A stretch of 64,000 nt of DNA from a virus: the IMG/VR virus record IMGVR_UViG_3300011113_000491, positions 1 to 64,000 of that record, one strand, 5' to 3'. Made by a program: the position numbers and the translations under genes. Each line of letters begins with the position of its first letter. Positions within the stretch are counted from its first letter, which is position 1. This document shows positions 1 through 64,000 of this stretch, in pieces. Below the pieces are notes generated by a model. That model was not told the origin of the DNA. It saw only the letters and a list, made by a program, of their open reading frames with translations, and did not search any database.

Positions 1-922
1 TATCATATGTAATTTTGTTACGATATTTGTTCATCAAGCTAGAAATATATTGTTCTGCTTTTTGCTTTGGAAGATTACCTACATCCACATAGAAAATACG
101 ACGTTCTGGTGCTCTTGACATTCTATAAATTACAACAGCATCTTCAATTTGTCGCAACATGTTTACTGGACGAATTGCCTTATGGACATAACCAACTACT
201 CGTTTTGTTCCACTATCTACTATTCCACTATGAACATATGAAATAGAATCCTTTGCAATTTTAATACCTTGAGAAGTTGTTGGGGTTAGTGAATCTGTGT
301 CGAGATCCGTGTAAATAAAATATTCATCTACACTTTTTACAACTGCAACACTTCCAGTCTTTCCTGCTTGAATTTCTTTGTTTACTTTTCTTATCTTTTT
401 AATTTTAGTTGGATCAATTCCCCTCAGTTCCATTATTCCTTTTTGGGGTTGTTCCATGTCAATAACAATATGATAATATAATTTAGAATCAATATACCAT
501 CTTCTAAAGATATCATCGCCTTTGTTATGAAAATCTAAAAGTTTTTTGATATATTTAAATTCTGTTTGCAACTTTCCTTTTATATTATCGGAAAGAGATG
601 TAACATTGTCTAAATTCATTTTTACTATTTCATTTTCATCATCATAGACAACACAATCATTTATGATATCTTGAATTGCATTATCTACTTCAGGATAAAG
701 TGCCATAGATCTATATTGTTGAATTAAGGTGTTTTCTTCGATTAAAGAACCACCGAAATCAAAATAACTACTTAGAACACCACCTGTCTCAATGACATAT
801 GTGCCGTCATAATCTTCAGGTGAAATAAAGGAGGGTTGGGCCTTAGGTGCCTCAACCCCCTCTACTTCATTTGAAGCTTTTCTTTTACCAAAAGAAAAAC
901 CAAAATAATCGCTTATTGCCAT
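1..922 (-). CDS. 20: Portal vertex protein, gp20-like (3' part outside window)
   Basis: This is the N-terminal ~307 residues of a T4 gp20-type portal, the dodecameric ring through which DNA is packaged and to which the neck binds. I translated it from the minus strand: it opens MAISDYFGFSFGKR and contains the family segments YRSMALYPEVDNAIQDI, VVYDDENE, SYVHSGIVDS and MSRAPERRIFYVDVGNLPK, all typical of T4-like portals. The ATG at 922 is preceded by AGGAT. The gene follows the tail tube gene by 21 bases, exactly the T4 order 18-19-20. It runs off the left edge, where the prohead protease, scaffold and major capsid genes would be expected. Confidence 0.95.
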   Translation of the reverse strand, partial: MAISDYFGFSFGKRKASNEVEGVEAPKAQPSFISPEDYDGTYVIETGGVLSSYFDFGGSLIEENTLIQQYRSMALYPEVDNAIQDIINDCVVYDDENEIVKMNLDNVTSLSDNIKGKLQTEFKYIKKLLDFHNKGDDIFRRWYIDSKLYYHIVIDMEQPQKGIMELRGIDPTKIKKIRKVNKEIQAGKTGSVAVVKSVDEYFIYTDLDTDSLTPTTSQGIKIAKDSISYVHSGIVDSGTKRVVGYVHKAIRPVNMLRQIEDAVVIYRMSRAPERRIFYVDVGNLPKQKAEQYISSLMNKYRNKITYD

Positions 923-943
923 AATTTAAAATCCTATTATCAA

Positions 944-1504
944 TTACTCAGTTGTTGGATCAATTGGACCTGGAGAAACATAATCCCAGTAATCATATGC
1001 AAAGGTAACAGCAAATTCGCTGAAAGTATCTTGCAAGTCATAACTTAATTCTAGAGGTCCAACATCAATTGGGAACAAATTGTACAGTGCAATAGATCTA
1101 CTCCAATTTTGTTGATCAGCATGAACCCCAACTTGACCACCACCAAAATCGTTCCATGCAACTATTGCGGTGCTTGTAACATTATATGAAACATCGTGTG
1201 TTTTAACGGTGTCCATATAATTTAACCATTCCATCATTTGATATCTAACATCATTGGAATTGTCATTTGCATCGTATAACTGCACGGTCCAGTCTGAGAA
1301 TGTTCTTTCTCCTGAAAACTTAATTACTCTACCCATCCAAGGAACAGGAATTACACCCATCGATGCGGTTGGAACCTGTGTTGCTTTTCCATAAAGATCT
1401 AGTTTATCAATTTGAGCTCCGGTTGGGAGATCGATACTGATTCTAAATCTATTTGGTCTTGTACCTTGAAAGTTATTTCTAAAATTGTTAATACTTGTTG
1501 CCAT
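944..1504 (-). CDS. 19: Tail tube protein, gp19-like
   Basis: At 186 aa it matches the size of T4 gp19 (163 aa) and its homologues in marine T4-like phages. The protein stacks as hexamers to form the inner tail tube. Visible family features are the N-terminal FRNNFQGTRPNRFRI segment, a central YQMMEWLNYMDT helix and the C-terminal AVTFAYDYWDYVSPG strand. It lies between sheath (18) and portal (20) as in T4. The start follows a GAAGGGG-type ribosome binding site. Identity rests on both sequence pattern and synteny. Confidence 0.92.
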   Translation of the reverse strand: MATSINNFRNNFQGTRPNRFRISIDLPTGAQIDKLDLYGKATQVPTASMGVIPVPWMGRVIKFSGERTFSDWTVQLYDANDNSNDVRYQMMEWLNYMDTVKTHDVSYNVTSTAIVAWNDFGGGQVGVHADQQNWSRSIALYNLFPIDVGPLELSYDLQDTFSEFAVTFAYDYWDYVSPGPIDPTTE

Positions 1505-1541
1505 TTTAACCCCTTCTTTCTATTAATATATATCTATTTTC

Positions 1542-2786
1542 TTATAGACTTGCTGAAAGATTATCGTTTAGATTCTTGTTAGTGAAGGTAATTCTGACAT
1601 AGTTGATTGCAATTGTTGGTTTAACTAAAATATCAGCAACAAAGATTCTTGCTTGTACTAGTTCAGGTGGATTATTAGTTTCATCACAGATGATTCTATA
1701 GTCAGTAATTCCTCTCTTACCTCTAACCTGTTCAAGAACAGTTGTTGCGGCAAGAGTAAATCTGGCTCTAGTTGATGCATCGTTAATTTCGAAGAGAATG
1801 CTTCTCGCAATTGGATTGATTACTTTTCTTAGATATATGAAAAGTCTAGAAACATTGATTCTCGAAAGAGTTGATGTATCTGCCGCGCCAGTTTTATCAC
1901 CGAAAAGAATAGTTCCTTCTCCGGGGAAAGTCACCACTGGATTAATTCCAGTATCGAATAGAGTATCTTGTTGTGAAATTGTTGGATTATCTAGCAATCT
2001 TACAACATTAAGAATTCTTCCTCTAACTCTACCAGCAGGTGAGAACCAAGGGAATGAGTCTCTATCGCAACGAGTAATGCATCCTGCAACATCTGGAGTT
2101 AGATTTGTAAGAATAAGTTTACTTGCATCAAGATCACCTTGACCAACACCGTTTAAGTGATATTTTGATCCTGCAACATTTACATAAAATTCTGTGTTTG
2201 CGCCTTCAGCCTTTTGAGTATCTGTAACTGATCTAGCCACCACACCTAAGACTGGAACATCGCTTACAGCTTTGGCATCTACTACAGTTTTTAAACTGGT
2301 AAGATCTATATCTGCGGTATCTCCCATGAAAATAACATCAAACCCTACAGTTGGATCTGACAGAGATGTTGTTCTAGAAACCACGTTTGAAACTGTTCCG
2401 GTTTGACCTACTAAACATCTAGATCCGTATTGTAAGAAGTTGTGCAATGCCCACCATTCTTTCATCCAGGCCTTTGTTGCTCCTTGTCCTTCCGCAGCAC
2501 CAACATTAATATAACCGGCAGCAGTGATACCAATTTGTGCCTGAAGAGTAACACCTGTTATTCCTGCTACAATTAATTGTTTCTCTGCATAATATTTTAA
2601 TCTACCAAAAAGATCATTTATTCCTTCTACGGTCATTAAACCGGATTGCTTTTCACCTGTATTTCCTAAATCCGATACTAAACCCTTAACAGAAACCATA
2701 GCTCCTATTCCGGGACTAGTATTTTCTCCAATAGGTGCTACCAATGATTCATCTATTACTTTAATTGTTACATTTGGTCGTGCCAT
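1542..2786 (-). CDS. 18: Tail sheath protein, gp18-like
   Basis: This 414-aa sheath subunit polymerises around the tube and contracts to drive it through the host envelope. It is shorter than T4 gp18 (659 aa), as in many myophages that lack the extra outer domains. The C-terminal half carries the conserved sheath core: NVVRLLDNPTISQQDTLFD, INVSRLFIYLRKVI, RFTLAATTVLEQVRGKRGI and YRIICDETNNPPELV, followed by a final strand with NYVRITFTNK. The start is supported by an AAAGGAGAT ribosome binding site. Gene order 17-18-19-20 is conserved. Confidence 0.95.
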   Translation of the reverse strand: MARPNVTIKVIDESLVAPIGENTSPGIGAMVSVKGLVSDLGNTGEKQSGLMTVEGINDLFGRLKYYAEKQLIVAGITGVTLQAQIGITAAGYINVGAAEGQGATKAWMKEWWALHNFLQYGSRCLVGQTGTVSNVVSRTTSLSDPTVGFDVIFMGDTADIDLTSLKTVVDAKAVSDVPVLGVVARSVTDTQKAEGANTEFYVNVAGSKYHLNGVGQGDLDASKLILTNLTPDVAGCITRCDRDSFPWFSPAGRVRGRILNVVRLLDNPTISQQDTLFDTGINPVVTFPGEGTILFGDKTGAADTSTLSRINVSRLFIYLRKVINPIARSILFEINDASTRARFTLAATTVLEQVRGKRGITDYRIICDETNNPPELVQARIFVADILVKPTIAINYVRITFTNKNLNDNLSASL

Positions 2787-2840
2787 TTATATCTCCTTTA
2801 AATAGTCTTGATTTAAAAGTATGTATATTTTTGATAATCT

Positions 2841-5054
<2,214 letters not shown>

Positions 5055-5058
<4 letters not shown>

Positions 5059-5783
5059 GGTACATATGTAACACTTCCTGTGTCAGCATCTCCTGTATAT
5101 CCTGTATCTGTAATAAATTCTTCTGTAACATAATTTTTAAAATTAACATCAACTTCTTCAATCGGACCACTAGTGACTGTCTTAATTTTTCCAAACATAT
5201 AAGTTTTTGCAGTAAATGCCAAAGTGGAGATTACACTTCTTCTAGTAGCATATGTTCCTTCAAAATCTTCTGTGGTTTGAACCCCATTTAATTGAAATGG
5301 AACATCTACTTTTGTGTTGAGATCATTAAAATTTATGGTAACAGTAAAATCTGGAGTAAAATTAGGAACTATTTGTTCTATTATTTGAAAATTATCATCT
5401 ATAGTTCTAGTAAAAATATAAACACCAAAATCAACATTATATGGAACTTCAGACCACATTGATGACATTGTATTATTTTCATACTTTATAACTTTATTTA
5501 ACTTATTGAGTTTTCTTGTTGGATCATATAAAATATTTGATATTTGAAATCCTATTACTGGAAGAGTAATCCCTAATTTAGTTCCAGAACTAATACTACT
5601 TGCTTCTGTTAATCTCCTTACAAACTTTTCTTTTGGTCCATATGTAAGAGGAACTCTAATTTTTTCAACTAAAGAATTAGAAGAATCAAATCTAGAGATG
5701 TATATCTCATTTAAAATAGATCCAAATGCAACCACTAATTTTTTGAGTGAACGATTATAATAACTGTCGTTTATTCCAAACAT
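5055..5783 (-). CDS. 15: Tail sheath stabilizer and completion protein, gp15-like
   Basis: 242 aa; T4 gp15 is 272 aa. In T4 it caps the finished tail and stabilises the sheath before head joining. The segments VPLTYGPKEKFVRRL and ISNILYDPTRKLNKLNK, plus the SMWSEVPYNVDFGVYIFTR stretch, are typical of gp15 in marine T4-like phages. Genes 14, 15 and 16 overlap or abut by a few bases. No domain is missing. Confidence 0.92.
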
Positions 5784-6727
5784 TAGTATGCTCCTTCAGA
5801 GAATGGATCCTTTTCAGTAAAATCAAATATAGAGTCCTTCTCTTGTTTAAATGCAATTGCATCATTATCTCTGTCAGGATCATCTGTCTCAGGATTTCTT
5901 GCAACTACTATGGTGGATGTAGTAATTCCTGATAAGTAATATTCAACTCCAGATGTTAGTCCCTTAACACTCTGTCCAGTTGTGCTGTTAAATGTTCCTG
6001 TTATGTCTGCAACATAAACATAATTATATGTTGTTCCATTATAGTAATTGAACTCTATTATAGTTCCATAAGCGGTTGCATTTGCAAAAGTTGCAGTTGC
6101 GCCGGTGACACCATAAACTTGAAATATTTTTTCTCCGGTGTAAAAATCGTAACTTGCTCCAAATGCCGTTGCACCTAGAGTCAACAGTTTTAAATATTCT
6201 TTTCTTTCTGTTTGTGTAGAATCTATATCTAAATTTCCAGTATTGATTGCTTCGTGTGAGTAGTTGAAAACTTCACATGTTAAATTGTAGGTGGTTAGTT
6301 TTCCAAATTGGAAGAATGGTTGTTTGTCCTCAACAAAATTAATTTCAAACAAATATTCCATCATTGGAAAATAAATAAGATCCCCTTCTCGTGGTCTTGT
6401 TATGTTTGTTTCTTTTGAACAAACTTCCTGTTCAAATCTAGTTTTTGATAATACTAAATTTACTCTGTCTGTTAATTGAATACCAAACTTAGTAACAATA
6501 TCTCTCTCTCCTCCAAACTGCTGAACATCACTCAAATACATTTCAATCGGATACCCTTTGCTAAATTTGCTACCATGAGTATCCTCTCCAAGAGTTTGAT
6601 CTAAATTGATATACTGTCTTGGTATATAAACAACATCTCTACCCATTGCTTTGATTGTTTCAATAACAAGGTCATTTAGGAGAGTTTGTTCTCCGACATA
6701 TTCTTTAAAATATGGATTTACTGCCAT
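5783..6727 (-). CDS. 14: Neck protein, gp14-like
   Basis: 314 aa; T4 gp14 is 256 aa. gp13 and gp14 form the neck that closes the filled head and receives the tail. The N-terminal half (VNPYFKEYVGEQTLLNDLV, MGRDVVYIPR, LVLSKTRFEQE) and DLIYFPMMEYLFEINFVEDK match the gp14 family. The C-terminal region contains a TGATATFANATAYGTII-type beta insertion that probably accounts for the extra length. It is placed exactly as in T4, between 13 and 15. Confidence 0.92.
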   Translation of the reverse strand: MAVNPYFKEYVGEQTLLNDLVIETIKAMGRDVVYIPRQYINLDQTLGEDTHGSKFSKGYPIEMYLSDVQQFGGERDIVTKFGIQLTDRVNLVLSKTRFEQEVCSKETNITRPREGDLIYFPMMEYLFEINFVEDKQPFFQFGKLTTYNLTCEVFNYSHEAINTGNLDIDSTQTERKEYLKLLTLGATAFGASYDFYTGEKIFQVYGVTGATATFANATAYGTIIEFNYYNGTTYNYVYVADITGTFNSTTGQSVKGLTSGVEYYLSGITTSTIVVARNPETDDPDRDNDAIAFKQEKDSIFDFTEKDPFSEGAY

Positions 6728-6730
6728 GTT

Positions 6731-7534
6731 TTAACCCATCATGAAATCAACAGGCAATTCATAACTTCTAAGGAATTCATTTTCTATTTCTGCAATTTCC
6801 TGAATCGCTTCTGCATATATTTGAGAACCCTTCATTACTATACCACCAGGCAAAGCAACCCCATCATACTTTGCCATGTTTGCTCCCCATTGTCTCTTTA
6901 TGAGTGCTGTGCTATATTTTTGCAACCATCTATCGTTGTAAATTTCTATAAACTTTTCTGGATCTAAAGTAGCATATGCTTCTACAATTAAATAAGATCC
7001 GGGAGTAACATCGGAGAGAGTGCCGTCGATATATAAACGATTTGTTACTTTACTAAATCTTATTGCTTTTTCTGGTTGAAAGAAATCTTGAATTAATTTA
7101 ATGTATCTTTTTGTAGAGTCATATGTTGCAAGTCCCAATGCAGGAGAACCTGCAAGACCTCTGTTGATACCAAAGTAGTCAGTTAATGCTAATTGATATC
7201 GTATATCAAACATGTCTATAGAAGTAAAGTTTCCAAACTGAAATACTTTTACTACTGAAACTATATCTTTTCCATCTGGACTATCTCCAGTTATACCGTT
7301 AATTGGTCCAATGGAATCAGTTTCGATGTATTTACGATCAATATCAGTTTGTGTTAATTGATATTTAAAATAACCCTTTTCCACTCCATCAAAATGTCTT
7401 TCGGAGAAAAATAACATGGCTTCGTCAATACGGTCTTCACATTGACGATAATCCACATTTATTTGTATTACTGGTTTACCGAGTTTGCGAAGACAGTATT
7501 CTATTAATTCGTCTCTTGAATTTATTGTTGCCAT
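6731..7534 (-). CDS. 13: Neck protein, gp13-like
   Basis: 267 aa, near T4 gp13 (309 aa). The N terminus SRDELIEYCLRKLGKPVI and the segments QCEDRIDEAMLFFSERHFDG and DMFDIRYQLALTDYFG are characteristic of the head-closure gp13 family. The C-terminal LPGGIVMKGSQIYAEA segment is also conserved. A perfect hairpin with a TATAAATA box in its loop lies just upstream (7540-7566), so a late transcript probably begins here and continues through 14-20. The ATG is preceded by GGAG inside the hairpin's downstream arm. Confidence 0.92.
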   Translation of the reverse strand: MATINSRDELIEYCLRKLGKPVIQINVDYRQCEDRIDEAMLFFSERHFDGVEKGYFKYQLTQTDIDRKYIETDSIGPINGITGDSPDGKDIVSVVKVFQFGNFTSIDMFDIRYQLALTDYFGINRGLAGSPALGLATYDSTKRYIKLIQDFFQPEKAIRFSKVTNRLYIDGTLSDVTPGSYLIVEAYATLDPEKFIEIYNDRWLQKYSTALIKRQWGANMAKYDGVALPGGIVMKGSQIYAEAIQEIAEIENEFLRSYELPVDFMMG

Positions 7535-7539
7535 TAAAA

Positions 7540-7566
7540 AATCTCCGTAGTATTTATACGGAGATT
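7540..7566. terminator. Bidirectional intrinsic terminator with a late-promoter box in its loop
   Basis: A perfect 10-bp stem (AATCTCCGTA / TACGGAGATT) with a 7-base loop, flanked by a T-run on both strands (CTTTTTTA on plus, TTTTTTA on minus). Read on minus it can end the transcript of the 7590-8129 gene. The loop and inner stem contain TATAAATACTA (box at 7551-7558), almost the full T4 late-promoter consensus. See the findings. Confidence 0.75.
7551..7558 (-). promoter_or_regulatory. T4-type late promoter box TATAAATA upstream of gp13
   Basis: TATAAATACTA on minus matches the T4 late consensus beyond the core octamer. It lies 16 bases before the gp13 ATG, leaving only a short leader that still includes the GGAG ribosome binding site. 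Late boxes with the same close spacing precede other minus-strand genes here. Confidence 0.6.
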
Positions 7567-7589
7567 CTTTTTTATTTTTAAGTATTTAA

Positions 7590-8129
7590 TTATGCTTCAG
7601 TTGATTTGTTTTCAGCATTTTCACTTCCACTGTTTTCTTTCTTTGGTGGAGGAGCATTGTGAATAGTTACCTGAACCATATCAATATCCTTATAGTTCAT
7701 GTTTTCAATATAGTATCTACGAGTTATTGGAGAAACTGCTTCATCCGGTGTAGATTGCTTATAATTAGTAAAACCAGGCATTTGTAGAGGACATGCTAGT
7801 TTTGGATAATCTAACTTACTATATTCATCTCCTTCTGCAATCAACCATGTTCCCTTTCGATCTCCACAACCACAACCCCCACAGTAGTGTTTTCCTTCTG
7901 TTGCTGAAGTCTTGAGGTGTTCGCATGGTGGAAGAACTCCACCAGAAGATTGATTACCAAAACAACTTAAAACTCGTAATTGCTTTACTGGTTTTGTTGT
8001 CTTTTCGTTTTTAAGTCCTCTAGACGTTAACGCGGTAGCAAAATTTTGAACCATAGTTAATTTGTTTGCAATTCCACTCTTTTGTTCTATTGTTTCTTTT
8101 CTAAATTCTGGTTGATTTTCATTGTCCAT
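7590..8129 (-). CDS. Small Cys-cluster protein of unknown function, whisker position
   Basis: A 179-aa protein I do not recognise. Residues ~50-120 hold a cluster of cysteines (LSCFG, PPCEHL, YCGGCGCGD, LACPL) that suggests a zinc- or iron-sulphur-binding fold. The flanks are charged and the tail is low-complexity (KKENSGSENAENKSTEA). It sits between the adhesins and gp13, where T4 has the fibritin/whisker gene wac, but it shows no coiled-coil fibritin features. An AGGAG ribosome binding site and a host-type promoter (TTGACG-16-TATAAT) precede it, so it may be transcribed separately from the adhesins. Confidence 0.8.
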   Translation of the reverse strand: MDNENQPEFRKETIEQKSGIANKLTMVQNFATALTSRGLKNEKTTKPVKQLRVLSCFGNQSSGGVLPPCEHLKTSATEGKHYCGGCGCGDRKGTWLIAEGDEYSKLDYPKLACPLQMPGFTNYKQSTPDEAVSPITRRYYIENMNYKDIDMVQVTIHNAPPPKKENSGSENAENKSTEA

Positions 8130-8155
8130 GTTTAAAATACTCCTAAATCAAATCA

Positions 8156-8183
8156 ATTATACTACTTAAAAATATTACGTCAA
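8156..8183 (-). promoter_or_regulatory. Host-type sigma70 promoter for the Cys-cluster gene
   Basis: On minus, TTGACG (8178-8183) and TATAAT (8156-8161) are separated by 16 bases. The -35 box lies in the last codons of the giant adhesin gene. The ATG of the next gene (8129) lies 26 bases beyond the -10 box, with AGGAG between. Confidence 0.5.
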
Positions 8184-11100
8184 CTTAATTCTTCTCATAA
8201 ATCTAACATTCCATCGCTTACTACCATATGCAGGAACTGGTATTACTCTACCAAAGTTTGTACCATCAATAGTATCGAAATATATGCTATTTATTAGTTC
8301 ATTACTAAATGCCGTTGATGTTAAGAATACTGAATTTTCTATATCATCTCTATGCATCTTATTTATGTAAGTAAAATAATTAGTAGAATCATCATATATT
8401 TTAGAAGCAAAGAATTTCATTTCTTCCACAGATGGAATATAAAAATCCATAAATCCAAATTTATTTTTGTATTTTACTTTTTCATACAAACGTGAAGAAT
8501 CTGTTTGGATATTGTATGTGTTATAGAAACCATCGTGTAATGAATTTATACTTAATTTCTTATCATCTTCTGTATCCAAATCAAAATATCTTACTTTATT
8601 TGATGTTTCAGAAACTATTAAAACCCATCCCTTATCAAAATCTTTGCTACCTTTTGTAGAAATTTTTGATTTCTTAAAACCTACAGAGTTCAACTCAATT
8701 GGATCTGAACCATATACTAAACTTTGATTTGGTTTATAAACTCCTATGAAATATCCACCCATGAAACGATCACCAAAGGACAGATTAAATGATTTAAATT
8801 TTTGTTCTGTCATTGTTTGAGGAACTAATATGTTATTAGAATCTAAAACTGGATTTGATGGAGCATATTCGCTATCGCACATTCTGTTATCTGAATCATA
8901 TAGAGTTACAAAATGACCATTTCTTTGTTCACATATTCCCTTTAATGTTGGATAGCATTTATAATCGTAACCAGAGTCTGTTTCTATTAATTCAAAACAA
9001 GTTCCAACATTTTCTACTCTCTTCTTGCGCGTGGCAAATCCTATATTACCACCTAGAAGCATCATTGCACTTTCAACTCCGCAATCATGAGGACTTGAAT
9101 TTTGCAATAAAGATTTATTACATAGTGCTCCACTAGTATAAACAGTTTGGTATTTAACTAAAGACGGATCATATGCTAAACCATCACTAGTGTTAACTAT
9201 GTAAATTTGATTTGATACGGCCGTTGACTTAAGTTCACAGTCTCTCTGGGTACACACGTTAGTACATGTAATTCCTAGAGGAATGTTAGATTCGTCATAT
9301 TCCATATAGCAACATGCTCTTGGAATTCTTTTATCAACAAAACATTCTTTTGATGAAGAACCAAGTATTCTCAAACTACTTCCTACTATTTCTCTATTTG
9401 CAACACTTTCATGAATACAATCACCTATATTGGAACAAGATCTATTTGAATAAACAGGAGAACCATCATCATACCACACGCACTGAGGAATTTCTAAAGA
9501 GGTGTCACAATAACTTCCATATGCAGTGTTTGCATTACATACTCCCTTATATGAGGTGTCATTAATTTGTGAAGAACAAACTTGAGCTCCATTTTCATCT
9601 GTTCTATAACAACAATCACGAACTACGCCATCTATGCACCCGCAACAATAATTACAAGATCCCTCTAAATCTGATGCAAATCCAGTTGGACACGTTATAG
9701 TACTACAATTTTGTAAAGGATATGGGGTTCCTCCTGCATATATGCATTCATATGCAATTAAAGAATCTTGACATACTCCACCAATACAACAAGCTCCTTG
9801 ACCACAATTTGTTGTTTGTGGATATGACAAACCAAACGCTTCTTGACAGGTAACACATAATCCTAAATTTGAAGTACCACCTGCTGCTCCACCCTGACAA
9901 CTCCCCTCACCTGGTGCATTTACTGACCAATATTCATAAATTGGAGCTCCATTACAAGTTCCTATTTGTTTTCTCCAATTTGTACCAGATCCTCCAAAAT
10001 CTTCTGCATCTGGAGGTATTCCCAAATCATCAAGAGTTGGTGTTGAACTAGGTACATCCACACACAATAATGTACTAGTTGATGTTGGATTTCCTGAAGT
10101 GCCAGGACACGTTTCTCTAACATTCAATATACATGCAAAATAAGTAGCTTGATAACATGGCTGATCATCACACGATTTTCCTCCATTAAAAATTGCCGTA
10201 GGATCTATATCACATATGCTTTTTGTTGTCATTTGACAAGATCCATCTTCTTTGCAACATGCGCCAAAATTTGCATTGCAATTTACGGATGTACATAAGG
10301 TTCCACACCCATTCCAATATCTGTATGCGAGTGAATCAGTTACACAATCACTTTGTTTTACATTGTTGGTACAAGTAGCTACAGCCGGAATACTAGTTCT
10401 TGAAATACTACAACATGCTCCCAATGCTCCAGGACACGGTGAATTAGTACAATTGTTTGGGGATGTAGTAGATGTTATATTTCCATAGTATCTAAATATT
10501 TTATTTCCACATACACCAGTACCTGTGCAATTAGACTGTAAAACATTATCAGTACAAGTTCCATTTGCATCTCCTTGACAACAAGATCCTGAACAATTGT
10601 TACAAGTTGTAACTTCTTGACCGTTATTTGCAGTACATTCTGACTTCTTCTTTGTAGAACAAGATTGTGTTGTAGGATCACAACACAGAACATTAGGATC
10701 ACAAGTTACTTGACTACAAGTTTTTCCTACATTAAAGGTTCCTGTACAATTTCCTGGCAACACATAAGAACATCCGCCAGTAGATAGACAACATGCTCCT
10801 GCTGCACCTTCACATGCATCTGCTACACCATCCGCATCGAGATCGGTGCATTTTGAACCATAACCTTGAAAAGTTCCTGAACACGAGTTCTTTTGTATTA
10901 CAGTACATGTTGTTGTACTACAACATGCACCACGACAAGGATATGCTGCTTGACCTGTTGTGGGACATGCAGCGGCTGAGGTAAGATAAATTCCACCCCA
11001 AAAATTTGTGCCATTATCACATGTTCCATTCGCACAACAATCTTGTTTATTTTCATAAACACAACCAGTGGGTTTACAGCATCTTCCAGAACAAGTTGAT

Positions 11101-14100
11101 TCAGTACAAGTAGTATTATCATTATATGAGTTATTGGAGCCAGCTGCAGCGGCTGAACAATTTTGTGAAGCAGATTTTCCGTCCGATGTATTGTATACTT
11201 GTAGACAATTTTGTTGTGCTTGAATGCAGCAAGCACCCTTACAAACTCCAACTCCATTAACTATGCATGGAACTAAATTTCCTGAATATCGCCCAGAGCA
11301 GGTTTGATTGTATGCAACTTGAGTGCATGCTCCTGTCGAGCTACAACACGCACCTTTGCAATTATTTGCACATGTACCAAGACTCCAAACACCGTTTGGA
11401 ATTTGAGAACACGCCGAGGCCGTAATATTATCGGTACAACTTCCAGCACCCGACGATCCGGAAACACAACATGATCCTGTTGGTTCTGGACATCCAGCAG
11501 AAGTACAAGTAGTAAATCCTTGTTTAAATCTAGACAAGGGACATGTATTTCCTAAGTCTTGTTTTACTACAAAATTATCAGAACAACCAAGTTGATTACC
11601 ATTATTGCATACAGTAGGAGTAGAACAGCAACAATACCCTCCTTTGCAATATGGAACTCCATCTGGATTTGTACATGGAGTGTTGTAATGGAAAACATCG
11701 CCTGGTAACAGTGCCCCTCTTTGTTTTTGAGAACAATTTCCAGAGTTACATGCGGCACCGAGATCACATGGAGAATCTACTCCAGACTGACCGCAAACTT
11801 GATTGTAGAAGAATGTTCCGTCAGTACAATCTATTCTTCTAACTCTTTCGCAGGTTCCATCAAATTTACAACATGCACCCCAATCACATTTTGAATTTGC
11901 CTCGGCCGGAGAATAGTACTGTTCTAAATATGCTGCTCCTTTACACTCTGATAATTCATCAGTAGTTCCTACTCCTGGATTATTAAATTCAGTATTAGTA
12001 CAACATAATCCTATTCCACATCTATCGGGATAAACATTACCAGATATAGTAATACTACAATCAGAAACATTTGGTATTGTTCTTTTTCCAGAAATTTCTG
12101 CACAACTTGCATTGGAAGTTATACCTCTACAAATTAAATCATTAGGAGATGGCGTTGTATCATCTAATGCACAGCACAATCTATTTACACACGGTTGAGC
12201 TCCAGATTGGGTGTAAATATTATTATTTGATGCGTTCCATACAAACTCTAGAGTTTGACATGTGGCATCTTTTTTCCATATAGAACTTTGAATTACCTCT
12301 CCACTATATTGTGTATTTACATACCCATCACACTGTGCTTTGGTTATATTGCTTAAACAGAATGGTCCGCTTGAAATACCAGATCTTAAGTCGTTTACTG
12401 GATCTGTAGTATTATATAAACAACATCTACCTCTTTCTTCTTCCCCGCAAGGATGTGGGTTATCACTGCATCGATTTTCTGGGTATGATCTCCAAGTTCC
12501 AGCATCACACTCTTGTTCTAATTTTAAATCTCCGGGTAGGCAATCTCCTCCAGATCCAGTGCAAGGACACTGACCAAGAGCAGCACAGCAGAATCCTTTT
12601 TTACATTGATTTGGTAAGCACTCTGCTTGACCATCTCCTATATTTTCATACCATTTAGAATTGGGTTGTAAAGAACATTGATATTGTGTCAAAATACCAT
12701 AACACTCTTCACTTTGATCATTACAACAAAGTCGTTTTGGGAAGTCGTCTGGGCAATATTGCTCAGATATATCTGGTTCACAATCATAATTGCAAACACA
12801 ATCTGGATTTCTAAATCCGTTACAACCACACGATCCTACTTGTCTAACCTCATTCCATCCCTGTTGAATTGTAGTTTTCCACGATATATTATCATCTTCA
12901 TAAATGTTTCCGGGCAATTGACAACATCTATTTTGCGAGGCCGTGGGCGTGGCCGTGGGAGTTTTAACATATACGGTTCCTACATTTTTGACTAAATTAT
13001 AGTTGAATGGTAAATTTGCATCATCATTGAACGTAAAAAGATCTCTATATCTAATGTCTGTTTGACTGCTCGCCGTGGATGGATTTGCTACTTTACAGCT
13101 TTGACAGTATGATATTTTTGTATTTTTAGGAAGAGTTCCTGGATTTGTATTTAATTCTATTCCGGGATATAGGTAAGAATTATTCGCCACTTCAGCACAA
13201 ATATCACAATCATATTTTTGTAATCTTAATTGGCTTGTAGATGTACCACTATCAGCATTATAAACTAGAATATCTTTACATTCAAAATTAGATTTTATAA
13301 ATCTAGCATAAAGTCCGCTCCCCGAAGTATAGGTTCCATCTTTATTTTGACAATATTTTTTAGTAACCTTTGATCCATTACATGAAGAATTGCATGTTTG
13401 TGGACCATCTGGTGATAAACAGTTTAATCCGTTAAATGTGCAGCATACCCCATATCCTGCTTTTTCCTCACTTACATTAGTTGCTGAAGAATAGTACGGA
13501 TTACCTCCGGCCCAGGAGGCGAGCGCAGCGCCGGCGCACCCACCTTCTGGGTAGAAAAACAGTAAAACATCACCATCGTCTGGATTATAATATTGAGAAG
13601 ATCCAGAATTTACAGTATAAGTTCCATCAGTGGTGTTCCAATCCAAGAACACTAAATTACATCCACTTCCATCTCCTTTACATGATACTGCTTGAGAGCA
13701 TATACACTCGTTTGCAGCTGCCCCTGACAAAGTTGAACATGGAGTTCCATCTGGTTTAGTAGTCGTTGCTTTATCGAATGTTTGCCATAATGTATCGCAA
13801 TTTGGATCTATTACATCAAAATTACAATTCGGACATTCATTTGAAGGCTGACCAGAACTATCCTTCGCAACTTGTAAAAATGGTCCAACACATTCATCTA
13901 ATGGAATATTATTTTGACAACTGTTGGTAAAATGATCACAACATGCATACAATGGTTCACATATATTTGGATTTGTTCCTGATCCTTCATCTGTACATGG
14001 AAGAGTATTAAATGTTCGATTGCATGTAGTATATTCATTATCTGGTATGTTTGTATAGGTATCAGTAGATAAATCATAATCATAAAGACCAGTGTTCTTT

Positions 14101-16061
14101 TGATATACTGTGGTGCATGTGGAATTTCTACAACAAGAACCTTCAACATATGGATCTTGTGGCTGACAATTTACAGAAGAACAATTCGTTGCATTGGGTA
14201 AGAAAGTATCATTTCCACAGAACGCTTGATTTACTTGAGCTCCATTGTCTCCATAGCATTGTCCTACTGTTGTATCACAACACAATCCCAACAATTCAGG
14301 TTCACTTCCATCACATCCTATTCCACTATAAATTGGATTTGTTTGTGCAGAACCTTCACATGTGATATCAAATGGACCATACCATCTCTTACAGCATCTA
14401 TTTCCTGCTTCATTTTGAATTGCACAATTAGTACATCCAGTTGGACATTCTTGTTGCTCATATACTGCATAAGTCATTTGAAGACACTGACAAGTTCCAG
14501 CGTCATTAATCTCAGAATCAGTACCACAAGGAGATATACATGCATTTCCTATAAAATTACAAACATTATCACACGCTTCGCATGTTGCATTAACTTGTGA
14601 ATTGCCACAATACTTATTATTAAAATAATTGCTAACTTTATTAAGTTGATCTTGTAATGTATCGTTTTCTAAATTAGGTATAGCAGTTCTTGATAATTTT
14701 TCAACAACTTCGTCCCATCGTCTAAAAGTACAATCAGGACAACAATAACTTTCGTCCACAACAAATCTACAATCTTTGAAACTTGGACTACAGCACACAC
14801 CAAATGGAACTTCTGTGTATGGACATGATGTACTAGTAGAATCACTTGGTTTTATTACATATTTTTTAAATGCAGTATTTTGAGTAGTAGTAGTACAATT
14901 AATCGAATCACTAGGAACATCTGTGCATGTAAAAGTACCAGAACCATCTGTATAAGATGTTATTGATAAAGTTATGCTTGTGCTGTCTTGTTGTATTTCA
15001 AAAATACATCCTTCACCTTGACACAAAGAAGAATCAGCAGCACATGTTTTATTTGCAAAAACTGGTCCTGCCTGCGTTACATCTCCGTCGTAATTTGCTT
15101 GATATTGAGAAATACCATATCGTGTTCCAGTGCAATTTTGTTGTGTGGTTACACTGAAATTTCCTTGGTCATTGCATATTACAGGAAATCCTACAATGGC
15201 AGCAGCTGCACAGTTTCCATATAATTTAAATGTTTCTCCAGTTCTACACAACTGTGAACCTATAGTTTGCTCTGTATCATTTGGATTTAACCCATCCGTA
15301 TATACGCTGTAACAAGCACCAGTAGAATCTGTACATGTACCATAAACATCCGAATTAACACAAGTTACACAATTTCCTCCTTCTTGCCAAGTAGAATCTG
15401 GATCTAATTGTGTGCATTGAGATTGAGTTAAATCTGTTCTACAACAAGTACAGTCACCACTTTCATTGCAATTATAGCAACATCTACCAATTGGATCTTC
15501 TGGTTCATTACATTCTGGTAAAGTAGGATTATCTTTGCAAGGATCTGGTTCTTCTGTTACATTTGTAGTGTCTAATCCATAACAATAATTTCTTATTGTT
15601 TGTGAGTCTCCAGTTGTAGGACACGATCCCTGTGTCCAAATTCCACCAATTCTAGAACACTCACATTGTTCTACATTATCTTTTAACCCTACATTGAAAT
15701 ATAGAGGTATTGTTGTGTCCGATGATGTTTTTTCGCATCTATCTCCAGAATCAATTGGTGTTAAATTTTGATCGTTTATGAAATCTTGATAATTTTGACT
15801 TTCCTGAGCATACTTACATGCACAGCAACACCCTCTTTCGGTTGCCTGTTCACATGTAAAATTATCAATATCTGCTCCGGGGTAAAAAGTTCTAGTTACA
15901 ACGCTCAAAATCCCTTGATTTGAATAGCATTCATTCGCGGTAGTTTCGTATTTAGAATATTCTTGGGTGTTTGAATTATATTGGCAGCAAACACCCATTG
16001 ATTTTAATTCATCTTTAAAGTCAATTGCGGATTGTAGTCTAGATCTAAATTGTATTGTCAT
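8175..16061 (-). CDS. Giant cysteine-rich tail adhesin with C-terminal DUF1566-like domain
   Basis: The largest protein in the window (2628 aa). From about residue 24 to 2330 it is a chain of disulfide-type modules. The recurring pattern is G(A/S/R)CC-x(3-6)-G-x-C-x(6-9)-C-x(10-16)-C, with Cys close to one residue in seven in the central part I counted. Examples are GACCLSTGGCSYVLPGNC and GACCKEDGSCQMTTKSIC. I know this module style from planctomycete secreted proteins. The last ~250 residues change character and resemble DUF1566 (MDFYIPSVEEMKFFA, FLTSTAF, VRFMRRIKL). It is likely a tail-tip or tail-fibre adhesin, from its place between gp8 and gp13. No signal peptide is visible. A late box precedes the ATG, with GAGGAC as ribosome binding site. 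Confidence 0.8.
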   Translation of the reverse strand: MTIQFRSRLQSAIDFKDELKSMGVCCQYNSNTQEYSKYETTANECYSNQGILSVVTRTFYPGADIDNFTCEQATERGCCCACKYAQESQNYQDFINDQNLTPIDSGDRCEKTSSDTTIPLYFNVGLKDNVEQCECSRIGGIWTQGSCPTTGDSQTIRNYCYGLDTTNVTEEPDPCKDNPTLPECNEPEDPIGRCCYNCNESGDCTCCRTDLTQSQCTQLDPDSTWQEGGNCVTCVNSDVYGTCTDSTGACYSVYTDGLNPNDTEQTIGSQLCRTGETFKLYGNCAAAAIVGFPVICNDQGNFSVTTQQNCTGTRYGISQYQANYDGDVTQAGPVFANKTCAADSSLCQGEGCIFEIQQDSTSITLSITSYTDGSGTFTCTDVPSDSINCTTTTQNTAFKKYVIKPSDSTSTSCPYTEVPFGVCCSPSFKDCRFVVDESYCCPDCTFRRWDEVVEKLSRTAIPNLENDTLQDQLNKVSNYFNNKYCGNSQVNATCEACDNVCNFIGNACISPCGTDSEINDAGTCQCLQMTYAVYEQQECPTGCTNCAIQNEAGNRCCKRWYGPFDITCEGSAQTNPIYSGIGCDGSEPELLGLCCDTTVGQCYGDNGAQVNQAFCGNDTFLPNATNCSSVNCQPQDPYVEGSCCRNSTCTTVYQKNTGLYDYDLSTDTYTNIPDNEYTTCNRTFNTLPCTDEGSGTNPNICEPLYACCDHFTNSCQNNIPLDECVGPFLQVAKDSSGQPSNECPNCNFDVIDPNCDTLWQTFDKATTTKPDGTPCSTLSGAAANECICSQAVSCKGDGSGCNLVFLDWNTTDGTYTVNSGSSQYYNPDDGDVLLFFYPEGGCAGAALASWAGGNPYYSSATNVSEEKAGYGVCCTFNGLNCLSPDGPQTCNSSCNGSKVTKKYCQNKDGTYTSGSGLYARFIKSNFECKDILVYNADSGTSTSQLRLQKYDCDICAEVANNSYLYPGIELNTNPGTLPKNTKISYCQSCKVANPSTASSQTDIRYRDLFTFNDDANLPFNYNLVKNVGTVYVKTPTATPTASQNRCCQLPGNIYEDDNISWKTTIQQGWNEVRQVGSCGCNGFRNPDCVCNYDCEPDISEQYCPDDFPKRLCCNDQSEECYGILTQYQCSLQPNSKWYENIGDGQAECLPNQCKKGFCCAALGQCPCTGSGGDCLPGDLKLEQECDAGTWRSYPENRCSDNPHPCGEEERGRCCLYNTTDPVNDLRSGISSGPFCLSNITKAQCDGYVNTQYSGEVIQSSIWKKDATCQTLEFVWNASNNNIYTQSGAQPCVNRLCCALDDTTPSPNDLICRGITSNASCAEISGKRTIPNVSDCSITISGNVYPDRCGIGLCCTNTEFNNPGVGTTDELSECKGAAYLEQYYSPAEANSKCDWGACCKFDGTCERVRRIDCTDGTFFYNQVCGQSGVDSPCDLGAACNSGNCSQKQRGALLPGDVFHYNTPCTNPDGVPYCKGGYCCCSTPTVCNNGNQLGCSDNFVVKQDLGNTCPLSRFKQGFTTCTSAGCPEPTGSCCVSGSSGAGSCTDNITASACSQIPNGVWSLGTCANNCKGACCSSTGACTQVAYNQTCSGRYSGNLVPCIVNGVGVCKGACCIQAQQNCLQVYNTSDGKSASQNCSAAAAGSNNSYNDNTTCTESTCSGRCCKPTGCVYENKQDCCANGTCDNGTNFWGGIYLTSAAACPTTGQAAYPCRGACCSTTTCTVIQKNSCSGTFQGYGSKCTDLDADGVADACEGAAGACCLSTGGCSYVLPGNCTGTFNVGKTCSQVTCDPNVLCCDPTTQSCSTKKKSECTANNGQEVTTCNNCSGSCCQGDANGTCTDNVLQSNCTGTGVCGNKIFRYYGNITSTTSPNNCTNSPCPGALGACCSISRTSIPAVATCTNNVKQSDCVTDSLAYRYWNGCGTLCTSVNCNANFGACCKEDGSCQMTTKSICDIDPTAIFNGGKSCDDQPCYQATYFACILNVRETCPGTSGNPTSTSTLLCVDVPSSTPTLDDLGIPPDAEDFGGSGTNWRKQIGTCNGAPIYEYWSVNAPGEGSCQGGAAGGTSNLGLCVTCQEAFGLSYPQTTNCGQGACCIGGVCQDSLIAYECIYAGGTPYPLQNCSTITCPTGFASDLEGSCNYCCGCIDGVVRDCCYRTDENGAQVCSSQINDTSYKGVCNANTAYGSYCDTSLEIPQCVWYDDGSPVYSNRSCSNIGDCIHESVANREIVGSSLRILGSSSKECFVDKRIPRACCYMEYDESNIPLGITCTNVCTQRDCELKSTAVSNQIYIVNTSDGLAYDPSLVKYQTVYTSGALCNKSLLQNSSPHDCGVESAMMLLGGNIGFATRKKRVENVGTCFELIETDSGYDYKCYPTLKGICEQRNGHFVTLYDSDNRMCDSEYAPSNPVLDSNNILVPQTMTEQKFKSFNLSFGDRFMGGYFIGVYKPNQSLVYGSDPIELNSVGFKKSKISTKGSKDFDKGWVLIVSETSNKVRYFDLDTEDDKKLSINSLHDGFYNTYNIQTDSSRLYEKVKYKNKFGFMDFYIPSVEEMKFFASKIYDDSTNYFTYINKMHRDDIENSVFLTSTAFSNELINSIYFDTIDGTNFGRVIPVPAYGSKRWNVRFMRRIKLT

Positions 16062-16074
16062 AATGTCCTCATGC

Positions 16075-16082
16075 TATTTATA
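16075..16082 (-). promoter_or_regulatory. T4-type late promoter box upstream of the giant adhesin
   Basis: TATAAATAGCATGAGGAC on minus, 13 bases before the ATG at 16061. The ribosome binding site GAGGAC lies directly between box and start, so the leader would be very short, as at gp13. Confidence 0.55.
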
Positions 16083-16099
16083 ATAAAAAATATGATTAA

Positions 16100-19000
16100 T
16101 TATGCATTGGATTTTATGGGTTTTGGTTTTGCATTTACACCTAAAAGTTCACAATCACAGTTTTCATTAGTACCACAATTATAACAATTTTTCCAAATGC
16201 CGTTTTTGTTTCTACATTCACCACAAGTATATTTGCTGCAAGTATATTTTCCTGAACTATTCTTAATGCAGCAACATCCTGGAACTTTCATATCTTTAGT
16301 ACATGCAGAACAATCTGTACTGGAAGAACAATCTTGACCTCTACTCCATTTTATACCTGCTTTTACCTTCATGCATGTATTTTCATCGGTTACATCACAT
16401 GCTATACAATTTGAATAACCAGTAACTGTGTCATATTTTCTATAACAGCATCTTCCTAACTCTTCGTTACTTGAAACGTATGAATTTATTTCTCCATTTG
16501 GTCCGGTGCAATCTTCTAATTTATTTACTGAGTATGAATTTAAATCATCATTTATAATTGGAACACAATCTGAAACAAACATTCCGGTGTCTGTTTTTAT
16601 TGTAATCTTTTTATAAACTATATTATGATTTAATTTTAAAGTATCTACCACATTTGCTGCACCGCGTGAACTGCTACCAATTGGCGAACTTCTAGGTGGT
16701 AAGAAATATACACCAGGAGGTGCAGGATTCAATGGATCTTGATCTGACTGATTTGTTCTTTTATCACTCCAGCAATCTCCGCCGTCCCAGTTGTATTTTG
16801 GACAGTTCCATGCTGGCGTACAAGCACCACCACCTAGCTCGCCCGGCAAAGGATTACACACACCTAAGCAATTTAAAACTTCCCCATAAATACACACGCA
16901 ATCAGGAGCAGGTTGTTGTGGCGCATTGGGTCCACAACATTGACCAAATCCATAGTTAAATTGTTCACAATTAAAATTACCACAGCTAGAACCAGTCTTA
17001 GCATTTTTTATACTTCCATTCAAACAAGGAAATGGTGGCTGACCGTAACCAAAATCGGCGGGATCTCCATCTGTATTCTTCCAACAGTCATAAGAATCCT
17101 CTTCCCTTACACATAAACCATCACAATCCCTGATGAATCCCTGGCTAGGACAACCCTCTGGACTGGTTCTAACACAAGTATCACATTTTTCTGGAACAGA
17201 TGCATTTTCAAATCTAGGTGGCAAAACAGATGGACACAAACATGTTGGAGCAGTCGGACAATCACCAGCCTTAAAATTAACAGGAACAAAAGGTTCCTTT
17301 GTAGATGGTATCCAAGGTGCCCCTGGTGTTTTAGGATTTGTTCTATATCCTCCATCATTTTCTCTATCTGCTGGAATTCTCCAATCTTGTTGTTTACCTG
17401 TAGTTGGATTAATATAGTTAGGATCAGAAATCCATATAGACATACATCTGGTATTGCAGTTATTTGCAAAGTAAACAAGTCTATTAAAACACTCTGGTTT
17501 ACAGGAGTCTGAACAAGGCGGTTGCGAGTACTTTCCAGATGCAAGGGCTTTACCTTGAGGAGAAGTCGGAGGAGCACATGGTGCTATTTTTTCTATAGCT
17601 TGTCTATCTAAAACTAATTTATAAGGTGGATCCACCACATCTCCGTCTACCCAATTTCCAGATTTGTCTTTACATTTGCAACTAGCATTTCTACAACATT
17701 CGCTTCCAGAACTACAATCAGATAAAGAACAAATTCTTATTACAACTGGAGGACAACCATTACAGGGACAAGTAGCAGCATAATCCTCTTCGTTGCTTAA
17801 ATTAGGATTTGTACTTGGACTGAATAATTCATAACCCCCAGTGCACTTTTCCAAACAACATGCCTTGGGATCAAATTTACAGAAGTCTCCTCCTCCTCCG
17901 CTTCCGCCTCCTCCGCCTCCTCCGCCTCCTCCTCCTGACGGTGGTCCAGAAGGTGGTCCAGAAGGTGGTCCAGAGGGTGGTCCAGAAGGTGGTCCAGAGG
18001 GTGGTCCAGAAGGTGGTCCTGGCGGCCCCGGAGGTGGCCCCGGAGGTCCTGGCGGCCGCGGCGGCGGCCCAGGTGGCCGCGGTGGCGGCGGTGGTGGACA
18101 ATCATCATCCGGATCGCATGGTGGTGGCGGCCCCGGAGGTGGCCCCGGAGGTGGCCCCGGAGGTGGCCCCGGAGGTGGCCCCGGAGGTGGCCCCGGAGGT
18201 GGCCCCGGAGGTGGTCCTGGTGGTGGCCCGGGAGGTGGTCCTGGTGGTGGTGGTTGACAGTCTTCTCCTGGCGGACAGTCAGGACTACCAACACAGTTGC
18301 AATTCACATCATCACATGTGGTATCTTCGCCCATGAAAACACCACCTAAAGTTTCACACGAAACTGTTACATCATCTGAAAGATTTCCAAAAAGATATGG
18401 TGGATAAATTCCTTTACAGACACCATTAACGCAACATGCACCAGGTTTGACATTTGCGTTACAACAAACTTCTTGTGGAGAGATTATTGTATCTACAACT
18501 GCTCCTGATGCATCTTTATATTCTCTATTTCTTGCTTTACTGGGTAAAGCAACACCTTTTAGAATTTCCTCGCACTGTATTCTAGTAGTTCCTGAAATAT
18601 AAACTCCATTAACACAGCAAATAGTATATGGAGAAACTTGATCTGTTTCATCATCAATTATAACAGGACCTTCTATATTTTCATCTAATGATTTGTTCAA
18701 TGCACCTTTATAACGATTACATGGATCAGTGCAAAATCTTCCAGTTTCTCTTGGTTGTGCCCAATTTGCTCCGTCTGGATTGTTTGGATATGTTTGACAT
18801 GTTATCCCCGGAAAGAAAACTCCACCAAAGTAAAAACATTCATCTACTGTTGAATTTTCTAAACATTTACCAGCAGAACAACAAGCACCAATCTGGTTAC
18901 ATGTTTCGTTACAAGATAGATGGGGATTGAATTGACCAGATAATTTTGTACAAAACTCTCTAGAAACATAATCCACACATCTAGGTAAACTTTGATCTAG

Positions 19001-20089
19001 ATTTACACCTGAATTTGGAACAAGGTTACCGAGATTTTCATACGGAACACCATTTGGATATAGTTCTTTAATTCTATCAAAATCTAGAGTATTTGCAAAA
19101 TTATACGTCACATAGTTTGTATTAATTTGTATTCCTGTGTTAGTTTGTTCAAAACAACAAGATCCAAGTAATGATGTGACCTGACACTGGTTTGGATCAT
19201 TTAAATCTAATCCTCGCGCAGTTACTCTGGCTAACCAACTTTCTCCTGCATCATATGAAAACAAATTAACTACAGATTTGCCACATGTTAAATAATTTTC
19301 ATTACCTTCAAAATATACATTAGAGGGAAATTTCCAAACATCATCGGATGTAAATATAAAAGTTACAGATATTATTTGATTATTTTTAAAATCTCCAGTT
19401 ATTTCTGAAATACCAATAGGAGTTTTTAGTACATATACTCCACCAGCATCTACATTTATCTGTATACCTCCGGTTGTTCCTACACTGAATCCTTCTAATT
19501 CTCCATTAAGTCCTACTAGTTGATTTCTTTCTACAGGACCAATATATTTAATTTTTGCCTTTTCGCTCAAATAAGTATTACTAAAATTAAGCAATCCAGA
19601 GTAAGAAGAATCTGTTGCAACTTTAGTGCTACTTCCTACTCCCGGTTCTGAAATATACATTATGGTATCGTTGTATACCGTTCCTAAAGTACCAACACCC
19701 TCTTCGTATGTTGAATATAATGTTATATTATTAGAATCTTGTTTAACTTCTAAAGAACCAGTTGCAGTTAATCCTCTAAAGAACAATTCACCATTTACTA
19801 ACTCTTTAAAGAATTCTTGTCCAGTTCCAACATTTTTTGCAGATGTTACATTTTCCTGAACCGAATTACCTTTGAAGTTTCCTGTCACTCTTCTGGTACT
19901 TCCGTCAGTTAATGTAAAGGTTATTCCAGTTCCATCTGAAACGGCAGAAACAACATAAACTCCTCGCTCACCAGTTGCACCAGTTGAACCACTGATACCA
20001 GTGTTTCCTGTGTTTCCAGTTGCACCAGTTGGTCCGGTTGGACCTGTTATACCTGCTATTATAATTTGTGTGATTGAACTACTACCCAT
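16100..20089 (-). CDS. Tail adhesin: collagen-like N terminus, Cys-rich modules, Pro/Gly stalk
   Basis: 1329 aa, first in transcription order after the two other collagen-started genes. After MGSSSITQIIIAG it has a short Gly-x-Thr collagen-like run (GPTGPTGATGNTG, ~16-40). A beta-rich region to ~320 follows, then Cys modules. Residues ~611-736 are a low-complexity stalk: repeats of PPPG, then GPPS, then poly-Gly. Further Cys modules run to the end (GCCCIKNSSG, CGECRNKNG). It lacks the DUF1566 domain of its neighbours. The N terminus is paralogous to the proteins at 20092 and 23313. It is probably a trimeric fibre displaying disulfide-rich heads. The exact role in the tail is inferred from position only. 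Confidence 0.8.
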   Translation of the reverse strand: MGSSSITQIIIAGITGPTGPTGATGNTGNTGISGSTGATGERGVYVVSAVSDGTGITFTLTDGSTRRVTGNFKGNSVQENVTSAKNVGTGQEFFKELVNGELFFRGLTATGSLEVKQDSNNITLYSTYEEGVGTLGTVYNDTIMYISEPGVGSSTKVATDSSYSGLLNFSNTYLSEKAKIKYIGPVERNQLVGLNGELEGFSVGTTGGIQINVDAGGVYVLKTPIGISEITGDFKNNQIISVTFIFTSDDVWKFPSNVYFEGNENYLTCGKSVVNLFSYDAGESWLARVTARGLDLNDPNQCQVTSLLGSCCFEQTNTGIQINTNYVTYNFANTLDFDRIKELYPNGVPYENLGNLVPNSGVNLDQSLPRCVDYVSREFCTKLSGQFNPHLSCNETCNQIGACCSAGKCLENSTVDECFYFGGVFFPGITCQTYPNNPDGANWAQPRETGRFCTDPCNRYKGALNKSLDENIEGPVIIDDETDQVSPYTICCVNGVYISGTTRIQCEEILKGVALPSKARNREYKDASGAVVDTIISPQEVCCNANVKPGACCVNGVCKGIYPPYLFGNLSDDVTVSCETLGGVFMGEDTTCDDVNCNCVGSPDCPPGEDCQPPPPGPPPGPPPGPPPGPPPGPPPGPPPGPPPGPPPGPPPGPPPPCDPDDDCPPPPPPRPPGPPPRPPGPPGPPPGPPGPPSGPPSGPPSGPPSGPPSGPPSGPPSGGGGGGGGGGGSGGGGDFCKFDPKACCLEKCTGGYELFSPSTNPNLSNEEDYAATCPCNGCPPVVIRICSLSDCSSGSECCRNASCKCKDKSGNWVDGDVVDPPYKLVLDRQAIEKIAPCAPPTSPQGKALASGKYSQPPCSDSCKPECFNRLVYFANNCNTRCMSIWISDPNYINPTTGKQQDWRIPADRENDGGYRTNPKTPGAPWIPSTKEPFVPVNFKAGDCPTAPTCLCPSVLPPRFENASVPEKCDTCVRTSPEGCPSQGFIRDCDGLCVREEDSYDCWKNTDGDPADFGYGQPPFPCLNGSIKNAKTGSSCGNFNCEQFNYGFGQCCGPNAPQQPAPDCVCIYGEVLNCLGVCNPLPGELGGGACTPAWNCPKYNWDGGDCWSDKRTNQSDQDPLNPAPPGVYFLPPRSSPIGSSSRGAANVVDTLKLNHNIVYKKITIKTDTGMFVSDCVPIINDDLNSYSVNKLEDCTGPNGEINSYVSSNEELGRCCYRKYDTVTGYSNCIACDVTDENTCMKVKAGIKWSRGQDCSSSTDCSACTKDMKVPGCCCIKNSSGKYTCSKYTCGECRNKNGIWKNCYNCGTNENCDCELLGVNAKPKPIKSNA
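17939..18250 (-). repeat. 12-bp tandem repeats encoding PPPG and GPPS stalk
   Basis: Inside the adhesin gene at 16100-20089. On plus the unit GGTGGCCCCGGA repeats around 18127-18210, and GGTGGTCCAGAA/G repeats around 17939-18018. The block is far more GC-rich than the rest of the window. Four-residue units (not three) mean a polyproline-II-like stalk rather than a collagen triple helix. Confidence 0.85.
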
Positions 20090-20091
20090 AA

Positions 20092-23000
20092 TTAATTTCC
20101 ATTAAAACCAAGACAAGACTTACATTTATCAAATTCGTAATCATTGTATATCGTATCTGTATTTATATCCCAAGAGTTGTATACCAATGGTATTCTTCTA
20201 ACTGGTCTAAATCTTGCCGCTTTTGAGTCTCTTCTCACAGTATATTGTTTTCCTGCTGCGCCAGAACTAAAATCTTGAATCGTCATCCCTACTCCATTAC
20301 AAATTTGTAAGGATAAATCTAGTGCTTCATCTTCTGTGAGTCCCATTTGATCCTTGTAATATCTACTTCTTTCATTTATTAATTCTTGTGAATCCTCTGG
20401 GTTTCTGTTTGGTTCTATTTTTTGAACAACATATAAATCTTTTTCTTTATGATTATTTGTATTCCAATCTACGATTCTACAGACAGAAGTTGAAGTCCAA
20501 TAAGGATTTGTTGATATTACTTGACCTCCAGTTCCCTCTATTGAACTATTAATTTTTTCCAAATTTCTAGCAATATGATTCATTTCTACTATACTTGGAA
20601 TGTACCAATCACTATATCCTAAATAATTTTGTTCATTTAATGACGATACTTTTCTTATTACGGTTCCCTCTGGGTTTCTATTTTCCCACATCTGACTGTA
20701 ATAATACTTAAACGTATTGATGTCTGTTTCTATTTCATTTTTATTTGCACCACCAGGCCATTGATTTATATTTTGTGAGACAAATCTTCTATAAGCATTG
20801 ATGTCTTTTCCGTCTCCATCGTCATCTCTAAACCAATACTCTGGGTTATTTTTTGATGTCGCATCGTGTAGTCTTGTATTCATTAAACCATCTATAGAAG
20901 AAGTTGATATTGGTTCTAAGAAATACTTACCATTAAAGTTTTCGCTTCCTGGCTCGACTCTAGACTCAAACATTTCAGACCACTTAAACATATATTCTGA
21001 ACTAGATCCTATTTCATAATATGCATCTTCTGGTGCAACAATTAACGCCCATAGAACTTGAACTCTGTTTTGTTCATAAAATTTACTATAAAGATATTTT
21101 GCTAATACCGCGCCAGGAGTCGGCGCTCCCATGATTTCTGTTACTATATTAGATCTGGTAGTATCAAATGCGTATGGACCATATTCTTTATTAAATTCGT
21201 CAGTAAAAGAGAAAAATGCAGGATCTGGCCATGTTATGGTTCTAATCGTTCCATTTAAATTTGCAGTAATTGATGTATAAAGTTGTTGTATTACAGGAAC
21301 ACCAACTTTGAACAAGCATTTTGCTCCAAAAGATACATCAGTTATTTGTAGAGGATATGTTCTAGAAATATAAACTAAAGAACCTGATGTATTTGGCACA
21401 CCATATTCATCCGATGTATATTTTTTACATCTTTTGAATTTCCATAATTTAAAATCTGCTCCTTGCTGATCTCCTCTGGGTCTACACATACAATCAACTG
21501 GTTCTCCATATGCAGTTGCTGGCTCCTGAAAAGTATCACAATTGTTTGGATTACCTATTATTGCTACTAAATGTCCACCCTGTATTTTTTTACCGGGAGT
21601 AAAACATGGATCATTGAAATTTGCTCTACACAAATTAGATTCTAAAGAATCTCCAAAGTATGGATTATTAAAACTAATACCACAACAAGAAACTTCAAAA
21701 CACTTTTTACCAATACCCATGAATGTTCCTTGATTTCTTGCACAAGTTTCTGGTAATTGTTCATCTACACAATATGTCCCGTCTTGTTGTGTATAATAAC
21801 AACATGGTCCAGAAAGAGCCCTAATTTCCCCCAACCCAACAGCAGCAGTACAACAATTTTCGTTTCCCCATTCAGCACAAGACAAACGAGCAGAAAACTC
21901 AGCATCTGGTATCAGGTTACATTCCACATCAGTAAGATCTAAACATTTTCCTTTTACACAACATGAACCATAACTAGGACATGCTCGTTCTTTTCCAACA
22001 CAAGAAAAAACTTCTTCTCCTGCAACTATACTATTACCACATCTTTGATTTGGATAAAACACTCCATTATATTTTAAACACAAATCATATGTTGTATTTC
22101 TACATAGATTGTTTAAATTTGAACTAGTAAAAAATGTATTCAGTGAGTTTATATTTCCAAGACAGCAAGCACCTTCAGGAAAACAATCACCATTGCCCAC
22201 TCTTGCTAAACATGAACTATTAGAAAATTGACCACCTATTGCAATACAATAACTCTTATGCATATAGTCTATACATTTTCTGTCTTCTGGATTTTCACTT
22301 GAACATAAACAACAAGATCCTATATCTAATGAATCAACAGTGGTTGCTAAATTGGTTGATGTTATTCCTGCCTCCGCAGCGTCTAACATTTGATCATTAG
22401 AAATTTTATTCCACGTTAATTGTGGAAATGTGTAATTTAGAGAGACAGCACCAGTTACTCCAAAATATAAACGATCTTGTATTTTTATATCTGTTTGATA
22501 TTCTGTTTGTGATCCTGCTAAATTTGTATATGTTCTTGGAGTATACTGTAAGATATAATTTCCTGAAACTGTAGTTGTATTTATTTTTGTTTGATATGAT
22601 CCAGTTCCTCCTGTAGCACTTAAAATATTAGAAGTAAATGGGGCAGTTACAAAAGAATTAAATACATAATTGAAATTATTAGGATTGAGCCAACTTCTTT
22701 GAGCATTTATTGGAGCAATTATAATTTTTGTAGAGGGATCGTAATAGGTTTCTCTCGCACCTCTACCCTTTCCAGATTCGTATTGATAAATTATTTCTCC
22801 AACATTTCCAATTGGTCTAAATTCTGTTACTTCATCAAAAACCTTTCCAACAATTGAAACATAATTTGAATTAGTAGTAACAGAATCAAATGCAGCAGTA
22901 TTGCTAACAAAGTTAATTTTCTTAAATTTTATAACTTCATCACTATCTGTTATCAATACTTGATTTGCATTACGTTCTCCAGAATTATCACTATATAAAA

Positions 23001-23313
23001 TACTAAAGGTATCATCTGTTGTTTGTTGACCTTTTAATAAAACTATAGTATTGGATTCTGGATCAAATGCTCCATCTGAACCAGTAAATCCTAAATTGAA
23101 AGTAGTTCCATCGGTTAGTGTAAATCTGGCAACACCATTAGATACAAAGGTTATTGTGGATATGCTAGTTCCTGTGTTTCCTTTGTTGCCAGGAGCACTA
23201 TTTCCTGTAGCACCAGTGGAACCAGTAGATCCAGTGGGACCGGTATTTCCAGTCATACCTCCAGTTGATCCAATTATATCTTTGATTATTATTCTTGAAC
23301 TACCGATAATCAT
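20092..23313 (-). CDS. Tail adhesin: collagen-like N terminus, Cys modules, DUF1566-like domain
   Basis: 1073 aa. It begins MIIGSSRIIIKDIIGSTGG and a collagen-like run (TGNTGPTGSTGSTGATGN), then a segment with FTLTDGT shared with its neighbours. Cys modules run from ~340 to ~560 (GACCLGN, GSCCVKGKCLDLTDVEC, GPCCYY). The C-terminal half resembles DUF1566 (GYSDWYIPSIVEMNHIARN, YWTSTSVC, ARFRPVRRI) and ends in a short Cys tail (KCKSCLGFNGN). It is separated by two bases from the gene after it and touches the one before it, so the block is one operon. A host-binding role is inferred. Confidence 0.8.
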   Translation of the reverse strand: MIIGSSRIIIKDIIGSTGGMTGNTGPTGSTGSTGATGNSAPGNKGNTGTSISTITFVSNGVARFTLTDGTTFNLGFTGSDGAFDPESNTIVLLKGQQTTDDTFSILYSDNSGERNANQVLITDSDEVIKFKKINFVSNTAAFDSVTTNSNYVSIVGKVFDEVTEFRPIGNVGEIIYQYESGKGRGARETYYDPSTKIIIAPINAQRSWLNPNNFNYVFNSFVTAPFTSNILSATGGTGSYQTKINTTTVSGNYILQYTPRTYTNLAGSQTEYQTDIKIQDRLYFGVTGAVSLNYTFPQLTWNKISNDQMLDAAEAGITSTNLATTVDSLDIGSCCLCSSENPEDRKCIDYMHKSYCIAIGGQFSNSSCLARVGNGDCFPEGACCLGNINSLNTFFTSSNLNNLCRNTTYDLCLKYNGVFYPNQRCGNSIVAGEEVFSCVGKERACPSYGSCCVKGKCLDLTDVECNLIPDAEFSARLSCAEWGNENCCTAAVGLGEIRALSGPCCYYTQQDGTYCVDEQLPETCARNQGTFMGIGKKCFEVSCCGISFNNPYFGDSLESNLCRANFNDPCFTPGKKIQGGHLVAIIGNPNNCDTFQEPATAYGEPVDCMCRPRGDQQGADFKLWKFKRCKKYTSDEYGVPNTSGSLVYISRTYPLQITDVSFGAKCLFKVGVPVIQQLYTSITANLNGTIRTITWPDPAFFSFTDEFNKEYGPYAFDTTRSNIVTEIMGAPTPGAVLAKYLYSKFYEQNRVQVLWALIVAPEDAYYEIGSSSEYMFKWSEMFESRVEPGSENFNGKYFLEPISTSSIDGLMNTRLHDATSKNNPEYWFRDDDGDGKDINAYRRFVSQNINQWPGGANKNEIETDINTFKYYYSQMWENRNPEGTVIRKVSSLNEQNYLGYSDWYIPSIVEMNHIARNLEKINSSIEGTGGQVISTNPYWTSTSVCRIVDWNTNNHKEKDLYVVQKIEPNRNPEDSQELINERSRYYKDQMGLTEDEALDLSLQICNGVGMTIQDFSSGAAGKQYTVRRDSKAARFRPVRRIPLVYNSWDINTDTIYNDYEFDKCKSCLGFNGN

Positions 23314-26108
23314 TAGTTAACCATCTTTCTTTCTATCTTTAACAACCTCCAATATTTATTTAAATTATCAATAGAAGAATAATATCTTCCATCGCATCTT
23401 ATCATTTTAATTGGTCTTATTTTGTAATTATTTTCTGTTCTCTTTTTCTTTCCGGTTTCAAAATTTTCATTAATAATATTATTATCAAAATTAATAGTCC
23501 ACGCAGAAGTACCGTGTGTAAGACCGGAGGGATGATTTAAAACATATTCGTTTGTACCGTCTGTGAATGTTCCGGTAGAAGACCAGTGCCAACCTTCCAA
23601 CATGGTTCCACCATTTGAAAGTATTACTGTGTTTAAATTATTTGTATCATCTTCAGAACACCGAGAGGCAATGAAAGCCAATTCATCATAACTTGGCAAA
23701 TACCAATCAGAAATAAAATCGTTTGTTTCAGGAAATGCTTCATTGAAAGCAGAAATTGCTCTAGCAACAGTGATATTTTCGCTACTCAAAACTGGAGTAT
23801 AAGAACCAGAATTTAATCCAGTAGCACCAATGTCGTAGTAATGAACAAATTCAGAATTTATAAGTCTCGCAGTATTGAGGAGTCCATAATTTCTAGACCA
23901 TTTTCCGTTAAACGAAGTATTTGGTTTATTTGTTATCCACTCTTCTGGATCATTTGTTGAACGAATTAAGTTGCAACTAGCAAATGAGTATATTGATAAA
24001 TTATCTTTTGAACTTGGTAAACTGTAGTTATACAAATAACCTTCAAACAGTCCCATATCCGAAAAATCAGGATCTTCTATTTTAGTTGTTCCTACTTTGA
24101 ACAAAGGACCCCAACAATTAGATCCATTACTCCAAACAAAATCAGTAGTGTCAGTTGAAGATCCACTATATTCTACAGCCTCACCATTTTCATTTATTGT
24201 TAGTGGATGCTTAGAGATAATCATTATATAAGAATCACCAGAAGTGTTACATAAATCTCCACTTGTAGTAAATCCATATCCACTAAAATCATATCTTGAA
24301 GAATAATATTCGCAAGAAGTAACTCCTCCTAAAGTTGTACTAGCAGTAAACCCATAAGGAGTTCCAAATAGTTCGGAACCAAAGCATTGCGATCCATCAG
24401 GATTAAATATACCCACAACATAACCGTCTGCATATTCGTCACCAACTGATAATGTCTTATTGGGTATAATTGAAAAACATGGAATTGAAGCAGAAGAACA
24501 TGTAACTACATCGCAAGTTGAAGAATCTCCAAAATATGTTTTATTATTTTCAAAGCATTCTTCTCCATTTATATTATTTGTACAGGTTACACCTGAATCA
24601 CAGCAGGCACCATAACCAGAAAAGCAAACATTAAAATTTTTACTATTAGAACAATTTACTCCTGCACCCTGCCAATAACCAGAACAATTTTCTTGTTCGG
24701 TTTCTATGCACACCCCAGATCCATCACAACATGCACCTACATTTATTTTTGCATTTTCGCAACTAAAATCTTCACATGTTTGTTTTAGTCCAGTAAATTT
24801 ATTCCAATAAAAACTATAATTGCTTTCCTCTGCGCTCTTTGCACAGTCACAATATTTTAATTCATCACACGAAACAAAAGATTGCTCCTTGAAGAAACAA
24901 CAAGCACCCAATGCATCACAATAGGTTAATCCTTCAGAATATGTAACTCCCGCAATGAAATGTCCGGGACAAGATATATTTGTAGAAAGTGTATATCCAC
25001 ACTCTGAATCACAACACAAACCAAAAGTAATTCCATTTATTGTACTAGACAGTAAAGTAAATGAACTATTATTACAATTGTATAAATTTGGATTATTTTT
25101 GATAGGCGATCCTGCCGCGGGTGTTTGTTGACTATAGGAATTTAAATAACCATACCAAACATTTCCTATAGAAAAGAATGAAAATAAATCGTATCTTCCA
25201 CTAAAGCAAGGGGAATAACCTAATGGCCACACCACAGGATTTAAACTTGATATTGGAATAGAACCTACCGCAGCGTTGCTAGATGTATAAAAGAATCTAA
25301 GAGGTTTTTGATATGTTTTCATCGGTGGAGAAATCACACTTATTGATTGAGAGTAGAGTGGATTCTCTGGACTTTTTATTATTATCCAAGATTCTTTGTC
25401 TAAGGAAGGTAACTGATTACCTAAGTAAAAATTAGCAAATCCATCGTTAGGATCCAATAACCACGCCTTTACACTATTATTCACTATTGCGGTGGCATTA
25501 CTTACTGTAAGTTTTTCATATACATCACTATTTACTTGATATACTGTTCTTTGATCTGCATCATATGAAGTACCAGTATAACCAGTTTGAAAATCTCCTA
25601 CATTATTTTTAACTAGAGCTCCAACAGGACCTCCAGTTAGTCCTAGAGCAGAAACATCAACCAAATCGTATGTAACGGTTATCGTTTCTCCATCATCACT
25701 AATTGTTATTTCTGGACTTCCAGAAGTTAAATTTCTAAAATTTAAAACATCTGCACTGTAACCTATATTGTCATATGCAGTTACAGATACTTCTTCCTGA
25801 TTAAATTTTATAAAATTTGCTACACTATTATCTAAAGAAGTACCTTCAGCGTGTAAATGAAATGTTCCGGTTGGACCTATTATTGAATTTGATGATCTCT
25901 GGGAACCATCATTGAATGTAAAAATAACAATATTATCTTGTTTGACTACGTTGGATATACTAGGTCCAGTATTACCTGTTGCACCGAATCCTGTATTTCC
26001 TGTAGGGCCAACATTACCCGTATTTCCTCTAGGACCAGTAGGACCAGTATATCCTACTAATCTTTCAATTACGGTTTTTCTTATCGAGCTACTACCATAT
26101 ATTGGCAT
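23313..26108 (-). CDS. Tail adhesin: collagen-like N terminus, Cys modules, DUF1566-like domain
   Basis: 931 aa. N terminus MPIYGSSSIRKTVIERLVG, then GPTGPRGNTGNVGPTGNTG, then an FTFNDGS segment matching FTLTDGS/T in the two paralogues. Cys modules occur at ~375-545 (GLCCDSECG, GACCFFKEQ, GACCDGSGVC, GACCDSGVTC). The C-terminal ~300 residues give the clearest DUF1566 match of the three: ADGYVVGIFNPDG, DWYLPSYDELAFIA, WHWSSTG and YKIRPIKMIRC. This fold is used for extracellular ligand binding in other phage and bacterial proteins. It is probably a receptor-binding fibre. Confidence 0.82.
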   Translation of the reverse strand: MPIYGSSSIRKTVIERLVGYTGPTGPRGNTGNVGPTGNTGFGATGNTGPSISNVVKQDNIVIFTFNDGSQRSSNSIIGPTGTFHLHAEGTSLDNSVANFIKFNQEEVSVTAYDNIGYSADVLNFRNLTSGSPEITISDDGETITVTYDLVDVSALGLTGGPVGALVKNNVGDFQTGYTGTSYDADQRTVYQVNSDVYEKLTVSNATAIVNNSVKAWLLDPNDGFANFYLGNQLPSLDKESWIIIKSPENPLYSQSISVISPPMKTYQKPLRFFYTSSNAAVGSIPISSLNPVVWPLGYSPCFSGRYDLFSFFSIGNVWYGYLNSYSQQTPAAGSPIKNNPNLYNCNNSSFTLLSSTINGITFGLCCDSECGYTLSTNISCPGHFIAGVTYSEGLTYCDALGACCFFKEQSFVSCDELKYCDCAKSAEESNYSFYWNKFTGLKQTCEDFSCENAKINVGACCDGSGVCIETEQENCSGYWQGAGVNCSNSKNFNVCFSGYGACCDSGVTCTNNINGEECFENNKTYFGDSSTCDVVTCSSASIPCFSIIPNKTLSVGDEYADGYVVGIFNPDGSQCFGSELFGTPYGFTASTTLGGVTSCEYYSSRYDFSGYGFTTSGDLCNTSGDSYIMIISKHPLTINENGEAVEYSGSSTDTTDFVWSNGSNCWGPLFKVGTTKIEDPDFSDMGLFEGYLYNYSLPSSKDNLSIYSFASCNLIRSTNDPEEWITNKPNTSFNGKWSRNYGLLNTARLINSEFVHYYDIGATGLNSGSYTPVLSSENITVARAISAFNEAFPETNDFISDWYLPSYDELAFIASRCSEDDTNNLNTVILSNGGTMLEGWHWSSTGTFTDGTNEYVLNHPSGLTHGTSAWTINFDNNIINENFETGKKKRTENNYKIRPIKMIRCDGRYYSSIDNLNKYWRLLKIERKMVN

Positions 26109-26115
26109 GATTAAC

Positions 26116-27603
26116 TCACACTATGTTAAGTCTGCTCTCAACAGCAGCGAGTCTTGTTCTCAAATCGGTAATTACTGTGTCTAAATCCTCTTCTTGATTA
26201 TTTGCCTTATCTCCAATTGTTATGGTATTTCCGTGCAAAGAATCTATTTCAACTGCATTTGGTATAAAAGACTTTATATTTCCAGAGTCTTTTATTTTCA
26301 TGTATGCTTTCAATGAAACTAAAGAATTTGATTTTTGAGATGTGATTGCTGTTTCTTTTTTAGATCCATCTAAAACTGTTGTTGGGGCAGATTGATATAA
26401 ATTAGTTATAATATCAATCTTTGGTGGTAAGACTCCAATTATTGTAGCTTCTTCAGCTAAAACGCATTCAACATTTCCTGCATCAGTTTTTACTGTAAAT
26501 GTATATGGATTACCCGAAACATTAGTTAATCCATTGTTAATATTTGAATTTACACTAGGAGTTCCAAGTGATCTACTTGTTTTGTTTGCGGAAACAAATC
26601 TATCTCCACTTATTGAATAAAACACAATATCTCCAGCAGTGGGAGATGCTAGTCCAGTTATGTTTTCAAATCCAAGTAAAACGGATTGTCTAGAAGAACT
26701 AGATGTTAAAAAAGTATTGTTCCATGAAAAATTTAAATTAGATGATGGATCTTTTACTGTAGTCGTTTTTCCAAAAATACTAATCTTTGCTCTACTATCA
26801 TTTTCATCAGGAGTATAAGTTTCATTATTTAACTTATAATACACTGAAGTTATTCTAGTGCCTCCGCTGCTAAGAGAAGCAAGATTCGAAGAAGTTAGAA
26901 CAGTATTTGTTCCTTTTGATTTTAATTTAATCTTATAAACAAGACCATAAGATGTTCCAAATTTGTTTATAATATCTTGATTTTCGTCTGTCCAAGGAAT
27001 GTAAGAAGTTCCATCTAAAGGAATATAATCGCCATCGGTAATCTCACCAAAAGTAAATACTATACTTCCAACTCCACTAGCAAATCCACCAACTAAAGTT
27101 TCTATATCTGGTGTTACACTATAACCAATATAATTTGTTACAATTCCAGTATATGCACCACTAGAATGTGGTGCTACTTGATAAATTGGTTTTATTATTT
27201 TTCCAGTATCCGATGGTGCAACTGGTTGAATTAATCCAGCTTCTCTATCGCTTAAAAAGTAAACATCTAGGCCGCCGGCTCCTCCAGTTTCGCCTGCTAA
27301 GTAAGTAATTCCTCTAGATGGTAGGTTAATAGATCCCTGTGTAACTACTGTTAGTGCTCCAGTAGACGAATCTCTTGATTCAACAATACCAACTACTTCT
27401 GATTTTGCTGCGCTATTTGCGTCCGCTTTAAGATATGAAACTCCGGGAATGTCATAGTATATAACATCACCGCCAGTTATACCTGATTGATAATCAGTAG
27501 AAGGTATGCTTATGACAAATCTACTTCCAGTGAAAGCTTCTGGATTTATTGTTACAAATGTTTTTGATACATTTATGTTAGAGGTTGAATTTCCGCAGGG
27601 CAT
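26116..27603 (-). CDS. Tail fibre-like structural protein
   Basis: 495 aa without Cys modules (few cysteines). The N-terminal ~180 residues contain a beta-rich module with VVGIVESRDSSTGALTVV, DVYFLSDREAGLI and KPIYQVAPHSSG...NYIGY. A related module is present in the next protein (27615-29954), so both carry the same fibre domain. The C terminus is a heptad-like helix (DTVITDLRTRLAAVESRL) suited to trimer formation or chaperoning. It is probably a short fibre or baseplate-attached protein in the gp9-gp12 interval. I cannot assign a T4 homologue. Confidence 0.75.
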   Translation of the reverse strand: MPCGNSTSNINVSKTFVTINPEAFTGSRFVISIPSTDYQSGITGGDVIYYDIPGVSYLKADANSAAKSEVVGIVESRDSSTGALTVVTQGSINLPSRGITYLAGETGGAGGLDVYFLSDREAGLIQPVAPSDTGKIIKPIYQVAPHSSGAYTGIVTNYIGYSVTPDIETLVGGFASGVGSIVFTFGEITDGDYIPLDGTSYIPWTDENQDIINKFGTSYGLVYKIKLKSKGTNTVLTSSNLASLSSGGTRITSVYYKLNNETYTPDENDSRAKISIFGKTTTVKDPSSNLNFSWNNTFLTSSSSRQSVLLGFENITGLASPTAGDIVFYSISGDRFVSANKTSRSLGTPSVNSNINNGLTNVSGNPYTFTVKTDAGNVECVLAEEATIIGVLPPKIDIITNLYQSAPTTVLDGSKKETAITSQKSNSLVSLKAYMKIKDSGNIKSFIPNAVEIDSLHGNTITIGDKANNQEEDLDTVITDLRTRLAAVESRLNIV

Positions 27604-27614
27604 TTAATTCTCCG

Positions 27615-29954
27615 TTAAGTTGGTAGTGGATAGTCTGCATCTGCTATGATGTGGTAGAAAACTCTATCGTAGTTTACAGTACCAGGTCCAACACAAATTT
27701 TTAAACCACTTGAAGATGGATATGTTGTAACTGTTTCTTGACCAATTCTTACAACTCTAGACGTACCAGAGTAACCAAATGTCCCACTAGACAATCTACA
27801 GTCTCTATTACTCATTAAGTTGAACGCATCGCTTGCGCCTGTAACTGGTGAGTAGATAGAAATTGTAGGTGTATCACGCATTTCAAATGGCCATTTGATG
27901 TAGTTACAAGTATTAAGTGGTAGAACTATATGATTTGGAACATTGTGTGTTGGTGAATTGTCGCTTTGTACAGTCAATTGACCAGGATATTCATTTAAGT
28001 TGTAGGTACTGTAATAATATTTTTTACATTCATTCAATCTTGTGCTTATAGGCAAATGTGAATGTGGTGCAAAAATTTGTTCACCTAAGAAAAGACATAC
28101 AGATGCAATATCAACATATATGTTTTCGGATACTGTAAGCGCGTTTTCTAATGCATTTTCAATTAGAGGAACAAAGTCAAATCCAATTTCTGTATAGTCA
28201 TCAACTAAACTACCACCGAGATCACTTAGATTGTTTATGTTAAATGTCACATCAAATCTTTGCCAAGTGGTTGATAGAGTAACGGTATCAATATAAACTT
28301 TATCTGCTTGAACTTGATTGTTGTATCTTGAGTAGAATAAATCTATAGGATATCCATTGTGTGAACATTTTGCATAAAAACTAAAGACTACATCCTGTGA
28401 ATTGTGTGCTTTTGCAGAAGGAATGACATGTGCAATATGATGATATTCATTTGCTGCTAAAGTTGCAGCCATTGCTTTTACTTGTAAATAATATTCTGGA
28501 TTTCCTTCTATTGAAGTTTGATAATCTGTAAATTGTTTTCTTTCAATTCTATATTCTTTGGTAACTCCAGTTATTCCGTCTGTTCTTCTCCACATGTCTG
28601 CAAATATCACATCAGAAGTACCAGTATATCCTGTAATTTTTCCAGTTTCTCTTTGCCAGATTGAATAATCACCATTTAAAAGCACATTTTCTGTGACGAC
28701 AGCAGCGGTGTTTCCAACCCCACCACTTACTCCAATTAGTAACGATCTATATTCAGAACCAGCGAATGAAGAAGAACCAGATGATTTAAATTGTTTGTTT
28801 ACTATTGTATGAGTGGATGCATCATACTGTATTGCATATAATTTTCCATTATATGTAGATTCTCCTGGATTTAATTTTCTTAGTTGATTTGTATTAGACC
28901 AAGAATCTGCATTGTTTCTTAAAACATATAATCCCACTCCGCCTAAAGTATTAGAAAAGGAACCGAATGTTGTTATTTTGTATAGATAACTACCAGAAAC
29001 TAATTGTTTATCTGTTATAGTTCCAACAACAAAATCTTCTTCATTTCCATTTTCAAATGGAGTTTCTTGTCTGCCAACAGATTGACTTAAAAACCATCCA
29101 TTATAGGATTTTCTTTTTGGACTTCCTGTAGTCAAATAAGTCTGTAAACCTTGATTTTGTGTAAAATAGGATATTATTGTTCCTATGTCAAACCCGCCAG
29201 CACCAGTAGATGTATTATATGCCCCACCGGATTCTGCTGGTAAAGTTACAAAAATATAATTTGAACCAGTTATTCCTATGCCAGATAATGCACCAGAATC
29301 TATTTGGTATCCTCTATATGGAAAAATCACACCAGAGGTTGCACCAATACCAACAATTAGTGGTTTAGAAATATATCCATCTGTTGTGGGCTCCACTGTA
29401 GTGATCTCACCCAATACATCGGAAAGAAAATAAATACACCCACCATTTAGATTATTACCAACACCAGAAGGTCTATTTACTCCGGTAAAATCTCCATCGA
29501 CTTTACCACAAACAGTCACTACAGAAAAGTCAGTATTTCTTTCTGTAATTATACCAACAATTTCAGAGGAAGTTGAAGAAGTACATATTCCAGCAGAATA
29601 TCCAGAGATTGTATCATCATAAAATATTGGAGTTCCAAAGGTAAATCCTACAGTTCCAAGAGTAATTCCTGTAACTTTAAAGGAAACATTTGGTAAAATA
29701 GTTCTACCATCAAAATTAACTTTTCCAGAAAAGGTTAAACCATTTGTTATAGGTAGAGATCCTGTTCCACCCAGATTCAAGGTATATTGACCGTTTATAT
29801 TGCTAGTTACACCAATTCCTTGACCGTGAGTTATACCAAAAACGGTCATTAAATTTAATTTTTCTATAATTTCATCGTTCTCTTTCTCCCACCATTGGTA
29901 GAAAGTAGTTGTCGGTGATAAATCTGAAATTATTGTATCTCTGTTAATTGGCAT
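27615..29954 (-). CDS. Tail fibre protein with carbohydrate-binding-like C-terminal half
   Basis: 779 aa. The N terminus has TTFYQWWEKENDEIIEKLN and a GHGI-type segment near ~45, common in phage fibre proteins. Next comes the YFLSDVLGEITTVEPTTDGYISKP-type module shared with the previous gene. From ~430 it reads VLLNGDYSIWQRETG...FADMWRR, a pattern typical of phage fibre receptor-binding domains, followed by a jelly-roll-like ~170-residue domain (IAHVIPSAKAHN, VVFSFYAKCSHNG, WQRFDVTFNI). The last part resembles fibre tips (LPISTRLNECKKYYYSTYN). Host binding is likely. Confidence 0.8.
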   Translation of the reverse strand: MPINRDTIISDLSPTTTFYQWWEKENDEIIEKLNLMTVFGITHGQGIGVTSNINGQYTLNLGGTGSLPITNGLTFSGKVNFDGRTILPNVSFKVTGITLGTVGFTFGTPIFYDDTISGYSAGICTSSTSSEIVGIITERNTDFSVVTVCGKVDGDFTGVNRPSGVGNNLNGGCIYFLSDVLGEITTVEPTTDGYISKPLIVGIGATSGVIFPYRGYQIDSGALSGIGITGSNYIFVTLPAESGGAYNTSTGAGGFDIGTIISYFTQNQGLQTYLTTGSPKRKSYNGWFLSQSVGRQETPFENGNEEDFVVGTITDKQLVSGSYLYKITTFGSFSNTLGGVGLYVLRNNADSWSNTNQLRKLNPGESTYNGKLYAIQYDASTHTIVNKQFKSSGSSSFAGSEYRSLLIGVSGGVGNTAAVVTENVLLNGDYSIWQRETGKITGYTGTSDVIFADMWRRTDGITGVTKEYRIERKQFTDYQTSIEGNPEYYLQVKAMAATLAANEYHHIAHVIPSAKAHNSQDVVFSFYAKCSHNGYPIDLFYSRYNNQVQADKVYIDTVTLSTTWQRFDVTFNINNLSDLGGSLVDDYTEIGFDFVPLIENALENALTVSENIYVDIASVCLFLGEQIFAPHSHLPISTRLNECKKYYYSTYNLNEYPGQLTVQSDNSPTHNVPNHIVLPLNTCNYIKWPFEMRDTPTISIYSPVTGASDAFNLMSNRDCRLSSGTFGYSGTSRVVRIGQETVTTYPSSSGLKICVGPGTVNYDRVFYHIIADADYPLPT

Positions 29955-29964
29955 GGTTTAATCT

Positions 29965-32025
29965 CTAGATATTTATATCAAATATTTTATAGTTGTTTAA
30001 AGTTTGAATTAAAATTCTGTTTACTGGTATTTCGTCGCTTACACCTTTTCTTACTCTAAAAATAGGAGTTGATGATTCTTTAAATTCTGTACTGAAAGAG
30101 ATAATAGTGGACTTATATCTATCTGCTCCATCAGTTGATGGATTTACAAAACCATAATTAGATCTATCGTTAAAAATATATCCAGGATCATTTTCGGATT
30201 GTGATGACAATACAAAATTTTCTTGTGTTTCTATAAAAAATTGTATATCAACATTATTTTGTATTTCTGTTAAATTTATTTTGTGTTCTATTGGAAAATC
30301 AACATAGTACCACTTATTTCCTGTTTCAAATGGTATGTTATACCATCCGACATTTAAAATAATTGTTAATTCCTCATTTTCATATGAGTAGTTAATTATA
30401 GAAGGAGTTAGTGGGTATGCGTAATTTGGATTTGGAAACGGAATGGAATAGATATCGTCTATAGATCCAGACAATTGTATTATTGTTGCATCTCCTAAAT
30501 TTGCTTTTGCTTTACAACCAACAATTGGCCAATTAAGCAAACACTCCAACTGTAAATTTGTTTGCAACAACATACTTTCTTGTAATTCGTTCAATTCTGC
30601 AGCTTGCAAAAGAACTCCTGGCTTAAATCCAATAAATGAATAGTTTTGTTTTAAAGTATCCTTTTTCTTTGAATAATATGGTCTAATACTTAATACAAAC
30701 TTTTCACTAGAGGGTGTATTTTTTGATATAGGAACAAATGTTATATTAGAAGAAGCAGTTTTAAATGGAATCTCGGGTAATGTATCTACTACATCACTTA
30801 GCTTAAGAATATTGCTGAAATCAGTAACCAACGAAACGGGTGGTTGATTTAATGAAGCTAAAACTCTATTAATTTTTTGAATTCCTGATTCTCCGTCTGA
30901 AAATATACATTCCCATGCCCTCGCAGAATCTGCAAACGTGTCAAATCCAACTATAGTTTCATTTGTACTTTTATCATATACTAGTCTAGGAGTTCCACTT
31001 TGTCCGGATGCAGTAAAAAAGTCTCTTGGTTGATTTATATTTTTTATAATACTACTTCTAGGAACAAAGAAATTATATACACCAGAATAGTTTCTTGATG
31101 TGAATGTAGACGGAACTGATAATATCTCCAATGCAACACCAGAAGATATGACGGTATTTGTCAATTTAATAACATCAAATGGAATTTCAGATAGAAAAAA
31201 AAGACCTTGTGAATTTACTGTAAACCCAAGAAATGCATCTCTTTCATCATGATCAGAATTTTGTAACCAATTTTTTGCATTTTTGGTATTTGCAAATTTA
31301 TTATAAAATGTTGTAAATTGTCTGGGATCATTGTCTGGTATTTTAAACATTACAGTATCGCTTAGATCATTGCTGCCAGGTCCAAAATTCATTGGTGAAT
31401 CCGCACTAGTTCCTACTAAATAATTAGTATCTGGACTAGAAAATATTTTTTCTAAAGTAAAATCCTCAAAGGTATTTGTATTTCTATTATACATTCTCAC
31501 AGTTTGAGTAGTATCATTATTAAGTGTATGAAATGTTGCTATTGCTACTCTAGGAGATATTGCGATAAATAATGGAGTTGCACCAGTATATAATCCAAAT
31601 TTCCATTTCATTTCTTCGGCAGGTCTACATCCAGCTTGTATATAATACGGTGCATGCTTATCCGGTCCGAAAGAACCCCAAGGACCCCATGTGAAATATC
31701 CAGCACCATAAGATCGTTTACCAACAGAAATACCATGCATATTAATTCTTTGAGAAGGATTAGGAAAAATATTTTTAATCCAACAATTAGAATTAATTTT
31801 TACTGGCAGAATAGAAAAATTTTGATGATTTTTACCATCAGAATTTAAATTTGGAGAGTTCTGCCCATAATCAAAAAAATCCCAAATAGGATCAACGTGG
31901 TTTAATCCATATTCAAATTGATTTTGTGCATGTATGGTGTTACATATACCAGAAATAGGGACAATCTGGCCACCCGATCCAGTTTGTAATCCATAATTTA
32001 TTTTATCTTTGATTAAAAGTGGCAT
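29965..32025 (-). CDS. Baseplate/fibre protein with a trypsin-like serine protease domain
   Basis: 686 aa with two parts. Residues ~130-370 resemble a chymotrypsin-fold protease. The AIATFHTLN segment places His166 where proteases have (T/A)AHC. SDTVMFKIP places Asp223 like DIALLKL, and SGQSGTPRL places Ser343 in a GDSGGP-like loop. Order and spacing (57 and 120) fit the His-Asp-Ser triad. Residues ~440-686 are paralogous to the whole next protein (222 aa): FKPGVLLQAAELNELQES and GYIFNDRSNYGF...DGADRYK. This looks like a structural domain shared with phage baseplate proteins. The protease may process virion proteins or degrade host envelope protein. Activity is inferred from motifs only. Confidence 0.7.
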   Translation of the reverse strand: MPLLIKDKINYGLQTGSGGQIVPISGICNTIHAQNQFEYGLNHVDPIWDFFDYGQNSPNLNSDGKNHQNFSILPVKINSNCWIKNIFPNPSQRINMHGISVGKRSYGAGYFTWGPWGSFGPDKHAPYYIQAGCRPAEEMKWKFGLYTGATPLFIAISPRVAIATFHTLNNDTTQTVRMYNRNTNTFEDFTLEKIFSSPDTNYLVGTSADSPMNFGPGSNDLSDTVMFKIPDNDPRQFTTFYNKFANTKNAKNWLQNSDHDERDAFLGFTVNSQGLFFLSEIPFDVIKLTNTVISSGVALEILSVPSTFTSRNYSGVYNFFVPRSSIIKNINQPRDFFTASGQSGTPRLVYDKSTNETIVGFDTFADSARAWECIFSDGESGIQKINRVLASLNQPPVSLVTDFSNILKLSDVVDTLPEIPFKTASSNITFVPISKNTPSSEKFVLSIRPYYSKKKDTLKQNYSFIGFKPGVLLQAAELNELQESMLLQTNLQLECLLNWPIVGCKAKANLGDATIIQLSGSIDDIYSIPFPNPNYAYPLTPSIINYSYENEELTIILNVGWYNIPFETGNKWYYVDFPIEHKINLTEIQNNVDIQFFIETQENFVLSSQSENDPGYIFNDRSNYGFVNPSTDGADRYKSTIISFSTEFKESSTPIFRVRKGVSDEIPVNRILIQTLNNYKIFDINI

Positions 32026-32034
32026 TGTTAATTT

Positions 32035-32703
32035 TTAAAAACTTATTGTTCTTTTTCTTCCAATTGTATCTTCAATTTCAAATACTTTAGGCGATACACC
32101 AATTTCACTTAATCTTGTAACTTTAAATAAGAAAGATCCAAGTTCCTGTGTGTTTACAATTGATGCATCAGTATTTTTTATTTTAAATCTGTCAGCACCA
32201 TTACTTGAAGATGAAAATACAACGCCGGAATTGTCATTAAATATAAATCCTTCATCGGAAGAATTAGAGGAACAAAGAACAAAAGAAGTTTCATATTGTA
32301 TATAATAGCTTCTTGATTGTCCTTTTGCAAAATTAGATCCTAAAGTGTCTAGTATTGATCCATCTATAACAGCCCAAATTCTATAATATTCGCTAACTTT
32401 AAAATTTGCTATAACAATGTCTAATCTTAATCGATTTAGTGTTCCAGATATTACAATATCATTCAAAGAAGGTAAAAAAACTTTATCACCGGATATAGAT
32501 GATAAATTTATAGTATTGCTAGATGCAACGTCATAGAAAAAAATATTGTTATAGGTATTTTGAAATAATATATTCTCTTGAATTTCATTTAGTTCTGAAG
32601 CCTGTAAAGAATATCCTGGTTTAAACGCAACCAAAGAATATTTGTGGTTTTCAAAAACTTCATTTCTACTTTTATATGGCGATGAACCTAATGGTGAACT
32701 CAT
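32035..32703 (-). CDS. Virion structural protein, LQASELNEIQE family
   Basis: 222 aa. The segment VAFKPGYSLQASELNEIQENILFQ is shared with the C-terminal half of the 686-aa protein just downstream, as is EGFIFNDNSG...NGADRFK. The LQA-ELNE-QE pattern occurs in baseplate or fibre-attachment proteins of other phages. It directly follows gp8 in the transcript, so it occupies the place of T4 gp9/gp10. A role in linking fibres to the baseplate is plausible but not shown. Confidence 0.7.
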   Translation of the reverse strand: MSSPLGSSPYKSRNEVFENHKYSLVAFKPGYSLQASELNEIQENILFQNTYNNIFFYDVASSNTINLSSISGDKVFLPSLNDIVISGTLNRLRLDIVIANFKVSEYYRIWAVIDGSILDTLGSNFAKGQSRSYYIQYETSFVLCSSNSSDEGFIFNDNSGVVFSSSSNGADRFKIKNTDASIVNTQELGSFLFKVTRLSEIGVSPKVFEIEDTIGRKRTISF

Positions 32704-32704
32704 A

Positions 32705-34450
32705 TTAAATCCTTGTTACTGTTATTATATTAATTGACGTATTTTCTAAATTTCCAGTTGTTCTGGGACTTACAATTTGACTAGATCTTGGTGTTCCGGT
32801 GAATTGAGTAACATGTGTCGGAATTGATACATCTTCAGGAGTTACTGTTGTAGATTCACCATCCGGTAAAATAATTGAGCTAATTCTAGAATATTGAGAT
32901 TTAATATCACCACTAACTCTTACATATTCATACGAAGCATCTTCAGAAACATTTTTAATATCTATTGTTGATATTGGTGAATAATTTTCTACAACCTCTA
33001 CTCCTGTCCAATTTGTAGGGTTTTCTAATTTCTCTTTATCACTTCCAGAGAAACCACTTTTTACAAATTTTAAAGTAGTTAAAAATGATTGAATTTCTTT
33101 TGTATATTTTGAAGATGTGGATTTACCAGCAACAGATGAAACTTCTCCTTCTTTTATTGGATTTTCAACCAATGAAAAGAAATTTATCTCTCTCGGTAAA
33201 ATTAAACTTTCATCTGCTAATTCTTGTTTTCCTAAACTAATAGAAGTCATTACGCTATTTGAATTTAATGTTTTTGCAGGATCTAAACCTAGTTTATCAA
33301 CAGGATCTAAATTTATTTGAATTTTTGAATTTATAAAGTCCTGATGATCATTCATTCCGGGTAAAAGAGATGTATCTATTGATAAACTTATGTCTTTATA
33401 ATTCTCACCCCTAGAAACAACTTTAATACCGTTTACTTGATGATTTCCGTTTGAATTTATAAATGTAGTCAATTCAATTACTGCACCATAACCTGTGAGT
33501 GATTTTATTTGTAATCTTGGATTTGCTTGTGTTGCAATCAATTCTGCTACAGTTTCTGATGATAAATCTACAAACGCTGAAACTATACATCCATCTTCAA
33601 ATCCATTATTATACCAAGTCGAATATAGTTTATAATAAACAGAATTAGGAGACAATTGACCAGTTTGAATTTGTTTTTCAATTAAATCAAATTTTGATAA
33701 TATTTCTATAGATTCTTCAACCTCTTGATTTCCATAAAAGACAGAAACAAAATCATCATCTTCATCTTCAAACAAGAAATAACACTCTCTGCACGTTAAT
33801 TCTGGTATTGATGTGTATAAATCACCTAAAGCGTATGATTCATAGCTGTTACCAGAAGTTGGTATTTCTTTTTCTTTATTTACATATACTGCACAGTTAC
33901 CAGTTGCTCCAACCACTCCATTACAAAAAGATGTACATCTATCCCAAGGAGTAGTTCCACCCAATCCCACTTCGTATTCGTCTAAACTTGGAACTGGAAT
34001 CCAGTCACTAGTTACAAATTTTTCAAGAGATGGAGTGATCTTAAAGAGGGCCAACCAACTATAACCATCGGAAAAGGAAACTTCTCCCGTCGTATGGGAT
34101 GGTTTAAATCTAGAAACAGTATCGTAACCATCTAGTCTATTGTTTGAATTATCAGATGTACAAAGATAAACGTAACCATTGTCTCGATTATAGATGTAAT
34201 AATTTTGTACGCTTGAAGAAATATTTGGCTTCCAAGGAGTATACTGAGATCCTCTATTCCATGAAATTCTAGGAACAACTGCTGAAACATCATTTCTAGA
34301 AACTTTATATGTTATTTCTGCATCTTTCCAAGCTTGCCTGAATAATTCTGAAGAATTTGGTTGCAATGAAGTTTGAGTAGTTTTTCCAAGTAAAAAATAA
34401 TTTTGATATTTTCTACCAACTTCTAGTTTGTAATCTATTGCTTTATTCAT
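32705..34450 (-). CDS. 8: Baseplate wedge protein, gp8-like
   Basis: 581 aa; T4 gp8 is 334 aa. Three segments line up with my recollection of T4 gp8: AVVPRISWNRGSQYTPW with AVIPRRDWGDTRYPDPY, GYVYLCTSDNSN with the YRCLD stretch, and SDGYSWLALFKITPS...WIPVP with GDGYVWEYLFEIPPD...IVVP. The additional C-terminal ~250 residues have no T4 counterpart I can name. It is flanked by the gp7-like gene as in T4. In T4, gp8 is part of the wedge that rearranges at contraction. Confidence 0.75.
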   Translation of the reverse strand: MNKAIDYKLEVGRKYQNYFLLGKTTQTSLQPNSSELFRQAWKDAEITYKVSRNDVSAVVPRISWNRGSQYTPWKPNISSSVQNYYIYNRDNGYVYLCTSDNSNNRLDGYDTVSRFKPSHTTGEVSFSDGYSWLALFKITPSLEKFVTSDWIPVPSLDEYEVGLGGTTPWDRCTSFCNGVVGATGNCAVYVNKEKEIPTSGNSYESYALGDLYTSIPELTCRECYFLFEDEDDDFVSVFYGNQEVEESIEILSKFDLIEKQIQTGQLSPNSVYYKLYSTWYNNGFEDGCIVSAFVDLSSETVAELIATQANPRLQIKSLTGYGAVIELTTFINSNGNHQVNGIKVVSRGENYKDISLSIDTSLLPGMNDHQDFINSKIQINLDPVDKLGLDPAKTLNSNSVMTSISLGKQELADESLILPREINFFSLVENPIKEGEVSSVAGKSTSSKYTKEIQSFLTTLKFVKSGFSGSDKEKLENPTNWTGVEVVENYSPISTIDIKNVSEDASYEYVRVSGDIKSQYSRISSIILPDGESTTVTPEDVSIPTHVTQFTGTPRSSQIVSPRTTGNLENTSINIITVTRI

Positions 34451-34462
34451 TTTTACACCAAA

Positions 34463-35608
34463 TTAACTTGCACATGCCGCTCCGCATGTTAGTCCTGCGT
34501 TTGGACTTGTAAACCCAGAAACATAACACATGTTTATGAAGTTATCAATATTTATATCGTTAAACTTAAATCCAACTATATTCTCCGACCAATTTGGGAA
34601 AACATGAGTTGGTTTATTCCAAGGACTCGCTTCAGCACATCCCTCACAATAAGTCAATCCATACAGAGAAAAAGTAGATCCACCAAAGCTACCAACACCT
34701 ATTTGTGTGTTATATGTTGTTCCAAGTTGATATGAATGATAATTTCCGAGTATAGGAGTTTCACAAATTAATAAATCAGTATCTCCCGGTACTCCTGCTC
34801 CTGGATAATCTTCTATGTTAGTTTCTAAAAGTGCTCTTAATCCTGCTGGATGTAGAGTATTCATGAAACTAGTTTTGTATAAGTCTTGATTTATTCCAGT
34901 TTTAAGAATATATGAAAAGTCTTGAAACCAATCAGAATCTTGTATTCTGGAATCGTTTAAAGAACTTCCCCCTAAGTCTAGAGTTTCATCATACTCACCA
35001 ACTCCACCTCTAAATGTGAAATTTTCAGAGTAGAACTTACCACCATTTAATCTTAATAGATTAACTTTTGGGTAGTAAATTGAAAAGTCTTCTTCAGAAA
35101 ATTCAGGAAATAGTGTTAGAAAAAAATACTTGATAGAATCAATCGTTGTTTTCTTTTGATTAAAATTTTTGGATATACCTTTTAATAATTTTATGAATTT
35201 TTCATTAGAAATAGAACCACCATTAAATTCAAATTTAGAAGGATCTAGTCCATTTCCATAAATTTGTAAAAATCTATTCAAATATGAAGTTCTTGTTTTT
35301 TCTATATCAACAAGATCTAAAAGATTTTGAGATAAGGTGTATTGAGCACCCGATGGATTATCACAATACAACCAATCATAGTATTTTTGAAGGAAATCAA
35401 AAACCGAAACTTGTTTTGTTCCATATTCATTTTCTAATTTAACTTTTTCCTCAACTATCCAAAAAGGAACATACCGACTAATATCAAAATTGGTAGGACA
35501 TTCGAATGAAGTATCCTCAAAAAAATCTTGAGAGGATAGCAAATCAAAGAAGTTTTGTAATTCACTTCTTAAACTAGATGATTGATTTGCTAGATATGAA
35601 TAATTCAA
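34463..35608 (-). CDS. 7: Baseplate wedge protein, gp7 core-like
   Basis: 381 aa, much shorter than T4 gp7 (1032 aa). The segments FLQKYYDWLYCD, IDSIKYFFLTLFPEFSEEDFSIYYP and a late TLHPAGLRALLET resemble the C-terminal core of gp7: IQYLSDGYG..., KGIEASYKFLFKVLYNEEVEIE and HPVGFGFIA. It lies between gp6 and gp8, as in T4, and overlaps gp6 by four bases. I infer a reduced gp7 that keeps the part joining gp6, gp8 and the hub. The N-terminal decoration of T4 gp7 is absent. Confidence 0.6.
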   Translation of the reverse strand: MNYSYLANQSSSLRSELQNFFDLLSSQDFFEDTSFECPTNFDISRYVPFWIVEEKVKLENEYGTKQVSVFDFLQKYYDWLYCDNPSGAQYTLSQNLLDLVDIEKTRTSYLNRFLQIYGNGLDPSKFEFNGGSISNEKFIKLLKGISKNFNQKKTTIDSIKYFFLTLFPEFSEEDFSIYYPKVNLLRLNGGKFYSENFTFRGGVGEYDETLDLGGSSLNDSRIQDSDWFQDFSYILKTGINQDLYKTSFMNTLHPAGLRALLETNIEDYPGAGVPGDTDLLICETPILGNYHSYQLGTTYNTQIGVGSFGGSTFSLYGLTYCEGCAEASPWNKPTHVFPNWSENIVGFKFNDINIDNFINMCYVSGFTSPNAGLTCGAACAS

Positions 35609-37344
35609 AGTATTTTTACCTCTGAGATATAAAAGTTATTAACATTGTTATATTTTGATTGTAGTATTTTTTCATTCATTGGAATATTAATTGTGAATGA
35701 AACACTAGAAATATCTGCAAGATATATTATTCCTTGATTTATCAATATTCTACCATAATCTAAAGAAGTATCTTCTATTCCGGTTAGTGAATTAAAGCCT
35801 CTAATTTTTACAAAATTATCGAAGGAAGTGGTTGGTCCGGTTACTACTTTCAATATAATTGGTGTTCCATAAATATTTGAAAATTCAGTGCTTATGGTTG
35901 TAGAACCAATAAATGGGAATTTAAAAGGACTTCCTAAATTTATATTAGTTTCGCTACTCCTATTTAAGTCCATATTTGTTATAATATTTTTTCTATATTT
36001 TATATCAAATCTATCAGCAGATATTGAAATATCATCATATTGTTCCATTATAGAATTTGATAATTCAAATGAATCAAAGGTATAATTGAATGAATTATAT
36101 GTTATAGATTCTTGTATTTTATTTTTAACTTTTTTGATCGCTTCTAATTTTTGAGTTGGAGTCGGAGATACATTTTTATATGTGAATTTTACGTCTAGTA
36201 AAAATTCATTGTAAACGGGCGAAACATATTCCGGTAACACAGTAATTACTGAGTATTCCTTCAGATATGATATAATAGTGTTTGGATTTAAGGAATTATC
36301 TGCTATTGATACAAAGACTCTACCATACCTTGGGGGCTGTAGTTCATCGCCTCCAAAAATTGAAATTTGGTCAACGGAATCTATTAGTTTAGAATCCAGT
36401 AATAATCCCATATAATCAGATTTCGTAACGGCTCTACCTTGTGAAGAAAACCATTTTGGTGCTAAAAATTTAATTAAATTAATGTTTGGTTGATCTAGTC
36501 CGCCCCTAGACTCATTGCACTCATCACAAGACACCCCTACATTTAAGTTTCCGGGAGTATATGCTACAGGTGTTCCTGCTCTAAACTGATATATGTTATT
36601 TCCCTTAACTCCAGATGAAACCATATATCTTATCTCTAGCGCATCTCCATCCTCAATGGAAACACCCAAACTATTTTCAATTCCAAATTGAACTATAAAT
36701 CCACCAGTGCTTAGTCTTTCTACAAAATATATTTTATCATCTACTCTGAATGGAGTTCCTATGTTTCCAGATAAAGACCAAATTTCTGAATTTACCTTTA
36801 CTTGAATTGTAGATATATCAATATTTTCGTTTACTATTAAATATCTTTGTTTTTCAAAATCAAAGGAACTTATCGCAGATGTATCGTTTACTAACTGTCC
36901 TTCTGTTACTTCTATGACAACATCGCTGTCGTTCACTACTCCAGAATTTAAATTTCTAAAAACATATTCTATGCCATCTTCGTTTATTCCATAAAAATAT
37001 TCAAGTTCTGGAAATGAAGAATTATCTGCTTGATTTATACCTGTTACTTGTATAGTTGCCCTAGCAGATCTTTTGCCAGGAACGGTATATCCTAATGGTT
37101 TTGCTAAAGATATTATAGAATCTAATCTTTGTGCAGAATCTAAAAACATTTCACTTGATACCATGTTCATGTAATATGCATAGTAAAAAGTATTATATGC
37201 TAGTAAATCCACCAAAGCTCTAATAGCAGAGCCCTCGTAGTTGTAATCTTTAATTATGCTTTGATTTCGTAAATATTCAATTAAACTGCTTTTAATATCT
37301 TCAAAGTCTAGATTCCCAAGTACATTTGTTGGCGTATTTGCCAT
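35605..37344 (-). CDS. 6: Baseplate wedge protein, gp6-like (Baseplate_J type)
   Basis: 579 aa; T4 gp6 is 660 aa. gp6 dimers tie the wedges together into the baseplate ring. The conserved N-terminal part is unmistakable: IKSSLIEYLRNQSIIKDYNYEGSA followed by LVDLLAYNTFYYAYYMNMV and SAQRLDSIISLAKPLGY. The GpJ-like core has LAPKWFSSQGRAVTKSDYMGLL and YGRVFVSI. It overlaps its neighbours by one to four bases. Confidence 0.93.
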   Translation of the reverse strand: MANTPTNVLGNLDFEDIKSSLIEYLRNQSIIKDYNYEGSAIRALVDLLAYNTFYYAYYMNMVSSEMFLDSAQRLDSIISLAKPLGYTVPGKRSARATIQVTGINQADNSSFPELEYFYGINEDGIEYVFRNLNSGVVNDSDVVIEVTEGQLVNDTSAISSFDFEKQRYLIVNENIDISTIQVKVNSEIWSLSGNIGTPFRVDDKIYFVERLSTGGFIVQFGIENSLGVSIEDGDALEIRYMVSSGVKGNNIYQFRAGTPVAYTPGNLNVGVSCDECNESRGGLDQPNINLIKFLAPKWFSSQGRAVTKSDYMGLLLDSKLIDSVDQISIFGGDELQPPRYGRVFVSIADNSLNPNTIISYLKEYSVITVLPEYVSPVYNEFLLDVKFTYKNVSPTPTQKLEAIKKVKNKIQESITYNSFNYTFDSFELSNSIMEQYDDISISADRFDIKYRKNIITNMDLNRSSETNINLGSPFKFPFIGSTTISTEFSNIYGTPIILKVVTGPTTSFDNFVKIRGFNSLTGIEDTSLDYGRILINQGIIYLADISSVSFTINIPMNEKILQSKYNNVNNFYISEVKIL

Positions 37345-37745
37345 TATCTGTTCCTCTCTACGCTAATTGTTACGGTTTGAATTGCTCTGGTATTTACATT
37401 TTGATATGTTAAATCTATTAGTAAAATTCTAGGATTGTTTGTATCTAGATTGAAATCAACTTCCATCACCTGTATTCTGGGTTCAAATCTATTAACTGCT
37501 GCTTGTAGATCTATTTTATACGGTGTCAATCTAACATCTTCATTGTTTATATTTTCAAATAACAAATCGTAAAAAACAGTACCAAAATCAAATTTAAAAG
37601 GTTTTTCTCCAAGTCTAGTCAATACTATATTGATTATAGACTGTCTAATTGCATTACCGTCTTTCTTTAAACTCAAATCGTTGGTAAATGAGTTTTTTGA
37701 AAAGAAAAATGGTATGTCGGAGAAAATATTCTTAGTTATTTGCAT
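37344..37745 (-). CDS. 25: Baseplate wedge protein, gp25-like
   Basis: 133 aa, the size of T4 gp25 (132 aa). It belongs to the gp25/lysozyme-like sheath-initiator family conserved in all contractile systems. Seen here: FTNDLSLKKDGNAIRQSIINIVLTRLGEKPFKFDFGT, FDLLFE-like YDLLFEN, and EPRIQVMEVDF. The frame stays open to 37856, inside the hub gene. I chose the ATG at 37745 because the family begins there and the hub gene stops at 37760. A TATAAATA box lies five bases upstream of that ATG, and no clear ribosome binding site is visible. Confidence 0.92.
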   Translation of the reverse strand: MQITKNIFSDIPFFFSKNSFTNDLSLKKDGNAIRQSIINIVLTRLGEKPFKFDFGTVFYDLLFENINNEDVRLTPYKIDLQAAVNRFEPRIQVMEVDFNLDTNNPRILLIDLTYQNVNTRAIQTVTISVERNR

Positions 37746-37750
37746 GGCTT

Positions 37751-37758
37751 TATTTATA
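37751..37758 (-). promoter_or_regulatory. Late-type TATAAATA box before gp25
   Basis: TATAAATAAAGCC on minus, ending only five bases before the ATG at 37745. If used as a late promoter it would yield a nearly leaderless message. It may instead be a chance match in AT-rich sequence. Confidence 0.3.
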
Positions 37759-37759
37759 G

Positions 37760-40700
37760 TTAAAATAAGTAAGATAATAATTTTTCTAAAGCAGTTGTAG
37801 TATAATCTGGTGACACCGGCAACGTATCTCGTATCAAAGTTAAATCTTGAGTGCAATTTGAATCTTTATAGAAACTCATATTGATTTCAGATATCAACCA
37901 CCTTCCGTGGAGATTCTTTTCAGATACTGCCATATTTGGGTCAGGATTTAGTTGTTTTATCTTTATAATATCTCCTACCTTTACTACACTTGTTGGTGGA
38001 ATTGATATTGTTATTTGCTGTGCTCCTATTTGTGATATTAGTGCTTTTCTAATCAACGGAGTGGCATCTGGAGTATCCCAGAAAGTAGCGTATGTTCTGC
38101 TATATTCTAGATATTCTTTAAATTTTTCTCCTTGATTTGGACAATCGCAACTACATGGATTTGTTGGGTCGCTCCAAAGACAACCAATATACTCTTCTCC
38201 CAATACACTTTCAATTAAATCACATTCTTTAATATCTAAATATTTTTTAAACAACTCTAGGTAACTTGGTTCTGGTTCATCTGGTATATGCTCTTGTGCT
38301 GGACAATTGCAATATGGATTTTCTGGACCACACTCATCATTTGAAATATAACCATCTGGATTTGCACATTTTAGTTTTCCACAGATATTTGGAATTTGTC
38401 TAGAGAATACCACAAATTGTGCAGAAAAATTGTCATCAAACACATCATGATTTGGTGACATTGTTTTTGGAGAAACCAAACCATAATCAGTTTCTCCAGT
38501 CAAATCATACTTCCAAACATCTTCAGGAATCAGACTTGGACGATATAACATAAAGTCCCCAAACATCCAATGCATTGTTGTTTTATGAAAGTAAGCATTT
38601 AATGCACCAAGTGAATTTGGAGAATGAACCTCTGCATGATTTGCTAGTGGTAAATTATTAGTATTTGAAAGAACACTAAGAAGCTTCAATCCAAAACTTT
38701 CTACAAACGACTTTCCTGCTGGAGTTAGACGCAACCATCTATCCACTTCATCCCCATACCACCAGTAGTAATCTTTATATTTGTGTGCAAAAATATCACC
38801 CAACACTCCACTACTTTCTCCATCAATTTCCGCAAACTTAGTAGAAAGCATATGGAACAACTTTTGTGGTATGAAGATGTTCTTTGGAATATGGAAAGAC
38901 CACCAAGATCTATGTGGTTTTACTTTTCTATGCGAGTATTGTAAATATCCACTAGCGTGGGCACTTTCTTTATATTCTGGATCAACATCCGCAGATCTTG
39001 TATACCAATCGTAATTATTATTACCTTTTTGTAATAGATCTACATCCGCATCTCCATGATACCATGATGATTTCCACCACCATCCCTTTGGATCTGCTGC
39101 ATAATATGGGAAAGTGGTTTCAAAACCAACTTCTGGCCACAATTCCATTCCATTATTTGTTAATGATGTATCATTTAGATTTCTATATTCATCCCACCAT
39201 CCATATTGCTTTTCCGTTTCCTCATCATCGACTTTTGATTTCTTAACTGCCACATCGAATCCATAAGGATCCATTCCTATTACTGCTACATTATTTCTAA
39301 TGGTTTGTCTGCCAGTTGGACCCGGTGTCAACGATACCAAGTAAGGTAGGAAATATTCAGTTCCTGCGTCTCTAATAAATCCATCGGGGAAATCTACAAT
39401 TCTATCTAACCCAATTGGTTTAGTAAATTCAATTCTAACGTAAGAACTTAATTGCTCTTTCTTTAAATTTGGTGGTATAGATTGTGGATTTATATTGAAC
39501 AAATTAAAAGTATTTTGGAAAGATTGACTCGTGACTGATGCCGGTATGTCCGTTTGAGTATTGCTAATTTCTAAAAATGAACTACTAAACCCGCTACCGA
39601 TCATTTGTTGATGTGGTATACTGAGATAACCACTCAATTCGATATTTGAGTTTTCCCCGCAAGTTGGAGCAAACTCTGAAACAAATGGGAAGTTATTTAA
39701 TTTGTTAACATCTTCGTTGTAATTATATGTCTTGAATAATTGTCTTTGAGATACAAATCTAGTTTGATATTTCTGTGAATAGTATGGATGGTTTGTTCCT
39801 TGAGTTTCATTGGTTGTATTATTCCAGAAGAAGTTATATAACCACTCTCCTATCTCACCCCCGGTTATTCCTTTGTTCTTTGCTAATAATTCGTATCTAC
39901 TACCTCTTATTTGTTTTTTCTTTATCGATTTAATATTAAATAAAGATTTTTTAGAAGCAGTTATAGGTTGAGCTCTTCCTCCATCTATACTTCCTTCAAT
40001 TTCTGTGCTGATATCAGTAAATACATTTTTTCCGGGGATCTTGGAATAGAAGAATGCCTTTCTGTTCCACCACTCTTGGTAGTTTTCGTTGAATTTTGTT
40101 ATAAATTCACTAGCAAAAATATCTCTTGCATATATGAGTAAAGATTTTTCTGCATTTAGAATTTTCAATTCTTCTATTGCTCTTCTTTTTTCTACTTCAA
40201 GATATAAAGGATTAAAGCATAAGGTGTTATAGCAATCTCCATTTTCTAAGCATCTTCTTGTAGTTTCTGGATCTCCATTCGGACCTATGTAATCATCTAT
40301 ATCTGTAAATGCAGAAGATCCACCCGGTTCGAATCTATATTCGTTATACCACCTACCTTCAGTACCAATATACTGAACTAAAGTTTTCATAAACTTATTT
40401 TTAGAACACAAAGAAGCCCATTGTGGCAATGGAGAATATGTAGTTGCCTGTTCTAATGTACAATTGCAGCAATTAGAATCGTCAAATTCTATATCCAATG
40501 CACTAGTAGAAAAGTTATTACACTTTATACATTTACCTTGAGGCAAAGTGATAAGCGGAACTCTTCCCAATCCATCAACATAATTAAATCCAATACAAGA
40601 CGCAGGCTCTCTATTAAATACACTACCAGTTAATGTATCTGTGCATCCTTGTCTTAGACATGCAGTAGTCCCCTCTTGACATAGATTGTAATTTCCTGTG

Positions 40701-43492
40701 GGCCCAGTTATTGAGCAATTGTTTATAGCATCACAAGAAAGACCTCTAAACCAAGTGGTTCTATTTGGTTCTCCAAATATTTCTATTGCATAAGAGTAGC
40801 AGTCATCAAAGGTTGAATTGTCTGTACATGAACAATTATCGCCACTTAATTGATTCAAAATTCCACAGTCTTTACAACAAGCACCAGTTGTAGTTGTACT
40901 TCCAAAGCATATTGCATAATAATTAGCAATTTGTTCTGGTGTTGGATTAGATCCTAAAGATACTAGTGAATTTGAGGGAGCGGAAGAAGATTGTTCCAAT
41001 AATGGACAAACTTTACAAGTATCTCCCTGTGAACCTATTGAGGGATTGTCGTTGCATCCACAGAGTTCTAGTCCATTCCACAAAGTTGGTTCGTTGTTTG
41101 TATTACAGGGCGGAACTTCCTCTCCACCCCCGCCACCGCCACCACCTCCTGCTCCTCCACCACTACCACAAGGACCATTTCCAGCATCACTCCAAACATT
41201 ACCAACATTTTCACATGATTGTTCATACAATTCAGAAAGAGTAGAACATGGTGGATAATTAGGATTTGCATCGTAGCAACATGCATTGATGCACCCATTT
41301 TGACCTCCACTGCATGTTCCCATGAATGTATATTCTGGAGGACACGGTCCGCCGTCACCACCGGAACTACCAGCAAGCAACATAGATCTAAATGCCACTT
41401 CTGCTTGAGATCCTATTGGAGTTGTTTCGTTTTCAAGTGGTTCACAACAGTCTAAAATTCTGCTGTTAATCCAATTATCAGCTTCTGTAATATATGAATC
41501 AACTGCACTTAAGAAAGCATTTGCTTCAAGTATTTTACCGTCAATTTTTGAAATTTCTTTATCGTATTGATTTGTTCCTCTGGTCAAAACTCCAGAAACA
41601 TAGTCTGGAATTTCGTTTTTCATATTGTAAAATTGACCAATAGTAGAAGCATACCAATCGTTTGGAGTATAGTCGTTGGGAGAAACGCCCTCTGGAATTT
41701 GATAATTCAAATTATCTAAATTTACAGATAGTGTTAGGCCGTGTTGTATTTCTTCATCTTTAGAATCATAGTCTATTACATCAGTAAAGGATCCAGCTGC
41801 TACTATTTTATATTCTTGCTGAGAGTCAGAGAATATACCTTCCTTACCAAATAGGAATGCATATTCTACAGCAGTTTCTGCAAGATTTGCAATTAAGGCT
41901 AGAGGATTAAAAAATGTAAGAATGTCTTCTACATTACCAAATGTATTTTCTGCACAACAGACCACACATCTATAAACTTCCCATTGTCTCTTTAAATTCT
42001 TAAGTCTTACAAATTCTTTTCTTTTTTCCTTTAGAGGTATTCTGATTTTTTTGTAAATATTATATAGTGTTTTGATTTCTAATTCTGTACTGTCAAATTG
42101 GGGTTGCCATGTGTTGTTTGTCCATCGAGAATCTTTTTCTCTATCTAAGTAATCCCACCAAACCACTTCTTGATCTTGCTGAGTATCTTTTGATAATGGA
42201 GGATTACTTGCAAAAGGAGTATTATATGTTTTTGTTTCATAAAATCCATATATGTTATCTTTTAGTAAAGTAGCAGGCTTTGGTACTTTTTCTTGATTTA
42301 ACAATGAAACTTTAATGGGATCAGTATCAACAGTATCAGATATTAGTTTATATTCTTCGACATGTGATATATCGGAAAAATCACGGTGATAGTTGTAATC
42401 AACAACACTATATGTAAATCCTGATTTACTGCTTAAGAAGTCGGAATATACATTTGAATAATCTGGTTTTATTCTCACATAGTGAGACATGAATGCATTA
42501 TCTTGAAACAAAGATAATTGATCATTTTGTTTTATAACTCGAATAGAAATGATTCTCTTCTTATCGGCAAGGTCGTCGCTATTTAAATCTAATTCAATCT
42601 TTTCTGAACCATTTGATTTTAAAATACTCTCTAATGATTTAAAGTGCCACCCATCACGATCTTTCCAGAAGAAAAAGTTTGGTGCTCTTGTATTATCCTT
42701 TGGTAAAGCATAATTCGTTATGTATGTCATCAACTTAGGAACACTAATTTGACCTTGTGCAACACCGGATGGAAATGATATTTCTGAACTTTTTAACCAT
42801 ATCCCATTTTTAGTTCCTTCAATTTCAATCGGAGATAGATTTAATTTTTCTGCTATTACATTTACTAGTCCGGGAATTTCGTCTCTTTGCTCAAAGGCTA
42901 CATTTGCAGCGAAAGATGCAATTCCACCTCCACCTTGTTGTAATAATCCAATAGCAGAATCAAAAATGGATGTTTCTTTTGCAATGTAACCAACAAAATC
43001 TTCATCAAATTCTAATAAAGATTTATTGAAAACATTATTAAATATCTCTTCAGATATAAACTCTAGTCTATAGACTATGACCTTTTCTTCAGTTGTATCT
43101 TTTATAGAAGCATATGATGCAAAATTGTTTATTATTTTTTGTGAGCAAACAAAGAATTGTAGAGTTACAGTTTCTTCTGTATCATAGAATCCAAATTCTA
43201 TTGTTAATAATTCACTTCCGTTTAAATTTAGTTGACCTATCCAATTGTCTTTATCGATTACATCAATATGACCATACATGAATGGAGAAAATATATTTTC
43301 ATGTATTGATATGCTTAGTAGTTTACTTTCCCCACTCCCTACTGTATCTGGACTTACAATTTCAAAGGAATTATTAATAATCCAATTACTTTTATCCTCC
43401 ATATAGTTAAGAAGTTTATCAATCTTAACGGATACTAGGAACGAAGTTAAAGGTGATGGAGAACTATCTGCTTTTTGATTTATATCAGTCAT
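37760..43492 (-). CDS. Giant baseplate hub protein with Cys/Gly-rich and aromatic insertions
   Basis: 1910 aa between 53 and 25, the position of the T4 hub lysozyme gp5. The N-terminal ~520 residues look gp27/hub-like (LTSFLVSVKIDKL, SNWIINNSFEIVSPD, GHIDVIDKDNWIGQL, LLTIEFGFYD). The C-terminal ~110 residues look like a closing hub barrel (KVGDIIKIKQLNP, HGRWLISEINMSFYKD). Between them lie a Cys-rich region with a poly-Gly run (~690-1010; GACCKDCG) and a Trp/Tyr-rich region (~1480-1740; WWWKSSWYHG, YYWWYGDE). I see no lysozyme motif. T4 gp27 is 391 aa, so most of this length is inserted. The tail tip may thus carry its own host-contacting domains. Confidence 0.75.
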   Translation of the reverse strand: MTDINQKADSSPSPLTSFLVSVKIDKLLNYMEDKSNWIINNSFEIVSPDTVGSGESKLLSISIHENIFSPFMYGHIDVIDKDNWIGQLNLNGSELLTIEFGFYDTEETVTLQFFVCSQKIINNFASYASIKDTTEEKVIVYRLEFISEEIFNNVFNKSLLEFDEDFVGYIAKETSIFDSAIGLLQQGGGGIASFAANVAFEQRDEIPGLVNVIAEKLNLSPIEIEGTKNGIWLKSSEISFPSGVAQGQISVPKLMTYITNYALPKDNTRAPNFFFWKDRDGWHFKSLESILKSNGSEKIELDLNSDDLADKKRIISIRVIKQNDQLSLFQDNAFMSHYVRIKPDYSNVYSDFLSSKSGFTYSVVDYNYHRDFSDISHVEEYKLISDTVDTDPIKVSLLNQEKVPKPATLLKDNIYGFYETKTYNTPFASNPPLSKDTQQDQEVVWWDYLDREKDSRWTNNTWQPQFDSTELEIKTLYNIYKKIRIPLKEKRKEFVRLKNLKRQWEVYRCVVCCAENTFGNVEDILTFFNPLALIANLAETAVEYAFLFGKEGIFSDSQQEYKIVAAGSFTDVIDYDSKDEEIQHGLTLSVNLDNLNYQIPEGVSPNDYTPNDWYASTIGQFYNMKNEIPDYVSGVLTRGTNQYDKEISKIDGKILEANAFLSAVDSYITEADNWINSRILDCCEPLENETTPIGSQAEVAFRSMLLAGSSGGDGGPCPPEYTFMGTCSGGQNGCINACCYDANPNYPPCSTLSELYEQSCENVGNVWSDAGNGPCGSGGGAGGGGGGGGGEEVPPCNTNNEPTLWNGLELCGCNDNPSIGSQGDTCKVCPLLEQSSSAPSNSLVSLGSNPTPEQIANYYAICFGSTTTTGACCKDCGILNQLSGDNCSCTDNSTFDDCYSYAIEIFGEPNRTTWFRGLSCDAINNCSITGPTGNYNLCQEGTTACLRQGCTDTLTGSVFNREPASCIGFNYVDGLGRVPLITLPQGKCIKCNNFSTSALDIEFDDSNCCNCTLEQATTYSPLPQWASLCSKNKFMKTLVQYIGTEGRWYNEYRFEPGGSSAFTDIDDYIGPNGDPETTRRCLENGDCYNTLCFNPLYLEVEKRRAIEELKILNAEKSLLIYARDIFASEFITKFNENYQEWWNRKAFFYSKIPGKNVFTDISTEIEGSIDGGRAQPITASKKSLFNIKSIKKKQIRGSRYELLAKNKGITGGEIGEWLYNFFWNNTTNETQGTNHPYYSQKYQTRFVSQRQLFKTYNYNEDVNKLNNFPFVSEFAPTCGENSNIELSGYLSIPHQQMIGSGFSSSFLEISNTQTDIPASVTSQSFQNTFNLFNINPQSIPPNLKKEQLSSYVRIEFTKPIGLDRIVDFPDGFIRDAGTEYFLPYLVSLTPGPTGRQTIRNNVAVIGMDPYGFDVAVKKSKVDDEETEKQYGWWDEYRNLNDTSLTNNGMELWPEVGFETTFPYYAADPKGWWWKSSWYHGDADVDLLQKGNNNYDWYTRSADVDPEYKESAHASGYLQYSHRKVKPHRSWWSFHIPKNIFIPQKLFHMLSTKFAEIDGESSGVLGDIFAHKYKDYYWWYGDEVDRWLRLTPAGKSFVESFGLKLLSVLSNTNNLPLANHAEVHSPNSLGALNAYFHKTTMHWMFGDFMLYRPSLIPEDVWKYDLTGETDYGLVSPKTMSPNHDVFDDNFSAQFVVFSRQIPNICGKLKCANPDGYISNDECGPENPYCNCPAQEHIPDEPEPSYLELFKKYLDIKECDLIESVLGEEYIGCLWSDPTNPCSCDCPNQGEKFKEYLEYSRTYATFWDTPDATPLIRKALISQIGAQQITISIPPTSVVKVGDIIKIKQLNPDPNMAVSEKNLHGRWLISEINMSFYKDSNCTQDLTLIRDTLPVSPDYTTTALEKLLSYLF

Positions 43493-43493
43493 T

Positions 43494-44402
43494 TTAAATA
43501 TTTATGTCTATTTGAACACTTCTTCCAATCGTGTCACTCTTTGCTGCTCTCTTATACAATTCAAATAATGTTGATATTATTTCTTGTCTAGGAACTTTTA
43601 TAGAATATTTTTCATACTCCAAATCATTTTCATATTGTCTTACAGTTTTTACTAACGCAGGTATTGTTTGATTGTTGATATACCGATAAAGTAACGTATA
43701 CCGTATAGTGCTAGTATCTTCATAATCACCAGTGTCTTCTATGCTGGTAGAAGTTGAATCTGCGGTGACACTCGTTAATACACCAGATGCATTTACAATT
43801 CTATATGGACTAATAATTTCAGATCCTTGATAAAAGTATTTAACTACGTCAAGGTTTTGTGTTACTTTATTTTTTAATGTTATTAAATTAGAAACTTGCT
43901 CAAAACTGTCTCCAATATTTCTTACAAATATTACTGTGTCGTTAGAAGAAAATGTCCCTTGTCCACCAAAAACTACTATATTTCTTACAGTAGAATCCCA
44001 TTTAGTCACTGTAGCATATTTTGATTGATCTATAGTAGAACCGTTAGACGCAACCATAATATCACCGGGTCTCAGATCTGGTAAATCGTAAGTAAAAAAG
44101 GAAGAACCCTTGTACTTATTTTCAAGATATGTATTAAAGGTGGTATAATCCATAGGCCAATCCGTGTGAGGATTGACTATTTGATTCGACAAAAATAAAA
44201 ACCAAGAATAATTAGGATTGAAATAATACTTGTATGCTACTCTCTCAGGAGAGGACCCATCAGTTATAAGATAATTGTCAAATAGTCTTTCATCTAATAA
44301 AGTCTTTTGTGTTATGGAAACTCTTCTAAAGATATCACTTAATTGAATTGTTTTTCCGTTTTGGAATGTATAATTTATTTTAGGAAAAGTTCTAAAAAAC
44401 AC
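43494..44402 (-). CDS. 53: Baseplate wedge protein, gp53-like
   Basis: 302 aa; T4 gp53 is 196 aa. The N-terminal half has the family signature: VSITQKTLLDERLFDNYLITDGSSPERVAYKYY, then NPNYSWFLFLSNQIVNPHTDWPM. The C-terminal YENDLEYEKYSIKVPRQEI is typical of marine T4-like homologues. In T4, gp53 completes wedges before they join the hub. It abuts the hub gene (one base) and the gp48-like gene. Confidence 0.93.
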   Translation of the reverse strand: MFFRTFPKINYTFQNGKTIQLSDIFRRVSITQKTLLDERLFDNYLITDGSSPERVAYKYYFNPNYSWFLFLSNQIVNPHTDWPMDYTTFNTYLENKYKGSSFFTYDLPDLRPGDIMVASNGSTIDQSKYATVTKWDSTVRNIVVFGGQGTFSSNDTVIFVRNIGDSFEQVSNLITLKNKVTQNLDVVKYFYQGSEIISPYRIVNASGVLTSVTADSTSTSIEDTGDYEDTSTIRYTLLYRYINNQTIPALVKTVRQYENDLEYEKYSIKVPRQEIISTLFELYKRAAKSDTIGRSVQIDINI

Positions 44403-44403
44403 G

Positions 44404-45303
44404 TTATCCCCCTATTATACTACCGGCTGCTCTGGCTGCTCCAGCACCAATTCCACCTAAAGAGTAAAATGATGTAGATCTGCTAACTATTGTTGTGCTA
44501 AAGGCTGCAGATAAAACTGGTTCTAATTCTACAAAGGATAGACTTATTGATTGTGCAAGTGGCTTTAGTCTTCCACCATCTGAAACTGCAAACATATTTT
44601 TGAACCCTGCTTTATTTACCGTGCAGTTATTCAATAAAGAAAACTGAGGTTGTCCGCACCAATCGCTGTCAAAATTTGGATTGTTTCCTGGACCTATTCC
44701 AAAATACCATAAAGATGGATGTCTTACTATTTTACTAAAGACACCGGGGACTGCTGTTGGTAATTGAAAAGCTTGAAAGAATTCAGAAATCTGAGAAGCT
44801 ACTGCTGCATCTTGTTCTGTGATTGATGCTAGTAGTATCTTGAACTGATACATTCGTTTGTTCATTCCTTGAAATGTCGTATCACTCATGTCCATGTTGA
44901 CCAGATTACCAAGTCCAAATGGTCCATTATTAAACTTCATAGCAATACCTTCAATCATGTCCAATAGTCCATCTTCGTTTGCATCCATTCTTGCACCGAA
45001 TAAATTTCCAACCGAAGATGCCATGTTTGACAGTGTTTGTCTGGGATCTGCTTTTGTCTTTGTCTTAGGTGAGTTTATTGCAGTAGCATATGAAGCATTC
45101 GCATAAGTAGAAAACTCAGTAGGAGCTGGAATCATCACAGAACCAAGCATTGGTAATCCTGCGGGTGGTATACCAGACGAAGCAAGAGCGTTAGATCTAT
45201 ACAAACTGTTAGAGGAATACTCGTAGCAAAAGAATTTTAACCAAAGTGGAACCTTTTGTTGAAGTTCTGGAGTAGCGGGATAAATGTAATTAAATATAGG
45301 CAT
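44404..45303 (-). CDS. 48: Baseplate-tail tube junction protein, gp48-like
   Basis: 299 aa; T4 gp48 is 364 aa. It is thought to start tube assembly on the hub. MYQFKILLASITEQDAAVASQISEFFQAFQ matches the gp48 helix-strand region. HPSLWYFGIGPGN...LNNCTVNKAGFKNMF...PLAQSISLSFVELEPV matches NPTVWMVKNFG...PCQIQSIRFDK...TFTLEITMREI in T4 gp48. It is transcribed divergently from the gp4 gene with 26 bases between the starts. Confidence 0.75.
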   Translation of the reverse strand: MPIFNYIYPATPELQQKVPLWLKFFCYEYSSNSLYRSNALASSGIPPAGLPMLGSVMIPAPTEFSTYANASYATAINSPKTKTKADPRQTLSNMASSVGNLFGARMDANEDGLLDMIEGIAMKFNNGPFGLGNLVNMDMSDTTFQGMNKRMYQFKILLASITEQDAAVASQISEFFQAFQLPTAVPGVFSKIVRHPSLWYFGIGPGNNPNFDSDWCGQPQFSLLNNCTVNKAGFKNMFAVSDGGRLKPLAQSISLSFVELEPVLSAAFSTTIVSRSTSFYSLGGIGAGAARAAGSIIGG

Positions 45304-45329
45304 TACTTTGGTTTTTCCTTATAGATATT

Positions 45330-45764
45330 ATGATGCCATACAAAACAAAATACATTCCAGAGAATCCCACAAAATATATAGGTGACTCAAAATCTATTTT
45401 GTGTAGATCTCTTTGGGAAAGAAAATTTTGCAAGTATTTAGACAACAACAAAAATGTTGTAAGATGGGCATTCGAGGCGGTAAAAATACCTTACCTGTCA
45501 CCAGTAGATAACAAGATACACAATTACATACCAGACTTCATAGTAGAAACTAAGGATAAGGACGGTAACGTAAACACCACACTGGTAGAAATAAAACCAA
45601 AAAAACAAACAACCAGCCCCGAAAAAGGTAAAAAGAAAAAAAGAACACTGATAAACGAAAGCATCACCTTTGCAATAAATACTGCAAAATGGAATTCTGC
45701 AAAAGAATTTTGCAACAAACATAATATACAGTTCAAAATTCTAACCGAGGAGGAATTGTTTTGA
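45330..45764 (+). CDS. 4: Head completion protein, gp4-like
   Basis: 144 aa; T4 gp4 is 150 aa. It carries the TnsA-like nuclease fold used to finish filled heads. Family motifs: NPTKYIGDSKSILCRSLWERKF, VRWAFEAVKIPY, IHNYIPDFIVE and VEIKPKKQT, then NTAKWNSAKEFCNKHNIQFKILTEEEL. The possible catalytic residues (WER Glu, PD, EIKPK) are all present. It begins the first plus-strand block. Its stop overlaps the start of the next gene by four bases. Either of two adjacent ATGs (45330, 45333) could be used. Confidence 0.93.
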   Translation: MMPYKTKYIPENPTKYIGDSKSILCRSLWERKFCKYLDNNKNVVRWAFEAVKIPYLSPVDNKIHNYIPDFIVETKDKDGNVNTTLVEIKPKKQTTSPEKGKKKKRTLINESITFAINTAKWNSAKEFCNKHNIQFKILTEEELF

Positions 45765-46426
45765 GTTACGATAGAACCGGAAGATCCATATCAAAAATGA
45801 GAGAAGCAATGCTAGTAGCAGGTGGCATTCAGAGCCCTGCTAGATATGAAGCATTGTTCACCGCGCCTGGTTTGCCATCGTTTACTTGTTATCCTGAAAA
45901 TATAACTTTACCTCCTAGATCATTTCAAACAACCCCATTTACAAACTGGGGACCCGATTATAATATACCAACCAAAAGAGAGTATGGAGAATGTGCAATG
46001 TCCTTCATATTACTTCAAGATTGGTTCGAAAGAAGATATTTTGAGTCTTGGATGAACAAGGTAATACCAACGAGTGCTGCACAAGAACCACCACAAGCAG
46101 GTTTAGGATTTGTGCAGAGCACACTTAATACTTTGATTCCAGGCGCATCTACCGTTTATAGTGGTTTATCTGATAGAGTTGCTTTGACTGAAAATTATTC
46201 AGACTATACAACTGGTTACAATAACTTTGGTGGAATTATTCAAGTTAATTGTTTACGGACTGACGGTAACGGCAGAGGGGGAAACTCATCTTCAAGAATA
46301 ACCGCAAGTATACTTATGAAAGATGCATATCCCTTATCAATAACCCCAACAACTTTAAGTGCAGAAGCATCTGGTTACGGAACATGTGTAGTAGTATTTA
46401 CCTTTAGAGAATATGTTTTCTATTAA
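45761..46426 (+). CDS. Tail tube-fold protein, gp54- or gp3-like
   Basis: 221 aa. It reads like a gp19-fold protein: ARYEALFTAPGLPSFTCYPENITLPPR, FILLQDWFERRYFESWMNKV, GGIIQVNCLRTDGNG and DAYPLSITPTTLSAE...VVVFTFREYVFY. T4 has two proteins of this type outside the tube itself: gp54 (320 aa, first layer on the baseplate) and gp3 (tube terminator). Nearness to gp48 favours gp54, and nearness to gp4 favours gp3. The start overlaps gp4, with GAGGAGG upstream. Confidence 0.7.
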   Translation: MSYDRTGRSISKMREAMLVAGGIQSPARYEALFTAPGLPSFTCYPENITLPPRSFQTTPFTNWGPDYNIPTKREYGECAMSFILLQDWFERRYFESWMNKVIPTSAAQEPPQAGLGFVQSTLNTLIPGASTVYSGLSDRVALTENYSDYTTGYNNFGGIIQVNCLRTDGNGRGGNSSSRITASILMKDAYPLSITPTTLSAEASGYGTCVVVFTFREYVFY

Positions 46427-46436
46427 TGGAGTTTAA

Positions 46437-47168
46437 ATGAATCTTTCTGAAATTATAAAATCAACATCACCAAAGTTTAGCGATATTGTTCCTTCTACAA
46501 ATAAAAAAATATGGTTTAGACCATTTTTAGTTAAAGAGGAAAAATTATTATTAATTGCACAGGAAATGGGATCAGAGCAAGAAATATTGAAATGTATATC
46601 ACAAGTAATACAGTCATGTTTTGATGATATAGGAGATGTTTCTAAAATTCCACTATTTGATCTTGAATATCTTTTTATAAAACTAAGATGTAAATCAGTT
46701 CAAGAACTAGCCAGTCCAATCTTAATTTGTCCAGTTACTGGTGAAGAAGTAACATTAAAACTTAATTTAGAAGAAATAGAAGTTATTAAAGATCCAAAAC
46801 ATTCTAAAACTTTAAAAATCTCTGATAATTTAATAATCGGTATGAAATACCCATCTATATCTTTATTCTTAAATTCCAATATAGATTCAATGGAACTTTC
46901 AGATTTTTATGATTTGGCTGTTAATTGTGTTGAGTATGTGGAAACTAGAGATGAAAAAATATTAGCAGATAGTGTGAGTAAAGAAGAAATTAAAGATTTT
47001 ATCGATAATATGACAAAGCAACAATTTGATATGATTATTAATTTTTTCAGCACCATGCCAAGAATAGAAAAAACAGTAAAATATATAACTTCTGATAAAG
47101 AAATAAGATCTATAACTTTAAGGGGAATTAAAGATTTTTTCGGGTTGGCCTCAGTCACACAAACTTAA
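46437..47168 (+). CDS. 26: Tail/hub assembly protein, gp26-like (T4_baseplate family)
   Basis: 243 aa; T4 gp26 is 208 aa. MNLSEIIKSTSPKFSDIVPSTNKKIWFRPFLVKEEKLLLIA and LEYLFIKLRCKSVQELASPIL...CPVTGEEVTLKLNLEEIEV follow the family pattern (xxRPFxVKEEKxLL, LRxxSVG, C-pair, then hydrophobic strands). The C-terminal half is helical. A GGAG ribosome binding site precedes the ATG. The frame ends 27 bases after a TTTTTTC slippery heptamer, and the -1 frame continues without a stop for 73 codons (next entry). The product may be a chaperone of the tape measure. Confidence 0.85.
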   Translation: MNLSEIIKSTSPKFSDIVPSTNKKIWFRPFLVKEEKLLLIAQEMGSEQEILKCISQVIQSCFDDIGDVSKIPLFDLEYLFIKLRCKSVQELASPILICPVTGEEVTLKLNLEEIEVIKDPKHSKTLKISDNLIIGMKYPSISLFLNSNIDSMELSDFYDLAVNCVEYVETRDEKILADSVSKEEIKDFIDNMTKQQFDMIINFFSTMPRIEKTVKYITSDKEIRSITLRGIKDFFGLASVTQT

Positions 47169-47359
47169 ATAGTGTTTTTGATATAATTTTTAAGTTATCA
47201 TATCATTACAAATATAGTATAACTGAATTAGAATCATTAATACCTTGGGAAAGAGACATTTATGTTGAGTTACTGAGGCGATTAGTAGAAGAGGAAAATA
47301 ATAGATTAAAGAACGAACAAAATATGCACGCAGCACTAAGATCTAGGAGACATAGATGA
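47135..47359 (+). CDS. -1 frameshift extension of the gp26-like protein
   Basis: A canonical X-XXY-YYZ heptamer, T-TTT-TTC (47135-47141), occurs in the zero frame of the gp26-like gene. After slipping, the -1 frame runs RVGLSHTNLNSVFDIIFKL, then a helical stretch with LSYHYKYSITELESLIPWERDIYVELLRRL, and stops at 47357-47359. No ATG, GTG or TTG starts this frame before the extreme 3' end, so an independent gene is unlikely. The extension resembles the second half of G/GT- or E/E'-type tail assembly chaperones. Its stop overlaps the ATG of the next gene (ATGA), the usual place for a tape measure. The fusion would be ~307 residues. Confidence 0.65.
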   Translation, partial: FFRVGLSHTNLNSVFDIIFKLSYHYKYSITELESLIPWERDIYVELLRRLVEEENNRLKNEQNMHAALRSRRHR

Positions 47360-49137
47360 ATGAAGAAAAAAACATAGAAGAACTTAAAAATCAACTATTA
47401 AATATTTTTTCTAGTTCTGTACAAATTATACCAAAACCCCAAATAGAATCAAAATCTTTGGGCGTAGAAACTCCTCTTCCAGATTTCAATTCAAATCAAA
47501 GAACAGAAACATCAAAAGATGCTCCGATTAATATCAATGTTAATGTAAATGGATCCGAAAAGGAAACCAAAGAATATAAAAAGCAAGTAAAATTTGATCC
47601 ATCTAGTAGAACATATAACATAGAGCTAAAAAAAAATCATAAACCATTAGATTTAATACTAAACTCTAATACTGAATTGCTTAATAAAATAAGTCCAATA
47701 TCAGTAACTAGTATATTTAATTCCAATAGCAATTACTTTAAATCTAGTAATTCTTTAACAAAAACAAGTAATTTTAAAAAAAATAATAAAACAAAAGTCA
47801 AAAACACAGCTTATATGTCATTCTTAAAAAATGAACCATATAATTTTATGACTGGTATTGGTAATTACTTTGTAACAAATATAAACAAAGATGTAAAATA
47901 TAAAAATAAAAGATTAGAACCAAATATCAGCAATCTTAGTAAAAATGGTTTAACTAATAATTCTTCTACAATACAATTTAATACGACATCAAACACATTT
48001 AATCCTGTGTCAAATGTTAACAACACTTCAAACACATTTAACGCCGCGTCAAATGTTAACAACACTTCAAACACATTTAATCCTGTGTCAAATGTTAACA
48101 ACACTTCAAACACATTTAATCCTGTGTCAAATGTTAACAACACTTCAAACACATTTAACGCCGCGTCAAATGTTAACACAACCGATTTATCACCAATTAA
48201 TATAGAAAATATAGCAAATTCAAAAGATATAAGTCTAACTAATAACAATTTAAATCAAGTAAATAAAATAATTAGAAATGAAGATGGTTCTTTGAGTGTT
48301 ATAAAAACACAAAATGATCAAAAAATGTACAGCAAAACCGTTCAGTTAAATTCAAACACAAATGAATTAAATATCAAGACTGATAACTCATCTTTTAGTT
48401 CATCTAAACATAACGAAATTTATCAAAATAGTAATAATGTAAATAACATTACTAGGTCGTCTACAAACTATAATGATATTTCAAACAATAATGTTAATAA
48501 TATTGTAGAACACAATAAACAACAACTAGACTCTAGAAATGTTAAATTTTTAACAACAGAAAAGTACATTACAATAAATCCACAACTGGGTGAAACATTT
48601 AATACGGTAAATAAATTATCATTTCATGATATAAAATCTAGAACTATTAATAGAATGCAGGCAAGAACGATAGTATCTAATAAAGAAAATAAATTAATAG
48701 TTCCTGCTTTCGCGGGTGGTGGTATTGTCGATAGTCAAAAGATATATGTTGCCCGAGAAGCCGGAGCAGAAGCTATAATACCATCAAAATTTCCAAACGA
48801 AACAAAAAGCATAGTTTCACAGGTAAACCAAGCAGGAAATAATATAACAAAATTAGAACCAAAAATTTCAAATGAAGCTTCAAAAACAATAGAACAAAAT
48901 TTACAGATGAAAGAACAAATTCAATCTGAAAAATCAATACAAGATATGGAAAAAATACAAGATAATGAAAACATGAATTCTATAAGGAACCAAAATTATA
49001 TAACAGAAGATGTTTCAAAGGGAGAACTACCCACCAAACCGCAAGCCGATATAAACTTAGATCAAGGTGGATCTACTGTCGAAAAATTTAGAAGAATGAT
49101 TTCTATGGTTCCAGATTGGAGAATTAAGTATATTTAA
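47356..49137 (+). CDS. 29: Candidate tail tape measure protein (Asn-rich, with tandem repeats)
   Basis: 593 aa; T4 gp29 is 590 aa. Evidence for a tape measure: it directly follows a frameshifting chaperone-like gene, and near the C terminus it has VPAFAGGGIVDSQKIYVAREAGAEAIIPSKF. This resembles the GGxVxGP...VGEAGPEAVIP motif common to tape measures. The middle is unusual: very rich in Asn, Ser and Lys, with 13-residue tandem repeats (NPVSNVNNTSNTF), and predicted extended rather than helical. The last ~120 residues are helical and acidic. At ~0.15 nm per residue the length suggests a tail of ~90 nm. The symbol is tentative. Confidence 0.6.
   Translation: MNEEKNIEELKNQLLNIFSSSVQIIPKPQIESKSLGVETPLPDFNSNQRTETSKDAPININVNVNGSEKETKEYKKQVKFDPSSRTYNIELKKNHKPLDLILNSNTELLNKISPISVTSIFNSNSNYFKSSNSLTKTSNFKKNNKTKVKNTAYMSFLKNEPYNFMTGIGNYFVTNINKDVKYKNKRLEPNISNLSKNGLTNNSSTIQFNTTSNTFNPVSNVNNTSNTFNAASNVNNTSNTFNPVSNVNNTSNTFNPVSNVNNTSNTFNAASNVNTTDLSPINIENIANSKDISLTNNNLNQVNKIIRNEDGSLSVIKTQNDQKMYSKTVQLNSNTNELNIKTDNSSFSSSKHNEIYQNSNNVNNITRSSTNYNDISNNNVNNIVEHNKQQLDSRNVKFLTTEKYITINPQLGETFNTVNKLSFHDIKSRTINRMQARTIVSNKENKLIVPAFAGGGIVDSQKIYVAREAGAEAIIPSKFPNETKSIVSQVNQAGNNITKLEPKISNEASKTIEQNLQMKEQIQSEKSIQDMEKIQDNENMNSIRNQNYITEDVSKGELPTKPQADINLDQGGSTVEKFRRMISMVPDWRIKYI
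48001..48177 (+). repeat. 39-bp tandem repeats within the tape measure candidate
   Basis: Four full copies (48001-48039, 48040-48078, 48079-48117, 48118-48156) and a partial fifth. Two versions differ at the start (AATCCTGTG or AACGCCGCG), giving NPVSNVNNTSNTF or NAASNVNNTSNTF. The units are nearly identical at DNA level, so they are recent or homogenised. Confidence 0.95.
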
Positions 49138-49143
49138 AAAGAA

Positions 49144-49179
49144 ACACCCCCGTAATCCAGCTGCAGCTGGCGGGGGTGT
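49144..49179 (-). terminator. Intrinsic terminator after gp32
   Basis: ACACCCCCG ... CGGGGGTGT arms enclose an inner palindrome CCAGCTGCAGCTGG. On minus it is followed by TTTCTTTTTAAATA, so it terminates the gp32 transcript; on plus there is no T-run. It lies between the convergent tape measure and gp32 genes. Confidence 0.75.
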
Positions 49180-49207
49180 CGGACGAGAGATTCTATCTCC
49201 CGTGGGG

Positions 49208-50119
49208 TTAGTCGTCGGCTAGCTTCTTGAAGTATTCAAGAGCGTCCGTGGAATCATCTACCTCATCTTCAACGGGAGCCTTCTTGGTCTTAGAAGTGCC
49301 ACCCCACTGCTTTTCGGCGAGTTCTTCCTCATCAACATCCTCCGCAGTACGCTGACCCATAGGCGCCTTACCACGGATGTCACCCTTTAGAACGCTCTCA
49401 AGCTTCGTCTTCAGTTCCTCATAGGTCTTGAAGTTAGAAGGAGCAATAAGTTCCTTCAGTGAGTGCTGAGAACGCCATACCTTCTCCAACTGTGCATCGT
49501 CACCACCGAGAAGTGGGGAGGATGAATCAAACTCAGACTTGTCATAGTTGACATAACCGCCAACATTACGAACCTTGAGTTTGAAGTTTGCTCCAGTCCA
49601 GAAGTTGAACGGATCAATTGGTTCTTCGTCATTGAATTCAGGCTGCATTGCCTCCTGAACCTTCTCAAAGATCTTTTGACCGTACTTGAACAGGAACACC
49701 TTTCCCTCGTTCTGAGGATTAGCAGGATCGCTAACCACCAGAATATTGGAGATGTAGTTTAGCTTTCGCTTACGCTGCCGTGCAAGATCCTTGTCGCTGT
49801 CTAGACCACTCTTCCAGAGTAGACTGTTCATTTCTGAAACCGGATCCTGCTTTCCAAGAGTGGTCAGTGAGTTTTCGATGTACCAACCACCTGGACCTTG
49901 GAATGCGTGGGAGTAGAGCTTGACCCACGGAACATCCTCACCATCAATAGTGGGGAGGAATCGGATAACAGCAAAACCGTTCTTTGCCTTATCCAGAGTA
50001 GGACGCCAGAAACGCTCGTCCTTGTAATCCTTCTTGCCGCCTTCTTCTTCTGCAAACTTCTTGACTAGAACATCGATGCTAGTCTTTGACTTCTTCTTAA
50101 AATCGCTAAATGAACTCAT
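49208..50119 (-). CDS. 32: Single-stranded DNA-binding protein, gp32-like
   Basis: 303 aa; T4 gp32 is 301 aa. It coats single-stranded DNA at replication forks. The N terminus is a basic cooperativity domain (SFSDFKKKSKTSIDVLVKKF). The OB-fold core includes FAVIRFLPTIDGEDVPWVKLYSHAFQGPGGWYIENSLTTLGK and RKRKLNYISNILVVSDPANPQNEG. The C terminus is acidic (DVDEEELAE, DEVDDSTDALEYFKKLADD). The Cys residues of the T4 zinc site are absent, with aromatic or Gly residues in their place, as I recall in other marine relatives. AAGGAG precedes the ATG, and its leader has two hairpins that may be used for autoregulation. Confidence 0.95.
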   Translation of the reverse strand: MSSFSDFKKKSKTSIDVLVKKFAEEEGGKKDYKDERFWRPTLDKAKNGFAVIRFLPTIDGEDVPWVKLYSHAFQGPGGWYIENSLTTLGKQDPVSEMNSLLWKSGLDSDKDLARQRKRKLNYISNILVVSDPANPQNEGKVFLFKYGQKIFEKVQEAMQPEFNDEEPIDPFNFWTGANFKLKVRNVGGYVNYDKSEFDSSSPLLGGDDAQLEKVWRSQHSLKELIAPSNFKTYEELKTKLESVLKGDIRGKAPMGQRTAEDVDEEELAEKQWGGTSKTKKAPVEDEVDDSTDALEYFKKLADD

Positions 50120-50124
50120 AAAAT

Positions 50125-50177
50125 CTCCTTCCCGAAGATCTCCTTCGGACTAAACTAAACGGTGGGAACTCCCCACC
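50125..50177 (-). promoter_or_regulatory. Two-hairpin leader of gp32, candidate autoregulatory operator
   Basis: On minus, GGTGGG-GAGTT-CCCACC (50161-50177) and CCGAAG-GAGAT-CTTCGG (50132-50148) precede the AAGGAG ribosome binding site (50125-50130). The second hairpin has a second AAGGAGAT in its arm and loop. T4 gp32 represses its own translation by binding a structured leader, so this leader is a candidate operator. Confidence 0.5.
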
Positions 50178-50189
50178 ACCAACAAGACA

Positions 50190-50218
50190 AGTATACCACA
50201 CTACCATTCGCCGTTCAA
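50190..50218 (-). promoter_or_regulatory. Host-type sigma70 promoter of gp32
   Basis: On minus, TTGAAC (50213-50218), a 17-base spacer and TATACT (50190-50195). The -35 box overlaps the stop codon of gp33. The transcript would start ~10 bases before the first leader hairpin. Confidence 0.6.
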
Positions 50219-50442
50219 GCAAAAGGTAGTGAGTTCTTTTTTCTTGGCAAAAGATTTAACTTCTGACCCTCTTCCTGTAATTTTTCAATTATTGGTTGGG
50301 ACAAAAGTTTAGGGGACACAGTAATATCAATGGAGTTTTCCTCCAAAATATAAATTATTGCGTCCATGTAGGAACATTCTTTTTCTTTTACTCTATTTTC
50401 GACTTTCTTAGAAAAGTCTTCTTTGGTTAATTCAATAAACAT
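50215..50442 (-). CDS. 33: Late transcription co-activator, gp33-like
   Basis: 75 aa; T4 gp33 is 112 aa. In T4 it bridges RNA polymerase and the sliding clamp to switch on late promoters. The segment CSYMDAIIYILEENSIDITVSPKLLSQPIIEKLQEEGQKLNLLP matches short gp33 homologues of marine phages (YMDAVI..EE..IE...KLIS.PLKEKL). It is next to gp32, as in the T4 cluster 32-59-33. A TATAAATA box and AAGGA precede the ATG. The late sigma gp55 is not in the window. Confidence 0.8.
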   Translation of the reverse strand: MFIELTKEDFSKKVENRVKEKECSYMDAIIYILEENSIDITVSPKLLSQPIIEKLQEEGQKLNLLPRKKNSLPFA

Positions 50443-50454
50443 ATGTTATCCTTC

Positions 50455-50462
50455 TATTTATA
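50455..50462 (-). promoter_or_regulatory. Late-type TATAAATA box before gp33
   Basis: TATAAATAGAAGGATAAC on minus, 12 bases before the ATG. The AAGGA ribosome binding site follows the box by one base. Confidence 0.45.
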
Positions 50463-50497
50463 TTACCATTATACATAGCTTCTAGAAGGAATCAAGG

Positions 50498-51760
50498 ATG
50501 CCATACACATTCGATAATATTTTAATTACAACAGCAACGGGTGACGCATATCTAGCAACAGACTGGGGAACTAGTGGTACTGGATTTACACAATCACATG
50601 TCCCTATTTCAAAAATAGCATATGGTGATGATGCAACGACATCCCGAGTAACTACTGCAACCCCCCTACCAATTTATATGTACGGTTCGACTGGTTCTGT
50701 TACAGTCACTGGTACTGTTTCTGGCAGCGGCACCTTCTTGGTGGATAATATCAATTCTAGTTCATTCCTTAAAGTGGGTGGAACTACATTTGCCACCACA
50801 CTGATCGGAGTAACAGGAACCGTCCAGGGAATTTCTGGTGGAACTCCAATAGGAGTCACTGGAACCGTATCAATTTCCAATAATCAATTTGGTGTATATG
50901 GAATTTCTGGTGCAACAGCAATTGGTATTACTGGTGGTAGAAGGTCTAATTATCTAACAGACTCAGTATCTGTATATGGTAATGTTGGCATCAGTGGATC
51001 TTTAAATCTTGCGGCCGCAACCAATAGTATTTCTGTTTTTGGATCAGACGCAGGAGCTAAAGTACTCACAAGATTGTACTCGTCAGATGGAACCACTCTT
51101 GGAGTTTCGGGAGACGCACTTAAGGTTGCTATAACAAATTCGGGAGTTACCTTTAGTGTTACTATTGGAGCAGAGATAGGAATAACAAATTCTGGTCCAA
51201 GCGGAATCATGGTAAGAGGAACTGGGGTAACAAGTGATCATCCGGTTCTAGTTCAAGGAATTGCCGCTGATGGGTCAATAGAAGTTTCTGCAACATCAAA
51301 TCTCCCCGTTACTGTTCAAAATGCATCTTTAGTAATAGATGATGCAGATTTACTTAGCGCACTGGGAACAAGTGGAACTTTACATACTGATTTGGTTTCA
51401 ATTAGAACAAACACATCCTCAGTTAGTTCTATAAATGACAAACTGACAAATGGAACACTACAAGTAAAAATTGTAGAATCTAACAAACCAAGCACACTAA
51501 GAAGTGGAAAGAAGATTGCAACTGTTACTTCTTCACAATTAGTGTCAAATTCTACTAGATTAAATTCTGGAGTACATATCAAGGCATCAGTCGATAACAC
51601 TTCAATTTGTTATGTGGGTTCTACTGCGTTAAACTCTGATACCACTGGAGGATTCCCACTTTCGCCAGGAGAGTCTATCTTCATAGAAATAGGAACTCTT
51701 TCTAGTGTTTATGTTAGAAGTGTTTCGGGAAGTCAAACACTACATTACATAGCATCGTAA
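50498..51760 (+). CDS. Virion-like repeat protein (fibre or decoration type)
   Basis: 420 aa, no family I can name. Residues ~65-280 are beta-type repeats rich in Gly, Thr, Val and Ser (GSVTVTGTVSGSG, IGVTGTVQGISGG, IGVTGTVSIS, VYGISGATAIGITGG, VYGNVGISGS). The C-terminal ~100 residues form a separate module (SSQLVSNSTRLNSGVHIKA...GGFPLSPGESIFIEIGTLSSVYV) that I have seen in phage virion proteins. It is transcribed away from gp33 with an AAGG ribosome binding site. A head decoration or fibre role is likely. Confidence 0.7.
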   Translation: MPYTFDNILITTATGDAYLATDWGTSGTGFTQSHVPISKIAYGDDATTSRVTTATPLPIYMYGSTGSVTVTGTVSGSGTFLVDNINSSSFLKVGGTTFATTLIGVTGTVQGISGGTPIGVTGTVSISNNQFGVYGISGATAIGITGGRRSNYLTDSVSVYGNVGISGSLNLAAATNSISVFGSDAGAKVLTRLYSSDGTTLGVSGDALKVAITNSGVTFSVTIGAEIGITNSGPSGIMVRGTGVTSDHPVLVQGIAADGSIEVSATSNLPVTVQNASLVIDDADLLSALGTSGTLHTDLVSIRTNTSSVSSINDKLTNGTLQVKIVESNKPSTLRSGKKIATVTSSQLVSNSTRLNSGVHIKASVDNTSICYVGSTALNSDTTGGFPLSPGESIFIEIGTLSSVYVRSVSGSQTLHYIAS

Positions 51761-51761
51761 A

Positions 51762-52823
51762 ATGAATCCAAATAATGTCAAATCTACAAAGGTTCAAACA
51801 AAAAAGAACTTTGAAAAAAAGTCCACAAGTTCGTTTGTAACATGTAGATCTGGCATATTTTATGGACTTATTTACGAAGACATAGTATCTAATGAATTAA
51901 ATACATCCTCTGGGTTGGTTGCCACACCGAATTTTATTTTTATGGACAATCAAACTAAAGTTTTCATAGATTTTTCTGACTATAAAAATTCAGAAGAAAC
52001 TCCACAGGAATTCAAAAAATTTTGGGATTTGGCTGAAAAGGGTTCTACATTTTCGGTATCTAGTGCAGAACTATATGACAGCAATACAAATAAAAAATAT
52101 GATGTTTCTGGAACCTATGAAATTTTAGAAATAAGAAAAGAAATGATATATGCGTCGGTAATTTCAGTTGCTAAAATTGACACAAATTTAGACACATATT
52201 CAAAACAAAATTTTAAATATACTCCAGTATTTCAAATCAACACAAATTTATCAATAACATCAGAACCAAATACAACGATGATAGTAAATAAGTTTGGAAT
52301 CGATAGCAAAAACTCATTTTCTTTTTTGGGAATTGTTATTGGAGATAAAATAAAAATCCAAAACAACGATACTGCATATGATGTTTTGGATTATAAAATA
52401 GATTCTATCGGTAGAGAAATTTTAAAAATAAAAGGTGAGATTGCAGACGAAGACCGCAATCTCACCAAAACACTAGTTCAAGTTCTAGTGCGTGTTAATC
52501 CTAATGTAGAATATCCTGAAATAATTTTAGAGGATGAAGTTATTGGTTCTTGCAAATACACCGACGGCGATGGAACAATAAAATGTTACGATAAACAAAC
52601 CGCATCTCAATGTAATTGTAGAAAACAAAAAGTAAATTCCTTTATAGAGTTTTCGGCAAATACAAATTGTGAAGGTGAATTTTTGTATAACAAAAAAACA
52701 AATACTATAATTTCTACAACAGAATCCACTCAATCATCAGAAGTTGTCTTGAGTAGATTGGTAAAGGACATAAGTAAAAAAATAAGCACTTTACCAAACA
52801 TGACTACTGGTAAGATTTTTTAA
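51762..52823 (+). CDS. Hypothetical protein with one Cys module
   Basis: 353 aa, co-transcribed with the previous gene (one-base gap). The N-terminal ~240 residues are beta-rich without recognisable motifs (FVTCRSGIFYGLIYEDIV, VFIDFSDYKN). Near ~265-305 there is one unit resembling the adhesin module: GSCKYTDGDGTIKCYDKQTASQC followed by spaced cysteines. This links it to the tail adhesin family and suggests a virion protein. The end overlaps the next convergent gene by four bases. Confidence 0.7.
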   Translation: MNPNNVKSTKVQTKKNFEKKSTSSFVTCRSGIFYGLIYEDIVSNELNTSSGLVATPNFIFMDNQTKVFIDFSDYKNSEETPQEFKKFWDLAEKGSTFSVSSAELYDSNTNKKYDVSGTYEILEIRKEMIYASVISVAKIDTNLDTYSKQNFKYTPVFQINTNLSITSEPNTTMIVNKFGIDSKNSFSFLGIVIGDKIKIQNNDTAYDVLDYKIDSIGREILKIKGEIADEDRNLTKTLVQVLVRVNPNVEYPEIILEDEVIGSCKYTDGDGTIKCYDKQTASQCNCRKQKVNSFIEFSANTNCEGEFLYNKKTNTIISTTESTQSSEVVLSRLVKDISKKISTLPNMTTGKIF

Positions 52824-53152
52824 ACCCTACGAACTGACTTTACCTTATTGCTCTTTGGCATATCAACAGAAATCTTGTTTATCTTGTGGTTCACATTTTC
52901 AAGTTGATCTTGCATTTCGTAGTAACGATTAAAAAGAGTATCGTTCTCCCTCTTATAAACAGTTATCTGATCCATAATTTCATTCTTCATCACATATTGT
53001 TCATATGGTAGAAGAATGAAAGACCATACATTAGCAAGACAAGAGAACATAAGGCAAACAGCAACAGCAACGCGGTCGCCACCAAGAAATGCTCCAGCAC
53101 CAATACCAATTGCAAGACACGACAGAAGATTCAAAATCCTAATTTTACTCAT
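52820..53152 (-). CDS. Small membrane protein with coiled-coil tail
   Basis: 110 aa. I chose the ATG at 53152 because AAGGAAA lies just upstream, although the frame is open to 53278. Residues ~5-52 form two hydrophobic segments (ILNLLSCLAIGIGAGAFLG and VAVAVCLMFSCLANVWSFILL). The rest is a charged helix with heptads (ENDTLFNRYYEMQDQLENVNHKINKI). The topology could fit a spanin- or holin-like role, but nothing confirms it. The start overlaps the stop of the deaminase gene. Confidence 0.65.
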   Translation of the reverse strand: MSKIRILNLLSCLAIGIGAGAFLGGDRVAVAVCLMFSCLANVWSFILLPYEQYVMKNEIMDQITVYKRENDTLFNRYYEMQDQLENVNHKINKISVDMPKSNKVKSVRRV

Positions 53153-53546
53153 AGAGTTTCCTTTCATCATCAGAGAGTAGTTCAAAACCAGTATCCGTAG
53201 TATACCAAATCTCATCAAACATTTCAATACACCAAGGTAAGCAGTGTTTGCATGGTTTGGAGTTGCGAAGTTGCTCAAATCGATTCATACGGATATTGAC
53301 CAGTTTGAGTTTACGAAGATCCTTCTTGTACTTCTTTGGAAGTTTGTTAAAGGCATCTAGTTCAGAGTGAACACAACCAATGACATAACCATACTTGTTT
53401 GCCAGTGGATGAGTCTTAAAAACATTTGTACCAACAGAAACAAGTTTGCTCTTGTGATAAATTAAACTTACATGCTTCTTTTGTCGCTGAAGTCCTAGAC
53501 AAATTGGCTTCACATCACGAAGAATGTCGTTGAAGTCGAGAATCAT
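53145..53546 (-). CDS. Cytidine/deoxycytidylate deaminase-fold enzyme
   Basis: 133 aa. Zinc motifs are present: CVHSELDAF (HxE) and SKPCKHCLPWC (PCxxC). These are the zinc ligands and catalytic Glu of the CDA/dCMP deaminase superfamily. The intervening RKLKLVNIRMNR strand and the final EIWYTTDTGFELL fit small phage deaminases. The substrate (dCMP, cytidine or base) cannot be read from sequence. I placed the start at 53546; the frame continues into the tRNA just upstream (53553). No ribosome binding site is visible, so it may depend on the tRNA-containing transcript. Confidence 0.75.
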   Translation of the reverse strand: MILDFNDILRDVKPICLGLQRQKKHVSLIYHKSKLVSVGTNVFKTHPLANKYGYVIGCVHSELDAFNKLPKKYKKDLRKLKLVNIRMNRFEQLRNSKPCKHCLPWCIEMFDEIWYTTDTGFELLSDDERKLYE

Positions 53547-53552
53547 ATCAAA

Positions 53553-53627
53553 CACGGGTGACAGGAATCGAACCTGCATCATCCAGTTACGGTAAATCTG
53601 TTTAGAAGACAGAGCCGATACACCCGT
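53553..53627 (-). tRNA. tRNA-Arg(UCU)-like, apparently lacking a D-arm
   Basis: Acceptor ACGGGTG / CACCCGT pairs fully. The anticodon arm is TCTGT-CTTCTAA-ACAGA (C32 T33, UCU, A37 A38). The T-arm is GCAGG-TTCGATT-CCTGT with canonical TTCGA. Only seven bases (TATCGGC) separate the acceptor from the anticodon stem, so no D-arm fits. About 19 bases lie between anticodon arm and T-arm, where a 3-bp CCG/TGG hairpin is possible. Length is 75 with a G discriminator and no encoded CCA. It could read AGA codons, which are common in this AT-rich phage. Confidence 0.6.
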
Positions 53628-53676
53628 AAATAGAACATTCGTTCTTTACATATATATTATACTAGGAGTTCGATTC

Positions 53677-54146
53677 ATGTCAATTCATAAATGTAAACTT
53701 TGCAATAAACAAACAAAAAATCCTAAATTTTGTAGTAGTAGTTGTTCTGCAACATTTAATAACAAAATGAATCCAAAAAGAAAACCAGAAGGCAAATGTA
53801 AAACTTGTAATATAGCAATAAATAAAAGTAGAAAATATTGTAAAAAATGTTATGATAAATTTTGTTCTACTGAAGACTATACATTAGAGCAAGCGATTTA
53901 TGATAAACATCATAGATCCTCGGCATATGCACTAGTGCGTTCTCGCGCCAGATCAACAGAAAAAGCAAAAATACAAAAAGATGTGAAATCTGTAATTACT
54001 CAAAGCACATAGAGGTATGTCATATTAAACCAATATCGTCGTTTCCGTTGAATTCTCTATTAAGTGAGATCAACAAAAACGACAATATAATTTGTCTTTG
54101 CCCCAATTGTCATTGGGAATTTGACAATGGTTTAATTAAACTGTAA
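53677..54146 (+). pseudogene. HNH endonuclease interrupted by a -1 frameshift
   Basis: The first frame (53677-54012) has two zinc-ribbon units (CKLCNKQTKNPKFCSSSC and CKTCNIAINKSRKYCKKC) and ends abruptly after QKDVKSVITQST. At the A-run 53975-53979 the -1 frame takes over and gives a perfect HNH end: CEICNYSKHIEVCHIKPI, then DNIICLCPNCHWEFDNGLIKL, stopping at 54144-54146. The catalytic HNH residues lie wholly in the second frame. The gene is either inactivated, needs ribosomal slippage, or has a one-base error in the A-run. Its placement beside a tRNA is typical of mobile free-standing endonucleases. It starts with an AGGAG ribosome binding site. Confidence 0.8.
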
Positions 54147-54450
54147 GTTTCAGATCTGCCGGATTAATCACGCTCTTGGTGGGTGGCACAAAAAGACCAC
54201 CAACAATCACGGTCGTATAGTGATCTTCAAGTTCCTTCTGTGCAGGGACGGTGAAAAGAACATGCTTGCTATCTAGTGTAATACCGCCCTCAATATCGGC
54301 ATATGGTAGCCACTTTGCGAACATGAGCTTGCCTTCAGGGGTTGGCAGAAGAACTGCCGGATCCTTTAGAGTGAGAGTGCCTTCACCCTCAGTAACATTT
54401 GCAATAATTTCTTCACCACTAACAAGACGAGTAATCAAAATATTAGCCAT
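54136..54450 (-). CDS. Conserved phage protein, Sm/LSm-like beta barrel
   Basis: 104 aa. MANILITRLVSGEEIIANVTEGEGTLTLKDPAVLLPTPEGKLMFAKWLPYAD resembles a small family of T4-like marine phages (SGEDVIA...LKNPAVLVPTPEGKL...WxPYA), probably an SH3/LSm-like barrel. Function is unknown. GGAG precedes the ATG. It overlaps the 3' end of the HNH gene by 11 bases in convergent orientation. Confidence 0.6.
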   Translation of the reverse strand: MANILITRLVSGEEIIANVTEGEGTLTLKDPAVLLPTPEGKLMFAKWLPYADIEGGITLDSKHVLFTVPAQKELEDHYTTVIVGGLFVPPTKSVINPADLKLTV

Positions 54451-54459
54451 AATATCTCC

Positions 54460-54681
54460 TTAATTTTCACACTGGCAACAACGACCCATAATACGATCCC
54501 AAAGCGAACACTTTGGTGGTTTATCTACCGGCCAACATTGACCGGTTACATCTTCTAAGCAATTTGAGTTTTTGACATCAATTGCACGGGATGATGCTTC
54601 AATGAATTCATCTTCTGTGAATAGAAGATCAATGCATCTACCATCAATCACTTTCTTTACATGAATATATTCATTGCTCAT
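54460..54681 (-). CDS. Small hypothetical protein with C-terminal Cys cluster
   Basis: 73 aa, not recognised. It begins MSNEYIHVKKVIDGRCIDLLFTEDEF and ends with CSLWDRIMGRCCQCEN. Six cysteines in the last ~35 residues suggest a metal site. The AGGATG ribosome binding site lies next to the tmRNA 3' end, so both are probably on one transcript. Confidence 0.65.
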   Translation of the reverse strand: MSNEYIHVKKVIDGRCIDLLFTEDEFIEASSRAIDVKNSNCLEDVTGQCWPVDKPPKCSLWDRIMGRCCQCEN

Positions 54682-54698
54682 AAAAACATCCTTTATAA

Positions 54699-55062
54699 TG
54701 GAGGCCGGGGGAGTCGAACCCCCGTGTACCCTATACTTATGTATAAGCCCTACATGATTAGTTTCTTTTCATAAACAATTTCGTAAGGTAAGAAACAAAC
54801 TTACGAATTGCTTTGACTGTTAATTTCGAATCGTTTACCAGTCACTCACGATTCTATCAGATTTGAGAAGTCAGGAATTATCTGAGTCACTTCCTGTACC
54901 CTCTTGACGGTCCTAGTGAATTAAGGATCGACTGTTTCTCAAGCAGCCATTGCAAATGCTCTAGTGTTGGCATTTGTGGTTTGGTTGTTTTTAACGAAGC
55001 CATCAACCATCTTCGTCATGCTCTTCTACATTTGTCTAGAATATCGAATCCGATTGGCCCCC
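54699..55062 (-). ncRNA. ssrA: Transfer-messenger RNA (tmRNA)
   Basis: A 364-nt RNA on minus. The tRNA-like ends pair as GGGGGCC (5') with GGCCTCC (3', one G-U), discriminator A. The T-arm is GGGGG-TTCGACT-CCCCC, and GGATTCGA follows the 5' acceptor as in all tmRNAs. The tag reading frame lies at ~54942-54995 and encodes NNQTTNANTRAFAMAA before a TGA (54939-54941), ending in a hydrophobic degradation tag (AMAA, like ALAA). The region after it can form pseudoknot-like stems. CCA is not encoded. The gene upstream stops one base before the tmRNA begins, so the RNA is probably cut from a longer transcript. tmRNA rescues stalled ribosomes and tags their peptides for proteolysis. Confidence 0.93.
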
Positions 55063-55665
55063 TTAGTCTTGCTTGTGGATCTTAATCTTACCACCACTCA
55101 TGGTATAATTCAAGTCCCTTTTAATAATTCCGCCTTGTTTTCCTGCTTCAATTTGGGCAATGACTCTAGCATTTCCTTTGCCCTTTGGCACATTGGTTAC
55201 ATTGATTGCACCCTTTGCTACGCCGCCAAAGTTTCCTGAAATTTGTCTAGTGTTGCCCTTTGGTCCTACCAAAAAGAAAGAACCCTGATGACGAACAACA
55301 TGGTGTTCTTCACCGGGTTGACCTTCTTGGGTTCTAACTACTACTGAAGCAACTTGTCCGTCCTTTAGACCCTTGAGAGTTTCTACTTCTCCCTCGTATC
55401 GTTTGGCGTGTTGTTCTTGCTTCTTTGCCGCAACTTTACCAGCAGCAGTTCTTTCTTCTGCCGCTTTTCTATCTGCTGCTCGTTTTCTGGCAGCAGCACC
55501 TTGTCTCATTTTTTCACCAACGGCAATAGACATTCTTTTATTTTCTGCCTCCATGCCCTTTGCGTGCATTTTTGCTTGTCTGAAAGTTTTTGCAGAGCTT
55601 TCTTGTAAAGATCCCCATGCGCCTGACTTGACTAACGATTCTAAAAGTCCTCTGAGTGTTTTCAT
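55063..55665 (-). CDS. Hypothetical basic protein with capsid-targeting-like N terminus
   Basis: 200 aa from the ATG at 55665 (GAGG upstream; an open frame with a non-ATG start extends to 55677). The N terminus MKTLRGLLESLVKSG, followed by SLQES, resembles T4 capsid-targeting sequences with L-x-E cleavage sites. Residues ~25-110 are a Lys/Arg/Ala/Glu-rich helix (KRAADRKAAEERTAAGKVAAKK). The remainder is beta-rich and Gly-rich. I infer a DNA-associated internal head protein. The stop codon abuts the tmRNA. A late box lies 17 bases upstream of the ATG. Confidence 0.65.
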   Translation of the reverse strand: MKTLRGLLESLVKSGAWGSLQESSAKTFRQAKMHAKGMEAENKRMSIAVGEKMRQGAAARKRAADRKAAEERTAAGKVAAKKQEQHAKRYEGEVETLKGLKDGQVASVVVRTQEGQPGEEHHVVRHQGSFFLVGPKGNTRQISGNFGGVAKGAINVTNVPKGKGNARVIAQIEAGKQGGIIKRDLNYTMSGGKIKIHKQD

Positions 55666-55681
55666 ATAGTACCTCAAAGGA

Positions 55682-55689
55682 TATTTATA
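55682..55689 (-). promoter_or_regulatory. Late-type TATAAATA box
   Basis: TATAAATATCCTTTGAGG on minus, 17 bases before the ATG at 55665, between it and the 30-aa basic gene. Spacing to the GAGG ribosome binding site matches the boxes at 7551 and 16075. Confidence 0.5.
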
Positions 55690-55696
55690 ATGGAAA

Positions 55697-55789
55697 TCAC
55701 TTCATCCGAGCGAGTTTCATTGCACGACGCTTCTTTGAACCCATCTTACGACGGCGCCCAAACTTTGTATGTGTTCCTTTGCGACTCAT
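55697..55789 (-). CDS. Very small Arg/Lys-rich protein
   Basis: 30 aa, more than one third Lys and Arg, starting MSRKGTHTKFGRRRK and ending AMKLARMK. A strong GGAGGTAAT ribosome binding site supports that it is real. It could bind RNA or DNA in the manner of small ribosomal proteins. No homologue is recognised. It lies directly after the pseudopilin gene. Confidence 0.7.
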   Translation of the reverse strand: MSRKGTHTKFGRRRKMGSKKRRAMKLARMK

Positions 55790-55815
55790 ATTACCTCCTT
55801 AATATTTGTTGATTA

Positions 55816-56904
55816 TTACTTTGCTCCCAAAACATCTCTTCCGAGTATACCATTGGTTGTCAGCATATGGAAGGATGTATCTGCCAAAATGTCGAAAGAA
55901 AGTTGCTCGTAAAATCCGTTTGCTCCCCAAGGTGTTCCTTCGTGCCACAAACCTCTCTGCTGTGGTGGTGGAGTTGAGGATCCATTCCACCCTGCCCGGG
56001 CACGACGATCAGCGTCCATGACTTCAGAGACTGCAACGCCACTCACATGACCGTCAAAGAACAGGGCATTTGGTGTACTACTATTTCCTTGATTAAAGAA
56101 CCAAGGAGTGTATCCTCCAGCAAATCCCGGATTGAGTGGGCCACCGTCTTGATTCTGTAGCCAATAGAACTCAATCATGCGAGTCTTTAGTTCAGAATAC
56201 TTTGCTTGCCCCTGTGTGGGACACTTGTATCCTGCGGGAAGAGTGTTAGGGTTTCTGAATCCCTTGTCCGAAAGCACATCTGGATTCCACAATGCCGCAG
56301 GACTCCACACATATGTTGAAAACACTACTTGTCCCGGTTGATTGGGAAGCAAAGTAAATTCGCCCGGACTACCTAGACCTTCCTCTGCTCGTTCCATTGT
56401 CAGTTTGTCCTTTGGAGCAACAAAGGTGCGGTCATAGAAACGACCATTGATGTAACTATTGAACGCCTTCACATTAGGCAATCGGTAATAGCCGAATCCG
56501 CCGTTGGTGAAAGTCCACTCGTTTGGATGGTACACAATCCAATTGTTACACCCTCCCGGTTGTGTAGGCGGACACAAGCCACCGCCCAACCAGTACCCAT
56601 ACAAGTTTCCCTGACTATCCCATCCCAAAATTTGTTGACCGGGACATCCAATAGTATTCAGATACGTTTGGCAACCTCCGTTAGCAAGACCAAAATCGTC
56701 TGCTGCCTGTGTAAACTGACGGTCAGCATAATCAGCCCCGTAAGTAGCATTAGCAGCAGCTAGATTTCGTAGATTACCAAGACTCTGAGTCACTAGAGCA
56801 GCATCTCTTGCTCGTCCCAGTGCAGGAAGCAAAATTGCAATCAGTAGTGAGATAATAGCAACAACAACCAACAACTCAACAATAGTAAATGCCTTCTTTT
56901 TCAT
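55816..56904 (-). CDS. Type II secretion/pilus-like pseudopilin of planctomycete (H-X9-DG) style
   Basis: 362 aa. The N terminus is a class III signal: MKKKA^FTIVELLVVVAI, with Glu at +5 of the mature protein and a 20-residue hydrophobic helix, then AILLPALGRARDAAL. Ala rather than the usual Gly precedes the cleavage site. The body has TLGNLRNLAAANATYGADY-type sequence and, near the end, NALFFDGHVSGVAV, the DG motif of the H-X9-DG family. Such proteins are found in large numbers in Planctomycetota and seldom elsewhere. In phages they are unexpected. It is probably a host-derived gene. It has GGAG before the ATG and lies with phage genes on both sides, so it is not an assembly edge. Confidence 0.85.
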   Translation of the reverse strand: MKKKAFTIVELLVVVAIISLLIAILLPALGRARDAALVTQSLGNLRNLAAANATYGADYADRQFTQAADDFGLANGGCQTYLNTIGCPGQQILGWDSQGNLYGYWLGGGLCPPTQPGGCNNWIVYHPNEWTFTNGGFGYYRLPNVKAFNSYINGRFYDRTFVAPKDKLTMERAEEGLGSPGEFTLLPNQPGQVVFSTYVWSPAALWNPDVLSDKGFRNPNTLPAGYKCPTQGQAKYSELKTRMIEFYWLQNQDGGPLNPGFAGGYTPWFFNQGNSSTPNALFFDGHVSGVAVSEVMDADRRARAGWNGSSTPPPQQRGLWHEGTPWGANGFYEQLSFDILADTSFHMLTTNGILGRDVLGAK

Positions 56905-56917
56905 ATATTCTCCTTAA

Positions 56918-57436
56918 TTAAAGTAGTCCCATCTCTTCATCCAGTCTAGTCATCTTTTCTAGTGCTTGCTTAGAAAACAGCTTACGAATAGCCTCTAGGT
57001 GGCCGTTGCTGTCTGCACCATGTTCGATACGACAGTCGATCTCGTTCATGATGCGACCCTTTTCTAACCAAGCCTCGTCGCGTTCCTTACGCAATTCCTC
57101 ATTCTCTTTACGAAGTCGATCATTCATTTCAAGAAAACTCTTATCTTGTCCCTTAAGGAATTTGTCAAAGTCACTTACCGATTGTGGAAATCCTGGCCAC
57201 TTTCTCTCATCATTGAAATAATTCCAACCACGGGAGTTGGCGTAATCTCCTGCAAGGAATCCAGTCAGGTGATGAAAGCCACAGACTTCCCACCTTGCTT
57301 CATCACGCTCCTGCACCAACTTGTTTATCTCAGCAATAGCACGACCAATCAAGATCTGATGAAATGTATCTCGGCTACCGCTGTTGATGTAGTTGTTCAG
57401 AACATCAACGATTTCGCCTTCTGTTGGTTCAATCAT
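56918..57436 (-). CDS. Hypothetical coiled-coil protein
   Basis: 172 aa, unknown. The N-terminal helix has EIVDVLNNYINSGSRDTFHQILIGRAIAEINKLVQERDEAR. A central aromatic patch follows (HHLTGFLAGDYANSRGWNYFNDERKWPGFP), then a long heptad helix (MNDRLRKENEELRKERDEAWLEKGRIMNEI). It overlaps the next gene upstream by four bases. Confidence 0.65.
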   Translation of the reverse strand: MIEPTEGEIVDVLNNYINSGSRDTFHQILIGRAIAEINKLVQERDEARWEVCGFHHLTGFLAGDYANSRGWNYFNDERKWPGFPQSVSDFDKFLKGQDKSFLEMNDRLRKENEELRKERDEAWLEKGRIMNEIDCRIEHGADSNGHLEAIRKLFSKQALEKMTRLDEEMGLL

Positions 57437-57624
57437 TGTAGAAGATCCTTATCAATTGCACATCCGTGCAGTGCTTCAAGTTCACTAATCCTCAGATTCA
57501 TTGCGTCACACACATTGAGAATGCCAAAAAGAATAACACAATTGACCAGCATCATAAAAAGCAAAATACTAATTAAAATGAAAACAAGATTGAATTGCTT
57601 ACCAGTTGAATTATTGTAACTCAT
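57433..57624 (-). CDS. Small single-pass membrane protein
   Basis: 63 aa. Residues ~12-39 are a continuous hydrophobic segment (FNLVFILISILLFMMLVNCVI), then a short helix with ISELEALHGC. The function is unknown. Small membrane proteins in phage accessory regions often act in lysis or superinfection exclusion. It overlaps both neighbours. Confidence 0.6.
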   Translation of the reverse strand: MSYNNSTGKQFNLVFILISILLFMMLVNCVILFGILNVCDAMNLRISELEALHGCAIDKDLLQ

Positions 57625-57887
57625 TCGTAGTTTCCTCTGTCAGTCCACTTATCTTCGTAGAGATCGTGAATTTCTTGTTCAAGTTTTGCTATATCTTTCC
57701 TATAGCACTCGGCCTTGAATTGCCAGTATGCCCGTTCACGGGCCATTGATTGCATTGATTGAATCGTCTTGTCAATGAGAGTATGCACCTCTTTTTCTCC
57801 AAGAGTCAATTCAGTCATAGACCTTTTATATAAAGCATCCATGAGAATTTGCTCTTCGTTTGTAAACTCACGATTGTCAATGCTCAT
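57621..57887 (-). CDS. Hypothetical helical protein
   Basis: 88 aa: NREFTNEEQILMDALYKRSMTELTLGEKEVHTLIDKT, then ARERAYWQFKAECYRKDIAKLEQEIHDLY. Fully helical and charged. It is part of the chain of overlapping small genes between 56.9 and 58.7 kb. Confidence 0.6.
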   Translation of the reverse strand: MSIDNREFTNEEQILMDALYKRSMTELTLGEKEVHTLIDKTIQSMQSMARERAYWQFKAECYRKDIAKLEQEIHDLYEDKWTDRGNYE

Positions 57888-58081
57888 ACGAAACTCCTTT
57901 GGTATCGTTCCTTGATCGTCTTACATTCGATTCTAGCGGCGCCGTCCTTGTGCATCTTACGCTGCTTGGTAATGACTTTTCCCATACCAACAGGACGGCA
58001 TGCCAGTTGACGATGACGAGCAATAGCATTTGCCTGTTGCTCCATCATCAGATCAATTTCATCAATCTTACGCTTTGCCAT
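57884..58081 (-). CDS. Small basic hypothetical protein
   Basis: 65 aa from the ATG at 58081 (the frame is open to 58105). MAKRKIDEIDLMMEQQANAIARHRQLACRP and a Lys/Arg-rich end (KVITKQRKMHKDGAARIECKTIKERYQ). The start overlaps the stop of the 59-aa gene (TAATG), which fixes this start and implies coupling. Confidence 0.6.
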   Translation of the reverse strand: MAKRKIDEIDLMMEQQANAIARHRQLACRPVGMGKVITKQRKMHKDGAARIECKTIKERYQRSFV

Positions 58082-58260
58082 TAGATGGCCTTTCCAACAT
58101 ACCAATTCTTGACTGCATCTTCTGCCAGACGATATGAGTTGTATGTCTTGGCATTTACGATAACTTCATCTTCGTAAAAGTTAACAACATAAACAGGCAT
58201 ACTAGTCTCGCCATTAAGCATTGTTTCAATTTCTGCTGACTTCAAAGGTTTGGTTTCCAT
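58081..58260 (-). CDS. Small hypothetical protein
   Basis: 59 aa, METKPLKSAEIETMLNGE at the start and AEDAVKNWYVGKAI at the end, with a hydrophobic MPVYVVNFYEDEVIVNAK strand pair. It is predicted to be a small alpha/beta protein. Its ATG lies three bases after a tRNA-shaped RNA and has no clear ribosome binding site, so the RNA may be its leader. Confidence 0.6.
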   Translation of the reverse strand: METKPLKSAEIETMLNGETSMPVYVVNFYEDEVIVNAKTYNSYRLAEDAVKNWYVGKAI

Positions 58261-58262
58261 AA

Positions 58263-58333
58263 TGCGCCGACCTGGTGCTGCCCCAGTTTTAGACCGTTAT
58301 AAGCGGCCCTGCGAAGCTGTCCGCCCTCGGCGC
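58263..58333 (-). ncRNA. tRNA-shaped RNA with non-canonical T-loop, or structured leader
   Basis: On minus, GCGCCGA pairs perfectly with TCGGCGC. Inside are a short arm (GCG-GACAGCTT-CGC), an anticodon-like arm GGCCG-CTTATAA-CGGTC (loop with UAU, Ile), and a third arm CTGG-GGCAGCA-CCAG. This is the cloverleaf layout at 71 nt, but the T-loop lacks TTC and the D-arm is only 3 bp. A sigma70-type promoter places the start of transcription at its 5' end. It could be a degenerate tRNA-Ile(UAU), a tRNA mimic or a cis-regulatory leader for the 59-aa gene. Confidence 0.5.
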
Positions 58334-58341
58334 GTGTGAGT

Positions 58342-58369
58342 ATTGTAAACTATTCTGACGGATTGTCAA
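58342..58369 (-). promoter_or_regulatory. Host-type sigma70 promoter before the tRNA-shaped RNA
   Basis: On minus, TTGACA (58364-58369), a 16-base spacer and TACAAT (58342-58347). Transcription would start close to 58335, i.e. at the first base of the tRNA-like fold. The -35 lies in the last codons of the upstream gene. Confidence 0.65.
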
Positions 58370-58592
58370 TAGGTGTTTCAAAAGAAAGTTTACATTTCTT
58401 TTGAGTCACATGACCGTTAACGGTCTTGACAAGGTAATTGGACTTTTGCCGGTCATCGTCGTGACCTAGGCGATATCCAAGTTCAGGAACGCTATCCTTG
58501 AATGTCTGAAGCAAAGAGATTAGCTCCTGGCACTTCGTAATGGCATCCTGTTCCGTCATATTCAGGGGAATGTCAATGTAGAATCGAAACAT
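58350..58592 (-). CDS. Hypothetical protein
   Basis: 80 aa, MFRFYIDIPLNMTEQDAITKCQELISLLQTFKD at the start, and CKLSFETPIDNPSE at the end. It is a small alpha/beta protein with no family recognised. Its ATG overlaps the stop of the 38-aa gene (TAATG). Confidence 0.6.
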   Translation of the reverse strand: MFRFYIDIPLNMTEQDAITKCQELISLLQTFKDSVPELGYRLGHDDDRQKSNYLVKTVNGHVTQKKCKLSFETPIDNPSE

Positions 58593-58708
58593 TATTCTTC
58601 GTCCATTTTTCTAAATAATACAATCAAACCAACTATAACAAAGGTGTAGAAAAACATAACACCAATGAACTGTGGCCACGATATGTAATCTTTTAAAGTT
58701 TCTTCCAT
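58592..58708 (-). CDS. Very small membrane protein
   Basis: 38 aa. After MEETLKDYISWPQF there is one hydrophobic helix (IGVMFFYTFVIVGLIVLF), then RKMDEE. GGGAG precedes the ATG, and the stop overlaps the next start, which support that it is expressed. Role unknown. Confidence 0.6.
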   Translation of the reverse strand: MEETLKDYISWPQFIGVMFFYTFVIVGLIVLFRKMDEE

Positions 58709-58726
58709 ATGAACTCCCTGAAGGAA

Positions 58727-58758
58727 ACGGGGCCAGACCCTTTCGAATCTGGCCCCGT
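58727..58758. terminator. Intrinsic terminator after the HTH gene
   Basis: An 11-bp GC-rich stem (ACGGGGCCAGA / TCTGGCCCCGT) with a 10-base loop. On minus it is followed by TTCCTTC, a weak T-run. It lies between the HTH protein and the small membrane protein genes. Confidence 0.65.
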
Positions 58759-58779
58759 CGAATCACTCAGTTGTTAGTA

Positions 58780-59046
58780 TCAGGCGATCTGATAACGCGA
58801 ACCGTCACGGCGGAAACCGTAGGTGCGCTCACCCGGATGGGTGTCCCGCATGAAGTACCGGCCACGGGAGTCGGTCACGATTTCCCAGTTACCGTACTTC
58901 TCGACCATTTCGCGGATGTCGCTGATGGTAGCACGGAGGTTGCCCACACCGTACTTTTCTGCCGCTTCACGGGGGCAAAGACCCCATCCACGGGCGAGAT
59001 GATTAATGACCTGACGCTTCTTGCTGAGATTGCTGTTGTTACGCAT
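58780..59046 (-). CDS. Helix-turn-helix DNA-binding protein
   Basis: 88 aa. The segment KRQVINHLARGWGLCPREAAEKYGVGNLRATISDIREMVEKYG has a winged-HTH layout, followed by a wing-like WEIVTDSRGRYFMRDTHPGERTYGFRR. It has its own strong promoter and terminator, so it is a single-gene unit. It is probably an early regulator or host-modifying factor. Target unknown. Confidence 0.7.
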   Translation of the reverse strand: MRNNSNLSKKRQVINHLARGWGLCPREAAEKYGVGNLRATISDIREMVEKYGNWEIVTDSRGRYFMRDTHPGERTYGFRRDGSRYQIA

Positions 59047-59129
59047 AACGATAAATTCACTTTCCTAAATTACACTCTTCAATCTAAACCGGGGATTCCG
59101 AGTGTCTGAGTCCCGATTACTATGCAAGT

Positions 59130-59158
59130 ATTGTAGCAGACTGTTTCCATTCTGTCAA
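59130..59158 (-). promoter_or_regulatory. Strong sigma70-type promoter of the HTH gene
   Basis: On minus, consensus TTGACA (59153-59158), 17-base spacer and TACAAT (59130-59135). It lies ~85 bases upstream of the ATG at 59046. No late box is present, so early expression is likely. Confidence 0.75.
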
Positions 59159-59196
59159 TACCCTGAGAAGAACTTTCTTAAGATTGTTCTTCTCAA

Positions 59197-59467
<271 letters not shown>

Positions 59468-59495
59468 ATTATAGCACAGTTGCGGTGTTTGTCAA
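59468..59495 (-). promoter_or_regulatory. Sigma70-type promoter reading towards tRNA-Lys
   Basis: On minus, TTGACA (59490-59495), 16-base spacer and TATAAT (59468-59473), both at consensus. The -10 box overlaps the stop codon of the 59469 gene. Confidence 0.7.
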
Positions 59496-60029
59496 TACCC
59501 ACCACTCTGGAATCTTATTATTCTTCCACTTGGCAAACCGTGCCTTTGCGCCGATATAATACGCACGATATGCCATTACAGCATCTTCGTTCTTGTAAAT
59601 ATCTGGCATTGCTTGAGCAAACGGCGTAAGAGGACCATTTGTGATATTTGCGGGTCTGTTCTTCTGTAACCATACAAGCAAATTGTTTGATGTATGAACC
59701 TTACCATAACGAGATGTGTATTCATTGCACATCTCTACGGCATGAGATGCCAACCAATCATAGTTTGTATTCGTTTCCCTAGTCCAAATTGTACAGGGAT
59801 GATTAATCATTGTTGATTGATATAGAAATCCATCAATGATTGGGTTATGGTGACGATAAGTAGTGTACTTTCTACCAGACTTTGTAAGTTTGACAGAATA
59901 GTATCCATCAAGATAACGGTGTGCTGTTGAGAGTAATTGAGCACTCTCAAGAATCATCTTGACTACATGCTTGTCACATAGTGATTGTGCTGCAACTGTT
60001 GGATTGTTGTCAAGTACAAAGATATTCAT
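59469..60029 (-). CDS. Conserved phage protein, pyrimidine-dimer glycosylase (endonuclease V)-like
   Basis: 186 aa from the ATG at 60029, which overlaps the stop of the gene upstream (ATGA). MNIFVLDNNPTVAAQSLCDKHVVKMILESAQLLSTAHRYLDG is the signature of a phage family I know as pyrimidine dimer DNA glycosylase-like. HPCTIWTRETNTNYDWLASHAVEMCNEYTSRYGK follows the same family. T4 DenV is 138 aa and starts repair of UV-damaged DNA. The symbol is withheld because similarity to DenV itself is distant. Confidence 0.65.
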   Translation of the reverse strand: MNIFVLDNNPTVAAQSLCDKHVVKMILESAQLLSTAHRYLDGYYSVKLTKSGRKYTTYRHHNPIIDGFLYQSTMINHPCTIWTRETNTNYDWLASHAVEMCNEYTSRYGKVHTSNNLLVWLQKNRPANITNGPLTPFAQAMPDIYKNEDAVMAYRAYYIGAKARFAKWKNNKIPEWWVLTNTATVL

Positions 60030-60175
60030 AGAATGGCGGGTGGGATCAGACCAGTCTTTTCCCACATTTCCCTGGTCTTCTTCTTTGCGTCCTTACGCAT
60101 TTCAATTGCCTTGTTACGGTTCTTGATAATCTTCTTACGGTGCTTACGCTTTACAACTCTTCCTGATTTATTCAT
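60026..60175 (-). CDS. Small basic protein
   Basis: 49 aa from the ATG at 60175 (the frame is open to 60220). About half the residues are Lys or Arg in one helix (VVKRKHRKKIIKNRNK, MRKDAKKKTREMWEK). It probably binds nucleic acid. It lies between GMP reductase and the glycosylase-like gene and overlaps the latter. Confidence 0.55.
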   Translation of the reverse strand: MNKSGRVVKRKHRKKIIKNRNKAIEMRKDAKKKTREMWEKTGLIPPAIL

Positions 60176-60176
60176 T

Positions 60177-61184
60177 TCATGCTCCAAAAATATTATTAAT
60201 CTGATTATTAACTCTGACAAATGTAGTACACTTTGGTAGATGCTTTAGTCTACTTGCACCAACATAGGTACAAGCAGATCGCAACCCACCTAGAATTTCG
60301 TTCAGGACATTGTTGACACTTCCCTTGTATTCTACCTGAACAAGTTTTCCTTCGCTAGCCCGGTGGGATGCTACCCCACCGAAATGCTTCTTCATGGCAA
60401 ACTCCGACGACATGCCATAAAAAGTTTTGTGTGTTAGAACACCATTTGAATATACTGGTGTTCCTTCAGACTCATCGGTGCCGGAAAACATCCCACCGAG
60501 CATAACGAAGTCAGCGCCCCCTCCGAAGGACTTTGCGATATCACCGGGACAGGTGCACCCACCATCCGCCATGATATGACCTCCCAGACCGTGTGCTGCA
60601 TCGGCGCACTCCATCACTGCTGAGAGTTGAGGATATCCCACCCCGGTCATCTTGCGTGTTGTGCATACGCTTCCGGGGCCGATTCCAACCTTGACTATAT
60701 CCGCGCCTGACAGGAGTAGTGCTTCTGTCATTTCCGCTGTTACTACATTCCCTGCTATGATTATTGCATTCTTCCATTTTTGTCTTGTTTCCTTTACTAG
60801 ATCAACAAATACTTCCGTATATCCATTTGCTACATCCAAACAGATAAACGGAACATCTTCATTATAAAACTCTTGTAGATTTTCCCTACTTGCCTCGTCA
60901 AGTCCGCAAGTCAACGCGATATATTCTTTATTTAGAATTTGATCATATTCGCCCTTGCTGATAAACTTGTGCATACAAGTAACACACCTGTAAGGACTTA
61001 GGGCATTTGCCATTTTTGATACGCCAATAGTATCCATGTTGGCAGCCACGATTGGAATACCAGTCCAAGTTCTTTTACTGTGCAAAAAGGTAAAGGTTCT
61101 AGTTAGATCTACTTCTGCTCGGGATGTCAACTTAGAACGCTTTGGACGAATCAATACATCAGAATAATCAAGTTTCATTTCCAT
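60177..61184 (-). CDS. guaC: GMP reductase
   Basis: 335 aa from the ATG at 61184 (GGAAAG upstream; open to 61226). It reduces GMP to IMP with NADPH. The family core is clear: LDYSDVLIRPKRS, VAANMDTIG, the active-site loop GIGPGSVCTTRKMTGVGYPQLSAV, and GGCTCPGDIAKSFGGGADFVMLGGMFSGTDE. The E. coli GuaC sequence is nearly the same in that loop. The absence of CBS domains separates it from IMP dehydrogenase. It is an auxiliary metabolic gene that can shift host purines for phage DNA synthesis. Its start overlaps the previous gene. Confidence 0.93.
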   Translation of the reverse strand: MEMKLDYSDVLIRPKRSKLTSRAEVDLTRTFTFLHSKRTWTGIPIVAANMDTIGVSKMANALSPYRCVTCMHKFISKGEYDQILNKEYIALTCGLDEASRENLQEFYNEDVPFICLDVANGYTEVFVDLVKETRQKWKNAIIIAGNVVTAEMTEALLLSGADIVKVGIGPGSVCTTRKMTGVGYPQLSAVMECADAAHGLGGHIMADGGCTCPGDIAKSFGGGADFVMLGGMFSGTDESEGTPVYSNGVLTHKTFYGMSSEFAMKKHFGGVASHRASEGKLVQVEYKGSVNNVLNEILGGLRSACTYVGASRLKHLPKCTTFVRVNNQINNIFGA

Positions 61185-61398
61185 TAGATTTCTTTCCACT
61201 ATTCTTTCCACCCATATGTGTTTCAATATGGAGTTGGAGAGACTTCATCTTCTTTGCAAGAGTTTTTCTATCTGCCTTGTCAAGAAGATACTGCTCATAA
61301 GTATACACTGCCTGCGTTGCAAGTTCAATCAGTTCGATGACATATTCATCATCATGTGCGTTTTGTTTAGTTCTCCCGAACAACTTCAATTTCCTCAA
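61168..61398 (-). CDS. Small helical hypothetical protein
   Basis: 76 aa. It has VIELIELATQAVYTYEQYLLDKADRKTLAKKMKSLQLHIETH as two helices. It overlaps the 61367 gene at its start and guaC at its end. No family recognised. Confidence 0.55.
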   Translation of the reverse strand: MRKLKLFGRTKQNAHDDEYVIELIELATQAVYTYEQYLLDKADRKTLAKKMKSLQLHIETHMGGKNSGKKSNGNET

Positions 61399-61675
61399 AA
61401 AGATTCAACTGATTATCATTTAGTTCTTGATTGTAATTCTTTAAAAAATTCAGAGCCTGAAGAACACATTCGGCAAGTTCACTCGATGCGTTTGAATCAT
61501 ACACATCAATACTTTCATTAGAATTCCAATTACTAAAATGAAGACCAATTACTCCATTTTCATTTTTTCTTAGAGTTATGAATGGATTTTTAGATTCTTC
61601 TGGAAAAATTTCACAAATGAATTGAATATCTCCATTGAGATAATTATCAGAGTTTGAGTCTACCTTTATGTTCAT
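61367..61675 (-). CDS. Hypothetical protein
   Basis: 102 aa, a beta-rich N-terminal half (DIQFICEIFPEESKNPFITLRKNENGVIGLHFSNW) and a helical end (SELAECVLQALNFLKNYNQELND). Not recognised. It overlaps its neighbours by four to 32 bases. Confidence 0.6.
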   Translation of the reverse strand: MNIKVDSNSDNYLNGDIQFICEIFPEESKNPFITLRKNENGVIGLHFSNWNSNESIDVYDSNASSELAECVLQALNFLKNYNQELNDNQLNLFEEIEVVREN

Positions 61676-62001
61676 AATAATTCCTTTATTTTTAAACTTT
61701 CTGTTTTGGATTGCATTAGATCTTGAGTTGTATAGAAATATATTACGCTACTCAATCTAAAACTTTTCCACTCCTTATCAATTATATCATAAACTGGAAC
61801 GAGATCAACATCTTTCTGAAAAGGAGAGAATATTTCTTGCAAAGATCTTCTCGCATTTCTATTAAGCATACCATAATTCAATGAGCAATACAAACTTCTA
61901 TATTTTCCATTTGTCACTTTTTGAAAATAAACCTTACACACTCCGGCAGATAGATATTTAAGAACCAAATCTCTTTGTAATTGATTTTCCTTTAACATCA
62001 C
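61672..62001 (-). CDS. SH3-like barrel protein, DUF2693-like
   Basis: 109 aa. KVYFQKVTNGKYRSLYCSLNYG...DVDLVPVYDIIDKEWKSFRLSSVIYF follows the pattern of a short phage family (FxKKDGSxRxMxCT..., V(W/Y)D...WRSFRxDSI). Function is unknown in all members I know. The N terminus carries a helix (LQRDLVLKYLSAG). It overlaps the start of the previous gene. Confidence 0.55.
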   Translation of the reverse strand: MMLKENQLQRDLVLKYLSAGVCKVYFQKVTNGKYRSLYCSLNYGMLNRNARRSLQEIFSPFQKDVDLVPVYDIIDKEWKSFRLSSVIYFYTTQDLMQSKTESLKIKELL

Positions 62002-63593
62002 TCATCTCCAGGCATTGTTTCCGGTAGTTTAAAGTGTTTTCTCAGTTTCTTTAGTACTTCTTTTGCTGCTTTTCTGTTTTCACCAAAACGCCAATTATAT
62101 TCTTGCCAACCATGAGATTCTTTTATTGGTGTTTGTGATTCCATATGAGCCTTTAGATCATCTTTAAGTTTATCTGAGTACTTAGTGCCTTTTGTACCAA
62201 ATGCATCACTACCCACAGCACCAGTCTCCAACCATTTCTTTCCGCCGCCGGCGCCCTGATTATGACTGTATGCTAATACTTCTAGTTGTTTATGTTTTGG
62301 AAGATTTCTATATTGAGGACTTAGTTTTGTTAAAACTCTGTGATTGGCAATAGTAAATCCTGCTAACATATCTTCTTGCATTTGTGGATTTGCTCTAAAT
62401 TGTTCTCTCGCAGAAGTATGATGTCCTGGGTCATCAATACCTAAAACCCTTGCAGCATCCGTCTTTGCATCACGACCTAATTGATATCTACCATCGTAGT
62501 GTTTTCCAGCACCACCTGCAACGCTATAATCTCCACCAGATTCAATGTGTGATAATGATCCACGAAAGACATTCCATGTATCAGCATCAATTCCTAAATG
62601 CTGTGTGATAAGCTCATGAGGAACTTTGACACCAGAGTGTTGTGCTGTTTGCGTTGGTTTTGCTTCTGGTGTATGTGTCACTTTAGTCTGTACTTGACCT
62701 AGTGGATTTGCATTTCTTGGATGTACAGTAGGAGTTTTAGAAACTTGTGTTTCTAATGGTTTTTGTGGAAACAGTGTTCTATTCAAAGAAGTCCCTACTG
62801 CTTTCCCACCTAACATAGCTCCACCGGCGGCTGCCAAACCTAGTCCAACTGCTGCTACCTTTTTCATTAATTTTGATTCATTTAAAGACAATGATGCGTC
62901 TCTCATCTGTTCCATATGATCATTCATTTTATCAAGATAACCAGAATTACGCAACTCCTTGAATACTAAATTTTCATAAGAGAACTCGCCTGACTTTTTA
63001 AGTCCTGCCACTCTCATGTTTTTAATTTTATCTTTGAGTGTCTTAAAAGAGAACTCATTTGCTCCACCAGAAACTAAATCATCAATTCTATTTTTAAGAT
63101 GATCTATTTTGTGAAGAAGATGTGGGTTATCATAATCAACACGGACATGGTGAGGGTGTACCAACCAGTCATCGTTCTTTAGACTATACACCCCTTGATC
63201 TTTTTGATATGGGTCATTGACATCTTGAGCATATAGTTCAACATCATGACCTTTTACTTTGACATCGTGAATCTTTGACCAAAGTTCTTTTTTATCTTTT
63301 AGATATTCATCAACAAACTCGGGAGCAGCATCCATTTGATCTTTGTGAATGACAAAGTGTATATCAAGATCAGAATGTTCGGTATAATTGTAATTTGCAT
63401 TACCACCAACTAGAATAATATCTTCTATTATGCTATTTGGTATTTTTGCAAACTCTTGCCAAAACTTTGCAACATACAAAAGATGATTTCTGATTTCTGG
63501 TTTTAATTTATCATTTTCCCAGAAAACAGGATTCAACTCATCATGATACTGAAGAGTTAGTGATTCTTTGATGTATGATGAAAAAGTTTTCAT
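61998..63593 (-). CDS. Nucleotidyltransferase-lytic transglycosylase fusion with capsid-targeting-like N terminus
   Basis: 531 aa in four parts. Residues 1-12 (MKTFSSYIKESL) resemble T4 capsid-targeting sequences (MKTYQEFIAEA) with an I-x-E site. Residues ~20-215 are a minimal nucleotidyltransferase: LVGGNANYNYTEHSDLDIHF with the DxD pair Asp75/Asp77. Residues ~236-275 hold LSLNES, another L-x-E site, and a hydrophobic Ala/Gly helix. Residues ~325-480 are a lysozyme-like/transglycosylase domain: SHIESGGDYSV with Glu351 and GRYQLGRDA. A third I-x-E (PIKES) at 490-492 precedes a basic tail. The I/L-x-E sites fall at domain borders, so the prohead protease may cut it into separate proteins. Confidence 0.75.
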   Translation of the reverse strand: MKTFSSYIKESLTLQYHDELNPVFWENDKLKPEIRNHLLYVAKFWQEFAKIPNSIIEDIILVGGNANYNYTEHSDLDIHFVIHKDQMDAAPEFVDEYLKDKKELWSKIHDVKVKGHDVELYAQDVNDPYQKDQGVYSLKNDDWLVHPHHVRVDYDNPHLLHKIDHLKNRIDDLVSGGANEFSFKTLKDKIKNMRVAGLKKSGEFSYENLVFKELRNSGYLDKMNDHMEQMRDASLSLNESKLMKKVAAVGLGLAAAGGAMLGGKAVGTSLNRTLFPQKPLETQVSKTPTVHPRNANPLGQVQTKVTHTPEAKPTQTAQHSGVKVPHELITQHLGIDADTWNVFRGSLSHIESGGDYSVAGGAGKHYDGRYQLGRDAKTDAARVLGIDDPGHHTSAREQFRANPQMQEDMLAGFTIANHRVLTKLSPQYRNLPKHKQLEVLAYSHNQGAGGGKKWLETGAVGSDAFGTKGTKYSDKLKDDLKAHMESQTPIKESHGWQEYNWRFGENRKAAKEVLKKLRKHFKLPETMPGDE

Positions 63594-63799
63594 TTTTTAA
63601 TTGTCTTTGGTTTTGGTGTAGGGTTTGATATAGGTTTTGGTGTAGGCTTCCGACCATATATATCGTCTATATTAAATCTCATATCATCTAGTGCTTCAGC
63701 AGAATATGCTGTTCCACGATATACTGGTTCTTTTGGTTTATCAAAATCAAAAGTGAGTTGTTCCCCAACTTCTAGAAGATATTGTTTGAATGATTTCAT
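63590..63799 (-). CDS. Small protein with capsid-targeting-like N terminus
   Basis: 69 aa from the ATG at 63799 (the frame is open to 63820). MKSFKQYLLEVGEQLTFDF begins like T4 internal head proteins, with L-L-E as possible cleavage site. It ends in a Lys/Pro tail (RKPTPKPISNPTPKPK). Its stop overlaps the start of the 531-aa gene. A late box lies six bases before the ATG and no ribosome binding site is visible. Confidence 0.6.
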   Translation of the reverse strand: MKSFKQYLLEVGEQLTFDFDKPKEPVYRGTAYSAEALDDMRFNIDDIYGRKPTPKPISNPTPKPKTIKK

Positions 63800-63804
63800 G
63801 CTAT

Positions 63805-63816
63805 TATTTATAAATA
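63805..63816. promoter_or_regulatory. Overlapping divergent late boxes TATTTATAAATA
   Basis: TATAAATA reads on plus at 63809-63816 and on minus at 63805-63812, sharing four bases. The only neighbours are the divergent genes starting at 63799 (minus) and 63851 (plus), so one site could drive both. Confidence 0.5.
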
Positions 63817-63850
63817 ACAAAGTACATACATATATTTAAAGGAAACTATT

Positions 63851-64000
63851 ATGAACTTAAAAGAATACTATAAAGAATTACTTTCAGAGCAACTATTGAA
63901 TGAAATAGGTGCAGCAAAATTAGGAAGAATCGAAAAATCAATTAAAAGAAAAGAAGCACAAAAAGATAAAACAACAGCGGCAATTGATTCCAGTCGCGGA
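63851..64000 (+). CDS. Protein with capsid-targeting-like N terminus (cut by window edge)
   Basis: The first 50 residues are visible, after an AAAGGAAA ribosome binding site. MNLKEYYKELLSEQLLNEIG is followed by a Lys/Arg-rich helix. The LLSE and LLNE sequences fit L-x-E cleavage sites. I cannot say what it is beyond that. Confidence 0.6.
   Translation, partial: MNLKEYYKELLSEQLLNEIGAAKLGRIEKSIKRKEAQKDKTTAAIDSSRG

Follow-up and report, generated by a model that had tools for sequence, protein, structure and literature searches.

The window analysed here, 64,000 nucleotides of the IMG/VR virus record IMGVR_UViG_3300011113_000491, contains a gene, P0001, for a protein of 2628 residues with a cysteine share of 9.6%, which raises the question of what such a protein does in a phage and in which state its cysteines occur. 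The sequence-only reading of this locus had described an adhesin made almost entirely of dozens of cysteine modules. Coordinates, length and an excess of the repeated motif were confirmed, and the gene is organised as follows.

8175..16061, minus strand: gene P0001, putative Cys-module tail adhesin (2628 aa, 251 Cys, ATG start)
15582..16061, minus strand: conserved N-terminal part 'MTIQFRSR...' with the first GxCC unit (residues 1–160)
9207..15992, minus strand: array of GxCC disulfide-type units (residues 24–2285)
10113..11879, minus strand: stretch of the array with the best-scoring units (residues 1395–1983)
8178..9350, minus strand: conserved head region, homologous to relatives (residues 2238–2628)

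Given the composition of P0001, its 34 CC dipeptides represent a mild enrichment (23.8 ± 4.1 in 2000 shuffles). Counts of the ordered motif lie far outside what shuffling produces: there are 22 G-x-CC starts (2.4 expected, at most 8 in a shuffled sequence) and 14 copies of G-x-CC-x(2-9)-C-x(6-11)-C (0.7 expected, at most 5). Although the ordered motif is real, the modules are fewer in canonical form than described and stop short of the C-terminus: about 14–20 units are canonical, with the full spacing in about 14, the remaining units are degenerate, Cys-poor inserts interrupt the array (e.g. around residues 740–870 and 900–1040), and the C-terminal ~200 residues belong to a different, lectin-like domain. 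This Cys-free, Lcl_C/DUF1566-like domain (about residues 2428–2628) ends the head region; the last cysteine of the protein is residue 2395, and the final 233 residues contain none. At the other end, residues 1–160 are common to the members of a family of ~500-aa proteins, and the first GxCC unit has four cysteines, lacking C3 and C6. Judged by eye, the N-terminus MTIQFRSRLQSAIDFKDELKSMG has no hydrophobic segment, and no signal peptide is visible.

P0001 belongs to a tail-fibre cassette of T4-like myovirus type, which is flanked on one side by baseplate wedge genes and on the opposite side by genes for neck, terminase and sheath.

5055..7534, minus strand: neck and tail-completion genes marking the T4-like context (phrog_211; T4 neck protein PF11649 by Pfam; phrog_227 sheath stabiliser)
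7590..8129, minus strand: 179-aa gene with six invariant Cys (LSCFG...CEHLK...CGGCGCGD...CPL)
16100..20089, minus strand: upstream fibre gene P0002 (1329 aa, 91 Cys, 6.8%)
20092..23313, minus strand: fibre gene (1073 aa, 3.6% Cys) with collagen-like N-terminus and an Lcl_C match below the Pfam cut-off
23313..26108, minus strand: fibre gene (931 aa, 3.7% Cys) with collagen-like N-terminus and a weak Lcl_C match
32705..37344, minus strand: baseplate wedge genes, at the opposite end of the fibre cassette

A cassette between baseplate and neck genes is also where T4-like phages and cyanophages encode their short and long tail fibres, and cyanophage relatives of the T4-type neck protein are 33–36% identical to the neck protein of this phage. 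P0002 combines a collagen-like (GxTGxTG) N-terminus, a proline-rich stretch and GxCC units. Cysteine richness is a feature of P0002 and also of the two further upstream fibre genes (3.6–3.7% Cys). The position in the tail cassette and the homologous Lcl_C-type head bear out the earlier assignment of P0001 as a tail adhesin. Its presence in particles is deduced from gene position, and P0001 probably serves as a tail adhesin in the virions of an uncultivated T4-like phage.

Relative to the conserved ~500-residue protein typical of its clade, P0001 is expanded five-fold; in that protein an N-terminus with 'IQFRSR' is followed by GxCC units and a C-terminal Lcl_C/DUF1566-type lectin-like domain; same-place orthologues in relatives start with MSIQFRSR, carry GxCC units and end in RLFRRIxL. 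Relatives in IMG/VR were found via the neck protein and then via the 179-aa neighbour, as a peptide-pattern search with P0001 itself gave no match because the protein diverges too fast. A Cys-rich protein was encoded directly upstream of the 179-aa gene in 52 of 52 IMG/VR loci examined; in all examined relatives carrying the 179-aa gene, that gene directly follows the adhesin gene, and its product is a candidate assembly partner. No homologue of the 179-aa protein was found in INPHARED, nor a bacterial one when its profile was run against 150 Phycisphaerae genomes. Unlike the tail fibres of T4-like phages and cyanophages, P0001 and P0002 have no sequence homologue among 50,697 INPHARED records, and INPHARED searches with a planctomycete array and with a short core protein were likewise without match. 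The Cys-rich fibre of a relative gave weak cyanophage matches only, covering 4–8% of the fibre. The family was found in none of Pfam, PHROGs and NCBIfam, and a literature search retrieved no paper on cysteine-rich tail fibres of planctomycete phages. With the conserved form present in hundreds of IMG/VR contigs, P0001 belongs to a widespread, previously undescribed phage protein family. The supposition that Cys-rich tail proteins are very rare in phages finds no support in view of this spread, of the proteins of up to 15.9% Cys encoded by other viral contigs, and of the structural precedent of disulfide-linked tails in Agrobacterium phage Milano (PMC10811340).

The structural model of the head, with pLDDT values of 80–95 over most of its length, matched DUF1566 phage proteins (Foldseek probability 1.00, E 5e-5) and the C-terminal domain of Legionella Lcl (8q4e; probability 0.99, TM 0.64 by target, E 0.03). 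The P0001 head is thus predicted to have an Lcl-CTD-like fold. At sequence level it gave no Pfam hit and so remains below the PF07603 gathering threshold; PF07603 matched 2 of 13 family members at E ≤ 0.01 (best 4.2e-05), and the two neighbouring fibre genes reached 27.3 and 18.7 bits versus the Lcl_C cut-off of 34.9. Lcl-CTD is a C-type-lectin-like trimer which binds glycosaminoglycans and contains no disulfides (PMC11162425), whereas a disulfide-module array precedes the P0001 head. Lcl itself joins a collagen-like N-terminus to its C-terminal domain, as do the fibre genes beside P0001; P0001 has the GxCC array in the place of the collagen-like repeat, which resides on the neighbouring genes. 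Compared with the closest clade, the head shows 29–45% identity and the neck proteins 76–91%, and such fast divergence fits the expectation for a receptor-binding part. A search of four genomes with the head profile yielded no bacterial homologue. DUF1566 domains are known targets of diversity-generating retroelements, and this function was therefore considered for the head; it was rejected, as the 123-kb record, which may be incomplete, contains no RVT_1 match.

The proposed occurrence of the same module in planctomycete secreted proteins was borne out, and the suggested search with a repeat profile did return bacterial matches, concentrated in Phycisphaerae. When all species genomes were scanned with a pattern, 63 of the 80 loci among the matches listed carried planctomycete names, and at the cut-off used the profile detected the module in secreted proteins of 30/150 Phycisphaerae genomes, as compared to 0/197 other Bacteroidota and 0/199 Actinomycetota. 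The Phycisphaerae unit, GxCC-x(4-6)-C-x(7-8)-C-x3-GG-...-C-x4-C, matched no family found in Pfam or NCBIfam; it shares its spacing and its arrangement in tandem arrays with P0001. The Phycisphaerae proteins possess signal peptides and often dockerin-like C-termini, whereas the phage proteins lack both and their units are more degenerate. A profile built from planctomycete-dominated loci recognised five P0001 units at >8 bits, four of them within residues 1395–1983, including the best (28.7 bits, residues 1933–1983), and the fifth at residues 2089–2137 (11.6 bits); the best of 40 shuffles scored 10.1 bits. The same profile also matches other phages of the clade. By these sequence comparisons, the module of P0001 is identical in kind to that of Phycisphaerae. 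A hevein-like (chitin-binding) nature, considered for the CC-x3-G-x-C spacing, was dismissed, no hevein appearing in Pfam or PDB profile searches; the sole weak Pfam hit of the units was CBM_19 (E 0.68, 1/30 units).

One further gene bears on the host.

55816..56904, minus strand: host-marker gene for a type IV pilin-like (N_methyl) protein of planctomycete type

A Phycisphaerae genome encodes a homologue of its product that is 54% identical over the full length (E 1e-102), and 99 Bacteroidota yielded none, making a planctomycete host likely, as had been proposed; the host is probably a planctomycete of the Phycisphaerae type. GC content is raised around the pilin gene, and another viral contig holds a copy with 92% DNA identity amid dissimilar flanking DNA; the gene may therefore be mobile and mark the host only indirectly.

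On this basis we consider P0001, with a probability of roughly 0.6, to be a disulfide-stapled stalk presenting a carbohydrate-binding head on the tail of a T4-like planctomycete phage. The conserved N-terminal segment would attach the protein to the tail or to the collagen-like fibres beside it, and about 30 GxCC units, mostly with three disulfides apiece (range two to four), would form a compact, protease-resistant stalk. This stalk would present the lectin-like Lcl_C-type head, probably as a trimer, for binding to a glycan or to the envelope of the host. Lacking a signal peptide, the chain would be made reduced in the cytoplasm and become oxidised during or following its release from the cell. 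The GxCC unit may have been acquired from the protein repertoire of the host, or exchanged with it, and then amplified.

Alternatively, the units themselves might mimic or engage the host envelope, binding to, or exchanging disulfides with, surface proteins that carry the same module (homotypic docking or crosslinking). The probable Phycisphaerae host, and the occurrence of the same unit, also in tandem arrays of 7–28, on signal-peptide-bearing Phycisphaerae proteins, speak for such an interaction, which we nevertheless regard as unlikely: the units of the phage array are highly divergent from one another and from host units, and many phages of the clade have just one to three units in this protein, so that a long array is not essential.

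The likeness to the planctomycete modules could also have arisen by convergence among Cys-rich repeats, without shared descent, the units being short (about 40 aa) and most phage units individually scoring <8 bits. This appears improbable in view of shuffles preserving composition or cysteine positions, which stay below the real P0001 scores, and of the non-Cys positions common to phage and planctomycete units (GA before CC, G before C3, GG after C4).

Instead of forming disulfides, the cysteines might be zinc or Fe-S sites, able to fold under the reducing conditions of the cytoplasm. That the protein is made there and lacks a signal peptide would suit metal sites, and the CGGCGC motif of the adjacent 179-aa protein could bind metal. 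Among units from planctomycete-dominated genomes, however, 271 of 291 have exactly six cysteines, and the units contain CC pairs but lack a conserved His; planctomycetes bear this unit in proteins which they secrete. Cysteine parity was counted on GxCC-bounded units, since loose xxCC boundaries were uninformative (60 even, 56 odd units); an even number was found in 38 of 56 phage units, a modest parity signal, and the total of P0001 (251) is odd. C3 is absent from the N-terminal phage unit in 38 of 43 distinct cases, only CC, C4 and C5 being seen, so that C6 is missing too; units retaining C3 (L291, L324) also retain C6. Moreover, CxxC knuckles are depleted in P0001 (14 observed, 26 expected). 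Six cysteines per unit, joint loss of C3 and C6 and CxxC depletion indirectly favour disulfides over zinc, in line with the earlier proposal. A three-module model reached a mean pLDDT of 85. The only PDB matches of the module profile below E 1 were iRhom1 and iRhom2, whose luminal domain (IRHD) aligned over 37 columns with the same cysteine spacing (E 0.012–0.027); in Foldseek the module model gave E about 5 against IRHD, not significant alone, yet no PDB entries other than these two were matched. Eight disulfides staple IRHD (PMC11248996), and this weak match agrees with a disulfide state. iRhoms are animal membrane pseudoproteases with a single such domain, whereas the phage and Phycisphaerae modules form long arrays. 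Taken together, the cysteines of P0001 presumably form disulfides, and metal sites are very improbable. No thioredoxin that could aid oxidation was found in the record. Extensive disulfides have been observed in particles of the myophage Milano, in its tail (PMC10811340); in Milano they link ordinary tail subunits (2.1% Cys in structural proteins), whereas in P0001 they would lie within dedicated repeat units, with up to 9.6% Cys.

That the infected cell secretes P0001 or displays it on its surface, e.g. for superinfection exclusion, with no place for the protein in the virion, is hardly credible: the host relatives of the module are indeed secreted, but P0001 has no signal peptide, its place in the tail cluster is fixed among relatives, and its fused Lcl_C-type head recurs on the adjacent collagen-like fibre genes.

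More tentatively, and in our view rather doubtfully, the stalk-and-head reading may be extended to a large uncultivated T4-like branch that infects planctomycetes and makes its tail adhesins out of a so far undescribed three-disulfide module of ~40 residues. This module would also occur in the secreted proteome of the host, would be ancestrally related to the iRhom luminal domain and would be used for oxidation-dependent maturation and docking, with the conserved 179-aa Cys protein as dedicated assembly factor. Planctomycete phages are scarcely represented by isolates, and the Cys-rich adhesin followed by the 179-aa gene, in hundreds of contigs, provides a recognisable marker for them. The system opens to experiment the question of how virion proteins containing hundreds of cysteines mature when they are assembled in a reducing cytoplasm. 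If real, the weak iRhom similarity would connect a module of bacteria and viruses with an animal signalling domain whose structure has been described as unprecedented (PMC11248996). The disulfide module defined here, undescribed so far, is common to phages and Phycisphaerae secreted proteins; some other phyla also have the GxCC module.

P0001, the gene of a probable Cys-module tail adhesin, is located in a T4-like tail cluster within the first 64 kb of the 123,465-bp IMG/VR record. Downstream, on the minus strand, it is followed in order by a gene for a 179-aa protein, neck proteins, a sheath stabiliser, and terminase and sheath, while collagen-like fibre genes and baseplate wedge genes are located upstream. 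The nearest cultured neck proteins, with 33-36% identity, are those of cyanophages. The cassette also comprises further Cys-rich fibres and, beside P0001, a conserved Cys-containing partner gene:

7590-8129: 179-aa gene, six invariant Cys, CGGCGCGD motif
8175..16061, minus strand: P0001, 2628 aa, 251 Cys
16100-20089: P0002, fibre gene directly upstream of P0001, 6.8% Cys
20092-26108: two further fibre genes, 3.6-3.7% Cys

In the P0002 fibre, residues about 617-735 comprise a long stretch of proline and glycine (PPGPPPGPP...) and then poly-glycine. Searches of the 123,465-bp record for reverse transcriptase and thioredoxin genes were negative.

CC dipeptides are only mildly enriched in P0001 (34 observed, 23.8 expected from composition in shuffles). 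The ordered motif is beyond chance: G-x-CC occurs 22 times, as compared to 2.4 in shuffles (maximum 8 in 2000); for the longer motif G-x-CC..C..C the count is 14, versus 0.7 (maximum 5). The array of these approximately 40-residue units spans residue 24 to about 2285; the final Cys is residue 2395, and the last ~200 residues constitute a separate domain. The sequence-only reading, which had modules forming almost the whole protein, was right on the module and on the planctomycete link, but not on the C-terminus, a lectin-like head devoid of modules. Its view that such Cys-rich phage proteins are very rare is not supported: members of the family are common in metagenomic data, and proteins of other viral contigs contain up to 15.9% Cys. 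Five such contigs (L315, L274, L292, L277, L296) code for proteins of 1200-1900 aa that contain 15-20 GxCC starts and 11-16% Cys; the N-termini of some of these proteins (MRT.KTCCCCGD) are unlike those of the P0001 family.

A structure predicted for residues 2229-2628, with pLDDT mostly 80-95 past the first ~120 residues, matched DUF1566 phage proteins (probability 1.00) as well as the C-terminal domain of Legionella Lcl (8q4e; probability 0.99, TM 0.64 by target, E 0.03). The Lcl domain forms a C-type-lectin-like trimer and binds glycosaminoglycans (PMC11162425). Pfam Lcl_C matched two of 13 members of the P0001 family and, weakly, two neighbouring collagen-like fibre genes. Within the closest clade, head identity is 29-45%, as compared to 76-91% for the neck proteins; such fast divergence would be typical of receptor-binding parts.

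Searches with P0001 itself did not retrieve matches from INPHARED (tblastn), nor did its peptide patterns from IMG/VR. The neck protein as query, however, identified 52 IMG/VR loci, and in those with enough upstream DNA, the most distant excepted, the 179-aa gene is preceded by one for a Cys-rich product of about 400-550 aa. Most of these proteins start with MSIQFRSR and a GxCC unit, and they end in RLFRRIxL or similar. Since residues 1-160 and 2240-2628 of P0001 match their two ends, P0001 is the same protein, enlarged by about 2100 residues of modules. Among the closest relatives, those with long sequence (L012, L015, L016, L018, L023) have the array on the gene before, and the gene for the head begins with MxGACC; array and head have therefore been fused into one gene or distributed over two. 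This array gene is matched at 26-29% by residues about 700-1216 of P0001. Cys-rich proteins are absent at this place in the distant relatives examined (L052, L055, L059; neck identity 34-40%). The 179-aa gene has at least 566 relatives in IMG/VR; its protein has none in INPHARED, Pfam or PHROGs. The upstream ORF was Cys-rich in all 52 IMG/VR loci of this gene with a usable upstream ORF, and the 179-aa protein is a possible assembly factor. Complete Cys-rich ORFs at these loci comprise 483-889 aa, which makes P0001 an extreme.

Scanning 84,980 species genomes for exact matches to the six-Cys spacing pattern supported the proposal that the module also occurs in planctomycete secreted proteins. 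Among the 80 loci listed, which are a sample, 63 carry planctomycete names, mostly of Phycisphaerae, and five more derive from a single bin. Many of the listed genes, as read by eye, encode an N-terminal hydrophobic signal, tandem units and a dockerin-like end. A profile built from 30 units of these loci was present in 30/150 genomes of the class Phycisphaerae, 6/119 across the phylum, 1/198 Bacteroidota (the seed genome) and 0/199 Actinomycetota. A profile from these bacterial loci alone detected P0001 with a best unit of 28.7 bits and five units >8 bits; 40 shuffles, half of which retained the Cys positions, gave at most 10.1. Searching with the GxCC module profile A2 also recovered related phages. 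Independently of the module, a planctomycete-type gene for a type IV pilin-like protein (55816-56904 of the window) has a full-length homologue in a Phycisphaerae genome (54% identical, E 1e-102) and no match among 99 Bacteroidota. Module and pilin homologue together render a planctomycete host likely. Another viral contig, L334, encodes a 97% identical pilin-like protein, but the flanks of the two genes have no DNA in common, suggesting that this is probably a mobile auxiliary gene. The record gene 85307-85927 (L005:3307-3927, minus strand), for which no family match was found, codes for a small secreted-looking protein whose end, VPAPGCLALLSLSVFLNKRRRI (VPAPG...RRRI), resembles a PEP-CTERM sorting signal.

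With respect to disulfides or metal, 271 of the 291 GxCC-bounded bacterial units contain exactly six Cys; phage units are more variable (4 to 8 Cys; even count in 38/56). In the phage family, C3, the first cysteine after the CC pair, is absent from the N-terminal unit in 38 of 43 distinct cases; as only CC, C4 and C5 are present there, C6 is missing along with C3. Units of L291 and L324 which retain C3 retain C6 too, and one 4-Cys bacterial unit shows the same C3/C6 loss. CxxC is depleted in P0001. Disulfides are established in the tails of myophage Milano (PMC10811340); the reducing cytoplasm therefore is no bar to disulfides in the finished particle. We infer that the cysteines of P0001 are in the disulfide state.

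The position of the gene, its family, the fold of the head and the identity of the module follow from the computational analysis; the array presumably functions as a stalk. On the favoured reading, P0001 would consist of a disulfide-stapled stalk, oxidized after release from the cell, bearing an Lcl_C-type binding head whose target may be a glycan. Mimicry of, or crosslinking with, host module proteins is a possible alternative role; however, many clade members hold just one to three units in the P0001-type protein, so that infection does not, in general, depend on a long array.

Below E 1, the module profile had PDB matches only to iRhom1 and iRhom2, in both cases to the luminal domain (E 0.012-0.027), where the Cys spacing is identical across 37 columns. 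Eight disulfides staple this iRhom domain, reportedly a structure without precedent (PMC11248996; PMC10148629). A three-module model (pLDDT 85) likewise had two PDB matches only, iRhom2 and iRhom1 (Foldseek, E about 5), which are not independent of the profile match because Foldseek also uses sequence. The similarity of the human domains (PDB 8snl, 9xy4) to the bacterial and phage modules is weak but specific, and we regard it as a lead, not a result.

The phage also carries a tmRNA at 54696-55062 (Rfam RF00023, 119 bits; tag ANTRAFAMAA) and an IMP dehydrogenase/GMP reductase-family gene at 60177-61226 (Pfam PF00478, E 6e-75). The region of about 66000-82000 of the record (L004) has 47-60% GC, as compared to about 36% for the record, and is either an acquired island or an assembly chimera.
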